Source: Salinadaptatus halalkaliphilus
GTDB lineage: Archaea; Halobacteriota; Halobacteria; Halobacteriales; Natrialbaceae
Assembly: GCF_006543045.1 (NCBI RefSeq)
Contig: NZ_RBZW01000021.1
Location: 62,001-126,000 of the forward strand
Direction of reading: 5' to 3'
Length of the DNA stretch: 64,000 nt
Shown here piece by piece: positions 1 to 64,000 of this stretch. The position numbers and the translations under genes are program-made. A model generated the notes under the pieces. It was not told the DNA's origin and ran no database searches. It was given only the letters and a program-made list of their open reading frames with translations. Each line of letters starts with the position of its first letter. Within the stretch, counting starts at the first letter, position 1.

Positions 1-560
1 ACGCCCTCGAGCGCCCCCAGCCGATCTCGAACGTCGTCGGTACGACTGACGACGACGACAGTGCGTCCGGCCGTCACCTGCTGTTCGAGCGTCGTCTTGA
101 TCGAATCGGTCACGAGTTCCGGGAGGCGAGTGCCGAAGACGATCCGCTCGTCGGCACCCCGACAGAGATCGACGACCCGATCGGCCACCCGATCGCGCCC
201 GCGGATCGTCCAGATATCCTCGCGGGCCTCCTGGCCCGTCGAGGCCGATTTGACCGCATCGACGTAGTCGAAGGCGCGTTCGCGCTCGCGCTCGAAGCGG
301 GCCTCGAGCGTCGCTCGTGCCTCCTCTAAACTGACCGGGCGATAGCGGATCGGGCTCGATTGCTGGACCTCGAGGAGGCCCCGGTCGGCCAGGCTCTCGG
401 CGACGCTGTAGACCTGCGACCGCGGCACGTCCGCGATGCGGGCGACGTCCCTGGCGGTGCCCGACCCGAGGCGATGGAGCGCGATGAACACCTTGGCCTC
501 GTAGCTGGTCAGGCCGAGCCGTTCGAAGGCGTCGATCGCCTTGTTCTCGTCGGTGGTCAC
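1..560 (-). CDS. TrmB-family transcriptional regulator (3' end off the window)
   Basis: About 186 codons are visible; the rest lies left of the window. The N-terminal ~80 residues are a winged helix-turn-helix of TrmB type (LTSYEAKVFIAL, then SQVYSVAESLADRGLLEV). After a charged linker comes the start of the C-terminal effector-binding region (RGRDRVADRVVDLC). TrmB proteins are archaeal repressors or activators that respond to sugars or other small ligands. The start is GTG at 560; it overlaps the stop of the upstream RND gene (GTGA), so the two are translationally coupled. A local regulator of the exporter, possibly acting on the inverted repeat at 4113-4158, is my inference. The ligand is unknown. 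Confidence 0.88.
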   Translation of the reverse strand, partial: MTTDENKAIDAFERLGLTSYEAKVFIALHRLGSGTARDVARIADVPRSQVYSVAESLADRGLLEVQQSSPIRYRPVSLEEARATLEARFERERERAFDYVDAVKSASTGQEAREDIWTIRGRDRVADRVVDLCRGADERIVFGTRLPELVTDSIKTTLEQQVTAGRTVVVVSRTDDVRDRLGALEG

Positions 561-3500
561 GACTCGTCACCTCCAGGACCGGTGCCGTCGGCGGGGCCCG
601 ATCCCGTCTCGGCGCTCCCGTCGGCGTCGGGGACATCGGCTTTCTCCGCCGACGCGTCTCCGGGATCCGCCTCGGGTCTGCCGCCGTCGCTCGCGGTCGC
701 AGCCGGCCGTTTGGCCTGGGTCGAGTCGAACGAGACGTCCGGGCCGAAATAGCGCGTCCAGAGCACGAGCAGGGTCGGCAGGACGACGACGCTCGCGAGG
801 AACGCGTAGGTAATCGTCAACCCGGTGATAATCCCGAACTGTCGGAGCGCGGGGAAGATCGCGAGCGCGAGCGTCCCGAAGCCGCCGACGGTGGTCGCGG
901 CGCTGCCAAGCAGCGCGCCGCCGGTGCCGGTAACCGTCGTCTGCATCGCGTCCCAGACGTTGCCCTGCCGATCGAGCTCGAGGGTGTAGCGGGCGCTGAC
1001 GTGGATGCTGTAGGCGACACCGAGCCCGATGGTGAGGCTGGTGATCATCCCCGTCAGAACGTTGAACGGGATGCCCGCGAGGTACATCGTCCCGAGGATC
1101 CAGCTGACGGCGAAGGCAACCGGCAGCAGGGTCACCGCTCCTAACGTCGCGCTATTGCCGGTCAGCCAGTACGCCGCCGTCAGGAAGACAAAGACCGCCA
1201 CGAGCGTCACCAGCAGACTCTGGATGACGGTGTCGAAGAGATCCTGTTCGACGATGTGGTTGACGATGGGGTCGCCGGTCGCGATGGCGGTGAGGCCGTC
1301 GGTCTGGCCGGCGACCGCGGCGGCGTCCTCGTCGTCGACCTCGCCGTCGTCGGGACGGGTATCGTCCACGTCGTCCACGTCGGCCGGGAGCCGCTCGTCG
1401 CCGGCGCCCTCGTCGTCGAGCGTGTTCGCGATGGCTCGCATCTCCGCCGTCGTCTCGTCGACCGGCGCGTCGCCCTCGATCGAGACGACGAGTCGAACAC
1501 CGTCGTACTCGCCGTCGGACCGGTCGATGACCTGGCTTGCACCGTCTTCGTTGACCGCGAAGAGCTCGTCGTATAGCTCGGTGACGTTCTCGTCGGGAAC
1601 GTCGTCGCCCGTCGTATCGGCCGCGGTGAACGACTCGTTGAACGACTCGTTTTGGGCGGCGGTCTCTTCCATCACCGATAGCGGCCCCTCGACGTCGGCC
1701 TCGCCGTCCGGGAGCGTATAGACGACGCTACTGTCAGCCGCCTCGGTCTGGGCGGTGTCGATCCGCTCTAAGACCCCATCGCCGGTTACGTTCCCCTCGA
1801 TCAGGATCTGTGTCTGCAAGTCGTCGCGCTGGAAGTTCTCGTTGACGTACTCGAGGTCGTCGGCGGCCTGGTACTCGCCGGGTGCGAGCGGACCGAGGTT
1901 CTCGGTCCATGCCGGCGGACTCTCCGCGAGGAAGTCCTCCTCCTCGAAGCTGGTGTCGACCTGGCTCGCCCCGTAGACGCCGCCCGCGGTCAACAAGAGA
2001 ACGGCCACCAGCAGGATCAGCGGTATCCGTCGCGCGGCGACCGACCCGATCGAGAGCACATCGCTGAATCGGCCCTCACCGGTCCCGAACGCGCGCTTGT
2101 GTCGGTCGAAACCGACGTGCTCGAGCAGCGAGTCGATCTCGACTTTCGCAGCGGGAACCAGCGCACCGAAGACGATCAGCGCCGAGAGGATCCCGACGGC
2201 GCTGACGACGGCGAACTCACGGATCGGCCCGATAGGGCTGACGAGGTTCGCCAGAAAGCCGATTGCGGTCGTCGCGGTCACCCAGACGAGCGCGACGCCA
2301 ACGCCGGCCAGCGCGATCGACATCGATCCGCGAACGGTGTCGGTCTCCCCCGGACCGTCGTGTTCGCCCGGCGGGGATTCGGTCGTCCTGTCCGGATGTC
2401 TCAGCAACTCGCGTTGCTCGCGGTGGCGCATGAAGACGTGGATCGCGTAGTCGATCGAAAGTCCGATCAGGAGCACGGGCACGGCGACCATCATCTGGTT
2501 GAACGCGATTCCCGCCCAGCCCATGAAGCCGAACGTCCAGACAAGCACCGCGACGATCCCGACGACGCCGAGTGCGATATCGAGCGGATCGCGGTAGGCG
2601 ATCGACAGCGCCGCGACGACAAACGCCAGCGCGAGCGGACCGACGATCGCTAAACTGTCCCCCATCGAGCGATCGATCTCGTCGGTGATGATCCCGATGC
2701 CGAAGACGACGTACTCGTGATCGTGGTCGGCCGCGAGTTCACGGATCTCGAGTTGCGTCTCGAGGACGTCGTCGTCGGCCCCGCCCATCTCGAGGTCGGC
2801 GTCGCCGACTTCCTGGGTGATGGCGGTCATCCGAGCGTCAGCGTCGGTCGAGCCCGGCTCGTAGTCCGTCGGCATAAAGGCCAGCCCGGGTGCATCGTCG
2901 CTCCCGTTAGCGTCGTCCGCCTCGTCCCCCCCGAGCGTGGCGTCGATCGCGTCCTCGAACGCCTCGTCGTCGATCGTCTCGAGCGTCTCGATCTGTTCCT
3001 CGAGCGACGGATCGTCGTCGTCTTCCTGCAGTGCTTCCTGGTCCGCCTCGAGAGCTTCTTGGTCCGCCTCGAGCGACTCCTGTTCGTCCTCGAACGCAGC
3101 CTGATCCGCCTCGAGCGCGTCCTGTTCGGCCTCGAACGCTTCGAAGTCGTCCTCGAGCTGTTCGTATTCGGCCTCGAGGACGCCCATCGTCGCGGCGGTG
3201 TAGATACCCTCGAGGTCCTCGTTCAGATCCTGGTACGCCGACACGGCGTCGGGATCGTCCGTGGTCTGCTCGATCTCGAACAGTCCCGACTCGATCCCGC
3301 GTGCTTGCTGGGCCAGCTCCTCGTACTCGGCGGCCTGTTCGTCGTCGAGGGCAGCCGCGTCGGCCGTCTCCTCGAGCATCGCCTCGAACTCGGCCTCGAG
3401 TTCGGCCGCGCCCTGCTGGTACTCGGGGTCGTCCTCGTCGGTCGTCGATGCGAGTTGCTCGTACTCGCGTTGAATCTCGCGAGCCTCGTCGATACCCGTC

Positions 3501-4063
3501 TCGAGGACCTCGCTGCTGGCTTCGAGTTCGGCCTCGCGTTCCCCCAGTTCCGCGCCGCGTTCCTCGAGGGCCTCGCCGCGGTTGGCCAGTTCCTCGCCCC
3601 GCGCTTCGAGGGCCTCGCCGCGGTCGGCCAGGTTCTCACCGCGTTCCTCGAGTTCGGCAGCGTCTTGCTGACTGATCGCGGTCATCGCGACGATGTTCTC
3701 GACGCCCGTGATTGGATCGTCGTCGGCCAGCGTCGCATTGATCGACGCGTTGTTCTGAATCGTCTGCTGGAACTCGAGAGCGTCGATCAAGACCTCGCGC
3801 TCGAGGACGTTCCGGTCCTCGGTATCACCCCGATGGATCAACTGGACGCTGGTCGTGTTTTCGGCGTCCTCGAGCGCGAACCGATCGTCGATGTCCTCGA
3901 GGGCCTGCGCCTCGGGCGAGTCGCTTTCGAACTGGTCGAGCGAGGAATCGTCCTCGACCAGCCCCATCCCCGCGCCGACGAGAGCGGTCGTCAGCAACAG
4001 GGCGACGAGCACGATACGAGCGTGTCTCGTGACGAATCCGGCGATACGATTCGGCAGACTCAT
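557..4063 (-). CDS. RND superfamily (MMPL-type) exporter with long periplasm-side coiled coil
   Basis: A 1168-residue membrane transporter with two RND halves. One membrane segment lies near residues 12-35; a second block of five or six helices follows the large extracytoplasmic domain, with the family signature around IGLSIDYAIHVFMRHRE. The second half repeats this plan and ends with GLGVAYSIHVSARYTLE and a hydrophilic tail. The first outer loop holds an unusually long acidic coiled coil (roughly residues 125-350) with seven-residue repeats such as RGEALEARGEEL. Haloarchaeal MMPL proteins are generally annotated as predicted lipid or drug exporters; the substrate here cannot be told. It is co-transcribed with the TrmB regulator downstream. 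A TATA-like element (about 4134-4142) lies inside an inverted repeat upstream. Confidence 0.88.
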   Translation of the reverse strand: MSLPNRIAGFVTRHARIVLVALLLTTALVGAGMGLVEDDSSLDQFESDSPEAQALEDIDDRFALEDAENTTSVQLIHRGDTEDRNVLEREVLIDALEFQQTIQNNASINATLADDDPITGVENIVAMTAISQQDAAELEERGENLADRGEALEARGEELANRGEALEERGAELGEREAELEASSEVLETGIDEAREIQREYEQLASTTDEDDPEYQQGAAELEAEFEAMLEETADAAALDDEQAAEYEELAQQARGIESGLFEIEQTTDDPDAVSAYQDLNEDLEGIYTAATMGVLEAEYEQLEDDFEAFEAEQDALEADQAAFEDEQESLEADQEALEADQEALQEDDDDPSLEEQIETLETIDDEAFEDAIDATLGGDEADDANGSDDAPGLAFMPTDYEPGSTDADARMTAITQEVGDADLEMGGADDDVLETQLEIRELAADHDHEYVVFGIGIITDEIDRSMGDSLAIVGPLALAFVVAALSIAYRDPLDIALGVVGIVAVLVWTFGFMGWAGIAFNQMMVAVPVLLIGLSIDYAIHVFMRHREQRELLRHPDRTTESPPGEHDGPGETDTVRGSMSIALAGVGVALVWVTATTAIGFLANLVSPIGPIREFAVVSAVGILSALIVFGALVPAAKVEIDSLLEHVGFDRHKRAFGTGEGRFSDVLSIGSVAARRIPLILLVAVLLLTAGGVYGASQVDTSFEEEDFLAESPPAWTENLGPLAPGEYQAADDLEYVNENFQRDDLQTQILIEGNVTGDGVLERIDTAQTEAADSSVVYTLPDGEADVEGPLSVMEETAAQNESFNESFTAADTTGDDVPDENVTELYDELFAVNEDGASQVIDRSDGEYDGVRLVVSIEGDAPVDETTAEMRAIANTLDDEGAGDERLPADVDDVDDTRPDDGEVDDEDAAAVAGQTDGLTAIATGDPIVNHIVEQDLFDTVIQSLLVTLVAVFVFLTAAYWLTGNSATLGAVTLLPVAFAVSWILGTMYLAGIPFNVLTGMITSLTIGLGVAYSIHVSARYTLELDRQGNVWDAMQTTVTGTGGALLGSAATTVGGFGTLALAIFPALRQFGIITGLTITYAFLASVVVLPTLLVLWTRYFGPDVSFDSTQAKRPAATASDGGRPEADPGDASAEKADVPDADGSAETGSGPADGTGPGGDES

Positions 4064-4112
4064 CCGATCACCGACGGCGACCGTCGATCGAAGCGAGCAG
4101 GAACCATCTGTT

Positions 4113-4158
4113 GTTACGATCCTACAAAACGGTCGCTTATACTTGTTAGGATAGTTAC
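4113..4158. promoter_or_regulatory. Inverted repeat straddling the TATA box of the RND-TrmB operon
   Basis: Two arms, GTTACGATCCTACAA (4113-4127) and TTGTTAGGATAGTTAC (4143-4158), are inverted copies with few mismatches, separated by 15 bases. The gap holds a TATA-like GTATAAGCG on the minus strand, about 75 bases before the RND start. The position fits an operator that blocks or recruits the transcription machinery. Assignment to the TrmB protein of the same operon is inference. Confidence 0.45.
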
Positions 4159-4278
4159 CTTAACGTGACAGTCCGCGAGTCCAACAGCTCGCGACGTGGT
4201 GTCGATCAACAGCGATACCGGGAGAATTCCGAACGGGACGGGGAGGAATCGACTACTCGCCGATGGTGGCTCCGGCGT

Positions 4279-4803
4279 CTACGACTCGAGGGCGGCCCGA
4301 AATCGCTGTTCGTGAACCGGTCGAAACACCTCGTCGGTGGCCTCGAACGTCGAGGGATTCCAGAAGCGGGCCGCACTCGCGTCGCTGCCGGCAGTCGGTT
4401 CGCCCTCGGTCTCGGCCCGATCGACGACGTAGTGGATCGTCACGACGTGTTTGCCATTACGTGGGGCCAAAGTCGCGGCATCCAAAATCTCGAGGGCGGC
4501 GGGGTCGACCGCGACGCCCGTTTCTTCCTCGAGTTCGCGCGCGGCGGCGGCTTCGGGTGCTTCGCCGACTTCCATGTGGCCGCCGGGTAAGGTCCACTCG
4601 CCGACGCCCGGTGGGACGTCGCGTTCGACACAAAGAACGGCCGACGCCGCACGGTCGACGACGGCGACGGCAGCACACGGAACAGGCGTATGCCAGACAA
4701 CTTCCTCGCAAGCTGGACAGTGGGTTCGGTCTCGGCCCTCGAGTGTGATCGTCTCGAGAGCGGATCCACAGCGAGGGCAGAACTCGGCTGGACGGCTGAC
4801 CAT
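4279..4803 (-). CDS. NUDIX hydrolase with N-terminal zinc ribbon
   Basis: A 174-residue protein. The start chosen is the ATG at 4803 (MVSRPAEFCPRCGS) rather than an in-frame upstream codon, because the zinc-ribbon sequence begins there. Two CxxC pairs (CPRCG and CPACE, within the first 40 residues) resemble the zinc ribbon found in NudC-like and haloarchaeal NUDIX proteins. The NUDIX box is complete: GGHMEVGE, then RELEEETGV. Such enzymes hydrolyse nucleoside diphosphates linked to another group; the exact substrate is not predictable. It stands alone, upstream of and co-oriented with the RND gene, separated by 215 bases. Confidence 0.85.
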   Translation of the reverse strand: MVSRPAEFCPRCGSALETITLEGRDRTHCPACEEVVWHTPVPCAAVAVVDRAASAVLCVERDVPPGVGEWTLPGGHMEVGEAPEAAAARELEEETGVAVDPAALEILDAATLAPRNGKHVVTIHYVVDRAETEGEPTAGSDASAARFWNPSTFEATDEVFRPVHEQRFRAALES

Positions 4804-4864
4804 TCGTCTCCATCTCCGGGTCCCGAGTATCAAAGGGTTTTGAGTCCGGATGCCCCGAACAGGT

Positions 4865-6049
4865 TCAAAGCGTTTTGAGGCCGCTGCCGGTCAAGGGAAC
4901 GACGGCGTCGGCATCGGCATCCAGCGTCCCACGCTCACGATAGCGCTCGAGGGCGGCGGGAGCGACCGCACACGTCGGCTCGACGTAGAAGCCGCCGCGG
5001 TGGAGTCGATCGAGCGCGGCCTCGATCCGATCGCCGCCGACCGAGATCGCGTCACCGTCGGTGACCTCGATCGCCTCGAGGATCTCCTCGCGGCGTGCGG
5101 GAGCGTCGATGGCGATACCGTCGGCGATGTCGGTCGGCTGGCCCTCGGCGGCGTCACCATCGATCGCATCGACGATCGGCGTATGGCCGGCTGCCTGGGC
5201 GCCGAGCAGTCGGGGCATCTCGTCGACGAGACCGGCCTCGTTCAACAGCTGAAAGCCCCGATATGCGCCGAGAAAGAGCGTGCCGTGGCCGATCGGGAGG
5301 ACGATCGCGTCGGGAACGGTCCACTCACGTTGAGCGGCGAGTTCGAACGCGAACGTCATCGTCCCGTCGTAAAACGCCGGGTTCCAGGCGTGGCTAGCGT
5401 ACCAGCCGGGACCCGTCTGTCGGGGTGCACCACCGTCCTCGCCACCCGACTTCGCCGTCGTCCCGTGGGCCGATTCTGCCCCCATCTCGGCAGACGAGTC
5501 AGTTTCGACGGCCTCGAGACAGGCGTCGGTGACGTCCTGGCGCGTGCCATCGATCCGGACGGGCCGGGCACCTGCACGCTGTATCGCCATCAGTTTCGAC
5601 TGTTTGACGTCGGCCGGAACGTAGATGTCGGCCTCGAGGCCGGCACGAGCAGCGTAGGTAGCGATCGCCGCGCCGGCGTTGCCCGAGGAGTCCTCGACGA
5701 CTTTCTCGACGCCGAGTTCGACGGCTCGCGACAGCGTCGTCGTCGCGCCGCGATCCTTGAAGGAGCCAGTCGGAAAAACGTACTCGAGTTTGAACGTCGC
5801 GTCCCAGTCGGGAGCGTCGACGAGCGGTGTAAAACCCTCGTGAAAGGTGACGTGGGGCTCGATCGGCAGGAACTCGAAAAACGTCCAGAGACCGTCGCTG
5901 GTGTCGATACGCGACAGCGGCAGGGGATCGCCGTCGGGAAGCGGCCGCTTGGCGAACTCGAGGCCGCGACCACAGCCACACCGCCAGGGTTCGTCGGGCC
6001 CAGCGTCGTACGTTCGCTCGCAGGCCGGACAGACGAGATCAGCCGTCAT
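4865..6049 (-). CDS. thrC: Threonine synthase-like PLP-dependent enzyme
   Basis: A 394-residue fold-type II PLP enzyme starting at the ATG at 6049. An N-terminal zinc-ribbon-like segment (CPACERTYDAG, then WRCGCG) precedes the catalytic domain. The PLP lysine lies in TGSFKDRGATTTLSRA, followed by the substrate loop SSGNAGAAIATYAARAG and a glycine-rich phosphate-binding stretch near the C-terminus. Threonine synthase converts O-phosphohomoserine to threonine. Archaeal genomes often carry several paralogues, so this copy could act on another substrate. Its start overlaps the stop of the deacylase gene by one base (TGATG), indicating one transcript. Confidence 0.82.
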   Translation of the reverse strand: MTADLVCPACERTYDAGPDEPWRCGCGRGLEFAKRPLPDGDPLPLSRIDTSDGLWTFFEFLPIEPHVTFHEGFTPLVDAPDWDATFKLEYVFPTGSFKDRGATTTLSRAVELGVEKVVEDSSGNAGAAIATYAARAGLEADIYVPADVKQSKLMAIQRAGARPVRIDGTRQDVTDACLEAVETDSSAEMGAESAHGTTAKSGGEDGGAPRQTGPGWYASHAWNPAFYDGTMTFAFELAAQREWTVPDAIVLPIGHGTLFLGAYRGFQLLNEAGLVDEMPRLLGAQAAGHTPIVDAIDGDAAEGQPTDIADGIAIDAPARREEILEAIEVTDGDAISVGGDRIEAALDRLHRGGFYVEPTCAVAPAALERYRERGTLDADADAVVPLTGSGLKTL

Positions 6050-7008
6050 CAGTACGAATCGACATCGGTACCGACCGAACAGACGTACTCGCCGGTCGCG
6101 ACCTGTGGCAGTCGTCGGGTCCGCCAGAGAATGCCGTCGCTGTCGGCGGTGATCGTTGCCTTCGGCTCGCCAAAGGGTGTCGTGATCTCGAAGATCGTCT
6201 CCCCGCGGGTGACGCGGTCGCCGAGCTCTTTGTGGAGGTCGACGAGTCCGCCGGCGGGCGAGCCATACTGTTCGAAGCCGTTGGCACGAGTCTGTCGGTT
6301 CAGATCGACCGATCCCTCGAGGAAGTCGTAGTATCGAAGCACGTTGAAGACGCCTGCGACCCCCTTGCGGATACTCGCCTCGTCCCAGCCGATTGCGCCG
6401 CCGAGTTCGGGATCGACGGTCGGAATTCCCTCGTCGGGGCCGACGCGTGCGAGTTGGCCGTCCGGTCCTTTCTGATCGAGAACGTAGCCACAGCCGAAGG
6501 CCTTCGCGAGTTCGAGACACTCGTCGTAGAGGCGATGGCGCCGGCCACAGCGAACCCGAACCTCGTCGAGCATCCGACTGGTCGAGCCCTGGTGGAGATC
6601 GAGCACGAGATCCGCACGCGTTGCCGCGTCCATCGTCGCGGCGGCGATGCGCTCGCTCGAGGTCCCGGTCTCGTTGCCGGGATACGTCCGATTCATCTTC
6701 GTATCGTCGATCGGGTTCCGATGTTCGGCCACCTGAAACGCGTGGTAGTTGACGATCCCGGTAATCAGAATCGTGCCGGCGATGTCGGCGGGATCGAGCC
6801 GTGGAACGGCGTGCCTGACGACGCCGAGCCCGTTCAGTTCGTCGCCGTCGCTGGCTGCCTGCATGTACAGCGTCTTTCCCGGCCGATCCCCGTTTATCAC
6901 GGCGACGGGGAGACCGAAGGGGCTCCCATCCCGGGTCTCGCCAACCTCGAGACGCCCCGTATCGATCTCGCCGGGTTCCGCGCTCGCCGTTCCGAGCGTC
7001 GTCGTCAT
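6049..7008 (-). CDS. Succinylglutamate desuccinylase/aspartoacylase-family deacylase
   Basis: A 319-residue zinc carboxypeptidase-like protein of the AstE/AspA family. The start at 7008 (MTTTLGTASAEPGE) is preferred over an upstream in-frame codon because the conserved region begins shortly after it. Visible features are the N-terminal phosphate/substrate loop (ASDGDELNGLGVV), the Asn/Arg region (NRTYPGNETG), a metal-ligand segment (LVLDLHQGS) and a C-terminal biotinyl-like beta domain (GDRVTRGETIFEI). These enzymes cleave N-acyl amino acids or related amides. It is translationally coupled to the threonine synthase-like gene, but which substrate links them is not visible. Confidence 0.85.
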   Translation of the reverse strand: MTTTLGTASAEPGEIDTGRLEVGETRDGSPFGLPVAVINGDRPGKTLYMQAASDGDELNGLGVVRHAVPRLDPADIAGTILITGIVNYHAFQVAEHRNPIDDTKMNRTYPGNETGTSSERIAAATMDAATRADLVLDLHQGSTSRMLDEVRVRCGRRHRLYDECLELAKAFGCGYVLDQKGPDGQLARVGPDEGIPTVDPELGGAIGWDEASIRKGVAGVFNVLRYYDFLEGSVDLNRQTRANGFEQYGSPAGGLVDLHKELGDRVTRGETIFEITTPFGEPKATITADSDGILWRTRRLPQVATGEYVCSVGTDVDSY

Positions 7009-7094
7009 GTCCGTCACGACGGACCGATCCACTATTATACTGTCCTTTGACGCCGGCCGGCACAACGGTTTTGGGCCAACAAGCAGGTGCGCGG

Positions 7095-8216
7095 TTACTG
7101 ATACGTCGGCAATCGAGCCGAGCGCTCGGAGCCCTCGAGAAACGGCAGTTCGGTGACGGTCGCCGGAACGTCTTCGCCGTCGACACGCACCGTCAATTCG
7201 TCACTCTCGAGCCCGTAGCCGACGAGTGCGAGCGCGATCGTCTCCTCGAGTAGCGGACTCATATCGGCACGGGTCACCTCGCCGACGCTCGCGTCGCCAT
7301 CGAAGACGGCTGCGCCCGACTCGGGGGTCGGTGGCTGTTCATCGTCTGCAGCTGCGTCAGCGCCGCCTTCGAGCGTCAGCCCGATCAGTCGCCGGCTCGG
7401 TTGCCCGCGATTTTCGACGCGGGAGACGACCTCCTGGCCGACGTAACAGCCTTTGTCGAAGTCGAGTGCGACGTGGAGCCCGAGCACGTTCGGGATCTGT
7501 CCCTCGAGTTCGGTCGCAAACAGCGGCGAGCCGGCCTCGAGACAGAGCCCCTCCCAGGTCCGGTAGCCGAAAGGGGCGGCGTTCAGTCCCTGGGTCAGGA
7601 GCGTATCGTAGACGGCTTCGGCCGCATCCGCGCTACAGATCACCTCGTAGCTCTCCTCGCCCGCGAGCCCGTCGGTGCGGATGGCGGTCACGCCCTCGTC
7701 GCCCATCGTCCCGCGGACGAACGAGAGCCGCTGGTCGGGCGAGGCCGCACCGTTGAGTACGCTCGCGATCTTCTCGGTCGCCTGCGGGCCGACGACCCGA
7801 AAGATCGCGTAGTCGTCGGTCGCGACGTCGATCTCGACATCCTGGATGAAGACCTTCTCGGCCCACTCCTCGGCCAGCGGCTCGGCTTTTTCCGGCGGGA
7901 CGAACAACAAGAGTCGCTCGCCCGCGTTGTAGACGTAGAGTTCGACCTCGATGCCGCCCTGCGGGTCCAACACGAGGGCATAACAGCCCTGCCCGTCCTG
8001 GGACGGGACGCGATTCGAGACAACGTTGTCGACGTACTCGAGGCGATCCTCTCCCTCGACGACGACCACGCCGTAGGCGGCCTCGAGCAGCCCGACGCCG
8101 TTGCGGACCGCCCGCCGAGTCCGGTCGGGTCGGCCGTAGTGCTCGACGATCCGTCGGCCGCCCCGCTGGGCGAACGTGGCCCCGTGGTCGGCGTGTACCG
8201 ACTCGATGACGCTCAT
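7095..8216 (-). CDS. YgfZ/GcvT-family folate-binding protein
   Basis: A 373-residue protein with the three-domain fold of glycine-cleavage T-protein. The hallmark KGCYVGQEVVSRVENRG (about residues 255-271) is the YgfZ signature, K-G-C-[YF]-x-G-Q-E, rather than a catalytic T-protein sequence. YgfZ-type proteins bind tetrahydrofolate and support iron-sulfur enzymes or tRNA modification. Haloarchaeal copies are commonly annotated as aminomethyltransferase family protein. It starts with ATG at 8216 and has no close co-directional partner within 85 bases downstream. A Fe-S maintenance role is an inference from the motif. Confidence 0.82.
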   Translation of the reverse strand: MSVIESVHADHGATFAQRGGRRIVEHYGRPDRTRRAVRNGVGLLEAAYGVVVVEGEDRLEYVDNVVSNRVPSQDGQGCYALVLDPQGGIEVELYVYNAGERLLLFVPPEKAEPLAEEWAEKVFIQDVEIDVATDDYAIFRVVGPQATEKIASVLNGAASPDQRLSFVRGTMGDEGVTAIRTDGLAGEESYEVICSADAAEAVYDTLLTQGLNAAPFGYRTWEGLCLEAGSPLFATELEGQIPNVLGLHVALDFDKGCYVGQEVVSRVENRGQPSRRLIGLTLEGGADAAADDEQPPTPESGAAVFDGDASVGEVTRADMSPLLEETIALALVGYGLESDELTVRVDGEDVPATVTELPFLEGSERSARLPTYQ

Positions 8217-8264
8217 GCATGGTCACTCGAGCCTGAGCGTATCAGGCGTTTCGATTCGGCCACA

Positions 8265-8567
8265 TCAAAAGGGAAACCGGTCGCGAAGCCAGTCACCGAT
8301 CGACTCGGATTCCTCGTCGTCAGGCGTCGGTGCCTCGGGGACGACGCGCTCGTCGGGTTTGATAACGGTCTCCTGGCCGCTGGGATCGACTTCGATCAGA
8401 TCGTCGGATTTGAGCGTCGAGAGTGCGGTCTCGAGGTCGTCGATCCCCACTTCGACGGCCGCTCGCAGCTCGAAGACGGTCATCCCCTCTTCGGCCCGAT
8501 CGACGAGGGCGTCGAGTACCGCCACCTCGGTCCCGTCCCGGTTTCGGTACTCCGGCTTTGCTTTCAT
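8265..8567 (-). CDS. Small winged-helix haloarchaeal protein (DUF6432-like)
   Basis: A 100-residue protein. The ATG at 8567 (MKAKPEYRNRDGTE) is chosen over an in-frame GTG three codons earlier. Residues 10-65 read like a winged helix (EVAVLDALVDRAEEGMTVFE, then LSTLKSDDLIEV), and the acidic tail ends WLRDRFPF. I associate it with the haloarchaeal DUF6432 family from memory of its pattern; no function is established. It is probably a DNA-binding or protein-binding small protein. Confidence 0.7.
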   Translation of the reverse strand: MKAKPEYRNRDGTEVAVLDALVDRAEEGMTVFELRAAVEVGIDDLETALSTLKSDDLIEVDPSGQETVIKPDERVVPEAPTPDDEESESIGDWLRDRFPF

Positions 8568-8653
8568 CCACGACACACTTCGTCGAGGCAGGATTTGACG
8601 TTTGTCGTTCGACGACGCCCCCGGGAATCACCACGGTCGTCGGCAGCGGCACG

Positions 8654-8664
8654 TTTTTTATACC
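8654..8664 (+). promoter_or_regulatory. TATA box of the zinc-ribbon gene at 8686
   Basis: The AT-rich run TTTTTTATACC stands alone in GC-rich sequence about 26 bases before the ATG at 8686. This spacing puts the transcription start at or next to the start codon, that is, a leaderless transcript, which is common in haloarchaea. Confidence 0.6.
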
Positions 8665-8685
8665 CTGACTCGGTACGGTGGGACA

Positions 8686-9645
8686 ATGGTCCTGCGATGT
8701 TCGCTGCTCGGCTGCGACTACGGTGACGCCGAAGTCGACCGCGAGCGCGAAGAACGGGGCAGCGAGGTCGTCGTTACCGTCCAGGAGTACGAGGAGTGTA
8801 CCCGCTGTGGCGACCGACACGTCATCAGCGAGAACACCGAAGTGACGAGTCTCACGACTGGAACGGCCGACGACACGCCCACACCCCCAGACGCCGAGCC
8901 CGATCCGGCGGTCGAACAGCCTGACGCAACCACCCCCACCGACGAGGACGTGATCAGCCACGCGGACGAGCAGTCACAGACCGACGCCGACGGGGCAGCG
9001 GCGACACCCGACGACGTCGAGGACGCCGAATTCATCGATGCCGACGAACCCAACGAGGGAGACGGCGTCGTCATCGCGGACGCCGAACCCGATGCCGGGG
9101 CGGCCCAGACCGATCGCGCCACTGACGCGGTCGCTCACACCGACGGCGAAGTCGATCACGGCGGCGACGAAACCGACCCCGCCACCGACGACGGCGAAAT
9201 CCTCGAGGACGAGGAGACGGAGCCGCGCCAACGAAACCACGGCGAGTGGCCGGATTCCGAAGATGTCGGCCCGCCAGCCGACGCCGCCGGCGACACGGGT
9301 TGGCCCGAGGACGAGTCCCCGATCGAGGACGACCCCGCCACCGACGACGGCATCGTCCTCGAGCACACCGAACCCGACGACGATTCGACGACGGGGTCCA
9401 CCGAAATCGTCGACCCGGACGCCGAGTCGACCGCCGAGACCACGGCGGATCCGGGATCGGGTATCGAACGTGACAAACCGGCACCGACGCCCGGAACGAC
9501 CGACCCCACCGCCGACGACGGCCCGACTGAATTCTACTGTCCCCGCTGTGAGTTCGCCGAACCGAACGACCGCGGCTCGCTTCGCGCCGGCGACATCTGC
9601 CCCGACTGTCGCAAAGGGTATCTCGGCGAGCGGCCCGTTCGCTGA
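8686..9645 (+). CDS. Haloarchaeal zinc-ribbon protein with long acidic linker (DUF7093-like)
   Basis: A 319-residue protein with two terminal metal-binding modules joined by a low-complexity acidic linker. The N-terminal ~45 residues contain CSLLGCDYGDAE and ECTRCGDRH. The C-terminal 40 residues hold CPRCEFAE and CPDCRKGYLGE. The ~230 residues between are rich in D, E, T and P (for example DPATDDGIVLEHTEPD) and probably disordered. It matches the pattern of the haloarchaeal DUF7093 family; no function is known. The start is set by the first ATG after the TATA box; longer in-frame reading upstream would begin before the promoter. Confidence 0.75.
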   Translation: MVLRCSLLGCDYGDAEVDREREERGSEVVVTVQEYEECTRCGDRHVISENTEVTSLTTGTADDTPTPPDAEPDPAVEQPDATTPTDEDVISHADEQSQTDADGAAATPDDVEDAEFIDADEPNEGDGVVIADAEPDAGAAQTDRATDAVAHTDGEVDHGGDETDPATDDGEILEDEETEPRQRNHGEWPDSEDVGPPADAAGDTGWPEDESPIEDDPATDDGIVLEHTEPDDDSTTGSTEIVDPDAESTAETTADPGSGIERDKPAPTPGTTDPTADDGPTEFYCPRCEFAEPNDRGSLRAGDICPDCRKGYLGERPVR

Positions 9646-9845
9646 TCGCCGTCGGTCGAAACCGCCCCGGTGAAAGAACATTCCCTCGAGTCGCCGTCGC
9701 ACGGGGGGCACGCCCAAACTTATATGGGTGTTGACAATTCTGTTGGGTCGACGGAATCCATTGGCGGTCCCTCAAGAATCCATCGCTTGAGCAGCGTACG
9801 ACGACGATGAAAAGAGGTAAAGACCCCGCCGTGTATCTCCAATCC

Positions 9846-10235
9846 ATGAAGGAGTACAAGATGCGTCGCGGTGAATATCTCGAGGAGCGAATCCCCGATA
9901 TGGAGGCCACTGTCGAGGAGTACTTCGGGTCGATTACGGCCACCCAGGAGTTCAAGGGCAGCGATCTCTTCGTCATCGAGGAACCCGACAACCCCGTCTT
10001 CGAGAAAATCGTCGCCGGTACCGTCGAGTACTCCGGCAAGAAGGACAAACTCGGCGTCGAGTTCCACGAACGCGACCCCACCGAACTCGGGCCTGACGAA
10101 CTCGAGGCCGCCGGCGAGGCCGTCGACGCGAAAAACGACTTCCTGCTCGAGGCGACCGGTCGCGACGCCAAGGCCCGCCGTGACTCGATGAAACGCTCCG
10201 TCGAGGACGATCCGGACCACGACGTCGACGCGTAA
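9846..10235 (+). CDS. DUF5611-like haloarchaeal protein
   Basis: A 129-residue acidic protein. The start at 9846 (MKEYKMRRGEYLEERIPDME) is preferred because family members begin there; an in-frame ATG at 9807 would add 13 residues. Conserved stretches include GSDLFVIEEPDNPVFEKIV and EYSGKKDKLGVEFHE; the C-terminus is KRSVEDDPDHDVDA. It is widely conserved in haloarchaea as DUF5611, of unknown function. A TATA-like TTATATGG at 9720-9727 lies well upstream, so a leader of about 100 bases is possible. The small membrane protein gene follows 12 bases downstream. Confidence 0.75.
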   Translation: MKEYKMRRGEYLEERIPDMEATVEEYFGSITATQEFKGSDLFVIEEPDNPVFEKIVAGTVEYSGKKDKLGVEFHERDPTELGPDELEAAGEAVDAKNDFLLEATGRDAKARRDSMKRSVEDDPDHDVDA

Positions 10236-10247
10236 GCCGCTCGAGCG

Positions 10248-10436
10248 ATGGATCTCTACTCGTTCCTGTTCGCGACGGCCGCCGCCCACGTCGGCTTCGC
10301 CGTCTTCGTCGCGGGTCACGCCGCCTTCACCGACGAGGACGCCGGTAACTGGCCCTACATCACGCTTGTGCTGGGTCTCGCCGGCGTCGCGGGGTACTTC
10401 TTTTACGACGAGCTATCCGATTCCGGCAACATATAG
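10248..10436 (+). CDS. Small two-helix membrane protein
   Basis: A 62-residue protein with two predicted membrane segments (about residues 5-25, FLFATAAAHVGFAVFVAG, and 34-52, YITLVLGLAGVAGYFFYD), separated by an acidic loop. No family is recognised beyond being a typical conserved haloarchaeal small membrane protein. It lies 12 bases after the DUF5611 gene, probably on the same transcript, and ends 24 bases before MITE copy 1. Confidence 0.65.
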   Translation: MDLYSFLFATAAAHVGFAVFVAGHAAFTDEDAGNWPYITLVLGLAGVAGYFFYDELSDSGNI

Positions 10437-10460
10437 GGTTCAAAACTGGAATCGATCAGC

Positions 10461-10546
10461 TCATACGGATTGCTGTAACGATTTACCGGCGCAACCGCCG
10501 CCCGGGTCGCAGTTGCGCCGGCAATGACTTACAGTAAACCGTATCA
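10461..10546. repeat. Hairpin MITE, copy 1 (at the stop codon of pitA)
   Basis: The core 10464-10543 (80 bp) begins TACGGATTGCTGTAACG and ends ACAGTAAACCGTA; its halves pair over most of their length. TCA directly flanks both sides (10461-10463 and 10544-10546), read as a 3-bp target duplication. The right TCA is the complement of the pitA stop codon TGA, so the element landed on the stop and kept it. The inner stem here is CGCAAC/GTTGCG, unlike copies 2 and 4. Confidence 0.8.
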
Positions 10547-12091
10547 GGCCAGGAAGACGTGGCGCGGTCGGTCTGCGAGGATGTCGCGACCGTAGTCGAC
10601 GGTCTCGGAGAAGGCGTCGCTGCGGAAAAACGCCATGGCGTCCTCGCGGGAATCCCAGCGGCTGGCGATGAACATGTCGTTTTCGTCCTCGCGATTGGCC
10701 AGCAGGTCGGTCTTTCGGTGGCCGTCCATATCTGCGAGCGCGCCGGTGACATCGCCGAAGGTGGTTACGAAGTCCCCGCGGTGGTCTGGTTCGACGGTGT
10801 AGAACATCCCCATCGTTCCCCACGAATCAGCGTCGTCGTCGCCTGCTTGCCGAACGATCTCGGGTAGATCGGCGAGGAATCCAGCCGCCGTATCCGCGGC
10901 GCGTTCGGTTTCCCAGAGGCTGACGATCGCCGTCTCGGTGTCTTCGTCCTCGTCGTGGGACACCTCGCTCGCCTCGTAGACGGCCGTCTTCACGTGTGTA
11001 TCGTAGTGATCGAAGTTCGTCCGTAACCCCTCGACCTCCTCGAACAGGTCGTCGGGGTCGGCCGCCGAGTAGAGCACAACCGCGTGGACATCCTCGCCGT
11101 GAGGTTGGCCCGCGTAAACGCCGATCTCCTCGAGTTCGCTGCGGACGTCCTCGTCCTGTCCCGGTGGCCCGCCCGCGTCACCGTGAGCGTGGTCGCCCCC
11201 GTGGTCGCTCGAGTCGCCGTGGGCGTGACCACCGCTCTCGCCGTGAGGGTGTCCGTCGGCGCCGTGGGGGTGGTCGGCGCCACCGTGTGGATGGTCGTCA
11301 TTCTCGGCTGGGACGGCTTCGCCGGCCATGTAGGCCCCGAGATCCGAGGCGTCGAATCGGCGGCCGACGTGGAACCGGCCGAACTCGGCGTACTTCGAGG
11401 TCGAGGGATCAAAACGCATCTCCGCGAGCAGATTCTTGATGTTCGCCGGATCGTTGGCAAACAGCGAGACGCTCCACTCGTCGTCGTCGAAGCCGATGCT
11501 GCCGGCGGTGATCTGACTAACCTTACCGCCGTAGCTGCGGCCGATGTCGCCGTGAGAGCTCATATGCTCCGAGCGCGTCTCGAAGGGCAGGTCGTACCAG
11601 TTGTACTCGGGGTCGCGGCGTTTTGCCATCGGGTAGAAGTTGACGTACTCGGCGTCGGGTATCTGGGGATAGAGTTTCTGCTCCAAGTAGCGTGCGAGCC
11701 CGGTGTCTTCGACCTCCTCGTCGTCCTCGAAGTAGGCCTCCGTGACGTAGTCGGACACTTCGGCGACCGAGACGTAGGAGTCGCTGCGCTCGGTGAACTG
11801 GGCGAAAGCGGTCTGATCGAACCGACGGCCGATCTGCTCGATATCGGCCATCGTCGGGCGAATGTGCATGACCAGCAGATCCGTCTCGTGACCGAGCATG
11901 GCGAACGTCGCCGAGTCGCCGTCCTCGGCGTCCGCGACGGCCTCGCAGTCGGCGAGGAAGGCGGATCCCTCCTCGAGGGCGCGTTCGCGGACGTGGTCGG
12001 GGGCCTCGCGCCAGGCGTCCCAATCGACCGTCCGGAAGTCGTGCAGGATATACCAGCCTTCTTTGGTTCGTGGCGGCGTCCGTCGTTCCAT
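10544..12091 (-). CDS. pitA: PitA-type chlorite dismutase-like/ABM fusion heme protein
   Basis: A 515-residue two-domain protein. The N-terminal ~245 residues are a chlorite dismutase/HemQ-like domain (EGWYILHDFRTVDWDAWRE; YVNFYPMAKRRDPEYNWYDL; FGRFHVGRRFDASDL). A linker very rich in histidine (about residues 250-300, HPHG and HAHGD repeats) joins it to a C-terminal antibiotic-biosynthesis-monooxygenase domain (MGMFYTVEPDHRGDF; ASRWDSREDAMAFFRSDAF). Fusions of this architecture are named PitA in Haloferax volcanii, where heme-synthesis roles (coproheme decarboxylation) have been proposed. The start is the ATG at 12091; the upstream in-frame extension is not conserved-looking. The stop codon is part of MITE copy 1. 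It is divergent from the padR gene. Confidence 0.88.
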   Translation of the reverse strand: MERRTPPRTKEGWYILHDFRTVDWDAWREAPDHVRERALEEGSAFLADCEAVADAEDGDSATFAMLGHETDLLVMHIRPTMADIEQIGRRFDQTAFAQFTERSDSYVSVAEVSDYVTEAYFEDDEEVEDTGLARYLEQKLYPQIPDAEYVNFYPMAKRRDPEYNWYDLPFETRSEHMSSHGDIGRSYGGKVSQITAGSIGFDDDEWSVSLFANDPANIKNLLAEMRFDPSTSKYAEFGRFHVGRRFDASDLGAYMAGEAVPAENDDHPHGGADHPHGADGHPHGESGGHAHGDSSDHGGDHAHGDAGGPPGQDEDVRSELEEIGVYAGQPHGEDVHAVVLYSAADPDDLFEEVEGLRTNFDHYDTHVKTAVYEASEVSHDEDEDTETAIVSLWETERAADTAAGFLADLPEIVRQAGDDDADSWGTMGMFYTVEPDHRGDFVTTFGDVTGALADMDGHRKTDLLANREDENDMFIASRWDSREDAMAFFRSDAFSETVDYGRDILADRPRHVFLA

Positions 12092-12253
12092 ACCGGTGGC
12101 TAGGGAGCCACCCGATAAGAAGGAACTGCTTCGAACCCAACAGATAGGAACGAGAACCGCCACAGCAACCCGACACCGGCCCCGAGGCCCACGACGCCGG
12201 AATTGCTGGTGGCCGAAACCCTTTACGTTCGCCCGTTTAAATCACGGTCGACC

Positions 12254-12778
12254 ATGCGGAAAAGTGGGCCGCCGAAAGGACTCATCGCCTATCTCGTCCT
12301 CGAGCTACTCGAGGAGAAACCGCGATACGGCTACGAGATCCTCAAGGAGATTCGCGAGAGCAGCGGCGGCCACTGGGAACCATCCTACGGCTCCGTCTAC
12401 CCGATCCTCTACAAGTTCGAGGAGGAAAGCTGGGCCGAGCGCATCGACCGCGAGGACGAACCCGACCGGAAGTACTTCGAACTCACCGATTCGGGCCGCG
12501 AGGAGTTGGCCGACCGTCGCGAGAGCTGCACCGAGAAAGCCAGCGAGTTCGCCGACATCATACTGGGGTTTTTCCACGTCTACGCAGCCTTCTCGACGGA
12601 CGACCGGTTCGACATTCCGGAGCGCGATGGCGAGTGGCGATTCGACGAGACGTTCAGCGCCTGGATCGTCGAACAGATGGTGCGCCACCACGAACAGTAC
12701 TTCGAAACCGAGTTCGACCGCATCGAGGCGACCCCGGAGACGTTCTACGATCGCCACGGCGTCGATCTCGAGGAGTAG
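12254..12778 (+). CDS. PadR-family transcriptional regulator
   Basis: A 174-residue protein starting at ATG 12254 (MRKSGPPKGLIAYLVLELLE). The N-terminal winged helix has the PadR signature: EKPRYGYEILKEI, YGSVYPILYKFEEE and KYFELTDSGREEL. The C-terminal ~85 residues are helical and probably dimerise (Vir_act_alpha-like). PadR proteins are mostly repressors that respond to phenolics or other toxic compounds. A TATA-like GTTTAAAT at 12235-12242 is close to the start. It is divergent from pitA across 162 bases and could regulate it, which is only inference. Confidence 0.85.
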   Translation: MRKSGPPKGLIAYLVLELLEEKPRYGYEILKEIRESSGGHWEPSYGSVYPILYKFEEESWAERIDREDEPDRKYFELTDSGREELADRRESCTEKASEFADIILGFFHVYAAFSTDDRFDIPERDGEWRFDETFSAWIVEQMVRHHEQYFETEFDRIEATPETFYDRHGVDLEE

Positions 12779-12815
12779 TCGGCTCGAGCCGCCCACAAGC
12801 GGCCAGACATCGACC

Positions 12816-14651
12816 TCAGCCGCCAAGCAGGCCAGGTGCAAAGATCATCGCCAGAAAACTGACCAGCATCGTCAGACCGATCGTCGTCGTCACCATCCGG
12901 ACCATCCCTCGGGTCGCGTCGATCGGGAGCCGGGAGACGACCGCCTCCGTGCTGGTCCGAAGGATGTGTCCGCCGTCGAGCGGGAACGCCGGGATGCAGT
13001 TGAAAAAGCCGAGCTGGACGTTGATCCAGCCGGTCCAGAACAACAGGTTCGCAAGGAGGAAGATCGTGCCGTCACCGAGGGCGGCGAGCGAGCCCTGGAC
13101 TTCGTAGAAGTTCTCGATGCCACCGGTAAAGCCCGCGAAATTGAACGGCAAGACGCCGATGACGCCGATGATGGGCAACACGAGGGCGATCCCCATTTTC
13201 CCGAGGAACGAGTCGGTGATGGCACCGAAGCTACCGTCGCCGTTGCCCCCGAGGACGGCGAGATACTCGTCGGCGGGATACAGCTGGATGCCGAAGGCGT
13301 CCGCTGAAAAGCCGGAGATACCGGCAATATCGAAGTAGCCGACGGTCCCGCCGCCGGTCAGCTGACTCCGCTCGCCGAGGGTTACCTCGTACTCGACGTA
13401 CTCGCCGTCGACGTAGCCGCCGACCGTGACATCGTCGCCCGGATCGGTCGTGCCGACGATCGCGTGCAACTCGTCCTGTGAGTGAACGCGCTCGCCGTCG
13501 AACGCGGTGACGATGACGTGTCCGTCGACCGGCGCACCCTCGTTCGCGAGGGGACCGTCCTCGGCGATCCGCACCAGCGCACCGATCGGCATCTCGCGCT
13601 CGTCGATCCTGTCACCGGTATCGATCTCGAGGGTCGCGGTGTGGTCCTCGCCGACAGTTCGAACGAGTTCGTCCTCGGAGCCGACGGGTTGCCCGTTGAC
13701 GGCGACGATCGCGTCACCCGCCTCGAGACCCGTCATCTCGGTTTCGGCGGCCGAGGTGACGAGCAGCGATCGGTCGACATCGACGGTCCGTTCGCCGTCG
13801 AGTTCGACCGTGACCTGATCGCCCGCCGCGGCCTCGAGTTGGGCGCCGAGATCGTCGTTGTCCTCGACGGTGACGCCGTCGACAGCGGTGATGCGATCGC
13901 TCGGTTCGATACCGGCGTCGTCCGCGGGCGTGCCGGGTTCGACGCCGCCGACGGCCGCGCCGGGAGCGATGGCGATCGAACCGGCGATCGGTCCAAACAG
14001 CAACGCGAACGCGATGATCGTCACCGCGAAGTTGTTCGTTACGCCCGCGGCGAACATCCGCGTTTTCCCGCCTCGAGAGGCGTTCTTGCTGCTTTCCTGA
14101 TCGGGTTCGACGAACGCCCCGAATGGGATGATCGCGAGCATCGCGATCCCCATCGAGTCGATGTCGATATCCTCGACGCGACAGAGCAGGCCGTGACCGC
14201 CCTCGTGGACGACCAGGCCGACGAGCAGGCCGAAGACGATGCCGGGGGCTGCAGACAGCGGGAGGAAGTCGTTGACGCCGGGGATCACCAGCACGTTCCG
14301 GGGCTGGTGGACCGAAGTCGTCGGCTGTGGCGAGGACAGAGCAGCGAGGCCGGCAAACAGCAGGAGGCCGAACATCGCGACCATGACGACGATCGCGATG
14401 CCGATGCCGAAGTTCGCCCAGGCTCGCCAGAATCGTTCGGGACCGGACAGCCAATCTAAGAACTCGCGGCCGCGTTTCGTGTGGAAGGTGAGGATCGGCC
14501 CCTGCGCGCCGACGTAACTCGGCAGGAGATCGGCTCGCCGGAGGGCGATGATCGCCCCCCAGTAGACGGCCAGACCGATGAGAACCCAGGTCAGCGTCTC
14601 AGAGCCGTAAATTTCGGGAACCGACAGCGCGGCGGGGAAACCGGATTCCAT
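12816..14651 (-). CDS. Site-2 protease (M50) with PDZ domains
   Basis: A 611-residue polytopic metalloprotease. Active-site motifs are HEGGH (in LVVHEGGHGLLC, about residue 170) and the distal FPLDGGHILR near the C-terminus. Between them are two or three PDZ-like domains (VEPGTPADDAGIEPSDRI; LEAGDAIVAVNGQPVG). Site-2 proteases cut substrates inside the membrane and control stress or envelope responses. The gene follows lysS by 42 bases and is probably in the pyrH-lysS operon. It faces the padR gene tail to tail. Confidence 0.88.
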   Translation of the reverse strand: MESGFPAALSVPEIYGSETLTWVLIGLAVYWGAIIALRRADLLPSYVGAQGPILTFHTKRGREFLDWLSGPERFWRAWANFGIGIAIVVMVAMFGLLLFAGLAALSSPQPTTSVHQPRNVLVIPGVNDFLPLSAAPGIVFGLLVGLVVHEGGHGLLCRVEDIDIDSMGIAMLAIIPFGAFVEPDQESSKNASRGGKTRMFAAGVTNNFAVTIIAFALLFGPIAGSIAIAPGAAVGGVEPGTPADDAGIEPSDRITAVDGVTVEDNDDLGAQLEAAAGDQVTVELDGERTVDVDRSLLVTSAAETEMTGLEAGDAIVAVNGQPVGSEDELVRTVGEDHTATLEIDTGDRIDEREMPIGALVRIAEDGPLANEGAPVDGHVIVTAFDGERVHSQDELHAIVGTTDPGDDVTVGGYVDGEYVEYEVTLGERSQLTGGGTVGYFDIAGISGFSADAFGIQLYPADEYLAVLGGNGDGSFGAITDSFLGKMGIALVLPIIGVIGVLPFNFAGFTGGIENFYEVQGSLAALGDGTIFLLANLLFWTGWINVQLGFFNCIPAFPLDGGHILRTSTEAVVSRLPIDATRGMVRMVTTTIGLTMLVSFLAMIFAPGLLGG

Positions 14652-14693
14652 CTACCCCTACTCAGAGGGCGGTTCTCAAATGGCTTTTGTCTC

Positions 14694-16373
14694 TCAACGC
14701 TTTCGGCGAAGTCGGTCGACGACAAACGCCTGATCGACTTTCGCGAGGAAGGAGCCGAGTTTCGGGCCCTGTTGTTCGTCGAAGAAGAGCCGGTAGCCCG
14801 CGGCGAAGAAGTCCCCGACATCGATGTCGTGACGTCTCGCCATCTCGTAGATTTCGCCCTGCAGTTCCTCGGGGTCCTCGCTGCCACCCGCCTCGACGAA
14901 GTCGGCCAGTTCGTCGAGGGCCGCCTCGGTCGCTTCGTCGAAATCGTGGGCGGGAATCTCGCCGCGTTTGAGTTCGTAGTCGAACTCGTTTTCGGTGCGG
15001 CGCGCCCAGTTTCGGGCCTGCTCGACGCGTGCCAGTGCCCCCTCGACGGCCCACTCGGGGGCGTCCTCGGGAACGTGACCCTCGCGGCGGGCGATCTCCT
15101 CGCGCAGGTCCGGATCGTCGGTCATCCCGAGCACGGCGGCGAACGTGTAGGGTAATCGAACCCGCTCCTCGCGCGGTTCCTCGACGAGGAGGGGATACAC
15201 CCGCTCGGCGAACGCCTGCTCGTCCTCGTCAGCCTCGATCTCGCCGAAGTAGACCCGCTCGAGGCGGTCGAACTCGTCGACGAGCTGGTCGAGGCGTTCG
15301 ATACTGAAGTCCCGCGCTCGCGATGGGTCCTTCGCGAAGAAGTATCGCAGCACCTCGGGCTCGATCAACTCGAGGACGTCCGAGACGAGGATGACGTGGC
15401 CCGCCGACGAGGAGAAGGGCTCGCCCTCTAAGGTGAACCACTCGTAGACCATCGGCACCGGCGGCTCGATCTCGAGGACGTTTCGGGCGACGTCTTGCCC
15501 GCTGGGCCAGGAGCCCTCGGCGTGGTCCTTGCCGAAAGGTTCGAAGTCGACCCCGAGGATCTGCCACTGGCCGGGCCACTCGAAGCGCCAGGGGAGTTTC
15601 CCCTCGCGGATCGACGCGGTGCCCTCGTGGCCACAGCCCTCGATGGTCTGGTCGCCGGCGTCCATATCGGTACAGCGGTAGTCGACCGTGCCGACCTCGC
15701 CCGCGTCCAGATCCACGCTGGTGACCGTCTCGGTGATCTTGCCACAGGCCTCACAGATGGGGTTGAACGGCACGTAGTCGCCGTCGGCGTCGACCGTGTC
15801 CTGATACTCGGACAGCACTTCGCGTGCGCGCTCGCGATTCTCGAGGACGTGTCGGGTCACGTCGTCGAACGCGCCCGACTCGTAGAGATCGGTGTTCGAG
15901 CGCAGTTCGATCGGGACGTCGACGGCCGCGGCGCTGTCAGCGATGATGGTCGCGAAGTGGTCGCCGTAGGAGTCACAGCAGCCGAACGGATCGGGGATGT
16001 CGGTGTAGGGTGCGCCGAGGTTCCGACCGAGTGCACCGGCGTCGACGTCGCCGAGGTCGACGAGGTTCCCCTCGAGATCACAGAGTTTCCGCGGAAGGCC
16101 GCGCAGGGGATCGCGGTCGTCCGCGGTAAAGAGCTGCTCGACCTCGTAGCCGCGCTCGCGAAGCACCTCGGCAACGTAGTAGCCCCGCATGATCTCGTTG
16201 ACGTTGCCCAGATGGGGCACCCCCGAGGGGGAGATGCCGCCCTTGATCACGATCGGTTCCGCGGGATCGCGCTCGAGAATCCGATCGGCAACCGTGTCGG
16301 CCCAGAACGCGTGTCGTTCGTCGTCCTCGCGCTGGAGCGTGTAGGGGGTCGTCTCGGATAGGTCGTCGCTCAT
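14694..16373 (-). CDS. lysS: Lysyl-tRNA synthetase, class I
   Basis: A 559-residue enzyme that charges tRNA-Lys. The HIGH-type motif is SGVPHLGNVNE (about residue 50) and the KMSKS-type motif is FSSSAGH (about residue 320). A zinc-binding insertion contains CEACGKI, and the alpha-helical C-terminal cage domain follows. Class I LysRS, instead of the class II enzyme of most bacteria, is typical of archaea. The start ATG (16373) overlaps the pyrH stop (ATGA). Its product serves the tRNA-Lys at 43063. Confidence 0.95.
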   Translation of the reverse strand: MSDDLSETTPYTLQREDDERHAFWADTVADRILERDPAEPIVIKGGISPSGVPHLGNVNEIMRGYYVAEVLRERGYEVEQLFTADDRDPLRGLPRKLCDLEGNLVDLGDVDAGALGRNLGAPYTDIPDPFGCCDSYGDHFATIIADSAAAVDVPIELRSNTDLYESGAFDDVTRHVLENRERAREVLSEYQDTVDADGDYVPFNPICEACGKITETVTSVDLDAGEVGTVDYRCTDMDAGDQTIEGCGHEGTASIREGKLPWRFEWPGQWQILGVDFEPFGKDHAEGSWPSGQDVARNVLEIEPPVPMVYEWFTLEGEPFSSSAGHVILVSDVLELIEPEVLRYFFAKDPSRARDFSIERLDQLVDEFDRLERVYFGEIEADEDEQAFAERVYPLLVEEPREERVRLPYTFAAVLGMTDDPDLREEIARREGHVPEDAPEWAVEGALARVEQARNWARRTENEFDYELKRGEIPAHDFDEATEAALDELADFVEAGGSEDPEELQGEIYEMARRHDIDVGDFFAAGYRLFFDEQQGPKLGSFLAKVDQAFVVDRLRRKR

Positions 16374-17095
16374 TGCTCGTTTTGGGCCCAGTAAGTCGGT
16401 TCCTCGCCGACGCCTTCGGGAACGACATCGGTGCCGTCGTGGTCGCCGAATCGAACTGCACGCGCGATTCGGTCGGGATCGGTGCCGTCCAACACGATCG
16501 TTCGCATCCCCGATCGCTGGATGATTTTGGCGGCCAGCAGGTCGACGGGTGCCGAAGCGCCGGCGTTCATCTCGAGGCCGGCGATGACATCGACCAGCTC
16601 CGTCGCGGTGAGGTCGTCGTACTTGGTCGCGTCGTCGGTCTCGTTCGGATCGTCGCTGTAGACGCCGGGGACGCTCGTCGCGTAGACGAGCAGGTCGGCG
16701 TCGACGTACTCCGCCAGCGCGGCGCCGACGGCGTCGGTCGTCTGGGCCGGCGCGACGCCACCCATGACCGACACCTGCCCCTGCCGAAGCGCATCGCCAG
16801 CTTCCTCGTAGTCGTTGGCCGGCGCGGTGACGGTGTTCTCGCCCAGCGCGGCGATGAGTAGCCGAGCGTTGAGTCGCGTGACGTCGATCCCCAGCTGATC
16901 GAGTTCGATCTCGTTGGCACCCAGATCGCGTGCGGCCCCGATATACTCACGAGCGACGCCGCCGCCCCCGACGACGGCACCGACGCGACAGCCGTCCGCG
17001 ACGAGGTCTTCGACGACGGCCGCGTGCTCTGCGACCCGATCCGCGCCCGGCTCGGGCACGAGCACGCTACCACCGATAGAGACGACCACTTTCAT
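16370..17095 (-). CDS. pyrH: Uridylate kinase
   Basis: A 241-residue amino-acid-kinase-fold enzyme that phosphorylates UMP to UDP. Start ATG 17095 (MKVVVSIGGSVLVPEPG), where the phosphate-binding beta-strand and IGGS loop begin. Other motifs are VVGGGGVAREYIG, VMGGVAPAQTTDAV and VYSDDP. The length matches archaeal UMP kinases. The upstream extension of the open frame is not conserved. It is followed by lysS with a 4-base overlap and is divergent from moaE across 143 bases. Confidence 0.93.
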   Translation of the reverse strand: MKVVVSIGGSVLVPEPGADRVAEHAAVVEDLVADGCRVGAVVGGGGVAREYIGAARDLGANEIELDQLGIDVTRLNARLLIAALGENTVTAPANDYEEAGDALRQGQVSVMGGVAPAQTTDAVGAALAEYVDADLLVYATSVPGVYSDDPNETDDATKYDDLTATELVDVIAGLEMNAGASAPVDLLAAKIIQRSGMRTIVLDGTDPDRIARAVRFGDHDGTDVVPEGVGEEPTYWAQNEQ

Positions 17096-17238
17096 ACTAA
17101 CCCGGTGTAACCGGGTCGTTCTCTTAAGGATTGCCAACTTGCCGGCGACTGTGACGGGTTCTCGGTCCGACCGTGTCTCCCGCCCCCGAGCGATCGATCC
17201 CCGACAGCTACAAAGACCGACCGAGTCATACGTGAGAT

Positions 17239-18081
17239 ATGCACGTACTCGGTATCCAGAACCGCGACGCGACCCGCGAGACACTCGAGCGCGTCGTCGA
17301 TCGGGTCGTCGATCGCCTCTCGCGAGAGGGACGCATCGGCGTCGTTCGCTACGATGCGACGATCGCCGACGGGACCCACGCGACCCACGACTCGACCACG
17401 CTGGGGGGCGATGTCACCTACGATCTCGGCGCCGACGGCGACTGGACGGCCAGCGGTACGGGGTTGTCCGTCGGCGACGCGCTCGACCGGTTAGCGCCGA
17501 CCTGCGAGTTCGCCGTCGTCGTCGGCGTCTCCCGGCTGCGGTATCCGACGATCCACGTCGGCAGCGACGGAGAGCCGGACGCCGACGACGCTGGGACCGT
17601 CCTCGCGACCGTCGATTCACCCGCCGAACTCGAGTCCGACGCACTCGTTACAGCCCTCGCGGAGGCGGAGCCACACCGAACCCTCGAGTCCCTCGTCGCC
17701 CGCGTCAAGCGCGAGCCAACGGCCGATCGGTCGGGGGCGATCGCGACCTTTACCGGCCGCGTCCGCGCGAAAGACGACGACGACGACGCGCCCACGGAGT
17801 ACCTCGAGTTCGAGAAGTACGACGAGGTCGCCGACGAGCGCATGGCCGCTCTCGAGCGCGATCTCGAGGCTCGAGCGGGCGTCTTTGCGGTGGAGCTGTA
17901 CCATCGGACGGGCGTCGTCGAGACCGGCGAGGACATCGTTTTCGTCGTCGTTCTCGCCGGCCATCGCGAAGAGGCGTTTCGAACCGTCGAGGACGGGATC
18001 AACCGGCTGAAAGACGAGGTTCCGTTGTTCAAGAAAGAGGTTACCGTCGAGGACGAGTTCTGGGTGCACGATCGACCGTAG
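17239..18081 (+). CDS. moaE: Molybdopterin synthase catalytic subunit MoaE with N-terminal MobB-like extension
   Basis: A 280-residue protein. The C-terminal ~135 residues are MoaE: GAIATFTGRVR, the conserved His/Arg region VLAGHREEAFR, and the catalytic-lysine tail FKKEVTVEDEFWVHDRP. MoaE with thiocarboxylated MoaD/SAMP1 converts precursor Z to molybdopterin. The N-terminal ~140 residues resemble a degenerate MobB-like domain without a P-loop, a fusion common in haloarchaea. In Haloferax, MoaE is itself modified by SAMP proteins, which the desampylase (29841-30320) can remove. Confidence 0.9.
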   Translation: MHVLGIQNRDATRETLERVVDRVVDRLSREGRIGVVRYDATIADGTHATHDSTTLGGDVTYDLGADGDWTASGTGLSVGDALDRLAPTCEFAVVVGVSRLRYPTIHVGSDGEPDADDAGTVLATVDSPAELESDALVTALAEAEPHRTLESLVARVKREPTADRSGAIATFTGRVRAKDDDDDAPTEYLEFEKYDEVADERMAALERDLEARAGVFAVELYHRTGVVETGEDIVFVVVLAGHREEAFRTVEDGINRLKDEVPLFKKEVTVEDEFWVHDRP

Positions 18082-18153
18082 CCATACGTTCGTCTGACGA
18101 TCGGCTGAAACTATCTGAATTGATGTTAACACAGAAAGAGTATTAGACGTGAA

Positions 18154-18170
18154 TTATATCGCTGATATAA
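18154..18170. promoter_or_regulatory. Perfect AT-rich palindrome between moaE and the gene at 18336
   Basis: TTATATC-GCT-GATATAA is a perfect 7-3-7 inverted repeat in a 254-base AT-rich stretch that has no other gene. It lies 73 bases after the moaE stop and 166 bases before the next start. It could be an operator or a short terminator; nothing else supports a choice. Confidence 0.35.
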
Positions 18171-18335
18171 TGAGTTAGAGGCGGTTTTAAAACTTCTCCC
18201 GGCCTCTCGTCCGCTCGTAAAACCTATCGTAAATGTGAATAAAACTTTCATTACCGGCCAGTTCGTTGAATGCAATCGAAAATTCCCGAACCAACCATCC
18301 TTTATAACATATCTCCTCTCAAAGCCGAGATTGCG

Positions 18336-18575
18336 ATGAGCACGACAGCCCAACCCTCCACGGAAACCAAGGAACGCCGCCTGAAACGCTACCTGCGCGA
18401 ACGTGCAGAAGACGGCGAGCTGTACTTCAAAGGCAAGTTCATTGCCGACGAAGTCGGCATGTCCCCCAAAGAAATCGGCGCGCTCATGGTCAAACTCTCC
18501 GAATCCGCGACGGAGCTCGAGGTCGAGAAGTGGTCCTACACGAGCGCGACCACGTGGCGTGTCGAACCCGCATAA
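18336..18575 (+). CDS. Small haloarchaeal winged-helix protein (DUF7123-like)
   Basis: A 79-residue protein with start ATG 18336 (MSTTAQPSTETKERRLKRYL), about 30 bases after the TATA-like CTTTATAAC (18299-18307), which supports a leaderless start and rules out the upstream in-frame codons. The sequence GKFIADEVGMSPKEIGALMV reads as a helix-turn-helix, and it ends WSYTSATTWRVEPA. The family is highly conserved in haloarchaea (DUF7123 from memory) with unknown function, presumably nucleic-acid binding. Confidence 0.75.
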   Translation: MSTTAQPSTETKERRLKRYLRERAEDGELYFKGKFIADEVGMSPKEIGALMVKLSESATELEVEKWSYTSATTWRVEPA

Positions 18576-18756
18576 CGCTCGAGACGACTCGAGTACGCAT
18601 CGCTGTCGATAATCACCCGATCGGACCGTCCCGTCCGGTGTCGGCGCGTGCGAACGCCATCCGGCACAGCCGTGTTCTCCGTTTTTCTGGCACTGATAGT
18701 ACAGTGACTGCAACGGAGACAGGCGATTTATACGCACAGCCACGGAACCACCGGTG

Positions 18757-19908
18757 ATGGACGACCGCGCCGTGTCCGGATACGGCAGGCCACGGACCGA
18801 CGTACTCGAGGATGGGCCGCCGCTCGAGCGGATCGAATCGGTGTTTTCGGTGTACGAGGTGGATCGTGACGAGGATCAGTTAGTCTACTACGGCGACCCG
18901 CAAGTCAACCGCGACCAACTCATACAGGAGCTGTGGCCCGCGTTTCGCGACTCCGGCTACGAACCGCGACTCGGGACCCGTCGCGGCGAGTACGTCCTCG
19001 TCGCCGAACCGACCTCGGTCGGCATCGACGGAATTCCCTGGACGAACATCCTGCTGTTCGGACTGACGGTCCTCTCGACGCTGTTTGCCGGATCGATGTG
19101 GTATCACATCGATCCGTTCGCCAATCCGACCGAGATCTGGCGGGCCTGGCCGTTTTCGGTCGCGATCCTTACCGTCCTCGGGGTTCACGAGATGGGTCAC
19201 TACGTCCTGAGTCGGTACCACGAAGTCGACGCCTCCCTCCCCTATTTCATTCCCATACCGACGCTCATCGGGACGATGGGCGCAGTCATCAAGATGAAAG
19301 GACGAATGCCCGACCGCAAAGCGCTGTTCGACATCGGCGTCGCCGGGCCCCTCGCCGGCCTGGTCGCGACAGTCGGTGTGATCGTCGTCGGCCTTCACCT
19401 CCCGCCGGTGACCGCGCCCCAGTCGGTCGTCGACCACCCCGATGCGTTTCGGATCGTGCTGGGGCATCCTCCCCTGCTCGAGGGGCTGGCGACGGCGTTC
19501 GACCAGCCGCTGTACCGCGACGATCCGGCGACGAGCGTGAACCCGGTCGTCGTCGGCGGCTGGGTCGGCCTCTTCGTCACCTTTCTCAACCTGATCCCGG
19601 TCGGCCAACTCGATGGCGGTCACATCCTCCGGGCGATGGCCGGCGAGTACCAGCCGACGCTGGCAGCGCTCGTCCCCGGCGGGCTGTTCGGGCTCGCGGC
19701 GTACCTCTACTACGTCGCCGATGTCGGCATCAACTCGGTGTTCATCTGGCTTTTCTGGGGCGTTTTCTCCGCCGTCATCGTCTTTGCCGGCCCAGCACGA
19801 CCGATCAGAGAGGAGTCACTCGGCCTCGGGCGGCTCCTGCTGGGTGCGCTGACGTTCGTCCTCGGGATCCTCTGTTTCACGCCCGTCCCGATCGAAGTGA
19901 TCGTGTAG
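18757..19908 (+). CDS. Site-2 protease (M50), haloarchaeal form
   Basis: A 383-residue membrane metalloprotease. The zinc site is HEMGH (in VLGVHEMGHYVLSRYHEV, about residue 145), with the distal aspartate in GQLDGGHILRAMAG. An N-terminal soluble domain of ~85 residues precedes six or so membrane segments; there is no PDZ domain, unlike the paralogue at 12816. Start ATG 18757 rather than the adjacent GTG 18754, about 26 bases after a TATA-like GATTTATAC. It is a single-gene unit followed by MITE copy 2. Confidence 0.87.
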   Translation: MDDRAVSGYGRPRTDVLEDGPPLERIESVFSVYEVDRDEDQLVYYGDPQVNRDQLIQELWPAFRDSGYEPRLGTRRGEYVLVAEPTSVGIDGIPWTNILLFGLTVLSTLFAGSMWYHIDPFANPTEIWRAWPFSVAILTVLGVHEMGHYVLSRYHEVDASLPYFIPIPTLIGTMGAVIKMKGRMPDRKALFDIGVAGPLAGLVATVGVIVVGLHLPPVTAPQSVVDHPDAFRIVLGHPPLLEGLATAFDQPLYRDDPATSVNPVVVGGWVGLFVTFLNLIPVGQLDGGHILRAMAGEYQPTLAALVPGGLFGLAAYLYYVADVGINSVFIWLFWGVFSAVIVFAGPARPIREESLGLGRLLLGALTFVLGILCFTPVPIEVIV

Positions 19909-19967
19909 CTCTCGAGGGGAGTCTCCCGGAGGATGCCGAACGAGAGCCGTAACGTCCGAACGACGTC

Positions 19968-20052
19968 TCATACGGATTGCTGTAACGATTTACCGGCGAA
20001 ACCGCAGACGGGTCGCGGTTTCGGCGGTAACGACTTACAGTAAACCGTATCA
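19968..20052. repeat. Hairpin MITE, copy 2
   Basis: The core 19971-20049 (79 bp) is flanked by TCA at 19968-19970 and 20050-20052. It is identical over the full 85 bases to copy 4 at 40859-40943, which implies recent movement. The arms pair through AAACCGC/GCGGTTT around a short loop. It lies between the converging site-2 protease and thiL genes. Confidence 0.8.
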
Positions 20053-20078
20053 TACATGGGCGCGTGCATATGGCTCGC

Positions 20079-20984
20079 TCAGCCGTGCGTGTACCCGCTG
20101 TCGGCGAGGGTCTTGCCGTCGAGGGTGATCCCCGCTTCGCGCTCGACGACCGACCCGATCGGCGAGACCGCCACGTCGGTGTCGGATCGAACGTCCGCGA
20201 GAGCGGCCTCGGGCAGCGTGACGACGAGTTCGAAATCCTCGCCGAACGTCGTCGCCAGTTCGAGCGCGTGGCCCTCGTCGTCGTCGATCTCGCGAACGAC
20301 GTCGTCGATCGGCACGCGATCGGAATCGATCGCGAAGCCACAGTCGCCGGCCTCGCCGAGTTGGTGGAGCGAGCGCGCGAGACCGTCGCTCGAGTCCATC
20401 ATCGCGCTCGCGTGGGGCGCGAGTGCGAGGCCGGCGTTGATACGGGGCTCGAACCGGAAGAGTTCGTTCGCGCGCTCGAGCGTGGGGTCCGCTGTCTCCG
20501 GAGAATCGGTCGCTCGAGCGAACAACTCGAGGGCGGCCGCGCTGCGACCGAGCGTGCCGGTGACACAGACGATGTCGCCGACTCGAGCGCCGTCGCGGAA
20601 GACGGGAGCGTCGGTCCGACCGATCGCGGTCGTCGTCACGGTGAACTCCCGGTGGCCGTCGAGGTCGCCGCCGACGTAATCTGCGTCGACGAGATTGCAG
20701 ACATCACGCGCGCCCCGGACGAACGCGAGCAGTTCCTCGCGATCGAATTCGGGGGCGGCGTAGGCGGCGACCGCAGCGCTCGCTCGAGCACCCATCGCGG
20801 CGACATCCGACAGCGACGCACCGACTGCACGCCAGCCAGCCGTGTAGCGACTCGTACCGGGCGGAAAGTCCGTCTCCTCGTGGAGCATATCCGTGGTGAT
20901 CACGAGGTCCTCGACGACCGCCGTGTCGTCGCCGACCGCCTCGAGTTCGTCCGCCAGCAGCGACAGGGCCGCCCGTTCGTCCAT
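20079..20984 (-). CDS. thiL: Thiamine-monophosphate kinase
   Basis: A 301-residue enzyme that phosphorylates thiamine phosphate to thiamine diphosphate. Start ATG 20984 (MDERAALSLLADELEAVGDD); the longer open frame upstream is not conserved. Family motifs: the metal/nucleotide-binding GDDTAVV, ITTDMLHEETDF, VGASLSDVAAMGA and ASAMMDSSDGLARSL, and the C-terminal FGEDFELVVT. It faces the site-2 protease gene tail to tail and is divergent from rps19e. Confidence 0.9.
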   Translation of the reverse strand: MDERAALSLLADELEAVGDDTAVVEDLVITTDMLHEETDFPPGTSRYTAGWRAVGASLSDVAAMGARASAAVAAYAAPEFDREELLAFVRGARDVCNLVDADYVGGDLDGHREFTVTTTAIGRTDAPVFRDGARVGDIVCVTGTLGRSAAALELFARATDSPETADPTLERANELFRFEPRINAGLALAPHASAMMDSSDGLARSLHQLGEAGDCGFAIDSDRVPIDDVVREIDDDEGHALELATTFGEDFELVVTLPEAALADVRSDTDVAVSPIGSVVEREAGITLDGKTLADSGYTHG

Positions 20985-21154
20985 ACCCCCTCGTTTCGAC
21001 TCGAGGGCGAAAAACGGTCCGGGACGGAACAGTCGGGCGGGAACGACGACCGCCAGCGCGGTGACGGTCGTCGCGGCCCGTTCGCGACCCCGCGTGACGC
21101 CGGCGACGAGCCGATACGATGGTCTTAAATGCCGCGGACGGAAACGAAACCCCA

Positions 21155-21610
21155 ATGGCTACGATGTACGACGTTCCGGCGGACGACCTTATCGAGGCGC
21201 TCGCCGACGACCTCGAGGAACGCCTCGAGGAGCCCGACTGGGCACAGTTTGCAAAGACCGGTGTCGACCGCGAACTCCCACCCGAACAGGAGGACTTCTG
21301 GGCGACCCGCGCCGCGAGCCTCCTGCGCAAGGTCGCCGACCGCGGACCGGTCGGTGTCGAACGACTCTCGACCGAGTACGGCGGTGCAAAGGGCGGCTCG
21401 AACCGCTATCGCGTCGCCCCAGACAAGCGTGCTGACGGCTCGAAGAACCTGATCCGAACGATCCTCCAGCAACTCGAGGACGAAGACCTCGTCGAGACGG
21501 CCGAAGGCGAAGGCCGACGCATCACCGCCGAGGGCCAGAGCCTGCTCGATGACACCGCCGGCGCCGTTCTCGAAGATCTCGACCGTCCGGAACTCGAACG
21601 CTACGCGTAG
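21155..21610 (+). CDS. rps19e: 30S ribosomal protein S19e
   Basis: A 151-residue archaeal/eukaryotic-type small-subunit protein needed for 30S maturation. Start ATG 21155 (MATMYDVPADDLIEALADDL), about 28 bases after the TATA-like CTTAAAT, so probably leaderless. Diagnostic stretches are DFWATRAASLLRKV, LSTEYGGAKGGSNRYRVAP and LIRTILQQLEDEDLVE. It heads a cluster with the PDCD5-like and PP-loop genes, an arrangement conserved in haloarchaea. Confidence 0.95.
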   Translation: MATMYDVPADDLIEALADDLEERLEEPDWAQFAKTGVDRELPPEQEDFWATRAASLLRKVADRGPVGVERLSTEYGGAKGGSNRYRVAPDKRADGSKNLIRTILQQLEDEDLVETAEGEGRRITAEGQSLLDDTAGAVLEDLDRPELERYA

Positions 21611-21712
21611 ACGACTCGCCGTTTTCGACGACCGACGCCTCGAGAGCGACCGGGACGAGCGGCCCGCTCCGAAATCATTTTCCGCTGGGCGACCGAACTG
21701 ACAGACAGCACT

Positions 21713-22063
21713 ATGAGCGGCTCACCCGACGAGGAAAAACTCGAGGAGCTTCGACAGCAGAAGATGGAACAGCTACAGGAGCAGGCCGAATCACAGCAAG
21801 GTGGCGCCGAACGGGAAGCCGCCCAGCAGCAGGCTGAAGCACAGAAAAAAGCCGTCCTGCGCCAGCATCTGACCGACGACGCCCGCAAGCGGCTCAACAC
21901 GGTCAAGATGAGCAAACCGCAGTTCGGCGAACAGGTCGAGCGACAAGTCGTCTCCCTGGCCCGGAGCGGCCGCATGCAGGGCAAGATCGACGACGAGAAG
22001 ATGAAACAGCTCCTCCAGGAGCTAAAGCCCGACTCGAAGAGTTTCGACATCCAGCGGCGCTGA
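21713..22063 (+). CDS. PDCD5-family DNA-binding protein
   Basis: A 116-residue protein of the archaeal PDCD5/TFAR19 family. It has a glutamine- and glutamate-rich N-terminal helix ([14 protein letters not shown]) and the conserved helical core [17 protein letters not shown], then [19 protein letters not shown]. The archaeal family is annotated as DNA-binding; its cellular role is not settled. It sits downstream of rps19e, and its stop overlaps the next start (TGATG). Confidence 0.92.
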
Positions 22064-22653
22064 TGGAGCTTGGACTGCTCTACAGCGCCGGCAAAGATTC
22101 GACGCTCGCCGCGTTGCTCCTCGAGGAGTTCTACGATGTCACGCTCGTAACGGCTCACTTCGGCGTCAGCGACGACTGGCAACACGCTCGTACGACAGCG
22201 ACCCAACTCGAGTTCGACTTTCGCCGACTCGAACTCGATCCCGACGTTGCCCACGAGGCCGTCGAGAAAATCCGGTTGGACGGCTTTCCCCGAAACGGTA
22301 TCCAGCACGTCCACCAGCACGCGTTAGAGCGACTGGCCGACAGCGAGTTCGACGCCATCGCGGACGGCTCCAGACGCGACGACCGTGTCCCGACCGTTTC
22401 CCGTGCCCAAGCCCAGAGTCTCGAGGACCGCCACGGCGTCGAATATATCGCGCCGCTGTCGGGCTTTGGCCGGACCGCGGTGGATCAACTCGTCGACGCC
22501 CACCTCGAGGTGACCGTCGGCCCGAGCGAGGAGATCAGTCGCGCGGATTACGAGGCGGAGCTGCGGACGCTCATCGCCGACGAAGACGGGCCAGATGCGG
22601 TCAGGGAGCTCTTTCCGGACCACGAGCAGACGTACGTGACCGGTATCCGGTGA
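22063..22653 (+). CDS. PP-loop ATPase-family protein (DUF7411-like)
   Basis: A 196-residue protein of the adenine-nucleotide alpha-hydrolase superfamily. The N-terminal PP-loop is LYSAGKDSTLAALLL (residues 5-19), followed by the family beta-strand LVTAHFGVS and a conserved DAIADGSRRDDRVP. It recalls Dph6/ThiI-type enzymes that adenylate a substrate before amide or thio transfer, but it is too short for Dph6 and its substrate is unknown. It is translationally coupled to the PDCD5 gene, which suggests a role around translation; this is inference. Confidence 0.78.
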   Translation: MELGLLYSAGKDSTLAALLLEEFYDVTLVTAHFGVSDDWQHARTTATQLEFDFRRLELDPDVAHEAVEKIRLDGFPRNGIQHVHQHALERLADSEFDAIADGSRRDDRVPTVSRAQAQSLEDRHGVEYIAPLSGFGRTAVDQLVDAHLEVTVGPSEEISRADYEAELRTLIADEDGPDAVRELFPDHEQTYVTGIR

Positions 22654-22737
22654 TCGGTCGCCGTCGATCGACCGACCAGGCGAATCGTGTGATGGTGATT
22701 TAAGCGATTGCAGTCACATCTACACGCAGGTCGACGC

Positions 22738-24327
22738 ATGACGACGGCATCCGACGGGATCGACGTTCTCTACGTCGGTGCCGACGACGCGAATCCCCCG
22801 CTCGAGTCGTTTCTCGAGCGCGACGGCGATCAGTTCACTCTCCATCGAGCCACGACGATACCGGCGGGGAATCGCCGCCTCGAGACCGACGCCGTCGAGT
22901 GCGTCGTCTGCGAGGACGACCTGCCGGGCGCGACCGGGCTCGAGTTTCTCGAGCGGAGCCGCGATGCGATCGGCGAGCGGCCGTTCGTGTTGATCGGTCG
23001 GCAGACGCCGCCGTCGGAGGCGTTCGCGGCCGGTGTCACGGAGTACGTACGATGGGATTCCCCCGATGACGCCGCCGTTGTCGGCAATCGCGTCCAAAAC
23101 GCCGTCGAACGCACCCGGGCGAAGCGCCAGCAGGAGGCTCTCCAGTCGGTCTCGAAGCGGAACGACCACGAGCAACGTCTCGAGACGTTGCACGAGACGG
23201 TTCGGCGGCTGATGACGAGCGACATCGAACGCGAGGTCGCGACGGTTACGACCGACGCAGCGCGGGAGATCATCGATCTCGAGGTCAACACGGTCTATTT
23301 CTACGACGAGACGGCGGACAGGCTGGTGTCGGCGACCGAGACACCCGAGGGTCGCGATCTGTTCGACGAGTTTCCGACGTTCGACCGCGGCGAAGGGCTC
23401 GTGTGGCAGGTCTTCGAATCGGACGAGCCGATGATCTTTGACGATGTCAGCGAGCACCCCGACAGCTACAATCCGGAGACGCCGATCCGAAGCGAGATGA
23501 TCCTCCCGCTTGGCGACCACGGGATCTTCATCGCGGGCACGACCGAAGACAGTGCGTTCGACGCCAAAACCATTTCCCTGGCGAAGATCCTGGCCCGCAG
23601 CGTCGAGACCGCCCTCGATAGCACGGCCCGTCGGCACGAACTGCACGCCCAGAAAGAACGCCTTCGAGAGCAGAACGATCGCCTCGAGGAGTTCTCGAGC
23701 ATCGTCGCACACGACGTTCGAAACCCGATTTCGGTCGCGACCGGTTACGTCGAACTCGCGGCCGACGAGACCGACGATGTCGAATCCGAACTCGCGGCAG
23801 CGCGTCGGGCCCTCGAGCGATCGGAACGGATTACCGACGACCTGTTGTGGCTTGCCCGATCAGGCCAAGCGATCGGCGCTCGAGTCGAGACGAACCTTGC
23901 CGACGTCGCGGAAACGGCCTGGAGGCACGTCCAAACCGACGGCGCCAGTCTCGAGATGAACGGCGACCGACTCGTTCTGGCCGACCGTGATCGACTCAGC
24001 CAACTGTTCGAAAACCTGTTTCGAAACGCGGTCGAACACGGCTCGACGGACGACGACGGACCGCAAGGCAAGCACGATCCGCTCGTTCGCGTCGGGACGC
24101 TCGAGGACGGCTTCGTCGTCGAGGATACGGGACCGGGTCTGTCAGTAGCGAATCCCGACACCGTATTCGAGTTGGGCTACACGAGCGACGACGACGGGAC
24201 CGGCTACGGGTTGTCGATCGTCGAAACGATCGTCGAGGCCCACGGCTGGTCGATCGCGGTGACCGAAAGCGACGAGGGCGGGGCGCGCTTCGAGATTACC
24301 GGACTCGACTCGCAAACGAAAGGTTAG
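22738..24327 (+). CDS. Sensor histidine kinase with GAF domain
   Basis: A 529-residue soluble kinase. Start ATG 22738 (MTTASDGIDVLYVGADD). Domains in order: a receiver-like N-terminal domain (about 1-120, lacking a clear full phospho-acceptor set); a short coiled coil; GAF (about 150-305, VNTVYFYDETADRLVSATE); HisKA with the phospho-accepting His in SSIVAHDVRNPIS; and HATPase_c (FRNAVEHGS, VEDTGPGL, GYGLSIVETIV). No membrane helix is present, so it should sense a cytoplasmic signal. No dedicated response regulator is adjacent, which is common in haloarchaea. Confidence 0.9.
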   Translation: MTTASDGIDVLYVGADDANPPLESFLERDGDQFTLHRATTIPAGNRRLETDAVECVVCEDDLPGATGLEFLERSRDAIGERPFVLIGRQTPPSEAFAAGVTEYVRWDSPDDAAVVGNRVQNAVERTRAKRQQEALQSVSKRNDHEQRLETLHETVRRLMTSDIEREVATVTTDAAREIIDLEVNTVYFYDETADRLVSATETPEGRDLFDEFPTFDRGEGLVWQVFESDEPMIFDDVSEHPDSYNPETPIRSEMILPLGDHGIFIAGTTEDSAFDAKTISLAKILARSVETALDSTARRHELHAQKERLREQNDRLEEFSSIVAHDVRNPISVATGYVELAADETDDVESELAAARRALERSERITDDLLWLARSGQAIGARVETNLADVAETAWRHVQTDGASLEMNGDRLVLADRDRLSQLFENLFRNAVEHGSTDDDGPQGKHDPLVRVGTLEDGFVVEDTGPGLSVANPDTVFELGYTSDDDGTGYGLSIVETIVEAHGWSIAVTESDEGGARFEITGLDSQTKG

Positions 24328-24354
24328 AAGGGTGCCCTGGGCGAACTACCGTTC

Positions 24355-25653
24355 ATGTACGACCGGATCAAGGGCTTTCGAGACGTCTATCCCGGCGAGA
24401 TGGCCGCCCGGCGGGAGACGATCGATACGGTAGAAGACACCGCCCGCCGCTACGGCTTTCGCGAGATCGTGACACCCGCGGTCGAGCGCGCCGAGATGTG
24501 GACTGACAAGAGCGGCGACGACATCGTCGACGAACTCTACGCCTTCGAGGATCAGGGCGGGCGCCACGTCACGCTGACCCCCGAACTGACACCGACCGTC
24601 GCCCGGATGGTCGTCGCCAAACAGCAGGAGCTCTCGAAGCCGATCAAATGGTTCTCGACGCGGCCCTTCTGGCGCTACGAGCAGGTCCAGCAGGGCCGCC
24701 AGCGGGAGTTCTACCAGACCAACGTCGACATCTTCGGCTCGAGCGAACCCGAAGCCGACGCCGAGATCCTGGCGTGGGCAGCCGACGCCCTGACCGGCCT
24801 CGGACTCACCGGCGACCACTTCGAATTTCGCATCTCCCACCGGGACATTCTCGGCGGCGTCTTGGAGAGCTACGACGCCGATGTCGATACCGAGGACGCG
24901 ATCCGCGCCGTCGACAAGTCGGACAAGCTCTCGGCGGCGGAGTACCACGACCTGCTGGTCGAGGCCGGCCTCGACTACGATCAGGCCGCGGCGTTTGACG
25001 ACCTCGTCGCGGGCGGCGACCTCGAGGCCGTCCGGGTGTTCGCAGACACCGAACGCGTCGACGCTGCGGTCGAGAACCTCCAGAACGTCCTCGCGGCCGC
25101 CGAGGACTTCGGCGCACGCGAGTACTGTACGATCTCGCTCGAGACGGCTCGCGGGCTCGATTACTACACGGGCGTCGTCTTCGAGTGTTTCGACTCCGCG
25201 GGCGAGGTCTCGCGATCGATCTTCGGCGGCGGGCGCTACGACGACCTGATCGAGAGCTTCGGCGGCCAGCCCACGCCCGCGGTCGGCGTTGCCCCCGGCC
25301 ACGCCACGCTACCCTTGCTCCTGCAACGGGCCGGCGTCTGGCCCGCGGAGGAGGTGACGACGGACTACTACGTCCTCCAGATCGGCGACACCCGAACCGA
25401 AGCGGCACGCATCTCCCGCGAACTCCGCGAGCGCGGCCACGTCGTCGAGACCGACATCGCGGGTCGCTCCTTCGGCTCTCAGCTGAACTACGCCGACTCG
25501 ATCAACGCCGAGACGGTCGTCATCGTCGGTGAGCAGGATCTGGAAAACGACGAGGTGACGATCAAGGACATGGCCTCCGGCGACCAGACCCAGGTGCCGG
25601 TCGAGACCTTCCCCGGCGATCTCGAGCGCCCGACGTTCGACGACCTCGAGTGA
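24355..25653 (+). CDS. hisS: Histidyl-tRNA synthetase
   Basis: A 432-residue class II synthetase. Motif 1 surrounds REIVTPAVERAEMW; motif 2 is WFSTRPFWRYEQVQQGRQRE; the histidine-binding stretch is ARGLDYYTGVVFE; motif 3 is GGRYDDLIESFGG. A C-terminal anticodon-binding domain follows (YYVLQIGDTRTEAARISREL). The start ATG 24355 (MYDRIKGFRDVYPGE) matches the family N-terminus. It lies 27 bases after the kinase gene. Confidence 0.95.
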   Translation: MYDRIKGFRDVYPGEMAARRETIDTVEDTARRYGFREIVTPAVERAEMWTDKSGDDIVDELYAFEDQGGRHVTLTPELTPTVARMVVAKQQELSKPIKWFSTRPFWRYEQVQQGRQREFYQTNVDIFGSSEPEADAEILAWAADALTGLGLTGDHFEFRISHRDILGGVLESYDADVDTEDAIRAVDKSDKLSAAEYHDLLVEAGLDYDQAAAFDDLVAGGDLEAVRVFADTERVDAAVENLQNVLAAAEDFGAREYCTISLETARGLDYYTGVVFECFDSAGEVSRSIFGGGRYDDLIESFGGQPTPAVGVAPGHATLPLLLQRAGVWPAEEVTTDYYVLQIGDTRTEAARISRELRERGHVVETDIAGRSFGSQLNYADSINAETVVIVGEQDLENDEVTIKDMASGDQTQVPVETFPGDLERPTFDDLE

Positions 25654-25872
25654 GCACCGGGGCGCGTACGCCTCCCATCCCGCGACCGGGGTCGCCAATG
25701 CCTGCGCACGAAGCTTCAATATCGCGTATCCACTGTGTGGAATCGATGCCAGAACACGACCCAGGCGGATTTTCGGCCCTCATCGGGCTCGAGTTCACCG
25801 AGGTGAGCGAGGGATACAGCCGCGCAACGCTGGCGGTTCGAGACGAGTTGACCAATCCGAACGGCGTGTTAC

Positions 25873-27460
25873 AGGAGCAACAGGAGAATGCCCACGACTT
25901 TAGTCGTGCGGATGAATCCGTCACTGCTGAAGACAACCACGACACTGTTGCCCAACCGCAATCCCAACGTTTACACTACTAGAAACCTACATTTTAGATG
26001 TGAGCGACCGACCACAACGCACGAACGAGTACATTGCCGAACCCACCAGTGACCGGTATCGGCAGTGTCTGTTCGAGTGGTTGGCCGCCCACGCCCCCTT
26101 GTGGAACCAGATCAACTACCGACGCCGGCAACAATACTTCGACGAGGATGGCGACGTCTGGGACGCCGAGTACACTAACCTCTACGACGACTACGCACCC
26201 ATCCTCGGCAAAGCCACTTGTCAACAGGTCGCCCGCAAAAACAGCGAAGCGTGGCGAAGCCACTTCCGCCTCCTCAACAACTACCACGACGGCTCCAACA
26301 ATACGGTGACCGAAAAACCGTCCCCGCCGGGGTATTGGGGCAACCGTGACGACGGCTACGAACTTCACGGCCTCGTCCGCAACGACCTCTACACCCTCGA
26401 CTGGGACGAGAAACGGAGTACGTTGGAGTTCGGTGTCGGTGACGCACTCGAAGAGAAATACGATTTCGAGTATCAAGAACGAGTCACACTCGAAGTGCGC
26501 GGGAATCCACAGTGGGACGGTGACGATAGCAGGTTAGAGCTCGTCTACGACGAAGCGGCAGACAAACTTCGTGTCAAGCATCCGGTTCGCATACGGCCAG
26601 ACAGATTGCAACAACAGCGATTGGATGCCGTCACCCACACACTCCACCCGGAGAACACGACCCACACTGCTTCGATCGACGTGGGCGCGAACAACACCCT
26701 CGCCATCGTCACCACCACCGGCGAAACCACTGTGTATCATGCTCGTCCGGAATTCGACCGGTTCCGCGCGTTGTCCACACGGATTGCCGAATTGCAGTCA
26801 CAACTCCCCGACGATCGGTACACGAGTCGGCGCATTCAGCGCATATACGATGAACGTGGTGAAAAACGCGATCATAGCCGTGATGCGGCGGTGAAACACG
26901 CCGCAGAGTGGCTCCTTTCGCGCAACGTGGATACAGTGTACGTCGGCAATCTCACCGACGTACTGGGCACACACTGGAAGGCGAGTGTGAACGAGAAGAC
27001 GCACGCGTTCTGGTCACACCGCCGGTTAGCTGACCGGATTGAACTCACATTCGGGGATGTTGGCATCGGCGTTAAAGCAGTGAGCGAACGCGATTCGAGT
27101 AGCGAGTGTCCTGAGTGTGGTAGCGACGACGTTGTTCGGGATGGCGACGAGTTTCGGTGTCACGACTGTAGACTGGACGCGCATAGTGACGTGACGGGGG
27201 CGTGGAATCTACTCCAATCAGAAGTGGGGCCGATGGCACGGCCCGCCGCCCTATCCGCTGGACGCGATAGGGATTCACCCGTTAATGGGGCGTACTGGGA
27301 GTGGGATGGACACGACTGGATACCCAGGAGTTTTGGGGAACAGTCGAGCCCGACCGACCAAACCAGCATCGGCGAACCCGCAAGTTCACAGCCGGGGTAA
27401 TCTGCTGGCCGGATTGCCCACGGAGGAATCCCACGACTTCAGTCGTGTGGAGGATGTCAA
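25873..27460 (+). mobile_element. IS200/IS605-superfamily insertion sequence, IS1341 type (tnpB only)
   Basis: The ends are fixed by reconstruction of the interrupted thioesterase gene. The element begins right after TTAC (25869-25872) and ends with GGATGTCAA at 27460, without target duplication, as expected for this superfamily. Each end carries a near-identical small hairpin: CACGACT-tt-AGTCGTG at 25893-25908 and CACGACT-tc-AGTCGTG at 27432-27447. It encodes one protein, TnpB, and no Y1 transposase TnpA, so it would depend on a TnpA elsewhere to move. The tnpB 3' region plus right end is where a guide (omega) RNA would be made, ending at the flank that starts at 27461; TTAC would be its target-adjacent motif. 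Confidence 0.88.
26000..27400 (+). CDS. tnpB: TnpB RNA-guided nuclease of the IS1341-type element
   Basis: A 466-residue TnpB, GTG start at 26000 (an ATG two bases earlier runs straight into TGA). The N-terminal ~180 residues are the helical/wedge region. RuvC motif I is DVGANNTLAIV (about residue 226). The RuvC-II strand reads TVYVGNLTD, with Gly where the classical catalytic Glu stands; a glutamate 47 residues later (VSERDSSSECPEC) is in the place of the alternative glutamate described for rearranged TnpB/Fanzor proteins. The zinc ribbon has CPECG and CHDC; RuvC-III is DAHSDVTGAWNL. A C-terminal tail of ~65 residues follows. The gene appears intact. Confidence 0.9.
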   Translation: MSDRPQRTNEYIAEPTSDRYRQCLFEWLAAHAPLWNQINYRRRQQYFDEDGDVWDAEYTNLYDDYAPILGKATCQQVARKNSEAWRSHFRLLNNYHDGSNNTVTEKPSPPGYWGNRDDGYELHGLVRNDLYTLDWDEKRSTLEFGVGDALEEKYDFEYQERVTLEVRGNPQWDGDDSRLELVYDEAADKLRVKHPVRIRPDRLQQQRLDAVTHTLHPENTTHTASIDVGANNTLAIVTTTGETTVYHARPEFDRFRALSTRIAELQSQLPDDRYTSRRIQRIYDERGEKRDHSRDAAVKHAAEWLLSRNVDTVYVGNLTDVLGTHWKASVNEKTHAFWSHRRLADRIELTFGDVGIGVKAVSERDSSSECPECGSDDVVRDGDEFRCHDCRLDAHSDVTGAWNLLQSEVGPMARPAALSAGRDRDSPVNGAYWEWDGHDWIPRSFGEQSSPTDQTSIGEPASSQPG

Positions 27461-27792
27461 ACGGCGCGGCTGCCTACGCGATGGCCGATTCGGGGATGGG
27501 CGCTGCACTCCAGTCCGAACTGGACCCGGACCAGCGGTGTGCGACCATCGAGATCAAGATCAGCTACCTCGAGCCCGTGACCGACGGCGAACTCACCTGC
27601 GAGACGATCGTCCTGCGACGTGGCGGCTCCGTGGCCTTCCTCGAGTCCGAAGTCATGCAGGACGAGACGGTCGTCGCCAGCGCGAGCGGTTCGTTCTCCA
27701 TCTTCTCGCCGTGATCGGCTGTTTGGCAGCCGAGCGCGGATCCGCCCGGCGCAGGCCCTACCGTTAACTACGACGGTGGTGTACGCCGCCCG

Positions 27793-29301
27793 ATGGCCGA
27801 CACCGACGACCGTCCGAACGTCCTGCTCGTGCTCACCGATCAGGAACGGTACGACCTCTCGGAGCCCGACGGAGCGCCCGTCGAGACGCCGACCATGGAT
27901 CGGCTCTCGAGCGAGGGCATGCGGTTTTCGCGAGCCGTCACGCCGATCAGCATCTGCTCGAGCGCCCGCGCGTCGCTGCTGACCGGGCAGTTTCCCCACG
28001 GCCACGGCATGCTGAACAACTGCCACGAGGACGACGCGATTCTGGCGAATCTTTCGCCCGAAATACCGACGTTTTCCGAGGCGCTCGAGGCGAGCGGATA
28101 CGATTGCACCTACACCGGGAAGTGGCACGTCGGGCGCGACCGGACGCCCGACGACTACGGCTTTACCTATCTCGGCGGCAGCGACACACACCACGACGGC
28201 ATCGACGAGGCGTTTCGCGAGTACCGCCAGGAGCGAGGCACACCAGTCGGCGAAGCCGACCTCGAGGAAGAACTCTACACCGGGGACGATCCGCGCGATG
28301 CAAGCGACGGGACCTTCGTCGCTGGGAAAACGCCGATCGACGTCGAAGAGACCCGCGCCTGGTTCCTGGCCGAGCGAACGATCGAGGCGCTCGAGGCCCA
28401 CGCCGGGACGAACGCAAACTCGAGCACGAGTGACTCGAGCGGCGACGGCCCGTTCTTCCACCGCGCCGACTTCTACGGCCCACACCACCCCTACGTCGTC
28501 CCCGAGCCCTACGCCTCGATGTACGACCCCGACGACATCGAGCCACCCGACAGCTACGCCGAAACCTACGACGGGAAACCACGAGTACAGGAGAACTACC
28601 TCGCCTACCGCGGCGTCGACGGCTTCGACCGGGAGCTGTGGGCCGAAATCGTCGCGAAGTACTGGGGGTTCGTCACGCTGATCGACGACCAACTCGAGCG
28701 GATCCTCGAGGCGCTCTCAGAGTACGGGCTCGCCGAAGAGACCGTCGTCGTCCACGCCTCGGATCACGGCGACTTCGTCGGCGGCCACCGCCAGTTCAAC
28801 AAGGGGCCGCTGCTGTACGACGACACCTACCGGATTCCGCTGCAGGTGCGCTGGCCCGGCGTCGTCGACCCGGGCTCGACCTGCGACCGGCCGGTCCACC
28901 TTCACGACCTGGCCCCAACCTTCCTCGAGATCGCAGACGTCGATATTCCGGACTCGTTCCACGCCCGGAGCCTCCGTCCACTGCTCGAGGCCGGCGGCGA
29001 TCCCGACGCCGAACCCGACGACTGGCCCGCGTCGACGTTCTCGCAGTATCACGGCGACGAGTTCGGCCTCTACAGCCAGCGAATGGTCCGCACCGAGCGC
29101 TACAAGTACGTCTACAACGCCCCCGACGTGGACGAGCTGTACGACCTCGCGTCCGATCCGGCGGAACTGCAGAACCTGATCGATCATCCCGACTACGAGG
29201 CCGTGCGACGGCGGCTTCGCGACCGACTGATCGCGTGGATGGACGACACCGACGACCCGAACCGAGCGTGGGTGCCCGACGTGCTCGAGCGCGCGAGATA
29301 G
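27793..29301 (+). CDS. Sulfatase-family hydrolase
   Basis: A 502-residue cytoplasmic-type sulfatase (alkaline-phosphatase fold) that would release sulfate from an ester. The N-terminal metal site is PNVLLVLTDQERYDL. The formylglycine region is ISICSSARASLLTGQFPHG; the core C-S-S-A-R differs slightly from the C-x-[PA]-x-R consensus, but the C and R are present. Further metal and catalytic motifs are GKWHVGRDRTPDDYGF, HASDHGDFVGGHRQFNKG and FHARSLRPLLE. No signal peptide is seen. It lies 78 bases after the broken thioesterase gene. Confidence 0.88.
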   Translation: MADTDDRPNVLLVLTDQERYDLSEPDGAPVETPTMDRLSSEGMRFSRAVTPISICSSARASLLTGQFPHGHGMLNNCHEDDAILANLSPEIPTFSEALEASGYDCTYTGKWHVGRDRTPDDYGFTYLGGSDTHHDGIDEAFREYRQERGTPVGEADLEEELYTGDDPRDASDGTFVAGKTPIDVEETRAWFLAERTIEALEAHAGTNANSSTSDSSGDGPFFHRADFYGPHHPYVVPEPYASMYDPDDIEPPDSYAETYDGKPRVQENYLAYRGVDGFDRELWAEIVAKYWGFVTLIDDQLERILEALSEYGLAEETVVVHASDHGDFVGGHRQFNKGPLLYDDTYRIPLQVRWPGVVDPGSTCDRPVHLHDLAPTFLEIADVDIPDSFHARSLRPLLEAGGDPDAEPDDWPASTFSQYHGDEFGLYSQRMVRTERYKYVYNAPDVDELYDLASDPAELQNLIDHPDYEAVRRRLRDRLIAWMDDTDDPNRAWVPDVLERAR

Positions 29302-29375
29302 AAGCGTACGTTTACGACGATCAAGCAGCTACCACCTGGTATGAGCCGCGACACCGACCCACGGAGGGCCGACTG

Positions 29376-29804
29376 ATGGTGCGAGACGACGGCGAGCAGC
29401 CGGCCGACCTCCGCGAGCAGGCCGCCGAGTACGAGGCAATCGCGAGCGCGCTCGAGGACCTGGTCGTCGAACTCCGGGACGAACCGATCCGTGAGACGCG
29501 ACTCGAGGGGTTGTTCGACGAAGTGACGACGAGCGATCCCCGGATCTGGAATATCGTCACCGCGTTCATCGACGTCGAGGACGGCGAAGCGATCGTCACC
29601 GACGAGTCGAAATTGGCCGAAGGCTCGTGGGCACCCGAGATCGTCGAGGGCTGCGATACGATGGTCACCCTCGAGATTCAGCGCGGGCTGATGCCGGACG
29701 ATTTCGAGTATCTCGTCGGCAAGAAGCTGAGCGATCGCATCGATGAATTTCGCGAGGACGCCGCGAAGGCCGAACAGCGGGCCGCCGAACTCGAAGCCGA
29801 ATAA
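29376..29804 (+). CDS. Conserved acidic protein of unknown function
   Basis: A 142-residue protein I do not recognise. It starts MVRDDGEQPADLREQAAEYE and ends in a charged helix (FREDAAKAEQRAAELEAE), with a predicted mixed alpha/beta centre (WNIVTAFIDVEDGEAIVTDE). The start ATG at 29376 overlaps the stop of a preceding 11-codon frame that begins at 29341 (TGATG), so translation may be coupled to that short frame. It faces the desampylase gene tail to tail, 36 bases away. Confidence 0.6.
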   Translation: MVRDDGEQPADLREQAAEYEAIASALEDLVVELRDEPIRETRLEGLFDEVTTSDPRIWNIVTAFIDVEDGEAIVTDESKLAEGSWAPEIVEGCDTMVTLEIQRGLMPDDFEYLVGKKLSDRIDEFREDAAKAEQRAAELEAE

Positions 29805-29840
29805 GAACGGGTGTCTAGCACGCAGACAGCACAGGTCCAC

Positions 29841-30320
29841 CTACTCGAGGACGAGTGTCTCGCGTTCGAATTTCCCGGCTGTACGCGAGCCGGTGCTCTC
29901 GCGGTCGCTCGAGTCCTCGGTCCCACTATCGCCCGAACGCCATCGCCACGACCCGATATCGAGGGGCGACAGCGAGACGATCAGATAGGACCGATCCGGC
30001 CAGGTCGCCGCCTCGGCGTCGGTCTCGCTCGGCCGCGGCGGGCCACGGGGATGGCTGTGATAGAAGCCGACGATTTCTTCACCCCGATCCTCGAGTCGCT
30101 CGAAGATTGCAAGTTGCTCCTCGGGATCGATCCGGTAGCGCGTCCGCGGGTGGTCGGCGACGTTGTCGGCTGGATACTGCGATCGGACACGGCTCGAGTC
30201 GGGATCGAACGAGCCACCGAGGACGCCACAGACCTCACGAGGGTCGCCCGTTCGAGCGCGCTCGAGGATCGCCTCGCGGAGGTCGGACGGAAGAACGAGC
30301 GTCGGTTCGGAGCCGGTCAT
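29841..30320 (-). CDS. Desampylase (JAMM/MPN+ metalloprotease)
   Basis: A 159-residue JAMM-domain isopeptidase like Haloferax HvJAMM1, which removes SAMP (ubiquitin-like) modifiers from proteins. The complete zinc signature is visible: the catalytic Glu in REVCGVLGG (about residue 29), then YHSHPRGPPRPSETD (H-x-H, then S and D). The C-terminus is a short charged tail. Its ATG overlaps the stop of the cobalamin-binding-like gene (ATGA). MoaE (17239), a known SAMP target in Haloferax, is in the same window. Confidence 0.9.
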   Translation of the reverse strand: MTGSEPTLVLPSDLREAILERARTGDPREVCGVLGGSFDPDSSRVRSQYPADNVADHPRTRYRIDPEEQLAIFERLEDRGEEIVGFYHSHPRGPPRPSETDAEAATWPDRSYLIVSLSPLDIGSWRWRSGDSGTEDSSDRESTGSRTAGKFERETLVLE

Positions 30321-31348
30321 CGCTCGGAGCGGGCCCGCGTTTCGCGGTCATCGCCGACCCCCGTCTCGAGAGCGTCGAACGGGACGGCGACGGCCGCGAA
30401 CGACGGCGGCGGCGTCTCGTCGTCGAAGACGCTCCTCGAGCCGGGCTCGTCGGCAGGGCCGCCGCCAACAACCGAGTCGTCGAACTGATCGGGCTGGACG
30501 ATCCGCGCGAACGCCTCGAGCGTCTCGACGAGTCGCGGCCCCGGCCGGTTACTGTAGTGGTCGCCGTCCATCGCCCAGACGCGATCCTCCTGGACGGCAG
30601 TGAGGTCTTCCCAGCCGTCTCGAGCGGTGAGATCCGTCCGGTTGGCGGCGGTCTGTTCGAGATCGAACCCGCAGGGCGCGACGATCACGACTTCGGGATC
30701 GTAGGCGCGGATATCGGCCCACTCACGCGGTCTCGAGCGCTCGCCGACGTCGGCCAGCCCGTACTCGCCGCCGGCCCACGCGACGAGTTCGGCGGTCCAG
30801 TGGCCCGCGATCATGACGGGGTCGGTCCAGTCGAAGACGGCGACGCGCGGACGCTCGTCGACCGCGAGGTCCGTCGTCCGCTCGCGGACGCGGTCGATTC
30901 GCTCCTCAAGGGTCGTCCGAACCGCGCGCGCTCGTTCTTCGCGGCCGGTCGCGGCGCCGATTCGCTCGATGTCCGCGAGCACGTCGCCGACCGTGTGCGG
31001 ATCGGTCGTCAGAATCTCGGGGTCGACCTCGAGGTCGGCGACGGCCTCGGCGATCACGACCTCGTCGACGGCACAGACGTCACACATCCCCTGGGTGACG
31101 ATCAGGTCGGGGGCGAGATCCGCGAGGGTCTCGGTGTCGATATCGTAGACGGCGCCGTCGTCGGCGTCGAGCACCTGCGCGTCGATCTCGGCGCTGTCTC
31201 CGTCGGCCTCGATCCGCGAGCGAGTGATCGACGGCGCGAACGCGACGGCCGCTGGCGGATAGTCACACTCGTGGGAGACGCCGACCGGATCGAGACCGAG
31301 CGCGGCGACGATTTCGGTGGCCGAGGGCAGCGTCGTGACGACGTCCAT
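30317..31348 (-). CDS. BtuF-like (cobalamin-binding) substrate-binding protein without signal peptide
   Basis: A 343-residue protein with the two-lobed helical-backbone fold of B12/iron-chelate binding proteins: TTLPSATEIVAALGLDPVG, PDLIVTQGMCDVCAV (with two cysteines), VAVFDWTDPVMIAGHWTAEL and RPGPRLVETLEAFARI. There is no signal peptide, lipobox or membrane segment, so it should be cytoplasmic, unlike transport-linked BtuF. No ABC permease or ATPase is adjacent. The C-terminal ~45 residues are low-complexity. It precedes the desampylase gene with a 4-base overlap and follows hisG by three bases. Its role (intracellular corrinoid handling?) is unknown. Confidence 0.8.
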   Translation of the reverse strand: MDVVTTLPSATEIVAALGLDPVGVSHECDYPPAAVAFAPSITRSRIEADGDSAEIDAQVLDADDGAVYDIDTETLADLAPDLIVTQGMCDVCAVDEVVIAEAVADLEVDPEILTTDPHTVGDVLADIERIGAATGREERARAVRTTLEERIDRVRERTTDLAVDERPRVAVFDWTDPVMIAGHWTAELVAWAGGEYGLADVGERSRPREWADIRAYDPEVVIVAPCGFDLEQTAANRTDLTARDGWEDLTAVQEDRVWAMDGDHYSNRPGPRLVETLEAFARIVQPDQFDDSVVGGGPADEPGSRSVFDDETPPPSFAAVAVPFDALETGVGDDRETRARSER

Positions 31349-31351
31349 CGG

Positions 31352-32218
31352 TCACTCGACGAGACGCTCGATTTCGGTCACGAGAATGTCGCTCGCGCCG
31401 GCCTGCTTGACTTCGGTGATCGTCTCGAAGACTGCCCGCTCGTCGACGACGACGTGGACGGCGACCGTCCCGCTGGCGTCCGTGCCCTCCTCGTCGGCGA
31501 TGTCCATCACCGTCGGCCCGCCCATGCCGGGGATGACGTCTCGAACGTCCTCGAGTCGATCTTCGGGGACGTTCATCATCAGGTAGCGCTTGCCTTCGGC
31601 CTGGACGACCGACGCCAGCGCCGTTCTGACCTCCTCGATTTTCGGCTGCTCGAGAACGTCCTCGCGAGCGAACAGCCGAACGGAACTCGCGAGCACCTCC
31701 TCGACGACGGCCAGGCGATTCATCCGCAGCGTGGTCCCCGTGCTGGTGATGTCGACGATGGCGTCGGCCATCTCGACGTGTGGCGTGAGTTCGGTCGCAC
31801 CCGAGACCTCGACGATGTCGGGCTCGACGCCCGTGTCGGCGAAGAAGTCCCGCGTGACGTTCGGGAACTCGGTGGCGACGGTTCCGCCCTCGAGATCTGC
31901 GATGCCCCCGATATCGCCATCCTCGGGCGCTGCGAGGACGAGCCGACAGCGGCCGAACTCGAGGTCGAGCAGTTCGGCGACGGTCTCGACGCGAGCCTCC
32001 CGGACCTGGTCGTAGCCCGTGATCCCCATATCGGCCGCGCCGTCGGCGACGTACTCCGGGATATCGGCCGCGCGGGCAAAGAGCACCGAGACGTCGGGAT
32101 CGACGGTGTCGGCGTAGAGTTTCCGATCCGCACCGTTCTCGAGATGGAGCCCCGCCCGCTCTAAAAGATCGATCGTCGGCTCGTGCAGGCGGCCCTTGTT
32201 GGGAACGGCGATTCGCAT
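31352..32218 (-). CDS. hisG: ATP phosphoribosyltransferase, long form
   Basis: A 288-residue enzyme for the first step of histidine synthesis (ATP + PRPP). The chosen start is ATG 32218 ([14 protein letters not shown]), because the TATA-like element (TTTCTATC on the plus strand, about 32253-32260) puts the transcript start near 32230, downstream of the in-frame ATG at 32239. Catalytic motifs are GITGYDQV and the PRPP loop [16 protein letters not shown]. The C-terminal ~75 residues are the ACT-like regulatory domain ([16 protein letters not shown]), which allows histidine feedback without HisZ. Three bases separate it from the cobalamin-binding-like gene. Confidence 0.93.
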
Positions 32219-32375
32219 GTGGGTCGTGTTGGTCGTCATGCGGGAATTGTCTTTCTATCCCGTCGATCCTCGTCCGCCACGACCCGCTGTCTTCGAACGG
32301 TAGCGATTGTGGCAAAGGGATCGGGCTCTCGAGTATTGATACGTCTCGGTCCGAAGGGTTAGACGGATCACCGAC

Positions 32376-33578
32376 GTGACGGATATTGCAGCGATTTCCG
32401 CGAGTGCGCGACGCCACTGGGCGGACGGCCGCGGCAAGATCTTGCTCGCGGTGTCTGCCGGTTGGTTCCTCTCGATCGGCGTTCGACAGGCGTTTCCGGT
32501 GTTGTTGCCACACCTACAGACGGCATACGGGCTGACGCTGACGACCGCCGGCGCACTGCTGACCGTGCTGTGGCTCGCGTACGCCATCGGGCAGCTACCT
32601 GGCGGAATGCTGGCCGACCGGATCGGCGAAGGAACGACGATGGTCGTCAGTTTGAGCGCGGCCGCCGGCAGCGTCACGTTGATCGTCCTCGGCGGCCCGA
32701 CGATCCTGCTGTTCGTCGCGACCGGGTTGTTCGGGTTTACCACCGCACTGTTCGGCGTCGTTCGGCTGAGTTCGCTTTCGGATATCTACCCCGACCAGGT
32801 CGGGACGGCGATCGGCATCATGTCCGCCGCGGGCGATATGGGCAACACGCTGTTGCCGCCCATCGCCAGCGTCCTCGCCGTCGGACTCGCCTGGCAGTTC
32901 GGCTTCGGGTTTTCCATCGCGCTGTTCGCTCTCGTCGCCGTCGGCGTCTGGATCGTCGTCCCAAGTCGCACGTCCGATCGGACGTCCGTCTCGTCGCCGT
33001 CGCTCGAGGGCGCCCTCGAGACGCTCTCGCAACTGGGGACGCGGGCCATCCTGCTCATCACCGCCGTTCAGGTCGTGGCAAACGCGGTCTACCAGGCGTT
33101 TACGGGCTTCTATCCGACGTACCTGATCGAGGTGAAGGGGCTGTCGCCGACGATCGCCAGCAGCCTGTTTGCCCTGTTTTTCGGGTGTGGGATCCTCATC
33201 AAGCCACTCGCCGGCTCCGCGTACGATCGCGTCGGCGCTCGAGGAGCGTTGTTCGTCATCCTGGCCGGGTCCGGGATCGCACTCGTCGTCCTCACCGTCG
33301 TCGAGCAGTTTTGGGCCGTCGTCGGCGTGACGGTGCTCGTGAGCATCATGCTCGGGGCGGGGACCGTCATCCTTTCCTATATGACCACCGCCGTGCCCGA
33401 CGCCATCCAAAATACGGGGCTTGGAACACTACGGACGGCCTACATGACCATCGGCGCCGCCAGCCCGGTCATCTTCGGCGCGGTCGCCGACCGCGGCTTC
33501 TTCGACGAGGCCTTTCTGTTGCTGGCCGCCGTTATCGGCCTTGCACTGCTCGCGCTCGTGTGGCTTCCCGAGCGGTAG
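32376..33578 (+). CDS. Major facilitator superfamily transporter
   Basis: A 400-residue, 12-helix secondary transporter. The start is GTG 32376. The MFS loop 2-3 signature is present as GGMLADRIGEGTTM, and the equivalent in the second half is GSAYDRVGARGALF. The first half contains VRQAFPVLLPHLQTAYGLT, as in oxalate/nitrate-type MFS carriers; the substrate is not predictable. It is divergent from hisG across 157 bases. Confidence 0.87.
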   Translation: MTDIAAISASARRHWADGRGKILLAVSAGWFLSIGVRQAFPVLLPHLQTAYGLTLTTAGALLTVLWLAYAIGQLPGGMLADRIGEGTTMVVSLSAAAGSVTLIVLGGPTILLFVATGLFGFTTALFGVVRLSSLSDIYPDQVGTAIGIMSAAGDMGNTLLPPIASVLAVGLAWQFGFGFSIALFALVAVGVWIVVPSRTSDRTSVSSPSLEGALETLSQLGTRAILLITAVQVVANAVYQAFTGFYPTYLIEVKGLSPTIASSLFALFFGCGILIKPLAGSAYDRVGARGALFVILAGSGIALVVLTVVEQFWAVVGVTVLVSIMLGAGTVILSYMTTAVPDAIQNTGLGTLRTAYMTIGAASPVIFGAVADRGFFDEAFLLLAAVIGLALLALVWLPER

Positions 33579-33648
33579 TCATCCCTCGAGGCGGGGACGA
33601 GGTGGCTCCGAGGGAAGGGCAGACGACGCTCGAGGTGCCACAGGGCGC

Positions 33649-34662
33649 TCACATACGCTCGAGGCGAGCGCTGTAGAGAGTCCCACCGTATTCGAAATAC
33701 GCCCAGTCCGAAAAACGGGGCCCGTCGTCGGGCCAATCTGCCGAAATGCCGAGCCGATCGAGTATCGCCTCGAACGCGTCGGACGGCGGCGGTGTCTCCT
33801 CGTATCGAGCCGGTTCACGCCGGCGCGTGATCGTCTCGACGATTTCGCGTTGCTCGTCGGGAAGCCTCTCGGGATCGAACGTCGTCTCGAGCGACTCGTT
33901 TTCGATGGCTGCCCGGAACTCGCCCTCAGATTCGTAGGCGAGGGTCGCTTCGTGGATGATTTCCTGGGTTTCGACGGCGGCCTCCTGGGTTCGTACGCGA
34001 AACAGGACGGATTCGTCCTGCCACTCGAGGTGGACGTACTCGAACGGCGCCTCCGGAAGGAGTGGGGTGTCGTCTGCCCCATAACGGTGGAAGACGTGAC
34101 CGCGATCGGCCGGCGGCTCGTCGGAGACATCCTGTGGCCCGTCCGAGCGCAGCGGGAATGCCGTCGAGAGCGCGTTCGCCGCACGCGGCGAGTCGATCCC
34201 CGGAACGTTCTCTGGGAACTGATCGTACTCGAGAACGATGTCGTCCGCCGACGGCGAGGCGTCCTCGAGCAGTTCGAACCAACAGATCCAGCGCGGTCGC
34301 TCGACGCGGTCGCCCTCGCGGGCATCGATCCGATAGACTGCCTCGTCGCGCTCGGCGTAGACCGGATGCTCGGCAGCGGGTGAGTGAAGCGCGAAACCGG
34401 CCGTTCGACGGGTCCCGTTCTCGAGCAAGTCGGCCAGTAGTTTGCGGTCGTGTGCCGCGTGAAGACCGGACGGCTCCCAGCGAAATGCCGCGTCCAGCGA
34501 GCCCTCGATCCGACGGCCGTCGAGACGATACGTCGCCTCGTCGTCAGCGGGCGCGGTACTCACACAGCCACCGAGGGTCGCGACCAGGGGGGCTGCGAGG
34601 AAAGAGCGGCGAGAACGCCCGCTGGAGGGGATAGGAGGGCGACGGGCGGGATCATTTGCCAT
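33649..34662 (-). CDS. Tat-exported lipoprotein of unknown function
   Basis: A 337-residue protein with start ATG 34662 (MANDPARRPPIPS). The N-terminus has a twin-arginine signal (GRSRRSFLAAPLVATLGGC) with a lipobox LGGC, so the mature protein should be exported folded and anchored by lipid at Cys ~32, as most haloarchaeal lipoproteins are. The mature part is acidic with no recognised domain; EYVHLEWQDESVLFRVRTQE and YFEYGGTLYSARLERM suggest beta structure. A 12-residue longer frame upstream is not favoured because it would bury the signal. Confidence 0.72.
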   Translation of the reverse strand: MANDPARRPPIPSSGRSRRSFLAAPLVATLGGCVSTAPADDEATYRLDGRRIEGSLDAAFRWEPSGLHAAHDRKLLADLLENGTRRTAGFALHSPAAEHPVYAERDEAVYRIDAREGDRVERPRWICWFELLEDASPSADDIVLEYDQFPENVPGIDSPRAANALSTAFPLRSDGPQDVSDEPPADRGHVFHRYGADDTPLLPEAPFEYVHLEWQDESVLFRVRTQEAAVETQEIIHEATLAYESEGEFRAAIENESLETTFDPERLPDEQREIVETITRRREPARYEETPPPSDAFEAILDRLGISADWPDDGPRFSDWAYFEYGGTLYSARLERM

Positions 34663-34747
34663 GCTCGAGTAGAGCGAACAGACTGGTAAAAGTGTCACGG
34701 AGCGTGAGTGAGAGCGTGGCGCGATCGTCGCCGTGCGACGGGAACGG

Positions 34748-35362
34748 CTACAGCAATCCGTCTTCTTTCGCCAGCAACAGCGCCGACATCGTCGAGTCGT
34801 TTGCCGGCTGTTCGCGCGAGCGTTCGATCGCCTCCCCGACCGGGACGGTCGTCACCTCGAGGAACTCGTTGTTGTCGAGTTCGCGCTCGCCGAGTTCGAG
34901 GCCCTCGGCCCAGACGACGCCACGATCGTGGCGAAGCACGCCGGTCGCGACGGCGTACTCCTGGAGTAGGGCCGTACTCGAAGGGCGAAAACCGGTCTCT
35001 TCCTCGAGTTCGCGGGCCGCTGCGGTCGTGTAGGACTCGCCGTCCTCGACGATACCGGCGGGTAACTCGAGATGAGTCTCGCGGATCGCCGGCCGGTACT
35101 GCTCGACGAACAGCAGGTGGTCCTCGTCGACGGCGTCGCCACTCGGTACCGTGGTGTCGCCGCTCGAGCCGTCGGTCTCGATCTGCTCGAGCAGGTCGCC
35201 GCCGATCCGAGCCACGACCACGACTGCGGGCGGGAGTTCGGCCCAGTAGTACCGTTTCTGGGTGCCGTCGGGCTGCTCGAGCAGATCGTGACCGCCATCG
35301 TACCAGGGCGTCTCGTACTCGATGGCTTCCTCGAGAACCGTCCACTCGTCTTGCGTGGTCAT
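34748..35362 (-). CDS. NUDIX hydrolase (ADP-ribose pyrophosphatase-like)
   Basis: A 204-residue protein. A beta-rich N-terminal half (KRYYWAELPPAVVVVARIGG) precedes the full NUDIX box GIVEDGESYTTAAARE, LEEETGF, with ELPAG just before it as in ADP-sugar pyrophosphatases of the NudF type. It would hydrolyse ADP-ribose or a similar nucleotide sugar. It starts with ATG at 35362. It is the downstream member of a loose co-oriented group with the DUF5809 and DUF5810 genes. Confidence 0.87.
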   Translation of the reverse strand: MTTQDEWTVLEEAIEYETPWYDGGHDLLEQPDGTQKRYYWAELPPAVVVVARIGGDLLEQIETDGSSGDTTVPSGDAVDEDHLLFVEQYRPAIRETHLELPAGIVEDGESYTTAAARELEEETGFRPSSTALLQEYAVATGVLRHDRGVVWAEGLELGERELDNNEFLEVTTVPVGEAIERSREQPANDSTMSALLLAKEDGLL

Positions 35363-35407
35363 ACCTGTTCGCTGGAACGCGAACGGCTAATACCCTGACG
35401 GAAGCCG

Positions 35408-35818
35408 TCAGACGAGTTCCCGATAGAGGCGACCGAAGGCCTGTCGGCGCAGCGTCGCGATCGCGGCGTCCTCCTCGTTCTGGAAGGTCGCTGCGACCGC
35501 TTCGCCCTCCGGGCCGGCGTGCCAGACCACGTTGTCGACGTTCTCGTGGCCGACCATCATCACGTCGCCGTCGTAGTCGGCCACCCACTCGTCGTACGCT
35601 TTGCGGGAGCCGACCCGCACCTCGAGCAGGCTGGCGAAGAGCGCGTCTCGAGCCGTCTCGACGACGTCGCCGGTCACGCGCTCGTCGTACTCCTCGTGTT
35701 CGAACTCCATCGCCTTGGCGACCTCGCGGACGACGGTCTGGGCGGCGGGGCCGACCGACTCGTACGCGTCCTGTGCCTCGGCGGCCGTCTCGAAGGAGAA
35801 GGTTCCTACCGTCTTCAT
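35408..35818 (-). CDS. DUF5809-like haloarchaeal protein
   Basis: A 136-residue protein; start ATG 35818 (MKTVGTFSFETAAEAQDAYE) rather than a longer in-frame reading into the next gene. Conserved parts are VGPAAQTVVREVAKAME, DALFASLLEVRVGSRKAYDE and VWHAGPEGEAVAATF. It is paired with the DUF5810 gene 25 bases upstream, a neighbourhood I recall as conserved in haloarchaea. Function unknown. Confidence 0.75.
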   Translation of the reverse strand: MKTVGTFSFETAAEAQDAYESVGPAAQTVVREVAKAMEFEHEEYDERVTGDVVETARDALFASLLEVRVGSRKAYDEWVADYDGDVMMVGHENVDNVVWHAGPEGEAVAATFQNEEDAAIATLRRQAFGRLYRELV

Positions 35819-35843
35819 ACGCGAGTGCTCGAGCGGGCGGTAG

Positions 35844-36302
35844 TTACGCGTTTTCGTTCGGCGATTCGTCCGCGGCCGCCTCGGCGTCGCGAGCTCCCGC
35901 TGGATCACTCGATGTCCCGTCGACATCGCCGTCCTCCGAGTCGGCGTCCGCGTACATCTGCTGGGTCAACTCTCTGGCCTCCTCGAGAACCCCCTCGGCA
36001 CCGGCGCTGAGATCACTGCGTCCCGGCTGGCGCGTCTGGCGGGCGAGGTCGTCCTCGAGACCGGCCGGCCGGCCGTGGTCGTGGGCGGGACCCTCGTCGA
36101 AGTCGGGCGTGTCGATCTCGGATGCGTGCTCGCTGACGAGTTCCCCGAGTTCCTCGGGCGTCTGCTCGTCCCAGTTGGGGACGTGTTCGTCGAGCCACTC
36201 GAGGTGGTCCTCGCGCCCGAGCGACGCGGTGACGGCGAGGTGATTGGCGAGGTGCACCGCGTCGGCCTGTTCGGATCCACAGACCGGGCAAGCGTATCCC
36301 AT
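35844..36302 (-). CDS. DUF5810-like protein with N-terminal zinc finger
   Basis: A 152-residue protein, start ATG 36302 (MGYACPVCGSEQADAVHLAN). The CxxC plus downstream HLANH form a C2H2-like zinc finger in the first 20 residues; WLDEHVPNWDEQTPEELGEL follows, and the C-terminal half is acidic and probably disordered. It is upstream partner of the DUF5809 gene. Function unknown; the finger suggests binding of nucleic acid or protein. Confidence 0.75.
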   Translation of the reverse strand: MGYACPVCGSEQADAVHLANHLAVTASLGREDHLEWLDEHVPNWDEQTPEELGELVSEHASEIDTPDFDEGPAHDHGRPAGLEDDLARQTRQPGRSDLSAGAEGVLEEARELTQQMYADADSEDGDVDGTSSDPAGARDAEAAADESPNENA

Positions 36303-36636
36303 ACAAAAACGCAGGGGCTCGGGCCCTAAAACGACCACGCACCGAGTCGATCCAGCGGGGCAGGCTCGAGCGACGACGGATCAGCGGATCGGCGGGCCGG
36401 AGGGGAACGACGAGCAGGTTTTCGAGGGCGTGGAACCGAGCGAGCTGCCGGAGTCGACATACTCGAGCACGGCCTGATACGGTTTACTGTAAGTCATTGC
36501 CGGCGCAACTGCGACCCGGGGACGGTTGCGCCGGTAAATCGTTACAGCAATCCGTATGACAGTTCAGCGCGTGACAGACGCAATTTCCCGTTCGGGCGAG
36601 ACGGGAACGTCGAGCGGAGTCGAGTAGCGACCGACC
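36303..36636. other. Gene-free stretch holding MITE copy 3
   Basis: These 334 bases lie between the start of the DUF5810 gene and the end of the membrane-protein gene. The only structure seen is MITE copy 3 (36475-36559). The short open frames here have no family-like sequence or start signal. Confidence 0.6.
36475..36559. repeat. Hairpin MITE, copy 3 (inverted relative to the others)
   Basis: The core 36478-36556 (79 bp) starts TACGGTTTACTGTAAG and ends CAGCAATCCGTA, the reverse orientation of copies 1, 2, 4 and 5. TGA flanks both sides (36475-36477, 36557-36559), the complement of the TCA seen at the others. The inner stem is GGCGCAAC/GTTGCGCC, as in copy 1. Confidence 0.8.
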
Positions 36637-37659
36637 TCAGCGCTGGGAATCCCGCAGGATCAGCGGGCCGATCGCGAGGGTCCGCTTTGCGGCCGTCGCG
36701 ACCCGCATGTTGTACGAGGTCAACAAGAAGAACGGAACGAGTGTGATCGTGAAGGTGATCGCGACGAGCCAGAGCAGCGTCTCGACCTCGAGGATCGTTC
36801 CGGTGAACGTGGTCGCGTCGACGAACGTCAACATCATCCCCGAGACCAGCAGCGCCGGAATCGCGACGTAGAGAATGTACCGCGAGAGGTTGATCAGTTC
36901 CCACTGGAAGTACAGCGTCTTGATATGCTCGCGGGCCGGTCCGAACATCGCGAAGGAGGTCCGAAGATCCTCGAGGGCGGCCCGTTGTTCCTCGTCGATG
37001 TCGTCCTCGTAGTCGGCCAGCAGGCGCTCGATCTGAAAGATGTTCCAGGAGTAGTTGTAGTCCATCGAGGCGTGGACGACATCGAACGTGCCGAACTTCG
37101 CACCGTCGAGCTTCTCGCGGACGGTCTCGGCGTTACCGGTGATGCTGTCGACGAACTCGTCGACCTCGTCGCGGAGGTCGTCGTTGTCCGTCGACTCCAT
37201 GGCCTCGTCGAGCGTCTCGGCGCGTTGCTGTGTCGCGTCGATGATCTCCCGAAGGAACGCCGACGGATCGGCCGGCGCCGGCTTGTCAGTGAGTTCCTTG
37301 ATGTAGTCCCGAAAGTCGAGGGTCTCGCTCATCCGCGTTCGCTGTTCACCGAGCGGGCCGTTCTCCTGGGAGATGATCAGCTGGCTGATAGTGACGACGA
37401 GGGTGACACCGGTGATCAGCGCGCCGATCATCTGGGTGTACAGCGACTCGATGACGGCCCGCGTCTGGAGCAGGTCCGAGAGCGTCGGATCGAGGAGGGC
37501 CCCGAGCATGAACAGCCCGAAAAACGAGCCCGCGAGCACGCCGGTGACGAGCTGTCGGGTCGCCCCGACGAGCAGCCAGATCTTGATCCAGCTTTCGTCG
37601 GCCCGCTCGTGCATCGTGTCCTGGGTACTGACGTCGCTCTCGTCCGCGTCCTCACTCAT
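36637..37659 (-). CDS. Predicted four-helix membrane protein with cytoplasmic helical domain
   Basis: A 340-residue protein with start ATG 37659 (MSEDADESDVSTQDTMHERA). Two membrane segments near residues 35-55 (LVTGVLAGSFFGLFMLGALL) and 70-95 (MIGALITGVTLVVTISQLII) flank a short loop. A ~150-residue helical soluble part follows, then two further segments (YILYVAIPALLVSGMMLTF and LLWLVAITFTITLVPFFLL). No family is recognised. It overlaps the upstream DUF4177 gene by 8 bases, so the two are one unit. Confidence 0.75.
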   Translation of the reverse strand: MSEDADESDVSTQDTMHERADESWIKIWLLVGATRQLVTGVLAGSFFGLFMLGALLDPTLSDLLQTRAVIESLYTQMIGALITGVTLVVTISQLIISQENGPLGEQRTRMSETLDFRDYIKELTDKPAPADPSAFLREIIDATQQRAETLDEAMESTDNDDLRDEVDEFVDSITGNAETVREKLDGAKFGTFDVVHASMDYNYSWNIFQIERLLADYEDDIDEEQRAALEDLRTSFAMFGPAREHIKTLYFQWELINLSRYILYVAIPALLVSGMMLTFVDATTFTGTILEVETLLWLVAITFTITLVPFFLLTSYNMRVATAAKRTLAIGPLILRDSQR

Positions 37660-37858
37660 CTGTGTCACCACTCGCCGGCCGCTTGAACACGAGGTACTTG
37701 GTACCGCCACCGGTGTACTCGATCGTACTGACGAATTCCCAGCCCTCTCGTGCGTACTCGTTGAGAAGTTCCTCGGGATCACTCGCTTCCTCCATCGTTG
37801 CCTCGCGGGGCGGCCGAACCGTCTCGTACTCCCAGACGGTCTCTCGATCCGTCGTCAT
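37652..37858 (-). CDS. DUF4177-domain protein
   Basis: A 68-residue protein matching the DUF4177 pattern: WEYETVRPP at the start, LLNEYAREGWEFVSTIEYTG in the middle, YLVFKRP at the end. The family is small, beta-rich and of unknown function. Its 3' end overlaps the start of the membrane-protein gene by 8 bases, which suggests coupled synthesis. Confidence 0.8.
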   Translation of the reverse strand: MTTDRETVWEYETVRPPREATMEEASDPEELLNEYAREGWEFVSTIEYTGGGTKYLVFKRPASGDTDE

Positions 37859-38046
37859 ACTCCTCCATCGACGATTCGCCGAAAAAGGGTTCGCGCTGCT
37901 ACTCCGGGTCAGTGACTCGAGAATCGGTCGCCGAGGCGAGACACGCTCTCGAGTCGCCGAAGAACCATCGCTTTCGAGTCGTCGGAAAACGTCTCTCGGT
38001 GGCGACCGATGTCGGAGTGGGAACCGACGAAACCGACGGTATCCGA

Positions 38047-38520
38047 TCAGTTCCCGCGGATCATCACGATGGCGTCCTCACCGTCGGCGTAGTAGCCGGG
38101 GACGACACGCAGCGCCTCGAAGTCGAACCGTCGGTAGAGTCGTTTCGCCGTCTCGTTCGACCGGCGCACCTCGAGTTTGACCGAGTCCGCGCCGTGGGCG
38201 GTGAGGACGGCCAGAACCCGAGTCAGGAGCGTCGATCCGACGCCGTCGCCGCGACGTTCGGGGTGGACGGCGACGTCTTTGACGTGGCCGAGTCGCCGAC
38301 CGATCGTCTGGGTGATGTCTGCGACGACGTAGCCGGCGACCTCGCCGCCGCACTCGGCGACGAGAAAGCCGGGTTCGCCGAGAAACTTTTCGAACGCGTC
38401 GTAGGGCCAGGGCTGGGAAAACGACGCGTTCTCGATACGGACGACGGCGAGCAGATCCGCCCGCTCGGCCCCCCTGATCGACAGGTCGTCGCCGCCCTCC
38501 GCCGGAACCCGAACCGTCAC
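38047..38520 (-). CDS. rimI: Protein N-terminal acetyltransferase, RimI type
   Basis: A 157-residue GNAT enzyme that acetylates protein N-termini using acetyl-CoA. I set the start at GTG 38520 because a TATA-like TTTTACAC (minus strand, about 38539-38546) is ~25 bases upstream; a longer frame opens at 38604. GNAT motifs: VAGYVVADITQ, the acetyl-CoA loop VHPERRGDGVGSTLL (Q/R-x-x-G-x-G/A), and VRRSNETAKRLYRRFDFEAL, with the conserved ENASFSQPWPYDAF near the N-terminus. Confidence 0.87.
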   Translation of the reverse strand: MTVRVPAEGGDDLSIRGAERADLLAVVRIENASFSQPWPYDAFEKFLGEPGFLVAECGGEVAGYVVADITQTIGRRLGHVKDVAVHPERRGDGVGSTLLTRVLAVLTAHGADSVKLEVRRSNETAKRLYRRFDFEALRVVPGYYADGEDAIVMIRGN

Positions 38521-38665
38521 ACGCTGACGTAGCGCCCCGAGTGTAAAAGATGTATCCGTCGCTCGCGCGACCGACGGCTCATACTGTTGGACAGAACTAT
38601 TCAACGATCGGTCGCAGTACTGCGGCCGTCACCGTAAGGACGGCCGCGAATTCGCGACCGACGTT

Positions 38666-38750
38666 TCATACGGACCGTTGTAGTTCTTTACCGGTGATCA
38701 CCGACCCCGTCCGGGTGATCACCGGTAAAACGCTACAACAATCCGTATCA
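38666..38750. repeat. Hairpin MITE, copy 5 (divergent)
   Basis: The core 38669-38747 (79 bp) is flanked by TCA on both sides. The outer arms (TACGGACCGTTGTAG and CTACAACAATCCGTA) match the other copies only in part. The inner stem is a different palindrome, GGTGATCACC on both sides of a short loop. Changes on one arm are matched on the other, so the hairpin has been kept while the sequence drifted. Confidence 0.75.
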
Positions 38751-38770
38751 CTGACTTCTGTCCGACAGTA

Positions 38771-39088
38771 TCAGAGCCGCTCGAGGTTCGCGATCTCTCG
38801 ATCGGACCAGTCGTAGAAGTGACTGTCGGTCTGGCGAAGCGTCTCGACGCACTCGTTGTAGCGTTCTCGAGCGGTGTCAGCGAGCGGATCGTCAGGGTGT
38901 GCGTCGATCCACTCGCGCAGTTCCGCGAGCGCCTGCGGAGAGTACGTGTCCATCCGGTCCTGGTGGCGGAGGATCTCGACCTTTCGGCCCTCCTGTCGGA
39001 GCGTCCGGACGAGCGCCCAGGTAGCGAGCCCCCAGAATGTGAGGAGGGTAAAGGAGAGCATGCCGAGGACCTCGGCGGTGAGCGCCAT
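38771..39088 (-). CDS. Small membrane partner of the Na+ symporter
   Basis: A 105-residue protein with one N-terminal membrane helix (residues 5-27, AEVLGMLSFTLLTFWGLATW), then a cytoplasmic helical part with a TPR-like run (LADTARERYNECVETLRQ). It starts one base into the stop of the SLC6-type transporter (TGATG). Bacterial SLC6 homologues such as MetP have a tiny membrane subunit (MetS) in the same place; a similar role here is inference. No sequence family is recognised. Confidence 0.68.
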   Translation of the reverse strand: MALTAEVLGMLSFTLLTFWGLATWALVRTLRQEGRKVEILRHQDRMDTYSPQALAELREWIDAHPDDPLADTARERYNECVETLRQTDSHFYDWSDREIANLERL

Positions 39089-40548
39089 CAGTCGTCACCC
39101 CCTGTGACGTCGGCGGCGTCCGGGTGGCCGCCTCGGCCCTCGAGGACGGACATGATCGCGTAGCCGATGATCGGGAACAGCACGATCACGAGCATGCCGG
39201 CGATCATCTCGGGTTCGCGGAAGTTGTCCCAGGCGAAGTAGCCCATGATAAACAGCATGACGAGCGGGATAACGTACTTGATCACGGGGTCCCACCACTT
39301 GCCGACGTAGATGCCGGCGTTGCGGTTGACCGCGAGTAAGCGGAGCCGTTCGGGGCCGAGCACCCAGCCGATAACGCCGATGATGGCCAGCGTCGCCAGC
39401 GGCAGTCCCCAGTTGCCGAAGACGAAATCGAGGAAGTCGAGGATATCGGCGGAGTAGGCGCTCGGAAGCCCGAGCAGCCAGATCCCGCCACAGATCGCGA
39501 GCACGGTCTGGGTACGATCGAGGCGAGTCTCCTCGGCGATGGTGGTGACGCTGACCTCCGTGATGAGCAACCCCGAGGTGAACGTCGCGAGGAAAAAGCC
39601 AACGAAAAAGAGGATCGCGACGACGCCGCCTAGCGGAATCTCGGGGAAGACCTGCACGAGCGAGACGAACGCGAGGCCGGCACCGGCGTCGGGCGCGACG
39701 CCGACGGCGAAGACGACCGGGAAAATCGCGAGCGCCGCGAGGATGCCGATGCTCGACTCGCCGATCGCGGTGAAGACGCCGCCACCCAGCGGAACGTCGT
39801 CGTACTCCCGCAGGTAACTCCCGACGGTTAGGGCGATCCCCCAGCCCAGCCCTGTCGAGAACAGCGCCTGCCCGAGCGCGGCGATCCAGGTCTCGCTGCG
39901 AAGGAGAAACTCCCACTGGACGCCGAAGGTAAAGGCGATACCCTCGCTCGCGCCGGGCAGCGTGAGTCCGCGGATCGTCATGATCACGAGTGCGACCACG
40001 AGCGCCGGCACCGCGTAGACGACGAGTCGCTCGACGCCGCGGCGAATGCCGAGGATCAGTATCGCCGCGATCGACCCCATCACGACCGTGTGGAGCCCGA
40101 TCATCAGTGCCGAATTCGCGAAGAGCCCCTCCATGAACGGCTCGGCTTCGAACCCCGCCGCGGTAAAGGAAAACAGCAGCGAGTGGACCGCGTAGTACAG
40201 CGTCCAGCCGATCAGCGGCGAGTAGTACGACATCAACGCGATATTCACGAGCAACACGATGACGCCGAACCCGACCATCCCACCGCGACCGACGACTTCG
40301 CGAAACGCGCCGATAACGCCCTTGTTCGTGTACCGGCCCAGCGCGACCTCGGCCATCAGTCCCGGCACCGCGAGCAGGAACAACAGGACGAGAAACGCGA
40401 GGACGAACGCCCCACCCCCGTTGTCGCCCATCACGTACGGAAACCGCCAGATGTTCCCGGCGCCGACCATGGCACCGATCATCGCCATCAGGAACCCGAA
40501 CCGCGTTCCCCACTCCGCTCGAGCCGTTTTGGTCGAAGCGTCTGCCAT
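39088..40548 (-). CDS. Neurotransmitter:sodium symporter (SLC6) family transporter
   Basis: A 486-residue membrane protein with about 11-12 helices that should import an amino acid or similar solute with Na+. The start region has WGTRFGFLMAMIGAMVGAG followed by NIWRFPYVMGDNGGGAF, the TM1 Na+/substrate site of the family. Later helices include GLGWGIALTVGSYLREYDDV. It starts at ATG 40548 and is coupled to the small membrane partner downstream. Confidence 0.9.
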   Translation of the reverse strand: MADASTKTARAEWGTRFGFLMAMIGAMVGAGNIWRFPYVMGDNGGGAFVLAFLVLLFLLAVPGLMAEVALGRYTNKGVIGAFREVVGRGGMVGFGVIVLLVNIALMSYYSPLIGWTLYYAVHSLLFSFTAAGFEAEPFMEGLFANSALMIGLHTVVMGSIAAILILGIRRGVERLVVYAVPALVVALVIMTIRGLTLPGASEGIAFTFGVQWEFLLRSETWIAALGQALFSTGLGWGIALTVGSYLREYDDVPLGGGVFTAIGESSIGILAALAIFPVVFAVGVAPDAGAGLAFVSLVQVFPEIPLGGVVAILFFVGFFLATFTSGLLITEVSVTTIAEETRLDRTQTVLAICGGIWLLGLPSAYSADILDFLDFVFGNWGLPLATLAIIGVIGWVLGPERLRLLAVNRNAGIYVGKWWDPVIKYVIPLVMLFIMGYFAWDNFREPEMIAGMLVIVLFPIIGYAIMSVLEGRGGHPDAADVTGGDD

Positions 40549-40824
40549 CGTCGAATCACCGACAGATCCACGACGCGCAGCTACCTATAGACACGGGGTA
40601 TGATAACACACTACACGAAGGTAACATCGGGTTGTGAGGATGTCCAGCGACACTAGGCGACGGTTATCATCGCGAGCACGACCGAGATCACGCTCCAGCG
40701 CGGGCGTCGACGGCCGATCCGCCAGTCGGCCGCCACGACTCGGTTTCCCCGTCCTCGTCGATCGTCGTCGGCTCGTCGCCGGTATCGTCACTGGCGCCCG
40801 GGTCGGTGTCGGGACCCACGGCGA
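40549..40824. other. Gene-free stretch between the symporter and the DUF892 gene
   Basis: About 275 bases without a supported gene. It should hold the promoter of the symporter gene (AT-rich TAACATCGGGTTGTGAGG region and TATAGACAC around 40586-40594). Short frames on both strands show no family-like sequence. Confidence 0.5.
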
Positions 40825-40858
40825 TCACTCCGCGGGGATCGCGTCCATCTCGAGCCCT

Positions 40859-40943
40859 TCATACGGATTGCTGTAACGATTTACCGGCGAAACCGCAGAC
40901 GGGTCGCGGTTTCGGCGGTAACGACTTACAGTAAACCGTATCA
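40859..40943. repeat. Hairpin MITE, copy 4 (inside the DUF892 gene)
   Basis: The core 40862-40940 (79 bp) is flanked by TCA at 40859-40861 and 40941-40943. It is identical over 85 bases to copy 2. Because the interrupted gene can be rebuilt exactly by deleting the core plus one flanking trinucleotide, this copy fixes the element's ends and shows that TCA/TGA is a 3-bp target duplication. Confidence 0.85.
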
Positions 40944-41401
40944 GTCAGTTCGGTCAGCTCCTCGAGCGTCTCCTGCTCTTCACGAAGATTCTCCTCGAGC
41001 AGGTCGGCCGCCTCGTTCATCCCGAGTTGATCCGCCAGCGGCAGCAGGTTGCCGTAGGCCGCGATCTCGTAGTGTTCGGTCTTCTCCGCAGCGGCCATGG
41101 TGTGGTAGTCCATGACTTCCTGATCGGGGTCCATCGAGATGAACTCCTCGTACTCCTCGAGTAGCCCCTCGATGCCTTCGCACTCTTCCTTTTCGGGCGG
41201 CTCGCCGAACATTTCGAAGCCCTCCTCGAGCCGATCGATCTGGCCCTCGGTCTCCTCGCGGTGGTTTGCAAACGCCTGGGCGATCTCCTCGCGTTCGGTG
41301 TTCGATTCGAGTTCCTCGAGCGCGTCGAGCAGTTCGTGTTCGGCGTGATAGATGTCCTCGAGGCCGTGCTCGAACAAGTCCTGGATCGTGTTCATGCTCA
41401 T
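40859..41401 (-). CDS. DUF892 (YciE-like) ferritin-fold protein with MITE-derived C-terminus
   Basis: A 180-residue protein, start ATG 41401 (MSMNTIQDLFEHGLEDIYHA). The first ~153 residues are a four-helix ferritin-like DUF892 domain (EHELLDALEELE; AEKTEHYEIAAYGNLLPLAD; EEQETLEELTELT), a stress-associated family. The last 27 residues (from DTVYCKSLPPKP) are translated from MITE copy 4, and the stop TGA is the element's flanking trinucleotide. Beyond the element, the lost tail EGLEMDAIPAE with its own TGA (40825-40827) is still readable. Removing the element and one TGA joins the two parts in frame. Fold and activity may survive, since only the tail changed. Confidence 0.85.
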   Translation of the reverse strand: MSMNTIQDLFEHGLEDIYHAEHELLDALEELESNTEREEIAQAFANHREETEGQIDRLEEGFEMFGEPPEKEECEGIEGLLEEYEEFISMDPDQEVMDYHTMAAAEKTEHYEIAAYGNLLPLADQLGMNEAADLLEENLREEQETLEELTELTDTVYCKSLPPKPRPVCGFAGKSLQQSV

Positions 41402-41496
41402 GGTGTGACCATCCGGTCGTTTACCTGGCCGGTGAAAAAGTCGAGCGCCTGCGACGGCAGGCGAAGCCGGCGGACAACACGAATTCGTCCGAACCG

Positions 41497-41781
41497 TCAG
41501 GCGTCGTTGGCGCCGCCGACGCGGTCGGCGTAGTCTTCGAGATCTGCCGCCAGCGCTCTGGCCTGATCGGGCGTCAACTCGAGTTCGAGCATGTGTTTGG
41601 GCAGGTGCTGTTCGGTCACGTTGTCGAGTTCGGTCTGCAATCGGACGCAATCTGGCTCCTCCCGATCGGCCGTCGCGTTGACGACTCCGACCGATTCCCA
41701 CTCGAACGTTTCGCCCGTCGCGACGGCCTCGACGTAATCGAGTGTCGTGTCGGCGTTGACCGTCATCAGTCGATCGGACAT
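41497..41781 (-). CDS. DUF6360-like haloarchaeal protein
   Basis: A 94-residue acidic protein starting MSDRLMTVNADTTLDYVEAV and ending with a helical ALAADLEDYADRVG. Conserved features are VVNATADREEPDCVRLQTEL and the proline-rich QHLPKHMLELELTPDQAR. I recall this pattern as DUF6360; function unknown. It is a single-gene unit. Confidence 0.7.
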   Translation of the reverse strand: MSDRLMTVNADTTLDYVEAVATGETFEWESVGVVNATADREEPDCVRLQTELDNVTEQHLPKHMLELELTPDQARALAADLEDYADRVGGANDA

Positions 41782-42143
41782 GCTCGGTACAACACGGGAC
41801 GGTTACTTAGAAACCGCGGGACCGGCCGACACCAACCGCACCTACCGGAATATGTTGCCCCAACAGGGAATACACGCGTTTCTGACCCCAGCGGTGTCAA
41901 TTCGACTCGAAACGCCTGATGACGAGCGGTCAGAACCAGTAGTGGACGGTCGATCCTCGTGACGGCGTTTCTGTGTCGAAGACGGTGCTGTGTCGGTTCT
42001 CGCGGTCAGAGCCAGCTACTACGCCGCTCGGGTCGGGGGAGCGTGGCGTCGGAGGTAGCGGCAGAACTCACCCACACGAGCAAGCACGGGTATTGCTTGC
42101 ACTCGAGGCGATACTTAAGCAGATAGCGTCCATAGGGCGGGTC
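41782..42143. other. Gene-free stretch with promoter elements
   Basis: 362 bases between divergent genes. The left part should carry the promoter of the DUF6360 gene (CTAAGTAACC near 41803-41812). A TATA-like GATACTTAAG at 42110-42119 precedes the small gene at 42144. No convincing gene or RNA is seen in between. Confidence 0.5.
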
Positions 42144-42287
42144 ATGACCGACGCAGCCGAGTGCAGTCCGGAGGCGAACGACCTCGAGCAGGACGACGAA
42201 CGCGACGATGCACACCTCGACGATATCGAGGAAGGTGCTGGCTGCACGGAGATTTGGGAGCACCTCGCAGAACAGCGTGAGGAGTGA
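42144..42287 (+). CDS. Very small acidic protein
   Basis: A 47-residue protein starting MTDAAECSPEANDLEQDDER and ending GCTEIWEHLAEQREE. About 40 percent of residues are D or E. The tail with GCTEIWEHL resembles small haloarchaeal proteins I have seen elsewhere, but no family is assigned. The start is the first ATG ~28 bases after a TATA-like element, favouring a leaderless transcript; the longer in-frame reading upstream lacks a promoter. Confidence 0.55.
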   Translation: MTDAAECSPEANDLEQDDERDDAHLDDIEEGAGCTEIWEHLAEQREE

Positions 42288-42344
42288 GCCGAACGGGAGC
42301 GTCCGATTGCGGACCTTTTTACCTATTCCACCGTATGCTTTCAT

Positions 42345-43034
42345 ATGACAGAGAACCGGCCCCGTGATCGCGACCGTGACGAGCGACCGGTTCCAACCGA
42401 TCGCGAGTCACCGGTTGGCGAACCGGTCATCCGCGGTGACGAATCGGTAACCGGGCAACGCGCTCGAGAGGCGGTTCAATTCGATCCCGACGATCCCAAC
42501 AGCCTCGCCGACGCTGCCGATATCGTCGCGCAGTTTGCCACCGGCCAAACCGAGGACGACCACCTCTACATGCTCCGTGGTGCTGCCGCCTGTGCAGCGC
42601 TCGTCCGTGGTGAAGGCTCCTACAAGGCCGCGGCCGAACGCGCCGGGGACGGTGTGACCGTCTCGTTCATCCGCAAGTGGGCACGCGTCCACGATCTTCC
42701 ACGATCGGTTCGCAAGCAGGTCGCGATCGGACAGATCGCACCCACGGCGGCCAAACACATCGCCCGCGTCGGTGGCGAATCCCGACTCCTGCTGGCCTGG
42801 GCGACCCTCGATGGCAACCTGACGGTTCGGGAAGTTCGCAGCGTGGCTAGTGCGGTCAACGACGGCACCGCAATCGATCGCGCGCTGGCCGAATACGACA
42901 TCACGCTCGGCCAGCTCGAGGTCACGCTCTCGCCGGCAACCTATCGCGATCTGCGCCGACGCGCCGCCATCGAAGATGTCGAACCTGGCGAACTCATCAC
43001 GGCTGCACTCGAGAACGAGAAAGAAAACGTTTAA
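42345..43034 (+). CDS. DUF7119-like haloarchaeal protein with helix-turn-helix features
   Basis: A 229-residue protein. After a charged, probably disordered N-terminus (residues 1-45), the centre reads like a helix-turn-helix: YKAAAERAGDGVTVSFIRKW, then LPRSVRKQVAIGQIAPTAAK, reminiscent of ParB/KorB-type DNA-binding helices. The C-terminal half has TLGQLEVTLSPATYRDLRRR. I recall the family as DUF7119. Function unknown; DNA binding is inferred. It ends 28 bases before the tRNA-Lys gene. Confidence 0.72.
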   Translation: MTENRPRDRDRDERPVPTDRESPVGEPVIRGDESVTGQRAREAVQFDPDDPNSLADAADIVAQFATGQTEDDHLYMLRGAAACAALVRGEGSYKAAAERAGDGVTVSFIRKWARVHDLPRSVRKQVAIGQIAPTAAKHIARVGGESRLLLAWATLDGNLTVREVRSVASAVNDGTAIDRALAEYDITLGQLEVTLSPATYRDLRRRAAIEDVEPGELITAALENEKENV

Positions 43035-43062
43035 CCACCACTCACTGATAGTGAGAGACAGA

Positions 43063-43136
<74 letters not shown>

Positions 43137-43233
43137 CTTCTGCGAGGAACAATTCGTGACGAGCAGAGCGGCTACCGCGATTTGAATCGCAGGGAACACG
43201 CAGCGCGAGAGAAGCGAGCGACCGTGTGACCGT

Positions 43234-43272
43234 GTGTTCAAATCGCGCCCGGCCCGCTTCTGCGAGGAACAA
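43234..43272 (+). repeat. Direct repeat of the tRNA-Lys 3' end and flank (att-like)
   Basis: Bases 43114-43152, which start in the T arm and run 16 bases past the tRNA, recur exactly here, 120 bases downstream; similarity continues less exactly for ~15 more bases on the right. Copies of a tRNA 3' end in direct orientation are what tyrosine-recombinase integration leaves. The interval (43153-43233) is too short to be an element itself, so this looks like a leftover or tandem attachment site. Confidence 0.7.
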
Positions 43273-43865
43273 CTTCGTGAGCGACAGCGAACGCCAGACC
43301 CGAAATCATGTGAGGCAACTATCTCGATTGGTGAAGACAGTACCAGCACGATAATTTATTTGGATTCGAATGATAGTATAACGGAGAGTCGTTCTGTTCG
43401 GTACAGGCGGCCAAAATATTTATGTGATGCGCTCGTAGGTTCCAGCGGCGAGGCAGGGACGTTCTGTCGTTGCCACGTCGAAGGGTCCCACCGTACGATC
43501 CGCCTCGCCCCGCAAGCCGGCCCACCGTACCGCGTATCACCTGTAGGGGGGTGAACAGTTTGGACGTTTCGGCCGGCTTCTCTAGTCCTCGAGAGTACGA
43601 TCTCAGTACGACCCGTGGGTGTATCGAGTTCACTCGTCACCGAACGGTGTATCGACAAGCGACCCTAATACTAACTCCTAACGACATACAATAAAGTATT
43701 TAGCAAGCTAATTATATTGTTTCTGTAGAGGAATTAGGTGGTGTTCGAATGCACACACGGCCGACGATCGAAGCGGTTGCTGGATCCAACCAGGCAACCC
43801 CCGATGTGCCGGTACAGCGACTGTGACCGTGTATTCGACGACTCACCTATCACGGATATCCAGGT
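43273..43865. other. Gene-free AT-richer stretch upstream of the glycan locus
   Basis: About 590 bases without a supported gene. It contains AT-rich blocks (ATAATTTATTTGG near 43351; AATTATATTG near 43710) that contrast with the GC-rich surroundings and could hold the promoter of the sugar dehydrogenase gene. Short open frames here lack family-like sequence and cross the tRNA-derived repeat. Confidence 0.5.
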
Positions 43866-45209
43866 ATGACTGAGAGAGAACACGCCTACAGCGAATCCGA
43901 ACTCGAGTCTGTTGAGGACCCCATCACAGCGCAGGCCGACATCTGTATCGTCGGGCTTGGCTACGTTGGCTTACCGCTGGCCTACGAATTTGACGCCGCC
44001 GGCCACGACGTGGCTGGCGTCGATGTCGATCCCGACACGATCGAGACACTCGAGTCGGGGACCGATCCGACGGGTGACGTCGGTGACACGGCGATTGCGG
44101 ACAGCGGTCTCGAATTCACGACCGACCCGACCGTCATCGAGGATGCAACGTACGTTATCGTCGCCGTCCCGACACCAGTGACCGACCGCGAGAGACCGAA
44201 CCTCGAGCTCGTCGAAAACGCGGGCACCACGGTCGGTCGTCACCTCCAACCGGGGACGACCGTCGTCCTCGAGTCGACGGTCTATCCCGGTGGGACTCGA
44301 GACGTGTTCGTCCCGGCGATCGAGGAGACTGCGACCCTGACGGCCGGTAAGGATTTCGGCGTCGGCTACTCGCCGGAGCGAATGGTCCCCGGCGACGACG
44401 AACGCGGCCTTCGCAACGTCGTCAAAATCGTCAGCGCGCTTACCGACGAGACGCTCGCAGACCTCGCTGCCCTCTACGAAACGATCGTCGACGCTGGCGT
44501 GCATCGGGCCCCGACGATGGCGACCGCCGAGGCCGCAAAGTGCGTCGAGAACACCCAGCGAGATGTCAATATCGCCCTGGTCAACGAACTGGCGATGGTC
44601 TGTGACCACCTCGGTCTGGATACCCAGGCGGTCCTCGAGGCCGCGGGCACGAAGTGGAACTTCCACGACTACCGACCCGGACTCGTCGGCGGACACTGCA
44701 TCCCCGTCGATCCGTTCTACCTGATCGACGAGAGCGAACAGCGCGGGTTTTCGCCGGAGCTCATTCAGCAGGCACGCGAGGTCAACGACTCCGTCCCGAA
44801 CCACGTCGCCGAGATGACCATCAGAGCGCTCAACGAGGCCGGAAACGTCTTACAGGACAGCCGGATCCTCGTCCTCGGACTGACGTACAAACCAAACGTC
44901 GCCGACATTCGAACGTCCAAAATCGGGGCCGTCATCGACTCGCTACAGGAGTACGGTATCTCGGTGGCCGGCTTCGACCCCCACGCCGACAACGAGGAAA
45001 TGGCCGCGGAGTTCGGAATCGACATCCAGAAAGAGCTATCGACGGTCGATGTCGACGGACTTCTCGTCGGCACGACCCACGACGAATTCCACGGACTCAA
45101 CTTCGGTGACCTCGCGTTCGATATGAGCGAGCCACCCGTCCTCGTCGATGTCGACGGTGCGTTCGACGAACAGGCAACCGAACACGGATTCGTGTATCGA
45201 CGGCTCTGA
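43866..45209 (+). CDS. Nucleotide-sugar (UDP-sugar) 6-dehydrogenase
   Basis: A 447-residue NAD-dependent enzyme of the UDP-glucose/UDP-N-acetylmannosamine dehydrogenase family that oxidises the sugar C6 to a carboxylate. The NAD-binding site is ICIVGLGYVGLPLAYEFDAA (about residue 27); the central helix has AAKCVENTQRDVNIALVNEL; the catalytic cysteine is in LVGGHCIPVDPFYL; and the C-terminal domain has VLGLTYKPNVADIRTSK. The pattern is closest to the WecC/TviB side of the family. It is the first gene of the glycan operon; its stop overlaps the next start (TGATG). Confidence 0.92.
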   Translation: MTEREHAYSESELESVEDPITAQADICIVGLGYVGLPLAYEFDAAGHDVAGVDVDPDTIETLESGTDPTGDVGDTAIADSGLEFTTDPTVIEDATYVIVAVPTPVTDRERPNLELVENAGTTVGRHLQPGTTVVLESTVYPGGTRDVFVPAIEETATLTAGKDFGVGYSPERMVPGDDERGLRNVVKIVSALTDETLADLAALYETIVDAGVHRAPTMATAEAAKCVENTQRDVNIALVNELAMVCDHLGLDTQAVLEAAGTKWNFHDYRPGLVGGHCIPVDPFYLIDESEQRGFSPELIQQAREVNDSVPNHVAEMTIRALNEAGNVLQDSRILVLGLTYKPNVADIRTSKIGAVIDSLQEYGISVAGFDPHADNEEMAAEFGIDIQKELSTVDVDGLLVGTTHDEFHGLNFGDLAFDMSEPPVLVDVDGAFDEQATEHGFVYRRL

Positions 45210-46288
45210 TGTACCGGGAGCACTCGATCGGCGTCGTCGTCCCCGCGTACAACGAAGCGGGTTTTATCGGCGACGTAATCCAGGCGATGCCAGCCTACGT
45301 CGATGCGATATACGTCATCGACGACTGTTCGACCGATAGCACCTGGGACGAGATCCAGGAAGCCGCTCGAGCGGACGCTGCCCAACAGGTCGATCCGCCC
45401 CTCGAGTACGAGACGATGGCGGACGACGAGGCACAACTCCTCTCGGACGGTGGCACGTCACGACTCGACGAACGGGCGACCGTACACGAGCCTATCGGTC
45501 GGGTCACACCGCTTCGACACCACGAAAATATCGGCGCCGGCGGCGCGATCAAAACAGGCTATCTGGCCACGCTCGAGGACGGGATCGATGTCACGGTGAC
45601 CGTCGACGGCGACGGCCAGATGGATCTCGCCCAGATGAGCCGGTTGCTCGATCCGATCGTCGAGGGAGACGCCGATTACGCGAAAGGCAACCGGTTGCTG
45701 TACAGAGAGTACCGGAAAGCGATGCCGACCTTCCGGTTCGTCGGTAATACGGCGCTGACGTTCTTGACGAAAATAGCCAGTGGGTACTGGAAGACGATGG
45801 ATCCACAGAACGGGTATACGGCGATTTCCAAGCGCGCATTAACCGCCGTCGACGTCGGCTCGTTGTACGAATATTACGGCTACTGCAACGATCTGCTCGT
45901 GAAACTGAACGCCAGCAATATGCGCGTCGCAGACGTCGCGATGCCGGCCGTCTACGGTGAGGAAGAATCGAGTATCACGTATACGACATACATCCGAAAA
46001 GTATCGTGGATGCTGTTTCGGAACTTCTGGTGGCGGTTACAGTCGAAATACCTCGTCCGGGACTTTCACCCGCTTGTCTTGTTCTACCTCCTCGGCATTG
46101 GAACCGTCTGTCTCGGAGTGGCCACAGCGACGTGGTCGGTCTACTCGAGTGTTGTCTACGATTGGCAGCTATTCACGCCTATCGCGATCAGCGGACTGTT
46201 CGTCCTCGCCGGCACATGGAGCGTACTCACCGCAATGGAAGCGGACATGAAAGCGAACGAACCGAACGAGATGCAGGTGTTCGAATGA
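45209..46288 (+). CDS. Membrane-attached family 2 glycosyltransferase
   Basis: A 359-residue GT2 enzyme like dolichyl-phosphate sugar synthases. The N-terminal GT-A domain has IGVVVPAYNEAGFIGDVI, VIDDCSTDSTWDEI and the metal motif VTVDGDGQMDLAQM. An extra ~50-residue acidic insertion (about 55-105) separates the first strands. Two C-terminal membrane helices follow (LVLFYLLGIGTVCLGVATA; LFTPIAISGLFVLAG). It probably charges a lipid carrier with a sugar on the cytoplasmic face. It is coupled to both neighbours. Confidence 0.9.
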   Translation: MYREHSIGVVVPAYNEAGFIGDVIQAMPAYVDAIYVIDDCSTDSTWDEIQEAARADAAQQVDPPLEYETMADDEAQLLSDGGTSRLDERATVHEPIGRVTPLRHHENIGAGGAIKTGYLATLEDGIDVTVTVDGDGQMDLAQMSRLLDPIVEGDADYAKGNRLLYREYRKAMPTFRFVGNTALTFLTKIASGYWKTMDPQNGYTAISKRALTAVDVGSLYEYYGYCNDLLVKLNASNMRVADVAMPAVYGEEESSITYTTYIRKVSWMLFRNFWWRLQSKYLVRDFHPLVLFYLLGIGTVCLGVATATWSVYSSVVYDWQLFTPIAISGLFVLAGTWSVLTAMEADMKANEPNEMQVFE

Positions 46289-47316
46289 ACGTCGTCGTGA
46301 CGATTCAACATCCGGCACACGTACACTTTTTCAAAAACGCCATTCGTGAGCTGGCAGTCGACGAATCGGTGTACGTCTTCGTCAGAGAGAACGATATTGC
46401 GACCGACTTGCTGACCGAGTACGGCATCGAACACGAGGTGCTGGCCGGTCGCTCGGACTCGTTCTTGCAGCTGGCTCGCACGCAACTTCGCTACGAACGT
46501 CGTCTCCTCGAGCGGGCACGACAGATCGAGCCGGACGTGATGGCGGCGATCGGTGAACCCGGCGTTGCCCACGTCTCACGTGCCGTCGGGAGTACGAGTC
46601 TGGTCTTTACCGATACCGAACACGCCACGCTACAGAACGCACTGGCATTCCCATTTAGTCATCGGATCTACACACCGACCTGCTACAAGGACTCGATCGG
46701 CGACAAACAGATCGAATACCCCGGTTATCACGAACTTGCATACCTTCACCCCGAGCGGTTCGATCCTGACCCATCGATTCTATCCGAGATCGACGCGACC
46801 GAAGACGAGACACTCGTCATCATGCGACTGGTGTCGTGGGACGCCGCTCACGATGTCGGCAACAGCGGATTCGATGGCGTCCACGAAGTCGTGTCACGTC
46901 TCGAGGCAGAAGGTGCGCGGGTACTGATCACGTCGGAAAGTCGACTCCCGCCGTCGTTGGAACGGTGTCGGATCACCGTCGCGCCACACAGAGTACACCA
47001 TCTCATGTATTATGCGGATCTGTTTATCGGTGAGAGCCCGACGATGGCGACTGAAAGTGCGGTGCTTGGCACACCGGCGATATACATCTCATCGATCGAG
47101 CTGGGATACGTCGACGAGATCAGCGACGAGTACGGGTTGATCTTCAATTTCTATTCGGAGAACAGAGAGCACAATGGATTACGGAAAGCAGTAGCGATTC
47201 TGAGCGACGACTCGCCGACGAAGTGGGAACGGCGACGAGAGGCCCTCCTCGAGGCAAAGCTGGACACGACCTCGTTTATGCTCGACGAAATCTACAACGC
47301 GGGGCGATCGAAATGA
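46285..47316 (+). CDS. DUF354-family (GT-B-like) glycan protein
   Basis: A 343-residue protein, start ATG 46285, overlapping the upstream stop (ATGA). The pattern is DUF354: VTIQHPAHVHFFKNAIREL at the N-terminus and PHRVHHLMYYADLFIGESPT, then MATESAVLGTPAIYISSIEL in the C-terminal half, resembling the UDP-sugar-binding half of GT-B enzymes. Members occur in archaeal surface-polysaccharide clusters but lack a defined reaction. The next gene starts within its stop codon. Confidence 0.85.
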   Translation: MNVVVTIQHPAHVHFFKNAIRELAVDESVYVFVRENDIATDLLTEYGIEHEVLAGRSDSFLQLARTQLRYERRLLERARQIEPDVMAAIGEPGVAHVSRAVGSTSLVFTDTEHATLQNALAFPFSHRIYTPTCYKDSIGDKQIEYPGYHELAYLHPERFDPDPSILSEIDATEDETLVIMRLVSWDAAHDVGNSGFDGVHEVVSRLEAEGARVLITSESRLPPSLERCRITVAPHRVHHLMYYADLFIGESPTMATESAVLGTPAIYISSIELGYVDEISDEYGLIFNFYSENREHNGLRKAVAILSDDSPTKWERRREALLEAKLDTTSFMLDEIYNAGRSK

Positions 47317-48518
47317 GCGTACACAAACCAACCAGAACACGTCAGGACACATCGCCTGTCGGGAACAAGCTGCTCGTCATCGCACACAACTACAGTAACT
47401 TTACCAAAGGACAGATCGACGCGATCGCGGATCGGTTCGACACCGTGTTGGTAGCCGTCCGGTACAATCGCTTTACGGAGCTATCGGCAGTTATCGATTC
47501 GGATACGTTGAAAAAGTACGGTCGCGAGTTCAAAATCGCCGATTCGGCCCCCGAGAACGTCGAAATTGTCCCCATTCCGCTGACGTACGCGCCCGTCAGC
47601 ACCTGGTACAGATATCTCGGGAAACACCACTACTGGGCGACGAAGATGAAACTCGGTGGCCGACTGGAGACGTTCGATGTCGTCCACGCCCACTTCAGTT
47701 GGACCGCCGGATACGTCGCCACGAAACTGGCGACCGAATTCGACATGGAGAGTGTCATTACGGTCCACGAAAACGAGGATCGGCTCTACGACGAACTTCG
47801 ATCGGAAAACGACGATCTCTACTGGACGTGGGAAAACGCAGACGCCATTATCCGGGTCAACGAGAAAGATTGTGCGAAACTGGCCCGCTTCAACGATGAT
47901 ATCTACGCGATTCCGAACGGATACGATCGAGATCGGTTCCCGCTTCAATCGACTACGGATGCCAGAACACAACTCGGCGTGTCACAGGATGCCAAGATCG
48001 TCTTTTCGGTCGGGGGACTCATTCCCCGAAAGCGCTACCAGTTGCTGATTGAAGCGATAGCCGATACCAGTTCGTCGGAACAGGTGATCTGTGCAATCGG
48101 CGGACGGGGAAAGGAGCGAGCGGCCTTAGAAGACCTCGCGGAGACACACAGCGACGACGGCCTCGAGATACGGATCCTCGGATTCATTCCCGACGAAGCG
48201 CTCGCGGCTTGGATGAACGCGTGTGATATTTTCGCGCTCGCGAGCGAGTCAGAGGGGAACCCAACGGTGATGTTCGAGGCGCTTGGCTGTGGCAAACCCT
48301 ACGTCGGCACTAACGTCGGTGGCGTCGACGAGATCATCACCGAAGAGACGTACGGATTGCTCTGCGACCCGGACGACAAAGCGGCGCTTACGGACGTGTT
48401 ACAGCGTGGCCTCGAGAACGAGTGGGATCGCGATGCGATCCTCGAATACGGTCGCCAATACTCGTGGGACGATATCGCGAGTGACGTATACGATGTCTAT
48501 CGGGATGCTCAAGAGTGA
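47313..48518 (+). CDS. Family 4 glycosyltransferase
   Basis: A 401-residue GT-B enzyme, start ATG 47313 (ATGA overlap with the upstream stop). The acceptor domain has DVVHAHFSWTAGYVATKLAT and VITVHENEDRL; the donor domain has FSVGGLIPRKRYQLLIEAI, LGFIPDEALAAWMNACDIF and the GT4 glutamate motif ALASESEGNPTVMFEALGCG. It transfers a nucleotide-activated sugar to a growing glycan. It ends overlapping the ParB-like gene. Confidence 0.92.
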   Translation: MSVHKPTRTRQDTSPVGNKLLVIAHNYSNFTKGQIDAIADRFDTVLVAVRYNRFTELSAVIDSDTLKKYGREFKIADSAPENVEIVPIPLTYAPVSTWYRYLGKHHYWATKMKLGGRLETFDVVHAHFSWTAGYVATKLATEFDMESVITVHENEDRLYDELRSENDDLYWTWENADAIIRVNEKDCAKLARFNDDIYAIPNGYDRDRFPLQSTTDARTQLGVSQDAKIVFSVGGLIPRKRYQLLIEAIADTSSSEQVICAIGGRGKERAALEDLAETHSDDGLEIRILGFIPDEALAAWMNACDIFALASESEGNPTVMFEALGCGKPYVGTNVGGVDEIITEETYGLLCDPDDKAALTDVLQRGLENEWDRDAILEYGRQYSWDDIASDVYDVYRDAQE

Positions 48519-49245
48519 CTGCGTTCGGATCGTCGTCGGGGTAGCGGCGATCGTATCGCGATACAGCCTCAAATACGTCCGATTGGTACAGTGGTACTTG
48601 CTCGACCATTACCCCCACCCATTTCAGCGAATATACGTCGATCCTGCGAAGATACAGACGTACGGTGGGCGATTCACCAACAACCCATACCGGTACGGTG
48701 GGCGGTTCAGCCTCGCGTACTACGCAGGTGCCACAGTTCGGGGTGGACGGTGGGACAGGGACACCGAGTGTGTCACCGGATCGGCAAAATACAACGCCGT
48801 ATTCGATCGCTACGAACACGGCTGTCGCTGGGAAGAGACGGGAATCTACGACGAAATCAGCGAGCGGGCAGCCCGAACTGGCAGTTACGACGGCTGTACG
48901 ACGAGAGACGATATCGAGCGACGATACGAGCGCATCGATGCGCTGTACGAACGTATCAAGGCCGAGGGTTACGAAGACGACGGATCGCTGGATCAGGTCT
49001 GTGTGAACATCGGCCGCGACGGCGAGATCATGTTCAATGGAAACGGCAACCATCGGCTGTTCATTGCGAAGGTATTAGGAATTCGTGAAATCCCGGTTCG
49101 CGTTCTCGTTCGACACGAGCGCTGGATGCACAAACGAAAGCAATTTGTCGACGAGAGAGCAGCCGATGCGGAAAGCGAGGTCCACGCAGTCCGTGCCGAC
49201 CACCCGGATTTACAAGACCTGGCGCCTCGAGAACGGACCGATTGA
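48505..49245 (+). CDS. ParB/sulfiredoxin-fold-like protein in glycan cluster
   Basis: A 246-residue protein that starts inside the end of the glycosyltransferase gene (ATG 48505, or 48493 four codons earlier). The C-terminal part has a ParB-N-like signature: DQVCVNIGRDGEIMFNGNGN, HRLFIAKVLGIREIPVRVLV. The N-terminal half is rich in Tyr, Arg and Gly (YGGRFTNNPYRYGGRF). ParB-like folds can bind CTP or other nucleotides, so a kinase- or transferase-like role in glycan synthesis is possible but unproven. Confidence 0.68.
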   Translation: MLKSDCVRIVVGVAAIVSRYSLKYVRLVQWYLLDHYPHPFQRIYVDPAKIQTYGGRFTNNPYRYGGRFSLAYYAGATVRGGRWDRDTECVTGSAKYNAVFDRYEHGCRWEETGIYDEISERAARTGSYDGCTTRDDIERRYERIDALYERIKAEGYEDDGSLDQVCVNIGRDGEIMFNGNGNHRLFIAKVLGIREIPVRVLVRHERWMHKRKQFVDERAADAESEVHAVRADHPDLQDLAPRERTD

Positions 49246-49259
49246 TCGGATTTCCAGTA

Positions 49260-51038
49260 TCATTGACTATCTACGTAATAGGCCCTGAACTCACCGGACG
49301 AATGAATGCGGTGAATATTCGGATCGTGCTCGAGATACCTGAAGTCGTCGTCGGTGAATCGAAACCCCTGATACAGTTCCTGTTCGCGGCGTTCGTCGGC
49401 AGCACTGATCAGAAGATACGTATCAGTTGGGTAGAGGGCCGGCAGGTCCTGGCCGGCGAAATGGTCCGGGGCACCGCCGCGTCGAACGCCGTCGTGATAG
49501 TACTCCTGGCGGTCGCGTTCGGCGGGCCCGTGTATCGCGTGTCCGTAGCGACTCGCGTGCGATCGCACGTGATCGTAGGCGATACCCGTCTGTTCGTGCT
49601 CGAGGATCGTCCCGTACCCGTTCATATCCGCTTCGGTGACATGTTCCGTATCCTGATGGATGTAGCCCGAGGGGTGGACGATACCCAACGAGAGCACCAG
49701 AAAGACGAGCAGACACGGAACGAGGACGACGCGCGAGTCGATCGGCAGACGGGAAACCGTATACGCTCTGGTCGCGATCGCGCCGACGATTGTCACGATC
49801 ACCATCACGAACCCAGCAAAGCGAAAGAACATCGTCACTCGATTTGTCACGAGGAACAAGACCATCGCGCCACCGAGGGGGACGAGACCGACCATAGCGC
49901 TCACCACGGTGATGTCCCGGAACGCATCGCGTGGTGGGACTGTCCGGCGACGCCACAGCAGCCGAACGCTCCGATCGAGCGTATACACGGCTGCGACGAC
50001 GCTGACGACGAGACTCACCGAAAACAGTTTCAAAAAGAGGAGTCCGAGACTGCTGCCGAGTTCGCCCAACGACGACCCGCGTTGTGAGACCTCTCCCGCG
50101 GTCTCGGCGCCTTCGACCGTGTAGACGGCTAATCCGGAGACGAAGTTCGTAAACGAACTCTCGAACCGAATCCAGAGCCACGTCACTGCGCCGAGCACGA
50201 GTGACTGGCGAAACAATGCGGTGATGTCGCCGCGGTCGGTTGCGGTCAACCGTGTCATAGCCCACAAGAGTGCACCGACGACGGGCAAAAAGAACACGAG
50301 AACGACCGCGAACATCGGATGCAAGACGAGCACGACGCCACACAGCACCAGTGCGAGGAGGCGGCTTCGAAACGACTGCTCGAGTACCGACAGGGCGATC
50401 GTAAACAACACGAGCGGGATCACGAACAGTGCAAAATTTCGTGGCGACGCCTCGACGTGAATCGTGGCGTGATTGATCGGGAGCAAGAACGCGGCGAAAA
50501 ACACGCCAAGCGTCATCGCGCCAGGCCGGTGGTCGAGTCGGCGAACGAGAAGACCGACGAACAGGACGAAGATGCCGACGAACAGCGTCGAGATGAGCAT
50601 GAGTGACGTTCGAATCGGGATTCCGGAGAGCTGATGTAACCCATATGCGAACAGATGCGTTCCGGGGTACAACAACTCGGTCCCGTCCCTGGCACCGGCG
50701 CGTAACTCCCGCGTCCATCCGAGATGCGTCATCATGTCGCCTTCACCGAGGAAATGGTAGCCACGAAGGAGCGGGAGTGCAACGACGAGCAACACGGCAT
50801 ACACCACCGCACCGAGTGCCAGCCCGTTCGATCGCCCAGCCTCGAGGCGGGAGAGCGCGACGAACGTCCCGAGAACCAGGACAGTTCCGAGACATACCCA
50901 GAACGCCAGTGGTGTTTCACGATAGACGTTGAGTTCGTATCCCGTTGCTGGGTTCAGGACCGCCACCGCTGCGGCGACGCCACCGGCAAAGAAACACGCG
51001 ATAATCGTACTCTTGTACCGTCGGTCTCCGCTGTCCAT
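49260..51038 (-). CDS. Polytopic membrane protein, possible GT-C-type transferase
   Basis: A 592-residue protein with about 12-14 membrane helices in the first 460 residues and a ~110-residue hydrophilic C-terminal domain. An acidic motif in the first outer loop (YHFLGEGDMMTHLGWTREL) resembles the D/E-containing loop of GT-C glycosyltransferases and O-antigen-type enzymes. I cannot name a family. It faces the ParB-like gene tail to tail across 14 bases and is 186 bases downstream of the flippase gene on the same strand. Confidence 0.7.
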   Translation of the reverse strand: MDSGDRRYKSTIIACFFAGGVAAAVAVLNPATGYELNVYRETPLAFWVCLGTVLVLGTFVALSRLEAGRSNGLALGAVVYAVLLVVALPLLRGYHFLGEGDMMTHLGWTRELRAGARDGTELLYPGTHLFAYGLHQLSGIPIRTSLMLISTLFVGIFVLFVGLLVRRLDHRPGAMTLGVFFAAFLLPINHATIHVEASPRNFALFVIPLVLFTIALSVLEQSFRSRLLALVLCGVVLVLHPMFAVVLVFFLPVVGALLWAMTRLTATDRGDITALFRQSLVLGAVTWLWIRFESSFTNFVSGLAVYTVEGAETAGEVSQRGSSLGELGSSLGLLFLKLFSVSLVVSVVAAVYTLDRSVRLLWRRRTVPPRDAFRDITVVSAMVGLVPLGGAMVLFLVTNRVTMFFRFAGFVMVIVTIVGAIATRAYTVSRLPIDSRVVLVPCLLVFLVLSLGIVHPSGYIHQDTEHVTEADMNGYGTILEHEQTGIAYDHVRSHASRYGHAIHGPAERDRQEYYHDGVRRGGAPDHFAGQDLPALYPTDTYLLISAADERREQELYQGFRFTDDDFRYLEHDPNIHRIHSSGEFRAYYVDSQ

Positions 51039-51224
51039 ATACTGTTGTACGTACTAGTTCTCGTACTTTGATAAACCAATTATGGTACAACATTATCGAA
51101 GAAATGGGAAATATAATATTAGTCCACCGTTGCAACGAGTGTACTCGAGACGGCAGTCGGGTTGGAGCCCCGAAACCGATCGACGGATCGGGTATCGAGC
51201 AGCCAGGGGCGGATCAGACAGAAG

Positions 51225-52694
51225 TTATCCGGTGACGACCGAGACCGCGTCGTCGGGATCGACCAGTCCAACGAGGACCGACAGCACGGCCCAGACTGCC
51301 ACGCCGACGCCGACGACGAGCAACAGCGTAAACAAGCCCGTGATGAACTCGAGGGAGACGAAAACGACGACCGACATCACACCCGTAATGGCGACGATCC
51401 GTGTGAGTGTAGACAGCAGGGCTACGAGTCGAAGCTCGAGTTCGACGTGAATGAGGTACACGTTGAAGACCGTATAGATCCCGTGGGTGAGGACCGTCGT
51501 AATCGCTGCACCGGCGATTCCGATCACCGGAATCAACGCGACGTTCAGGCCGAAGTTGAGGGTCGCAGTCAGTCCCTTGGCGATCGCTCGATCTCGAGCG
51601 CGACCGAGAAAATCGAGGGCGTGGCCGGCGATGTTCATGATCGCACGAAGGACGATGTACGCGCTGAAAATCTGGAGAACGGGAACCGCACCGACGTAGT
51701 CGGGACCGAACACGAAACGGATCATCGGGTCGGAGACGAGGACGAGTCCGGCGGCGGCGGGGACGTAGATCAACAGCGAGTTCGTGACTGCGACTTCGAA
51801 CAGATCACGGGCGTGCTCGAGGTTGCCGTCTGCTTTTTCGGCGCCGAACGTCGGTGACAGCGTGAATCCGAGTGCGGTCATCGGCTTCTCGAGGAACTCG
51901 ATAGCCTGTTTGCTGATCGTGTAGTAGCCGACCGCGACCGGCGTGAGGAAGAAACCGATCAACACCGTATCGACCTGTTTTTCGATAACGGTTGCGGTGC
52001 TGGTTGCGGTCAACGGGACCGTGTACTCGGCCAGCCGACGCCGGAGGCCCGGTTCTGGCGGCTCGTCGGTGACCCGCGGTCGATAGTGTCGGGTATAGAC
52101 GAGGACGAATCCGATCACCGTTGCGACGACGTAGCCGAGAATGTAGCCGCCGAGTGCACCGACCGCGCCGTAGCTGGCAAGCACCAGTCCGATGCTGAAG
52201 ACCAGTCGCCCGCCGCGATTGATGCCGTGGACGACGGCGGCCGATTCAATGGCTTCGAACCCCTGTAACACAAGACGGACGTACTTCGTCAGCGTCCCGA
52301 AGACGACATAGAGGACACCCAGGAGGAGAAATGGGGCCAAATCCGGCTCGTCGACAAACTCGGCGAGCAGCTGGTGGCCAATCAGAAGGCCAACAGCGCC
52401 GATCGTGATCGTGATCGCGTTCAACAGGAGTGACGTCCGAACGATATGCGGGATCTGCGACGGGTCAGTTTCCTTGTACTCCGAGAGATATCGGCCGGCA
52501 GACCGCGCGATCCCGAGTTTCGTCAGGACCATCAGAATGGTGAAAATCGATATCGAGAAGAACAACAACCCGTAGGCATCCGGCTCGAGAAATCGGGCCA
52601 GCCCGACGAGCAACAGCGCACCCGACACAGCTGCGACCAGCTGCCCGAGCAGTTCGGTCTTGAACCGCGAGAGGATCGATCGTGTCGGTGGCAT
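51225..52694 (-). CDS. Polysaccharide/oligosaccharide flippase (MOP superfamily, Wzx-like)
   Basis: A 489-residue protein with 14 predicted helices and the N-terminal pattern of MOP flippases (LGQLVAAVSGALLLVGLARF, then LEPDAYGLLFFSISIF). It should move a lipid-linked oligosaccharide across the membrane, like AglR-type proteins in haloarchaeal N-glycosylation. It starts at ATG 52694, 27 bases after the epimerase gene, probably in one operon with it. Confidence 0.88.
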   Translation of the reverse strand: MPPTRSILSRFKTELLGQLVAAVSGALLLVGLARFLEPDAYGLLFFSISIFTILMVLTKLGIARSAGRYLSEYKETDPSQIPHIVRTSLLLNAITITIGAVGLLIGHQLLAEFVDEPDLAPFLLLGVLYVVFGTLTKYVRLVLQGFEAIESAAVVHGINRGGRLVFSIGLVLASYGAVGALGGYILGYVVATVIGFVLVYTRHYRPRVTDEPPEPGLRRRLAEYTVPLTATSTATVIEKQVDTVLIGFFLTPVAVGYYTISKQAIEFLEKPMTALGFTLSPTFGAEKADGNLEHARDLFEVAVTNSLLIYVPAAAGLVLVSDPMIRFVFGPDYVGAVPVLQIFSAYIVLRAIMNIAGHALDFLGRARDRAIAKGLTATLNFGLNVALIPVIGIAGAAITTVLTHGIYTVFNVYLIHVELELRLVALLSTLTRIVAITGVMSVVVFVSLEFITGLFTLLLVVGVGVAVWAVLSVLVGLVDPDDAVSVVTG

Positions 52695-52721
52695 CGAGTA
52701 GCGGACCTGAGTGAGAATTGA

Positions 52722-53687
52722 TTACGCGTTCGAAACCGGCGACACCGTCTCGAGGTCGGCCGCGAGATCGCTCGCGACGCGTCGAACTGCCTCGTCGCTG
52801 CTGTATGCGGGCTTCCAGCCCAGCGCAGACAGTTTCTCTATCGACAGTTGCATCTTCGGAACGTCGCCCGTCCAGCCGCGAGAGCCGCCGGTGTAGGAAT
52901 ACGTCGGATCGAGGTTCATCTCCTCGCTCACGATGTCAGCGATCCGATCGACCGAGGTCGTCGTTCTCGTCCCGAGGTTGAAAATCCGCATCGGGCCGGC
53001 CGAATCGGCCGTCCGTTCGATCGCGTGTTCGATCGCGTCGACGCAGTCCGAGACGTGCATGTACGACTTCTCCTGTCGGCCGTTACCGAGAATCGTCAGT
53101 TCCTGCGGATCAGCCGCGAGCTTCTCGACGAAATCCGGAACCACTCCGGCACCGAATCGAGGACCGACGACGTTTGCAAATCGGAAGCTCCAGACAGAGA
53201 TATTGCGAGTGTGTGCATAGACCGACAGCAGCGATTCCTCGGCGAGTTTCGCTGCGCCGTAGGCGCTGATCGGCTCCAGCGGGGCGTAATCCTCGGGCGT
53301 CGGACGGGGCGCTTCGCCGTAGACCGTCGACGACGAGGTAAAGGCGACGTTCGAAACGCCGACGGCGTCCATCCGTTCGAGAAGCGCGTGGGTCATGTCG
53401 ACGTTTTCGTCGAACTGCGTGCGCGGATCGTCGCTGTTGACGTACTTGTCGGCAACCGCACAGTGAAACACTGCGTCGACATCGGCCGTGACGGTCTCCT
53501 CGAGTGTCTCCCGAGTCGAAAGATCACCTTCGAGAAACGTCACGTCGTCGGGGACCGAATCCCGGACGCCGTTAGAAAGATCGTCGACGACGCGGATGTC
53601 GTTATCGGCCGCGAGTTGTCGAGCGAGACAAGAGCCGACGAGTCCCGCACCACCGGTAACGAGAATCGTCTTGTTCTCGAGATTCAT
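52722..53687 (-). CDS. NAD-dependent nucleotide-sugar epimerase/dehydratase
   Basis: A 321-residue extended short-chain dehydrogenase. Start ATG 53687 (MNLENKTILVTGGAGLVGSC), two codons inside the open frame. The NAD loop is TGGAGLVGSCLA; the catalytic set is SSSTVYGEA and the YxxxK in SAYGAAKLAEE; substrate-binding residues lie in RFANVVGPRFGAG. It belongs with GalE-like UDP-sugar 4-epimerases; the exact sugar is unknown. It heads a minus-strand operon with the flippase. AT-rich DNA with promoter-like runs lies just upstream. Confidence 0.9.
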   Translation of the reverse strand: MNLENKTILVTGGAGLVGSCLARQLAADNDIRVVDDLSNGVRDSVPDDVTFLEGDLSTRETLEETVTADVDAVFHCAVADKYVNSDDPRTQFDENVDMTHALLERMDAVGVSNVAFTSSSTVYGEAPRPTPEDYAPLEPISAYGAAKLAEESLLSVYAHTRNISVWSFRFANVVGPRFGAGVVPDFVEKLAADPQELTILGNGRQEKSYMHVSDCVDAIEHAIERTADSAGPMRIFNLGTRTTTSVDRIADIVSEEMNLDPTYSYTGGSRGWTGDVPKMQLSIEKLSALGWKPAYSSDEAVRRVASDLAADLETVSPVSNA

Positions 53688-53836
53688 ATACAATACTAAA
53701 TTTAGTACTGTATTACTCTTATGATTTCTTGAAGTGGTATTAGAATAGTATCTCTAAACCATTCTATAGTAATAGAAATTATTTATATTTTATATAAATC
53801 AGTGAGATTTATAAAGATTACGCGCGGATACTGTGT

Positions 53837-53989
53837 ATGGATATCGAGAGTATTCCGGACGGGACGAACTGTCCAGAGTGTGGCTCGACGCTAGAACGTG
53901 GCGACCACAAAGGTCGACCAGCACTTCTCTGTCGGCGTTGTGAAACGCCGCGGATCGTCTCGTACCCAGTCGCCGAGCCCTCGGAATAA
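53837..53989 (+). CDS. 50-residue zinc-ribbon protein
   Basis: A small gene in otherwise AT-rich intergenic DNA. The ATG at 53837 lies ~25 bases after the TATA box ATTTATAAAG (53809-53818), indicating a leaderless transcript; the stop is TAA at 53987-53989. The protein has two cysteine pairs, NCPECGSTLERGD and LLCRRCETPRI, a four-Cys zinc ribbon. Such CPxCG-type micro-proteins are frequent in haloarchaea and several have regulatory phenotypes in Haloferax. It lies 63 bases before the lasso-module nucleotidyltransferase, so it could belong to that module. Confidence 0.72.
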   Translation: MDIESIPDGTNCPECGSTLERGDHKGRPALLCRRCETPRIVSYPVAEPSE

Positions 53990-54052
53990 TATTTTTATAC
54001 TATATTCAAATCCGTAAATATAAATTGGTAAGAGATAGTACTTGCATATCGG

Positions 54053-55264
54053 ATGGGTGGGGAATACAGTGCAGCGGAGGAGTTCATCATCGAGTGTACC
54101 CGGGCAGCGATCGACGACCGGACGGTATCTGCTGAGCGGTTTCAACCGGACCTAGAGTGGGACACCGTCGTCGAGCTGGCGGCGAAACACGGGATCAGAC
54201 CGATCGTGCTGGCGGCACTCGAGACGGGGTCGTCATCGGCGGTTCCGCCGGACGTTCTCGAGACGTTACAAGCGCAGGTGCGACTCATCACCCAGCGGAA
54301 TCTTCGACTGCTACAAGAAGTCGAATCCCTTTCGACAGCGCTTCGGGACGCCGGAATACGAGCGATACCGTATCGGGGACCAGTAGCGAGCGAGATCGTC
54401 TTTCGAAACGTCGGCTGGCGGGAGTTCGGCGATGTGGATCTGCTCGTCCCGCGAGCGGATATCCCAGCGGCCACGTCGATACTTCGAGCGCACGGCTACG
54501 AACAGCAGTACGTACTCGAGAGAACGGACGATCTCACCGATCGACAGCGGTGTGCCTACGCACGGTTCAGTCGCGACTACGCGTTCGAACACAGCTCCGA
54601 ACCGTTCGAAGTCGAATTGCACTGGCGGATCGTCTCTCAGCGATTCCCGACGGCGATTCGACTCGAGAGCGTATGGGATCGGCGGTCGACGCTCTCGGTC
54701 GCAGGGACGGACGTGCCGGTATTGGCCCCCGAAGATCGCCTCCTCACGTTGTGTGTCCACGGCACCCGCCACCGGTGGGAGCGACTCGTCTGGCTGTGTG
54801 ACGTTGGCGCGTATCTATCCCGCCAGTCGTTCGATTGGACGGCAGTACTGCAACGCGCCCGATCACATCACTGTGAACGAATGCTGTATCTCGGATTGGC
54901 GATCGCAAACGAACTCTTCGACGGCCCGCTACCCGATCGCGTTCGACGGGCAATCGAGGCCGATTCTGCCATCACCTCGCTGAAATCGCACGTCTACGAA
55001 CGGCTGTTCGACGATCAGTTACACTGGTATCTCGATATCAAGCGGTACCAGGCACGCACGCTCGAGCGACGGCGAGACAGAGCGGCGTTCTGGCTGAAAG
55101 GTGCCTTGATACCGGACCGAGGGGCAATCGAACTCGTCTCACTGCCCCGACCGCTCTTTCCGCTGTATTCGGCGGTTCGCTGTCTCCGAATCGGCCGGGC
55201 GGCCGCCGACCGACTCCGACCCGGAGGGCGCTCCCGGGTCGATTCACAGGGGACGAAGCGATGA
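54053..55264 (+). CDS. Nucleotidyltransferase-fold protein of the lasso-peptide module (NTP_transf_5 type)
   Basis: A 403-residue protein of the PF14907-like nucleotidyltransferase group. The nucleotidyltransferase core has IPYRGPVASEIVFRNVGWRE, the metal aspartates in FGDVDLLVPRADI, and EVELHWRIVSQRF; the helical C-terminal half has CVHGTRHRWERLVWLCDVGA. Genes of this type accompany HPr-kinase-like enzymes in some bacterial lasso clusters (for example paeninodin and pseudomycoidin), where the partner acts on the phosphorylated C-terminus. It starts at ATG 54053, and its stop overlaps the ABC exporter start (ATGA). Confidence 0.85.
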   Translation: MGGEYSAAEEFIIECTRAAIDDRTVSAERFQPDLEWDTVVELAAKHGIRPIVLAALETGSSSAVPPDVLETLQAQVRLITQRNLRLLQEVESLSTALRDAGIRAIPYRGPVASEIVFRNVGWREFGDVDLLVPRADIPAATSILRAHGYEQQYVLERTDDLTDRQRCAYARFSRDYAFEHSSEPFEVELHWRIVSQRFPTAIRLESVWDRRSTLSVAGTDVPVLAPEDRLLTLCVHGTRHRWERLVWLCDVGAYLSRQSFDWTAVLQRARSHHCERMLYLGLAIANELFDGPLPDRVRRAIEADSAITSLKSHVYERLFDDQLHWYLDIKRYQARTLERRRDRAAFWLKGALIPDRGAIELVSLPRPLFPLYSAVRCLRIGRAAADRLRPGGRSRVDSQGTKR

Positions 55265-57087
55265 GCGAGCCACAGCCGACCCTCCGTCACAAACTCCAGG
55301 CGCTGCGACGGGTCGCCGGCTACCGTCCGGTCTACGCAGTCACGATTCTTCTGTGCAAACTCGTGGCGGCGCTGTTCGAGGGGATCGGCCTCGTATTACT
55401 GCTGCCGATTATCGAGTTCGCGATGGCCGATGGGGACGCCGGCGGGGAGACCTCACAGATTGCGACATACTTCATCCAGGCCTACGAGCTCGTCGGCGTT
55501 CCGGCCACGCTCGAGACGCTGTTGCTCGGTCTCGCAGCGGTGATTACGCTCCGATACACCATCAGCTTCTGTATCGGCTGGTTGCAGGCATCGCTTGCTG
55601 TGGCGTATATGGCCGATCTCAGACGGCGAGCCTACGAAAATCTCCTGGCTGCAGACATCGCCTACGTCGACGAACAAGACGGCGACGAGATCGTCAACAC
55701 GATCGTCACCGAGATCCGGGCCTCTGCCCGAGTCATCGGGGAGATCCTCGGTGCCGTCGAGAAACTCCTGTTCGCGATCGTCTACACAACAGTGGCGCTC
55801 GTGTTGTCACCCGTACTGACGATCACGTCCGTGCTGGTGCTCGCGCTCGTCGCGGTGTCGACCCGGTACGGTCTCGATACCGGGTACGGTATCGGCGATC
55901 AGTTGGCAAAAGCCAACGAAGAGATTCAATCGCACGTCAACGCCGGCACGCGTGGCTTGCGTGAGATCAAGCTCTTCAACATGGAGTCCACCCTCAATCG
56001 GGAGTTCGACCGGGCGCACGATCGCCTCGTCGATACCCGGGTCCGACTCGAGCGAAACCAGATGGCACTATCGAATTTTAACCAGTTGCTCAACGCGTTC
56101 GTCGTCTTCGCGCTCGTCTATCTCGCGATCGAGTATCTCGCCCTCGAGTTTGCGACGCTTGGCACGTTTCTGTTTGCGATCTACAGACTCTCACCGCTCG
56201 TGAGCCGGCTCAACAACACGCTGTACTCGATCGACGGTGCGCTCCCCCACCTCGTACGTGCCCAGACGCTCATTGGGAAACTTGATGATCACGCCGATAC
56301 GGCCGGCACAGAACCGGCACCAACACCCACGACGACGGTAACGGCCGACGACGTGAGCTTTCGGTACGACGACGACGCGGAGGGGACCGATGTCACCAAC
56401 GTCTCGCTTCGCGTCGAGCGCGGGGAAACGATCGCACTCGTCGGCCCGTCCGGCGCCGGCAAATCGACGATCGTTTCGTTGCTCGCCCGCCTGTACGACC
56501 CCGACGACGGACGCATCTACGCAAACGGCGTGGCACTCGACAGTATCGACCTCGAGTCCTGGCACGAACGCGTCACTGTCGTCCCACAACAACCGTTTTT
56601 GTTCAACGAGACGCTGCGATACAACGTCACGATCGGCGATCCAGACGCCAGCGACGACGCGGTCGAACGCGCGTGTAACCGAAGCCAAGTGACGGCGTTT
56701 CTCGAGGAGTTACCCGAGGGGCTCGATACCGAACTCGGCGACGACGGCGTCCGGCTCTCGGGTGGCCAGCGCCAACGAATCGCCATCGCCCGGGCGTTGC
56801 TCGCCGATGCCGACGTCTTGATACTCGACGAGGCGACGAGCGAACTCGATTCGCCGACCGAGAAAGCGATCCTCGAGGGGATCGACGCGATGGATCGCGA
56901 CTACGCGACGATCGTCATCGGCCACTGGCTGTCGACGGTCAAAGACGCTGACCGAATTTACACCGTCGTCGACGGCCGGATCGTCGAATCGGGAACCCAT
57001 CAGGAACTGCTCGCAGCGGACACACAGTACGCCGAGCTGTACGGCTCACAGATAGCGGCGACTGCCCCGTCCCGCGAAGGATGGTGA
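55261..57087 (+). CDS. ABC exporter (half transporter), probable lasso-peptide exporter
   Basis: A 608-residue protein with an N-terminal six-helix membrane domain (about 20-320) and a C-terminal ATPase. ATPase motifs: Walker A VGPSGAGKSTIVSLLA, Q-loop VVPQQPFLFNE, signature LSGGQRQRIAIARAL, Walker B VLILDEATSELDS and H-loop VIGHWLS. It should dimerise. Lasso clusters typically contain one such exporter for product secretion and self-protection, and its place between the nucleotidyltransferase (4-base overlap) and the cyclase (7-base gap) supports this role. Confidence 0.9.
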   Translation: MSEPQPTLRHKLQALRRVAGYRPVYAVTILLCKLVAALFEGIGLVLLLPIIEFAMADGDAGGETSQIATYFIQAYELVGVPATLETLLLGLAAVITLRYTISFCIGWLQASLAVAYMADLRRRAYENLLAADIAYVDEQDGDEIVNTIVTEIRASARVIGEILGAVEKLLFAIVYTTVALVLSPVLTITSVLVLALVAVSTRYGLDTGYGIGDQLAKANEEIQSHVNAGTRGLREIKLFNMESTLNREFDRAHDRLVDTRVRLERNQMALSNFNQLLNAFVVFALVYLAIEYLALEFATLGTFLFAIYRLSPLVSRLNNTLYSIDGALPHLVRAQTLIGKLDDHADTAGTEPAPTPTTTVTADDVSFRYDDDAEGTDVTNVSLRVERGETIALVGPSGAGKSTIVSLLARLYDPDDGRIYANGVALDSIDLESWHERVTVVPQQPFLFNETLRYNVTIGDPDASDDAVERACNRSQVTAFLEELPEGLDTELGDDGVRLSGGQRQRIAIARALLADADVLILDEATSELDSPTEKAILEGIDAMDRDYATIVIGHWLSTVKDADRIYTVVDGRIVESGTHQELLAADTQYAELYGSQIAATAPSREGW

Positions 57088-57094
57088 GCGAATC

Positions 57095-58978
57095 GTGAGC
57101 GGTATCGTCGCCTGTTATCGCCGAACTGGAGAACCGATCGAGTCGACGCTTCTCGAGCGACTGTGTGAGAGACAGCGCCATCGCGGTCCCGACGGCGACG
57201 GGCGCTGGTGTGACGGCCACGTTGGCCTGGGCCAGCAGTTACTCGAGACGACGCCGGAGTCCCGATACGCGGCGCTTCCGACGGTCGACGGTGATCTCGC
57301 ACTCACTGCCGATGTCAGACTCGACAATCGAGACGAACTCATCGCAACACTCGAGCTCGCTGGCGACCCGAGTCGAATGCCGGATGGGCGGCTACTGCTC
57401 GAGGCCTACCGCGAGTGGGGAGCCGACTGCCCGAGTCGGTTGCTCGGTGCGTTCGCGTTCGTCGTCTGGGACCGCGACCGGGGCCAACTCTATTGTGCTC
57501 GTGATCACGTCGGGGTAAAACCGCTATACTACTACGCGGACGAGGCGTGGGTCGTGATCGCCTCGGAACTACCGACGCTGTTCGAACTGCCGGCCCTCGA
57601 GTCGGTGCCGGACCGACGGTGGATCGGTAACTACCTCGCCGGTCAGCTGACCGACGAGCGAGCGACCGGTTACCAGCGGGGCGGACGGCTACCGCCGGCA
57701 CACACGCTGACCGTAACCGAGACGGGATCCACTCGGCGACGATACTGGTCCGTCGAGGATATCGATCCGTTGCCCCCAGTCTCGGACGACAGATATCGCC
57801 GGCGATTTCGGGACCTGTTCGAAGACGCGGTCGCCGATCGCCTCCGCCACCAGCAACGTGTTGGCTCGCTATTAAGTGGTGGCATCGACTCGAGTTCGAT
57901 CGCCAGCGTCGCTACACAGCTTCGTACCGATCGCAACGAGCCGGCGCTACCGACGTTTTCAGCGATATTCGAGGACGTTCCCAGCTGTGACGAGCGCGAG
58001 TTCGTCGAGGCCGTCACCGCGGCCGGTCGGTTCGAGCCACACTACGTTCGCGGCGACGGGTTCGGGCCGCTGGCAGACATCGATACCGTCCTCGAGGGGT
58101 TCGGCCGGCCGTTCTATCCGTCGCTGTTCATGCTCGTCCCGCGATTGTACGCGCGGGCCAGCACCGCGGGCGTTCGAGCGGTACTGCACGGCTACGGTGG
58201 CGACCAGGTGATGGGATCGGACGTACGCGGCTACTTCCGCGGGCTGGCACGGCGCGGGAACCTTCTGACGTTGGGCCGGGAACTTCGGTCCTATCGCCGG
58301 CGATACCCGTGGCTCTCCTGGACCGACGTGATCTGGCGGGACGTCCTTACGTCACTCGTGCCGGAGCCACTTCGTCGCGTCTACCACGCTCGCTACGACG
58401 CGGACCGATACCTCGAGCAAACGATCGCGTCGATCGACCAGTCGTTCGCACGCCGGATCGATCTCGACGAGCGACTCGAGCGGGCACGCGTTCGGCGACC
58501 GCCGGACTCCCAGCGCGCGCTCCGGCAACGAGCGTTGACCAGGGGTGAACCGACGTTCAATCTCGAGTTGAACGACGCCGCGGCCGCTGCGGTCGGCGTC
58601 GAACCGCGATATCCGTACTTCGATAAACGGATCGTCGAGTTCGCGCTCGCGTTGCCACCGGGTGAAACCGTCGTGGACGGCCTCGATCGGACGATCGTTC
58701 GCGACGGACTCGCCGGTATCCTCCCGCGTGCGATACGCGAGCGAGACGACAAGACCGAATTTTCACGAAACGTCGTCTACGGTGCCACGAGGTACGACCG
58801 CGAGTACATCGATCGAACCCTGTTTCGGGACCGCCCCTCGATCGCCCCCTACGTCGACCTCGCCGGTCTGGAAGATGCGTTCGAGAACCTTCGAACCGGT
58901 CGTGCCAGCGCCGGCGACGCGCGAAACCTGTCGATGGCGACGACGCTCGAACGGTGGCATCGAGACGAATCGAGCTGA
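57095..58978 (+). CDS. Lasso-peptide macrolactam synthetase 1 (asparagine-synthetase-like, LasC/McjC type)
   Basis: A 627-residue, two-domain asparagine-synthetase homologue; GTG start at 57095. The N-terminal glutaminase-like domain begins M-S-G-I, so the nucleophile Cys2 of true amidotransferases is Ser; it keeps RHRGPDGDG. The C-terminal ATP-pyrophosphatase domain has LLSGGIDSSSIASVA, HGYGGDQVMGSD and FSRNVVYGATRYDRE. Lasso cyclases adenylate the Asp/Glu side chain and close the ring onto residue 1; they need no glutamine. With a lasso precursor 48 bases downstream and an exporter 7 bases upstream, a cyclase role is more likely than asparagine synthesis. Confidence 0.85.
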   Translation: MSGIVACYRRTGEPIESTLLERLCERQRHRGPDGDGRWCDGHVGLGQQLLETTPESRYAALPTVDGDLALTADVRLDNRDELIATLELAGDPSRMPDGRLLLEAYREWGADCPSRLLGAFAFVVWDRDRGQLYCARDHVGVKPLYYYADEAWVVIASELPTLFELPALESVPDRRWIGNYLAGQLTDERATGYQRGGRLPPAHTLTVTETGSTRRRYWSVEDIDPLPPVSDDRYRRRFRDLFEDAVADRLRHQQRVGSLLSGGIDSSSIASVATQLRTDRNEPALPTFSAIFEDVPSCDEREFVEAVTAAGRFEPHYVRGDGFGPLADIDTVLEGFGRPFYPSLFMLVPRLYARASTAGVRAVLHGYGGDQVMGSDVRGYFRGLARRGNLLTLGRELRSYRRRYPWLSWTDVIWRDVLTSLVPEPLRRVYHARYDADRYLEQTIASIDQSFARRIDLDERLERARVRRPPDSQRALRQRALTRGEPTFNLELNDAAAAAVGVEPRYPYFDKRIVEFALALPPGETVVDGLDRTIVRDGLAGILPRAIRERDDKTEFSRNVVYGATRYDREYIDRTLFRDRPSIAPYVDLAGLEDAFENLRTGRASAGDARNLSMATTLERWHRDESS

Positions 58979-59026
58979 GCGACCACAATATACTTGCACT
59001 AGAAGAATAATATAGTATTAGAGTAT

Positions 59027-59158
59027 ATGAGTGAGTACGAAATACCCGCGATCGTCGAACTCGGCGCCGTCGAAGAACTCACCGAGGGGCAACACTTCTC
59101 GCGTGTCGATGGAAACTCGGGAACGACGGGCAACCGCGGTCATCGACGAGGCACCTAA
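59027..59158 (+). CDS. Lasso-peptide precursor A
   Basis: A 43-residue precursor. The leader carries the RRE-recognition pattern Y-x-x-P-x-[LIV]-x-x-x-G as YEIPAIVELG, then AVEELTE, with threonine at position -2 of the expected cut. The 23-residue core begins GQHFSRVDGNSG; Gly1 and Asp8 would form an 8-residue ring threaded by a 15-residue tail that ends GHRRGT. The core is basic, which is unusual in an acidic haloarchaeal proteome. It starts at ATG 59027, in AT-rich DNA directly after the cyclase, and is followed by two HPr-kinase-like genes. Ring size and cut site are inferred from the rules of known lasso peptides. Confidence 0.85.
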   Translation: MSEYEIPAIVELGAVEELTEGQHFSRVDGNSGTTGNRGHRRGT

Positions 59159-59212
59159 CCGTCTCAGCGACAGCGTCGACTCGACCCGTCGCCCCAGACT
59201 CGGCGCCCGTCG

Positions 59213-60136
59213 ATGACTGGGTGCCGGTACTACGAAGCGTTCGGTCGATTGATCGTTGCCGACCGGTCGCTCCCGCTAACACGGATACCGTCGACCGAAC
59301 CGCATCGTGAGACGAGCCAGCAAGACAGTATCCGAGTCACACGCGGTGGCGTTCCAGCGAGCCCCGACGGCATCGAACGGTCGCTCGAGCAGGTGTATAC
59401 CGACTCGAGCGGCAATCTCGAGGGATACGTCGATGGCGACGTCTGTTACTGGTTCGACACAGCCGTCGGCTCGCTGTGCGTTCGTCGCGGGCATACTGTC
59501 ACCGTCTGGACACGGACGACGGGAGCAATGCGAGCACTCGAGCAGTTTATCGTCGGGCCGGGGCTGCGCACTGCCGTTGCCCACCAGGGAGCGTTCGTCC
59601 TCCACGCCGGTGCAGTCGCAATCGACGGGCGGGCGATCGTGTTTCTTGGACCATCCGGGCGCGGGAAGTCGACTGCCGTCGCTGCGTGTGCCAAATGCGG
59701 TCACACCGTTTTGGCAGATGATGCGGCGGCGATTGCCTGTCGGTCGGGTGAGCCAGTCGTCCTCCCAAGCGCGTCCCGTCCTGCTATCGACGACGAAACC
59801 CGGAGGGCACTCGAGCGTACTATCGGAACCGACGAGTCGAGACGCCCGACCGAACGGATGGCCAACGGCCGCCAGCCGGTGCCGCTCGCCGCAGTCCTGT
59901 TGCTCGAAGATGGCGACCGGTTCGATCGGACGACGCTGTCGCCCCCTCGAGGGGCGTTCGAACTGTTACGCGCGACGGATACGCTCGTCCCGGATCTCGA
60001 CCGGTCGACGCTCGACGCCCGGACGGCAACCGCAGGCGAGATTGCTGGCGCCGTCCCGGTCGAGCGAGTCGTCCGCCCGCGATCGCTCGCACGGATGGAC
60101 ACGTTCGTGACTCGCCTCGAGGCGACGGTTGGGTGA
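59213..60136 (+). CDS. HPr-kinase-like protein 1 of the lasso module
   Basis: A 307-residue protein. The C-terminal ~190 residues resemble the HPr kinase/phosphorylase catalytic fold: FVLHAGAVAIDGRAIVFLG, then the P-loop GPSGRGKSTAVA, and TVLADDAAAIA as the acidic strand. The N-terminal ~110 residues are a poorly conserved beta region. In bacterial lasso clusters such proteins (ThcoK, PadeK) phosphorylate the C-terminal Ser of the precursor; precursor A ends in Thr. It starts 54 bases after precursor A. No phosphotransferase system is present to suggest the classical HPr role. Confidence 0.82.
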   Translation: MTGCRYYEAFGRLIVADRSLPLTRIPSTEPHRETSQQDSIRVTRGGVPASPDGIERSLEQVYTDSSGNLEGYVDGDVCYWFDTAVGSLCVRRGHTVTVWTRTTGAMRALEQFIVGPGLRTAVAHQGAFVLHAGAVAIDGRAIVFLGPSGRGKSTAVAACAKCGHTVLADDAAAIACRSGEPVVLPSASRPAIDDETRRALERTIGTDESRRPTERMANGRQPVPLAAVLLLEDGDRFDRTTLSPPRGAFELLRATDTLVPDLDRSTLDARTATAGEIAGAVPVERVVRPRSLARMDTFVTRLEATVG

Positions 60137-60233
60137 CTGCCTCGATGGCAGTGATCGATACGCTCCTCTGACATTTTCACTACCGAAAAACTGTAATGAT
60201 TATGGGCGTTGAGGACGTAAAATAACTCGCGAA

Positions 60234-61154
60234 ATGTATCGGTACACCGCGTATGGGTTGACGATCCGATCGGCGTTCGAACTGCCGGAACTGCCGCGGA
60301 TCGACGATGGGCTGCCGGCCGACATCGTCTTTCGGCGCGACGATGTCGATCCCGTTCCCCAGTCGGTAGCGGGGACCGGTCGACGACGTATCCAGGCTGA
60401 GCCCGGTCGCTGCAGGTTCAGCTACGATGGAATCGGCTCCTTTCTCGTCGAGCACGGACACCAGGTGAGCTTCCAGCCAGCGACCCAACCAGCATCGGTG
60501 ACGAAGCCCCGAAAGATCGTGCGCCGACTCTTCGCAAACGAGATGCTTGGACTGGTGCTCCATCAGCGCGGCGATCTGGTCCTCCACGCCAGCGCGGTTG
60601 CAGTCGATGGCAACGCAGCGCTCTTTCTCGGCCCGAAGGGTGCCGGTAAATCGACGACGGCGGTTGCCTTTCACGAACACGGCTATCCAGTGCTCGAAGA
60701 CGACCTCGTGGGGATTCGATTCGACGGCAGCCAACCGATGGTCGTTCCCGGCGTCCCACAGGTTCGATTACTCCCGGATGCCATCGATGGGCTCAAGGTC
60801 GACGGGACGACGCGACCCGCAAGCGACGCCGATTCGGAGAAACGCTACAAACAGGTCACAACGACCCGCGATCCCGCACCAGTATCGCGGTGTTACTTCC
60901 TTCGGGACGGCACGGACCTCTCGTTCGAACCGGTTGCACCACGGTCACGAGTGGTTCGGCTCGTCTCCCAGACCTACACCGGCGGGCTCCTCGAGGACAC
61001 CGACGCGACCGCCGACAACTTTCGTCGCTGCACGGCGGTTGCAGAGACGGGGACGTTTCGAACGCTGTATCGACCGACGAACCACGACTCACTACCAACA
61101 CTCGTCGATCGAGTCGCAGCCGATCTCCGGTCGGGCGACACCACCGACCGATAG
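60234..61154 (+). CDS. HPr-kinase-like protein 2 of the lasso module
   Basis: A 306-residue paralogue of the preceding protein. It starts MYRYTAYGLTIRSAFELPEL, a beginning typical of this kinase group in RiPP clusters. Kinase region: LVLHASAVAVDGNAALFLG, P-loop GPKGAGKSTTAVAFHEHG, then PVLEDDLVGI. Two consecutive copies of such kinases are seen in some lasso clusters, where they may act in sequence or on different precursors. It is the last plus-strand gene of the module, 97 bases after its neighbour. Confidence 0.82.
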   Translation: MYRYTAYGLTIRSAFELPELPRIDDGLPADIVFRRDDVDPVPQSVAGTGRRRIQAEPGRCRFSYDGIGSFLVEHGHQVSFQPATQPASVTKPRKIVRRLFANEMLGLVLHQRGDLVLHASAVAVDGNAALFLGPKGAGKSTTAVAFHEHGYPVLEDDLVGIRFDGSQPMVVPGVPQVRLLPDAIDGLKVDGTTRPASDADSEKRYKQVTTTRDPAPVSRCYFLRDGTDLSFEPVAPRSRVVRLVSQTYTGGLLEDTDATADNFRRCTAVAETGTFRTLYRPTNHDSLPTLVDRVAADLRSGDTTDR

Positions 61155-61487
61155 CACCGACATCCGCCAGAAAAAACGTGATATTTCGTCGACAGCTGGA
61201 GAGCCCCCAATCGCCCAGGGTGTAGTGGTACCGCCCCAAACGTCGATTATCGGATCGATCCGAGACACCACGATGGTTCATGCGGGCCGCTGTCGATCAG
61301 TACCAACACAGCCCCGATCCGACTGTGGCTGGGTTGGGAGTCGGTACAGCGTTTCGTTTCTGTCTGCAAAGACGGTTTGGACCGCCACTAGTACCGTTCC
61401 AAGCGTCGACCAGTGGGTGAAATCGGGCATCCACCATCGATTTCACCCATCAGTGCAGCCTTGGGACGCCATACTGACACCAGTCGT
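61155..61487. other. Gene-free stretch between the converging lasso modules
   Basis: 333 bases without a supported gene. It holds a 19-base imperfect direct repeat (61228-61246 and 61391-61409, GTACCG-x-x-CCAA-x-CGTCGA, three mismatches) and a strong hairpin (61414-61449). The repeat pair may be the remains of a small insertion, but no further structure supports that. Confidence 0.5.
61414..61449. terminator. Perfect 12-bp hairpin between converging lasso modules
   Basis: TGGGTGAAATCG (61414-61425) and CGATTTCACCCA (61438-61449) are exact reverse complements with a 12-base loop. The hairpin starts 39 bases past the stop of precursor B on the minus strand and ~260 past the last plus-strand gene. 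A role as transcript end or stabiliser for the precursor B message is inferred. Confidence 0.5.
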
Positions 61488-61646
61488 CTAGACGATGGAG
61501 CCCGTGATCGGCGTGCCGACGGCTGCCGTTGCTTCGGTAACCGTATCTTCCGAGTCGCCCACCTTGTCGTTCTGGGTGAGTGATTCGACGGTCCCGTAGG
61601 TCGTTACTTCCGGTCGTTCGTATCGTGGTGATGTTCTATCGGACAT
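61488..61646 (-). CDS. Lasso-type precursor B
   Basis: A 52-residue precursor. The leader has YERPEVTTYG (Y-x-x-P-x-V-x-x-x-G), then TVESLTQ with Thr at -2 if the cut is after Gln25. The 27-residue core would begin NDKVGDSEDTVTEA and ends TPITGSIV. By the Thr -2 rule residue 1 is Asn, with Glu8 or Asp9 as ring partner; Asn1 is unusual, and a cut before Gly30 (giving Gly1-Glu9) is an alternative. It is 52 residues like precursor C and differs from it mainly in the core. It has its own TATA box at 61671-61682, ~28 bases upstream. Confidence 0.78.
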   Translation of the reverse strand: MSDRTSPRYERPEVTTYGTVESLTQNDKVGDSEDTVTEATAAVGTPITGSIV

Positions 61647-61670
61647 CAACACACTGTTACAGCCATCAAG

Positions 61671-61682
61671 ATATAAAATTTT
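61671..61682 (-). promoter_or_regulatory. TATA box of precursor B
   Basis: On the minus strand the run reads AAAATTTTATAT, centred ~28 bases before the start codon at 61646. The same element in nearly the same spacing precedes precursor C, so each precursor gene has its own leaderless promoter. Confidence 0.6.
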
Positions 61683-61727
61683 CCCATATTTTATAGAAAT
61701 GATGTGTGGCGACGGGCTGAGACGGAG

Positions 61728-61886
61728 TTAGACGATCGAACCGGTGATCGAGACGCCGACATCGGCCGCCGCTTCCGTGACCGTATCTTCGGAGTTTCCG
61801 ATTTTATCGTTTTGCGTGAGCGATTCGACGGTCCCGTAGGTTGTCACTGTCGGCCGTTCGTACGAACGGGATGTGCTATCGGACAT
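61728..61886 (-). CDS. Lasso-type precursor C
   Basis: A 52-residue paralogue of precursor B in tandem 81 bases upstream. Start ATG 61886 (an adjacent ATG at 61889 is possible). The leader is YERPTVTTYG, then TVESLTQ; the core begins NDKIGNSEDTVTEA and ends VSITGSIV. Leaders of B and C are nearly identical while the cores vary at scattered sites, as in RiPP precursor families that diversify by duplication. A TATA box lies at 61911-61920. The longer in-frame reading upstream would start before the promoter and is rejected. Confidence 0.78.
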   Translation of the reverse strand: MSDSTSRSYERPTVTTYGTVESLTQNDKIGNSEDTVTEAAADVGVSITGSIV

Positions 61887-61910
61887 CATATTAGTATTCG
61901 TCTTTAATCG

Positions 61911-61920
61911 TATAAAATTT
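61911..61920 (-). promoter_or_regulatory. TATA box of precursor C
   Basis: The minus strand reads AAATTTTATA, centred ~28 bases before the ATG at 61886. It matches the element before precursor B and implies that precursor messages can be made apart from the cyclase gene, which ends 56 bases upstream of the start. Confidence 0.6.
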
Positions 61921-61942
61921 ACCGTGGGATATCCTCCAGCAG

Positions 61943-63841
61943 TCACGGTGACGATGGCATCGACCGAGTGGGCTGTCGGGGCGAACGCGCCTCGACCCAC
62001 GTCGACAGCGAGAGGGCACGCCACAGTGCACGCGCGTCACGACTCGAGGGATCGGCGTCGAACCGTTCGTACGCCACCCGGAGTTCGTCGGCGTCTAGAT
62101 AGCGTGCCAGCGGCCCGGGGTCGGCGACAAGGTCCTGCAATCGGTCGTCTTCGAGTGCCAGCGCGTTCCAAAAGGCTTCGTCCATCATCGTTTTCCAGGG
62201 GCGCGTTCGAATCGGCTCGGGTAACAGATCCTCGAGCGAGCGTCGAACGATCGCCCGCGTCCAGCCGTCGGCGAACTGCTGGGTTGGCGCCATCGCGAGC
62301 GAAAACTCGAGCAGTCGCTTGTCCGCGAACGGAGACCGCGGTTCGATACCGACCGCACCGTAACGCAGATCGATCGTCTCGAAGTTCGCGGCGTGGCGCC
62401 CCGAGGAAAGGGAGTAATACTGGCGCAGCCGATCGGTGCTCGAGACCCGAACCGAATCGGGCCCGGACAGCCGTTTGTATCGCGATCGAAGATCGATCCG
62501 GTCGACGAAGTCGGGATCGAGCGTCGGATTTGCGTTGGCTTCCAGTATCGGACGGCCACGCCGGTTGCGGTAGTGGCGACGGACCGATTCGGGAACCAAC
62601 GGTAAGAGGGCGTGACGGACGAACAGGTGGTGTGGCGGCGTTTGGAACACCTCCCCCATCGCACGGAGTTCCAGCCACATGTGTCGCCAGCGCCCAGTTC
62701 GAAACAGTTGCGGGATCACGCCCAACCCGTAGTTCGACGCACTGTCACCGAAGACGCCGTTGAGCACGACGTCGACGCCGGCCTCGGCCGCACGGTTCGA
62801 CTGTTCCCACACCGAAAAGTGCAGCGTGTTGTGTGGCGGTTTGTCGTAGTAGGACAGATACGTCGACGCGTCGGCCAGCGAGCCACGGCGATCCAGGGTG
62901 ACGTAGTGGGGGACGATGCCGTCTCGTTGGGTCACCAACTGGATGTACTCACGCTCGTCGCTCGAGGGGGCGTCGTCGTAGACGTTCGAGAACGTCTGTA
63001 GCGGTTGCTCTGCGGGCAACAGCTCCCGTGCGAGTACCGTCACCGCCGACGAATCGAGACCGCCGCTGAGTTCGGCCCCGACCTCGCCGGCGGTGCGGAG
63101 CCGACACCGAACCGCCTGCTCGAGCAGGTCGCGAAACCGTCGCTCGTAGGCCCCATCCGACGCGAGCGTGATCGTCCGTGAGGGGTCGAGTGACCAGTAC
63201 TGCCACTGCTCGACGCCATCGGCATCGACGGTCATGGCGTGGGCCGGCGGAAGTCGGGTAATCGATTCGTAGAACGAAAGCCGCTCGTCCTCGAGTCGCC
63301 CCGTCAAAAAGTCGCCGACCTTCCGTTCGTCGAGCGTGTCGTCGACGGTCGGCAGCGCCAACAGTCCTTTGAGCTCCGTACTGAACGCAAACGTCGTGGC
63401 GCTTCGGTGATAGTAGATGGGCTTGACGCCGACGTGGTCGCGGGCACAGAACAGCTGTCGACGGTCGGCATCCCAGATAGCGAACGCGAACGCGCCGACC
63501 AGCCGGTCGACACATTGGGGTCCCCACCGGCGGTACGCCGAACACAGCAGCTTACAGTCGGGAACCTGCGACGATGCGTTCGTAATTGACAGCGTCTCGA
63601 CCAACTCGGAGCGGTTGTCGAGACGAACGTCTGCAGTGACGATCAGGCCGTCGTCGTCGTACGGTTGTGTCGTCGCCTGCGGTGTCGCTGCCAACAACTG
63701 GTGACCGAATCCGACGCGCTCGTCACACCACTGCCCGCTCCCATCCGGCCCACGGTGTGCGAGCGACTCGAGCATCGATTCGACATCGACGGGGCCGACG
63801 GCCCCACCCGCCCGGTCGAAGACGCCGACGATACCGCTCAT
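61943..63841 (-). CDS. Lasso-peptide macrolactam synthetase 2 (asparagine-synthetase-like)
   Basis: A 632-residue paralogue of the cyclase at 57095. It begins M-S-G-I-V-G, again with Ser in place of the glutaminase Cys2, and keeps LAHRGPDGSGQWCDE. The ATP-pyrophosphatase loop is ELSGGLDSSAVTVLARE; other parts are LNGVFGDSASNYGLG, VGIEPRSPFADKRLLEFSLA and RTRPWKTMMDEAFWN. It starts with ATG 63841, overlapping the stop of the B2 peptidase gene (ATGA), and precursors C and B follow downstream. It should close the rings of B and C. Confidence 0.85.
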   Translation of the reverse strand: MSGIVGVFDRAGGAVGPVDVESMLESLAHRGPDGSGQWCDERVGFGHQLLAATPQATTQPYDDDGLIVTADVRLDNRSELVETLSITNASSQVPDCKLLCSAYRRWGPQCVDRLVGAFAFAIWDADRRQLFCARDHVGVKPIYYHRSATTFAFSTELKGLLALPTVDDTLDERKVGDFLTGRLEDERLSFYESITRLPPAHAMTVDADGVEQWQYWSLDPSRTITLASDGAYERRFRDLLEQAVRCRLRTAGEVGAELSGGLDSSAVTVLARELLPAEQPLQTFSNVYDDAPSSDEREYIQLVTQRDGIVPHYVTLDRRGSLADASTYLSYYDKPPHNTLHFSVWEQSNRAAEAGVDVVLNGVFGDSASNYGLGVIPQLFRTGRWRHMWLELRAMGEVFQTPPHHLFVRHALLPLVPESVRRHYRNRRGRPILEANANPTLDPDFVDRIDLRSRYKRLSGPDSVRVSSTDRLRQYYSLSSGRHAANFETIDLRYGAVGIEPRSPFADKRLLEFSLAMAPTQQFADGWTRAIVRRSLEDLLPEPIRTRPWKTMMDEAFWNALALEDDRLQDLVADPGPLARYLDADELRVAYERFDADPSSRDARALWRALSLSTWVEARSPRQPTRSMPSSP

Positions 63842-64000
63842 GGCCCGCCAATTTCGTCAAGCGGTGGCAGCGGTTCGAACCGCGAAAGGTCCTCGAGGTG
63901 TCCGATAAGAACCGACCCATCGTACTCGATCCAGCTGTGGGCTTGGAAACAGCCGCTCCCAGCTGCTGTGTCGTTTCCGTCGCTGGCCGTGTCGACGCCG
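63838..64000 (-). CDS. Lasso-peptide B2 leader peptidase (C-terminal end only)
   Basis: Only the last 54 codons are in the window. They read CFQAHSWIEYDGSVLIGH, then LEDLSRFEPLPPLDEIGG, which matches the end of B2/McjB-type transglutaminase-like proteases. Their catalytic triad includes the His of the H-[AS]-W-x-E segment seen here; the Cys part would be upstream, outside the window. The enzyme removes the leader before cyclisation. The stop overlaps the start of cyclase 2 by four bases, so the two are co-translated. It may also serve precursor A. Confidence 0.78.
   Translation of the reverse strand, partial: GVDTASDGNDTAAGSGCFQAHSWIEYDGSVLIGHLEDLSRFEPLPPLDEIGGP

Follow-up and report, generated by a model that had tools for sequence, protein, structure and literature searches.

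A putative class II lasso peptide precursor with a conserved core, encoded between a lasso cyclase and an HprK-like kinase in haloarchaea

The closest described systems are the paeninodin and pseudomycoidin clusters of Bacillota, in which genes are arranged in the order A-K-B1-B2-C-N-D. Lasso kinases described so far act on a C-terminal Ser and depend on an essential His-Lys-Asp-Asp motif (PMC9266682), and paeninodin clusters of Bacilli are often found beside capsular polysaccharide loci (PMC13381572). In archaea, lassopeptides are among the abundant RiPP classes recovered by antiSMASH genome mining (PMC12144867), a study of Halorubrum and Haloarcula mentions a lasso cluster of Halopiger (PMC10093198), and a passage in PMC7533575, citing Tietz 2017, calls Euryarchaeota underexplored for lasso peptides. 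The literature searched contained no description of an archaeal lasso product. Archaeal members of the class were reportedly also predicted by Maksimov et al. in 2012. Haloarchaeal lasso clusters, and a gene set of the paeninodin/pseudomycoidin kind, are already on record; new here are a conserved core family, an arrangement of two cyclases with one B1/B2 pair, a genome (G463) in which these are placed in trans, and a kinase whose partner peptide has no C-terminal Ser.

The stretch of DNA that we analysed (the window) comprises 64,000 nucleotides of the genome of Salinadaptatus halalkaliphilus. In common with the paeninodin and pseudomycoidin clusters, the lasso cluster found here has an HprK-like kinase with the H-K-D-D motif, a PqqD-like B1, a transglutaminase-like B2, an AsnB-like C, a nucleotidyltransferase and an ABC exporter (PMC9266682, PMC13381572). 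On the forward strand are encoded an NTP_transf_5 protein (54053..55264; PF14907, 222.7 bits), whose family name is the same as that of PsmN of pseudomycoidin, an ABC exporter that is the candidate D protein (55261..57087; PF00005 and PF00664), the 627-aa lasso macrolactam cyclase C1 (57095..58978; NF033535, 562 bits, cutoff 525), the lasso precursor A1 (59027..59158), its partner HprK-like kinase K1 (59213..60136; partial matches to TIGR04352 and Hpr_kinase_C), and a second HprK-like kinase, K2 (60234..61154), which belongs to the resident cluster and is conserved in canonical haloarchaeal lasso clusters. In C1 the SGGxDS ATP motif is intact as SGGIDSS and the glutaminase Cys is replaced (MSGI). 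On the reverse strand are two type-2 precursors, A2b (61488..61646; core near NDKVGDSED) and A2a (61728..61886; core near NDKIGNSED), whose matches to lasso_leader_L3 are below cutoff at 13.9 bits and just below it at 17.2 bits, respectively, and whose orthologues adjoin C2. They are followed by C2, the second, 632-aa lasso cyclase, of the resident cluster (61943..63841; NF033535, 602.6 bits, cutoff 525), and the leader peptidase B2 (63838..64000, cut by the window end and extending to about 64380, L003:12839-13381; NF033537, 86.8 bits, and PF13471). The RRE protein B1 (PqqD) is encoded just past the window end, around 64319-64636 (L003:13320-13637; PF05402, 75.2 bits). B2 keeps the motifs CLMRSL and AHSWIEYDG, which we take to be consistent with a cysteine peptidase triad. 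Ahead of the lasso cluster, the region 43866-53693 carries surface-polysaccharide-like genes, including those for an epimerase, a flippase, glycosyltransferases and a UDP-sugar dehydrogenase, in parallel with the proximity of paeninodins to capsule loci in Bacilli. The Halopiger cluster is likewise flanked by a flippase, and that of G463 by an epimerase.

A1 has an ATG start and encodes 43 aa before its stop codon; it begins 48 bp 3' of the C1 stop and ends 54 bp 5' of K1. A sequence-only reading of this DNA had proposed that the open reading frame at 59027-59158 carries YEIPAIVELG, Thr at -2, Gly1 and Asp8, and all of these were confirmed. The full product, MSEYEIPAIVELGAVEELTEGQHFSRVDGNSGTTGNRGHRRGT, is composed of a 20-aa leader, MSEYEIPAIVELGAVEELTE (59027..59086), with the Y-x-x-P RRE-binding motif, and a 23-aa core, GQHFSRVDGNSGTTGNRGHRRGT (59087..59155). 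Thr19 corresponds to position -2, Gly21 to core residue 1 and Asp28 to core residue 8; a Gly1-Asp8 isopeptide is predicted to form an 8-residue ring, leaving a tail of 15 residues with GHRRGT at its end, and the predicted mass of the ring-closed core is 2435.166 Da. Residues 4-22 score 24.3 bits against the curated NCBIfam model NF033521 (lasso_leader_L3), whose cutoff is 19. We also searched with a strict lasso motif, Y..P.[LIV]...G.{3,7}T.G.{5,7}[DE], to which A1 is the sole match among the 488 open reading frames of 25-120 aa in the window. A Pfam match of A1 to PEP-utilizers was discarded, as its 16.8 bits fall below the cutoff of 23.1 and the genomic context contradicts it. Just upstream of each precursor gene (59027, 61646 and 61886) there is an AT-rich, TATA-like stretch, which suggests that the precursor genes may have separate promoters.

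Searches with C1 as a query and with a precursor profile, covering several hundred genomes, recovered three further copies of A1, each located between C1 and K1, so that all comparisons below rest on four orthologues including that of the window. The identity of the accompanying cyclase to C1 of the window is 65% in G024, 57% in G014 (Natronobiforma cellulositropha) and 52% in G463; the last genome belongs to a different haloarchaeal family, while the other three share one. Leader-only profile matches in G198, G191 and G369 were not counted: inspection showed one to be a different short protein with a leader, one to have arisen by chance in a protein resembling a signal peptidase, and one to be a frame that holds no precursor. 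The precursor search in plasmids and phages and a search for the core DNA pattern in viral contigs gave zero matches, and thus a viral or listed-plasmid carrier is without evidence.

The four cores are GQHFSRVDGNSGTTGNRGHRRGT in the window and GRHFSRVDGNSGTTGNRGNGKGKKKGWW, GNHFSAVDGNSGTTGNRGRGNRGR and GRHFSRVDGNSGTTGNNGRGLGN in the other genomes. All four peptides share Tyr4, Pro7, Leu12-Gly13, Thr19 (-2), Gly21 (core 1) and Asp28 (core 8), and the ATG is aligned at the same place. The sequence-only reading had called for a comparison of this kind, and its proposal of a lasso precursor with a Gly1-Asp8 ring was supported: the leader scores above the NF033521 cutoff, a cyclase adjoins the gene, and both ring residues are kept in every copy together with Thr(-2) and Y-x-x-P. 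The consensus of core residues 1-18 is G-x-H-F-S-x-V-D-G-N-S-G-T-T-G-N-[RN]-G, in which only positions 2, 6 and 17 vary among the four orthologues; 16 of the 18 are invariant in the window, G024 and G014. Asp8 is the sole Asp or Glu in each core, and therefore the ring acceptor is fixed if C1 forms an isopeptide within the core. Cys is absent from all four cores. Pairwise comparisons of the 18 codons among the four orthologues gave 6-8 synonymous and 1-3 non-synonymous differences, and the NG86 dN/dS for the window, G024 and G014 is about 0.03-0.10, an approximate value given that it is derived from 18 codons with dS near or at least 1. The first 18 core residues are, as judged from these codons, under strong purifying selection. 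The leader and tail differ more among the orthologues than the nearly invariant core does, and this pattern suggests that the partner is conserved. We infer that such a core is matched to a fixed partner rather than being that of an arms-race antibiotic.

The A1 system departs from the paeninodins in several respects. The leader has Tyr (YxxP) in all four orthologues, whereas Trp is nearly invariant at this position of Trp-x-x-P in paeninodins; the peptide does not end in Ser; two cyclases and two precursor types are accompanied by a single B1/B2; and the host is a haloarchaeon. K1 carries the His-Lys-Asp-Asp motif of lasso kinases: when 22 K1 and K2 proteins are aligned, His131, Lys152, Asp169 and Asp170 do not vary. 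A sequence search of K1 against the PDB gave zero matches, and its AlphaFold model (pLDDT 86, pTM 0.85) matches the fold of HprK/P and the related PEPCK, with a best E-value of 5.5e-6. Since a C-terminal Ser, the site used in paeninodin-type phosphorylation, is absent from all four A1 peptides, the site of K1, if this kinase acts on A1, must be elsewhere; Ser5, Ser11, Thr13 and Thr14 are conserved candidates.

Genes for the NTP_transf_5 protein, ABC exporter, K2, type-2 precursor, C2, B2 and B1 recur in most of the other haloarchaeal genomes in which a close cyclase is present, although some genes have been lost or rearranged. Plasmid pHALXA01 of Halopiger xanaduensis SH-6 is included: it carries orthologues of each of these genes of the window's resident cluster, without the C1-A1-K1 trio and without the GxHFSxVDGNSGTTGN core. 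The type-2 precursor gene is absent from the incomplete gene table of the public record of this plasmid. The trio was found in only four of the genomes searched, including 3 of 125 in the family of the window; the A1 precursor is present in 1 of 146 genomes of the family of G463, and a cyclase of the C1 clade was not seen among 170 genomes of a third family. The C1 proteins of the window, G024 and G014 form a clade (support 1.0), as do the K1 proteins (0.994), and both trees branch as ((window, G024), G014).

All four genomes with the trio also carry a second, canonical lasso cluster. Whole-genome Pfam and NCBIfam searches gave a single B1 (PqqD) match and a single B2 match in each, at thresholds with which a very divergent B1 or B2 could be missed. 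In none of the four genomes is the trio accompanied by a B2 of its own, and in the window and G463 it also has no B1 of its own. C1-A1-K1 would thus form a transferable module that uses the B1 and B2 of the resident cluster. In G463, contig C3 carries the isolated trio; the sole B1 and B2 of this genome are part of the canonical cluster on contig C6. One B1/B2 pair thus probably serves two cyclases, a conclusion drawn mainly from this one unlinked case. The YxxP leader is common to the two precursor types, so a single RRE could bind them. Uniform sharing of B1 is contradicted by G024 and G014, where the only B1 adjoins C1 and belongs to a separate clade (0.992), but even here there is one B1 per genome. 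The B1 of the window adjoins B2 and groups with B1 proteins of canonical clusters (0.858). The simple interpretation is that there were formerly two B1 genes and that different lineages would have lost one or the other.

At the level of sequence, A1 is a genuine gene that follows the leader and core rules, is linked to C1 and K1 in all four genomes and is accompanied by a single B1/B2 pair per genome. It very probably gives rise to a class II (cysteine-free) lasso peptide, which would be closed by C1 with the help of the resident B1 and B2. The leader motif YEIPAI, Thr(-2), Gly1 and Asp8, the lack of Cys and the adjacent cyclase all agree with this class; B1 and B2 are found in the cluster just outside the window end in this genome, and elsewhere in the genome in G463. 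According to the proposed pathway, the Y-x-x-P of the leader would be bound by the RRE protein B1, and the cysteine peptidase B2 would cleave after Thr-Glu to expose Gly1. C1 would then adenylate Asp8 and close the Gly1-Asp8 isopeptide ring around the tail, and the product would be exported by the ABC protein. K1 probably phosphorylates a Ser or Thr of the precursor other than a C-terminal Ser.

The kinase next to A1 makes it conceivable that the product is a linear phosphorylated RiPP like the LPPs of Bacillota, with C1 doing another job or acting on another peptide. LPP and paeninodin clusters have B1, a kinase and a nucleotidyltransferase in common, and LPPs resemble the A1 system in the logic of RRE and kinase and in having a YxxP leader (PMC13381572). 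Haloarchaea also contain sets with B1, B2, kinase, NTP and ABC genes and no cyclase (L063, L069 and L070, see below). LPPs, however, are without a cyclase, while C1 adjoins A1 in all four genomes, even in the isolated trio of G463, and Gly1 and Asp8 are invariant at the right spacing, with Asp8 as the sole acid; we therefore consider a linear product improbable. A branched-cyclic peptide with the same Gly1-Asp8 ring and an unthreaded tail is another alternative to a lasso, given that threading is beyond the reach of sequence and that three of the four tails have no Trp, Phe or Tyr as a plug (that of G024 ends in WW). The lasso cyclase family folds and closes threaded products. C1 passes the lasso cyclase model NF033535, and Arg and His in the tail could serve as plugs, which leaves the unthreaded form with very little probability.

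That the lasso precursor is a real gene and not a chance or non-functional frame might be questioned on the grounds of its very small size and of the many spurious open reading frames in this GC-rich genome. This explanation was rejected as having a negligible chance of being correct: with residues shuffled within frames the strict motif is expected 0.007 times per window, the core changes little and mostly synonymously, and synteny is kept in four genomes. The sequence-only reading had also attributed a role to the tail, whose basic charge was thought to be aimed at an acidic target or membrane. The 15-residue tail ending in GHRRGT is present, and all four cores are net basic, each being rich in Arg and Lys (3-7) with one acidic residue. 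The amount and position of the charge are not conserved, however. After residue 18 the peptides read HRRGT (window), NGKGKKKGWW (G024), RGNRGR and RGLGN; the whole tails contain 3, 5, 4 and 1 Arg plus Lys, and the last residues are T, W, R and N. Conservation instead falls on the ring and on the GNSGTTGN that comes after it. It is thus unlikely that the basic tail is the active part, and a function based on it was rejected as the main conserved property.

It can be tentatively proposed, though we hold it to be somewhat doubtful, that C1-A1-K1 is a mobile satellite lasso module, whose cyclase, precursor and kinase move as a unit without a leader peptidase and which borrows B1 and B2 in trans from any lasso cluster present in the host. 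Its product would be conserved and phosphorylated internally, and would more likely act as a signal or at the cell surface than as a toxin that evolves fast. A1 is a good candidate for the first characterised archaeal lasso peptide and a precise target, since its 23-residue core has a fixed ring and a predicted mass and comes with the native enzymes. A single B1/B2 pair with two cyclases bears on whether precursors are sorted by the cyclase or by the RRE; such sorting with a common B1/B2 in turn matters for the ways in which cross-talk between RiPP pathways is avoided or exploited.

The type-2 precursors of the resident cluster were compared among homologues from the window (A2a and A2b) and from loci L024-L034, L045-L049, L061 and L068. 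They share a conserved [N/D]KxGxxxD block, whose distance from the leader Thr varies (about 1-6 residues), are mostly without Gly, Ala, Ser or Cys at Thr+2, and most end near GS[IV]. The usual rule does not assign their residue 1, which may be Asn1 or Gln1. Asn1 of metanodin (PMC12670498) is a possible parallel for A2a and A2b, which have Asn at Thr+2, while A1 has an ordinary Gly1. On contig C6 of G463 (L068:3-2741) two C2-type cyclases in opposite orientation and two type-2 precursors form one cluster, and this doubled arrangement is also present in G165 (L048).

Additionally, we observed haloarchaeal gene sets without a cyclase at L063:6765-11896 (G055), L069:7270-12244 (G202) and L070:7501-12664 (G180). 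They carry ABC, B1, B2, HprK-like kinase and NTP5 genes and a 32-aa precursor, MKEYETPSVETYGTVEEKTNWWDHDDGYGKW[SD], and no cyclase was detected within about 20 kb of them. LPPs have been reported as restricted to Bacillota (PMC13381572), and these sets are a possible archaeal counterpart. Finally, at L075:1501-1698 (G198:C2), about 36 kb from a lasso cyclase, a lasso-type leader, MKQYESPEVVELGDIDEVTD, is fused to a tail of Asp/Trp/Gly-rich repeats, DDDGWDWGWGDDDHDDWDWGWG.
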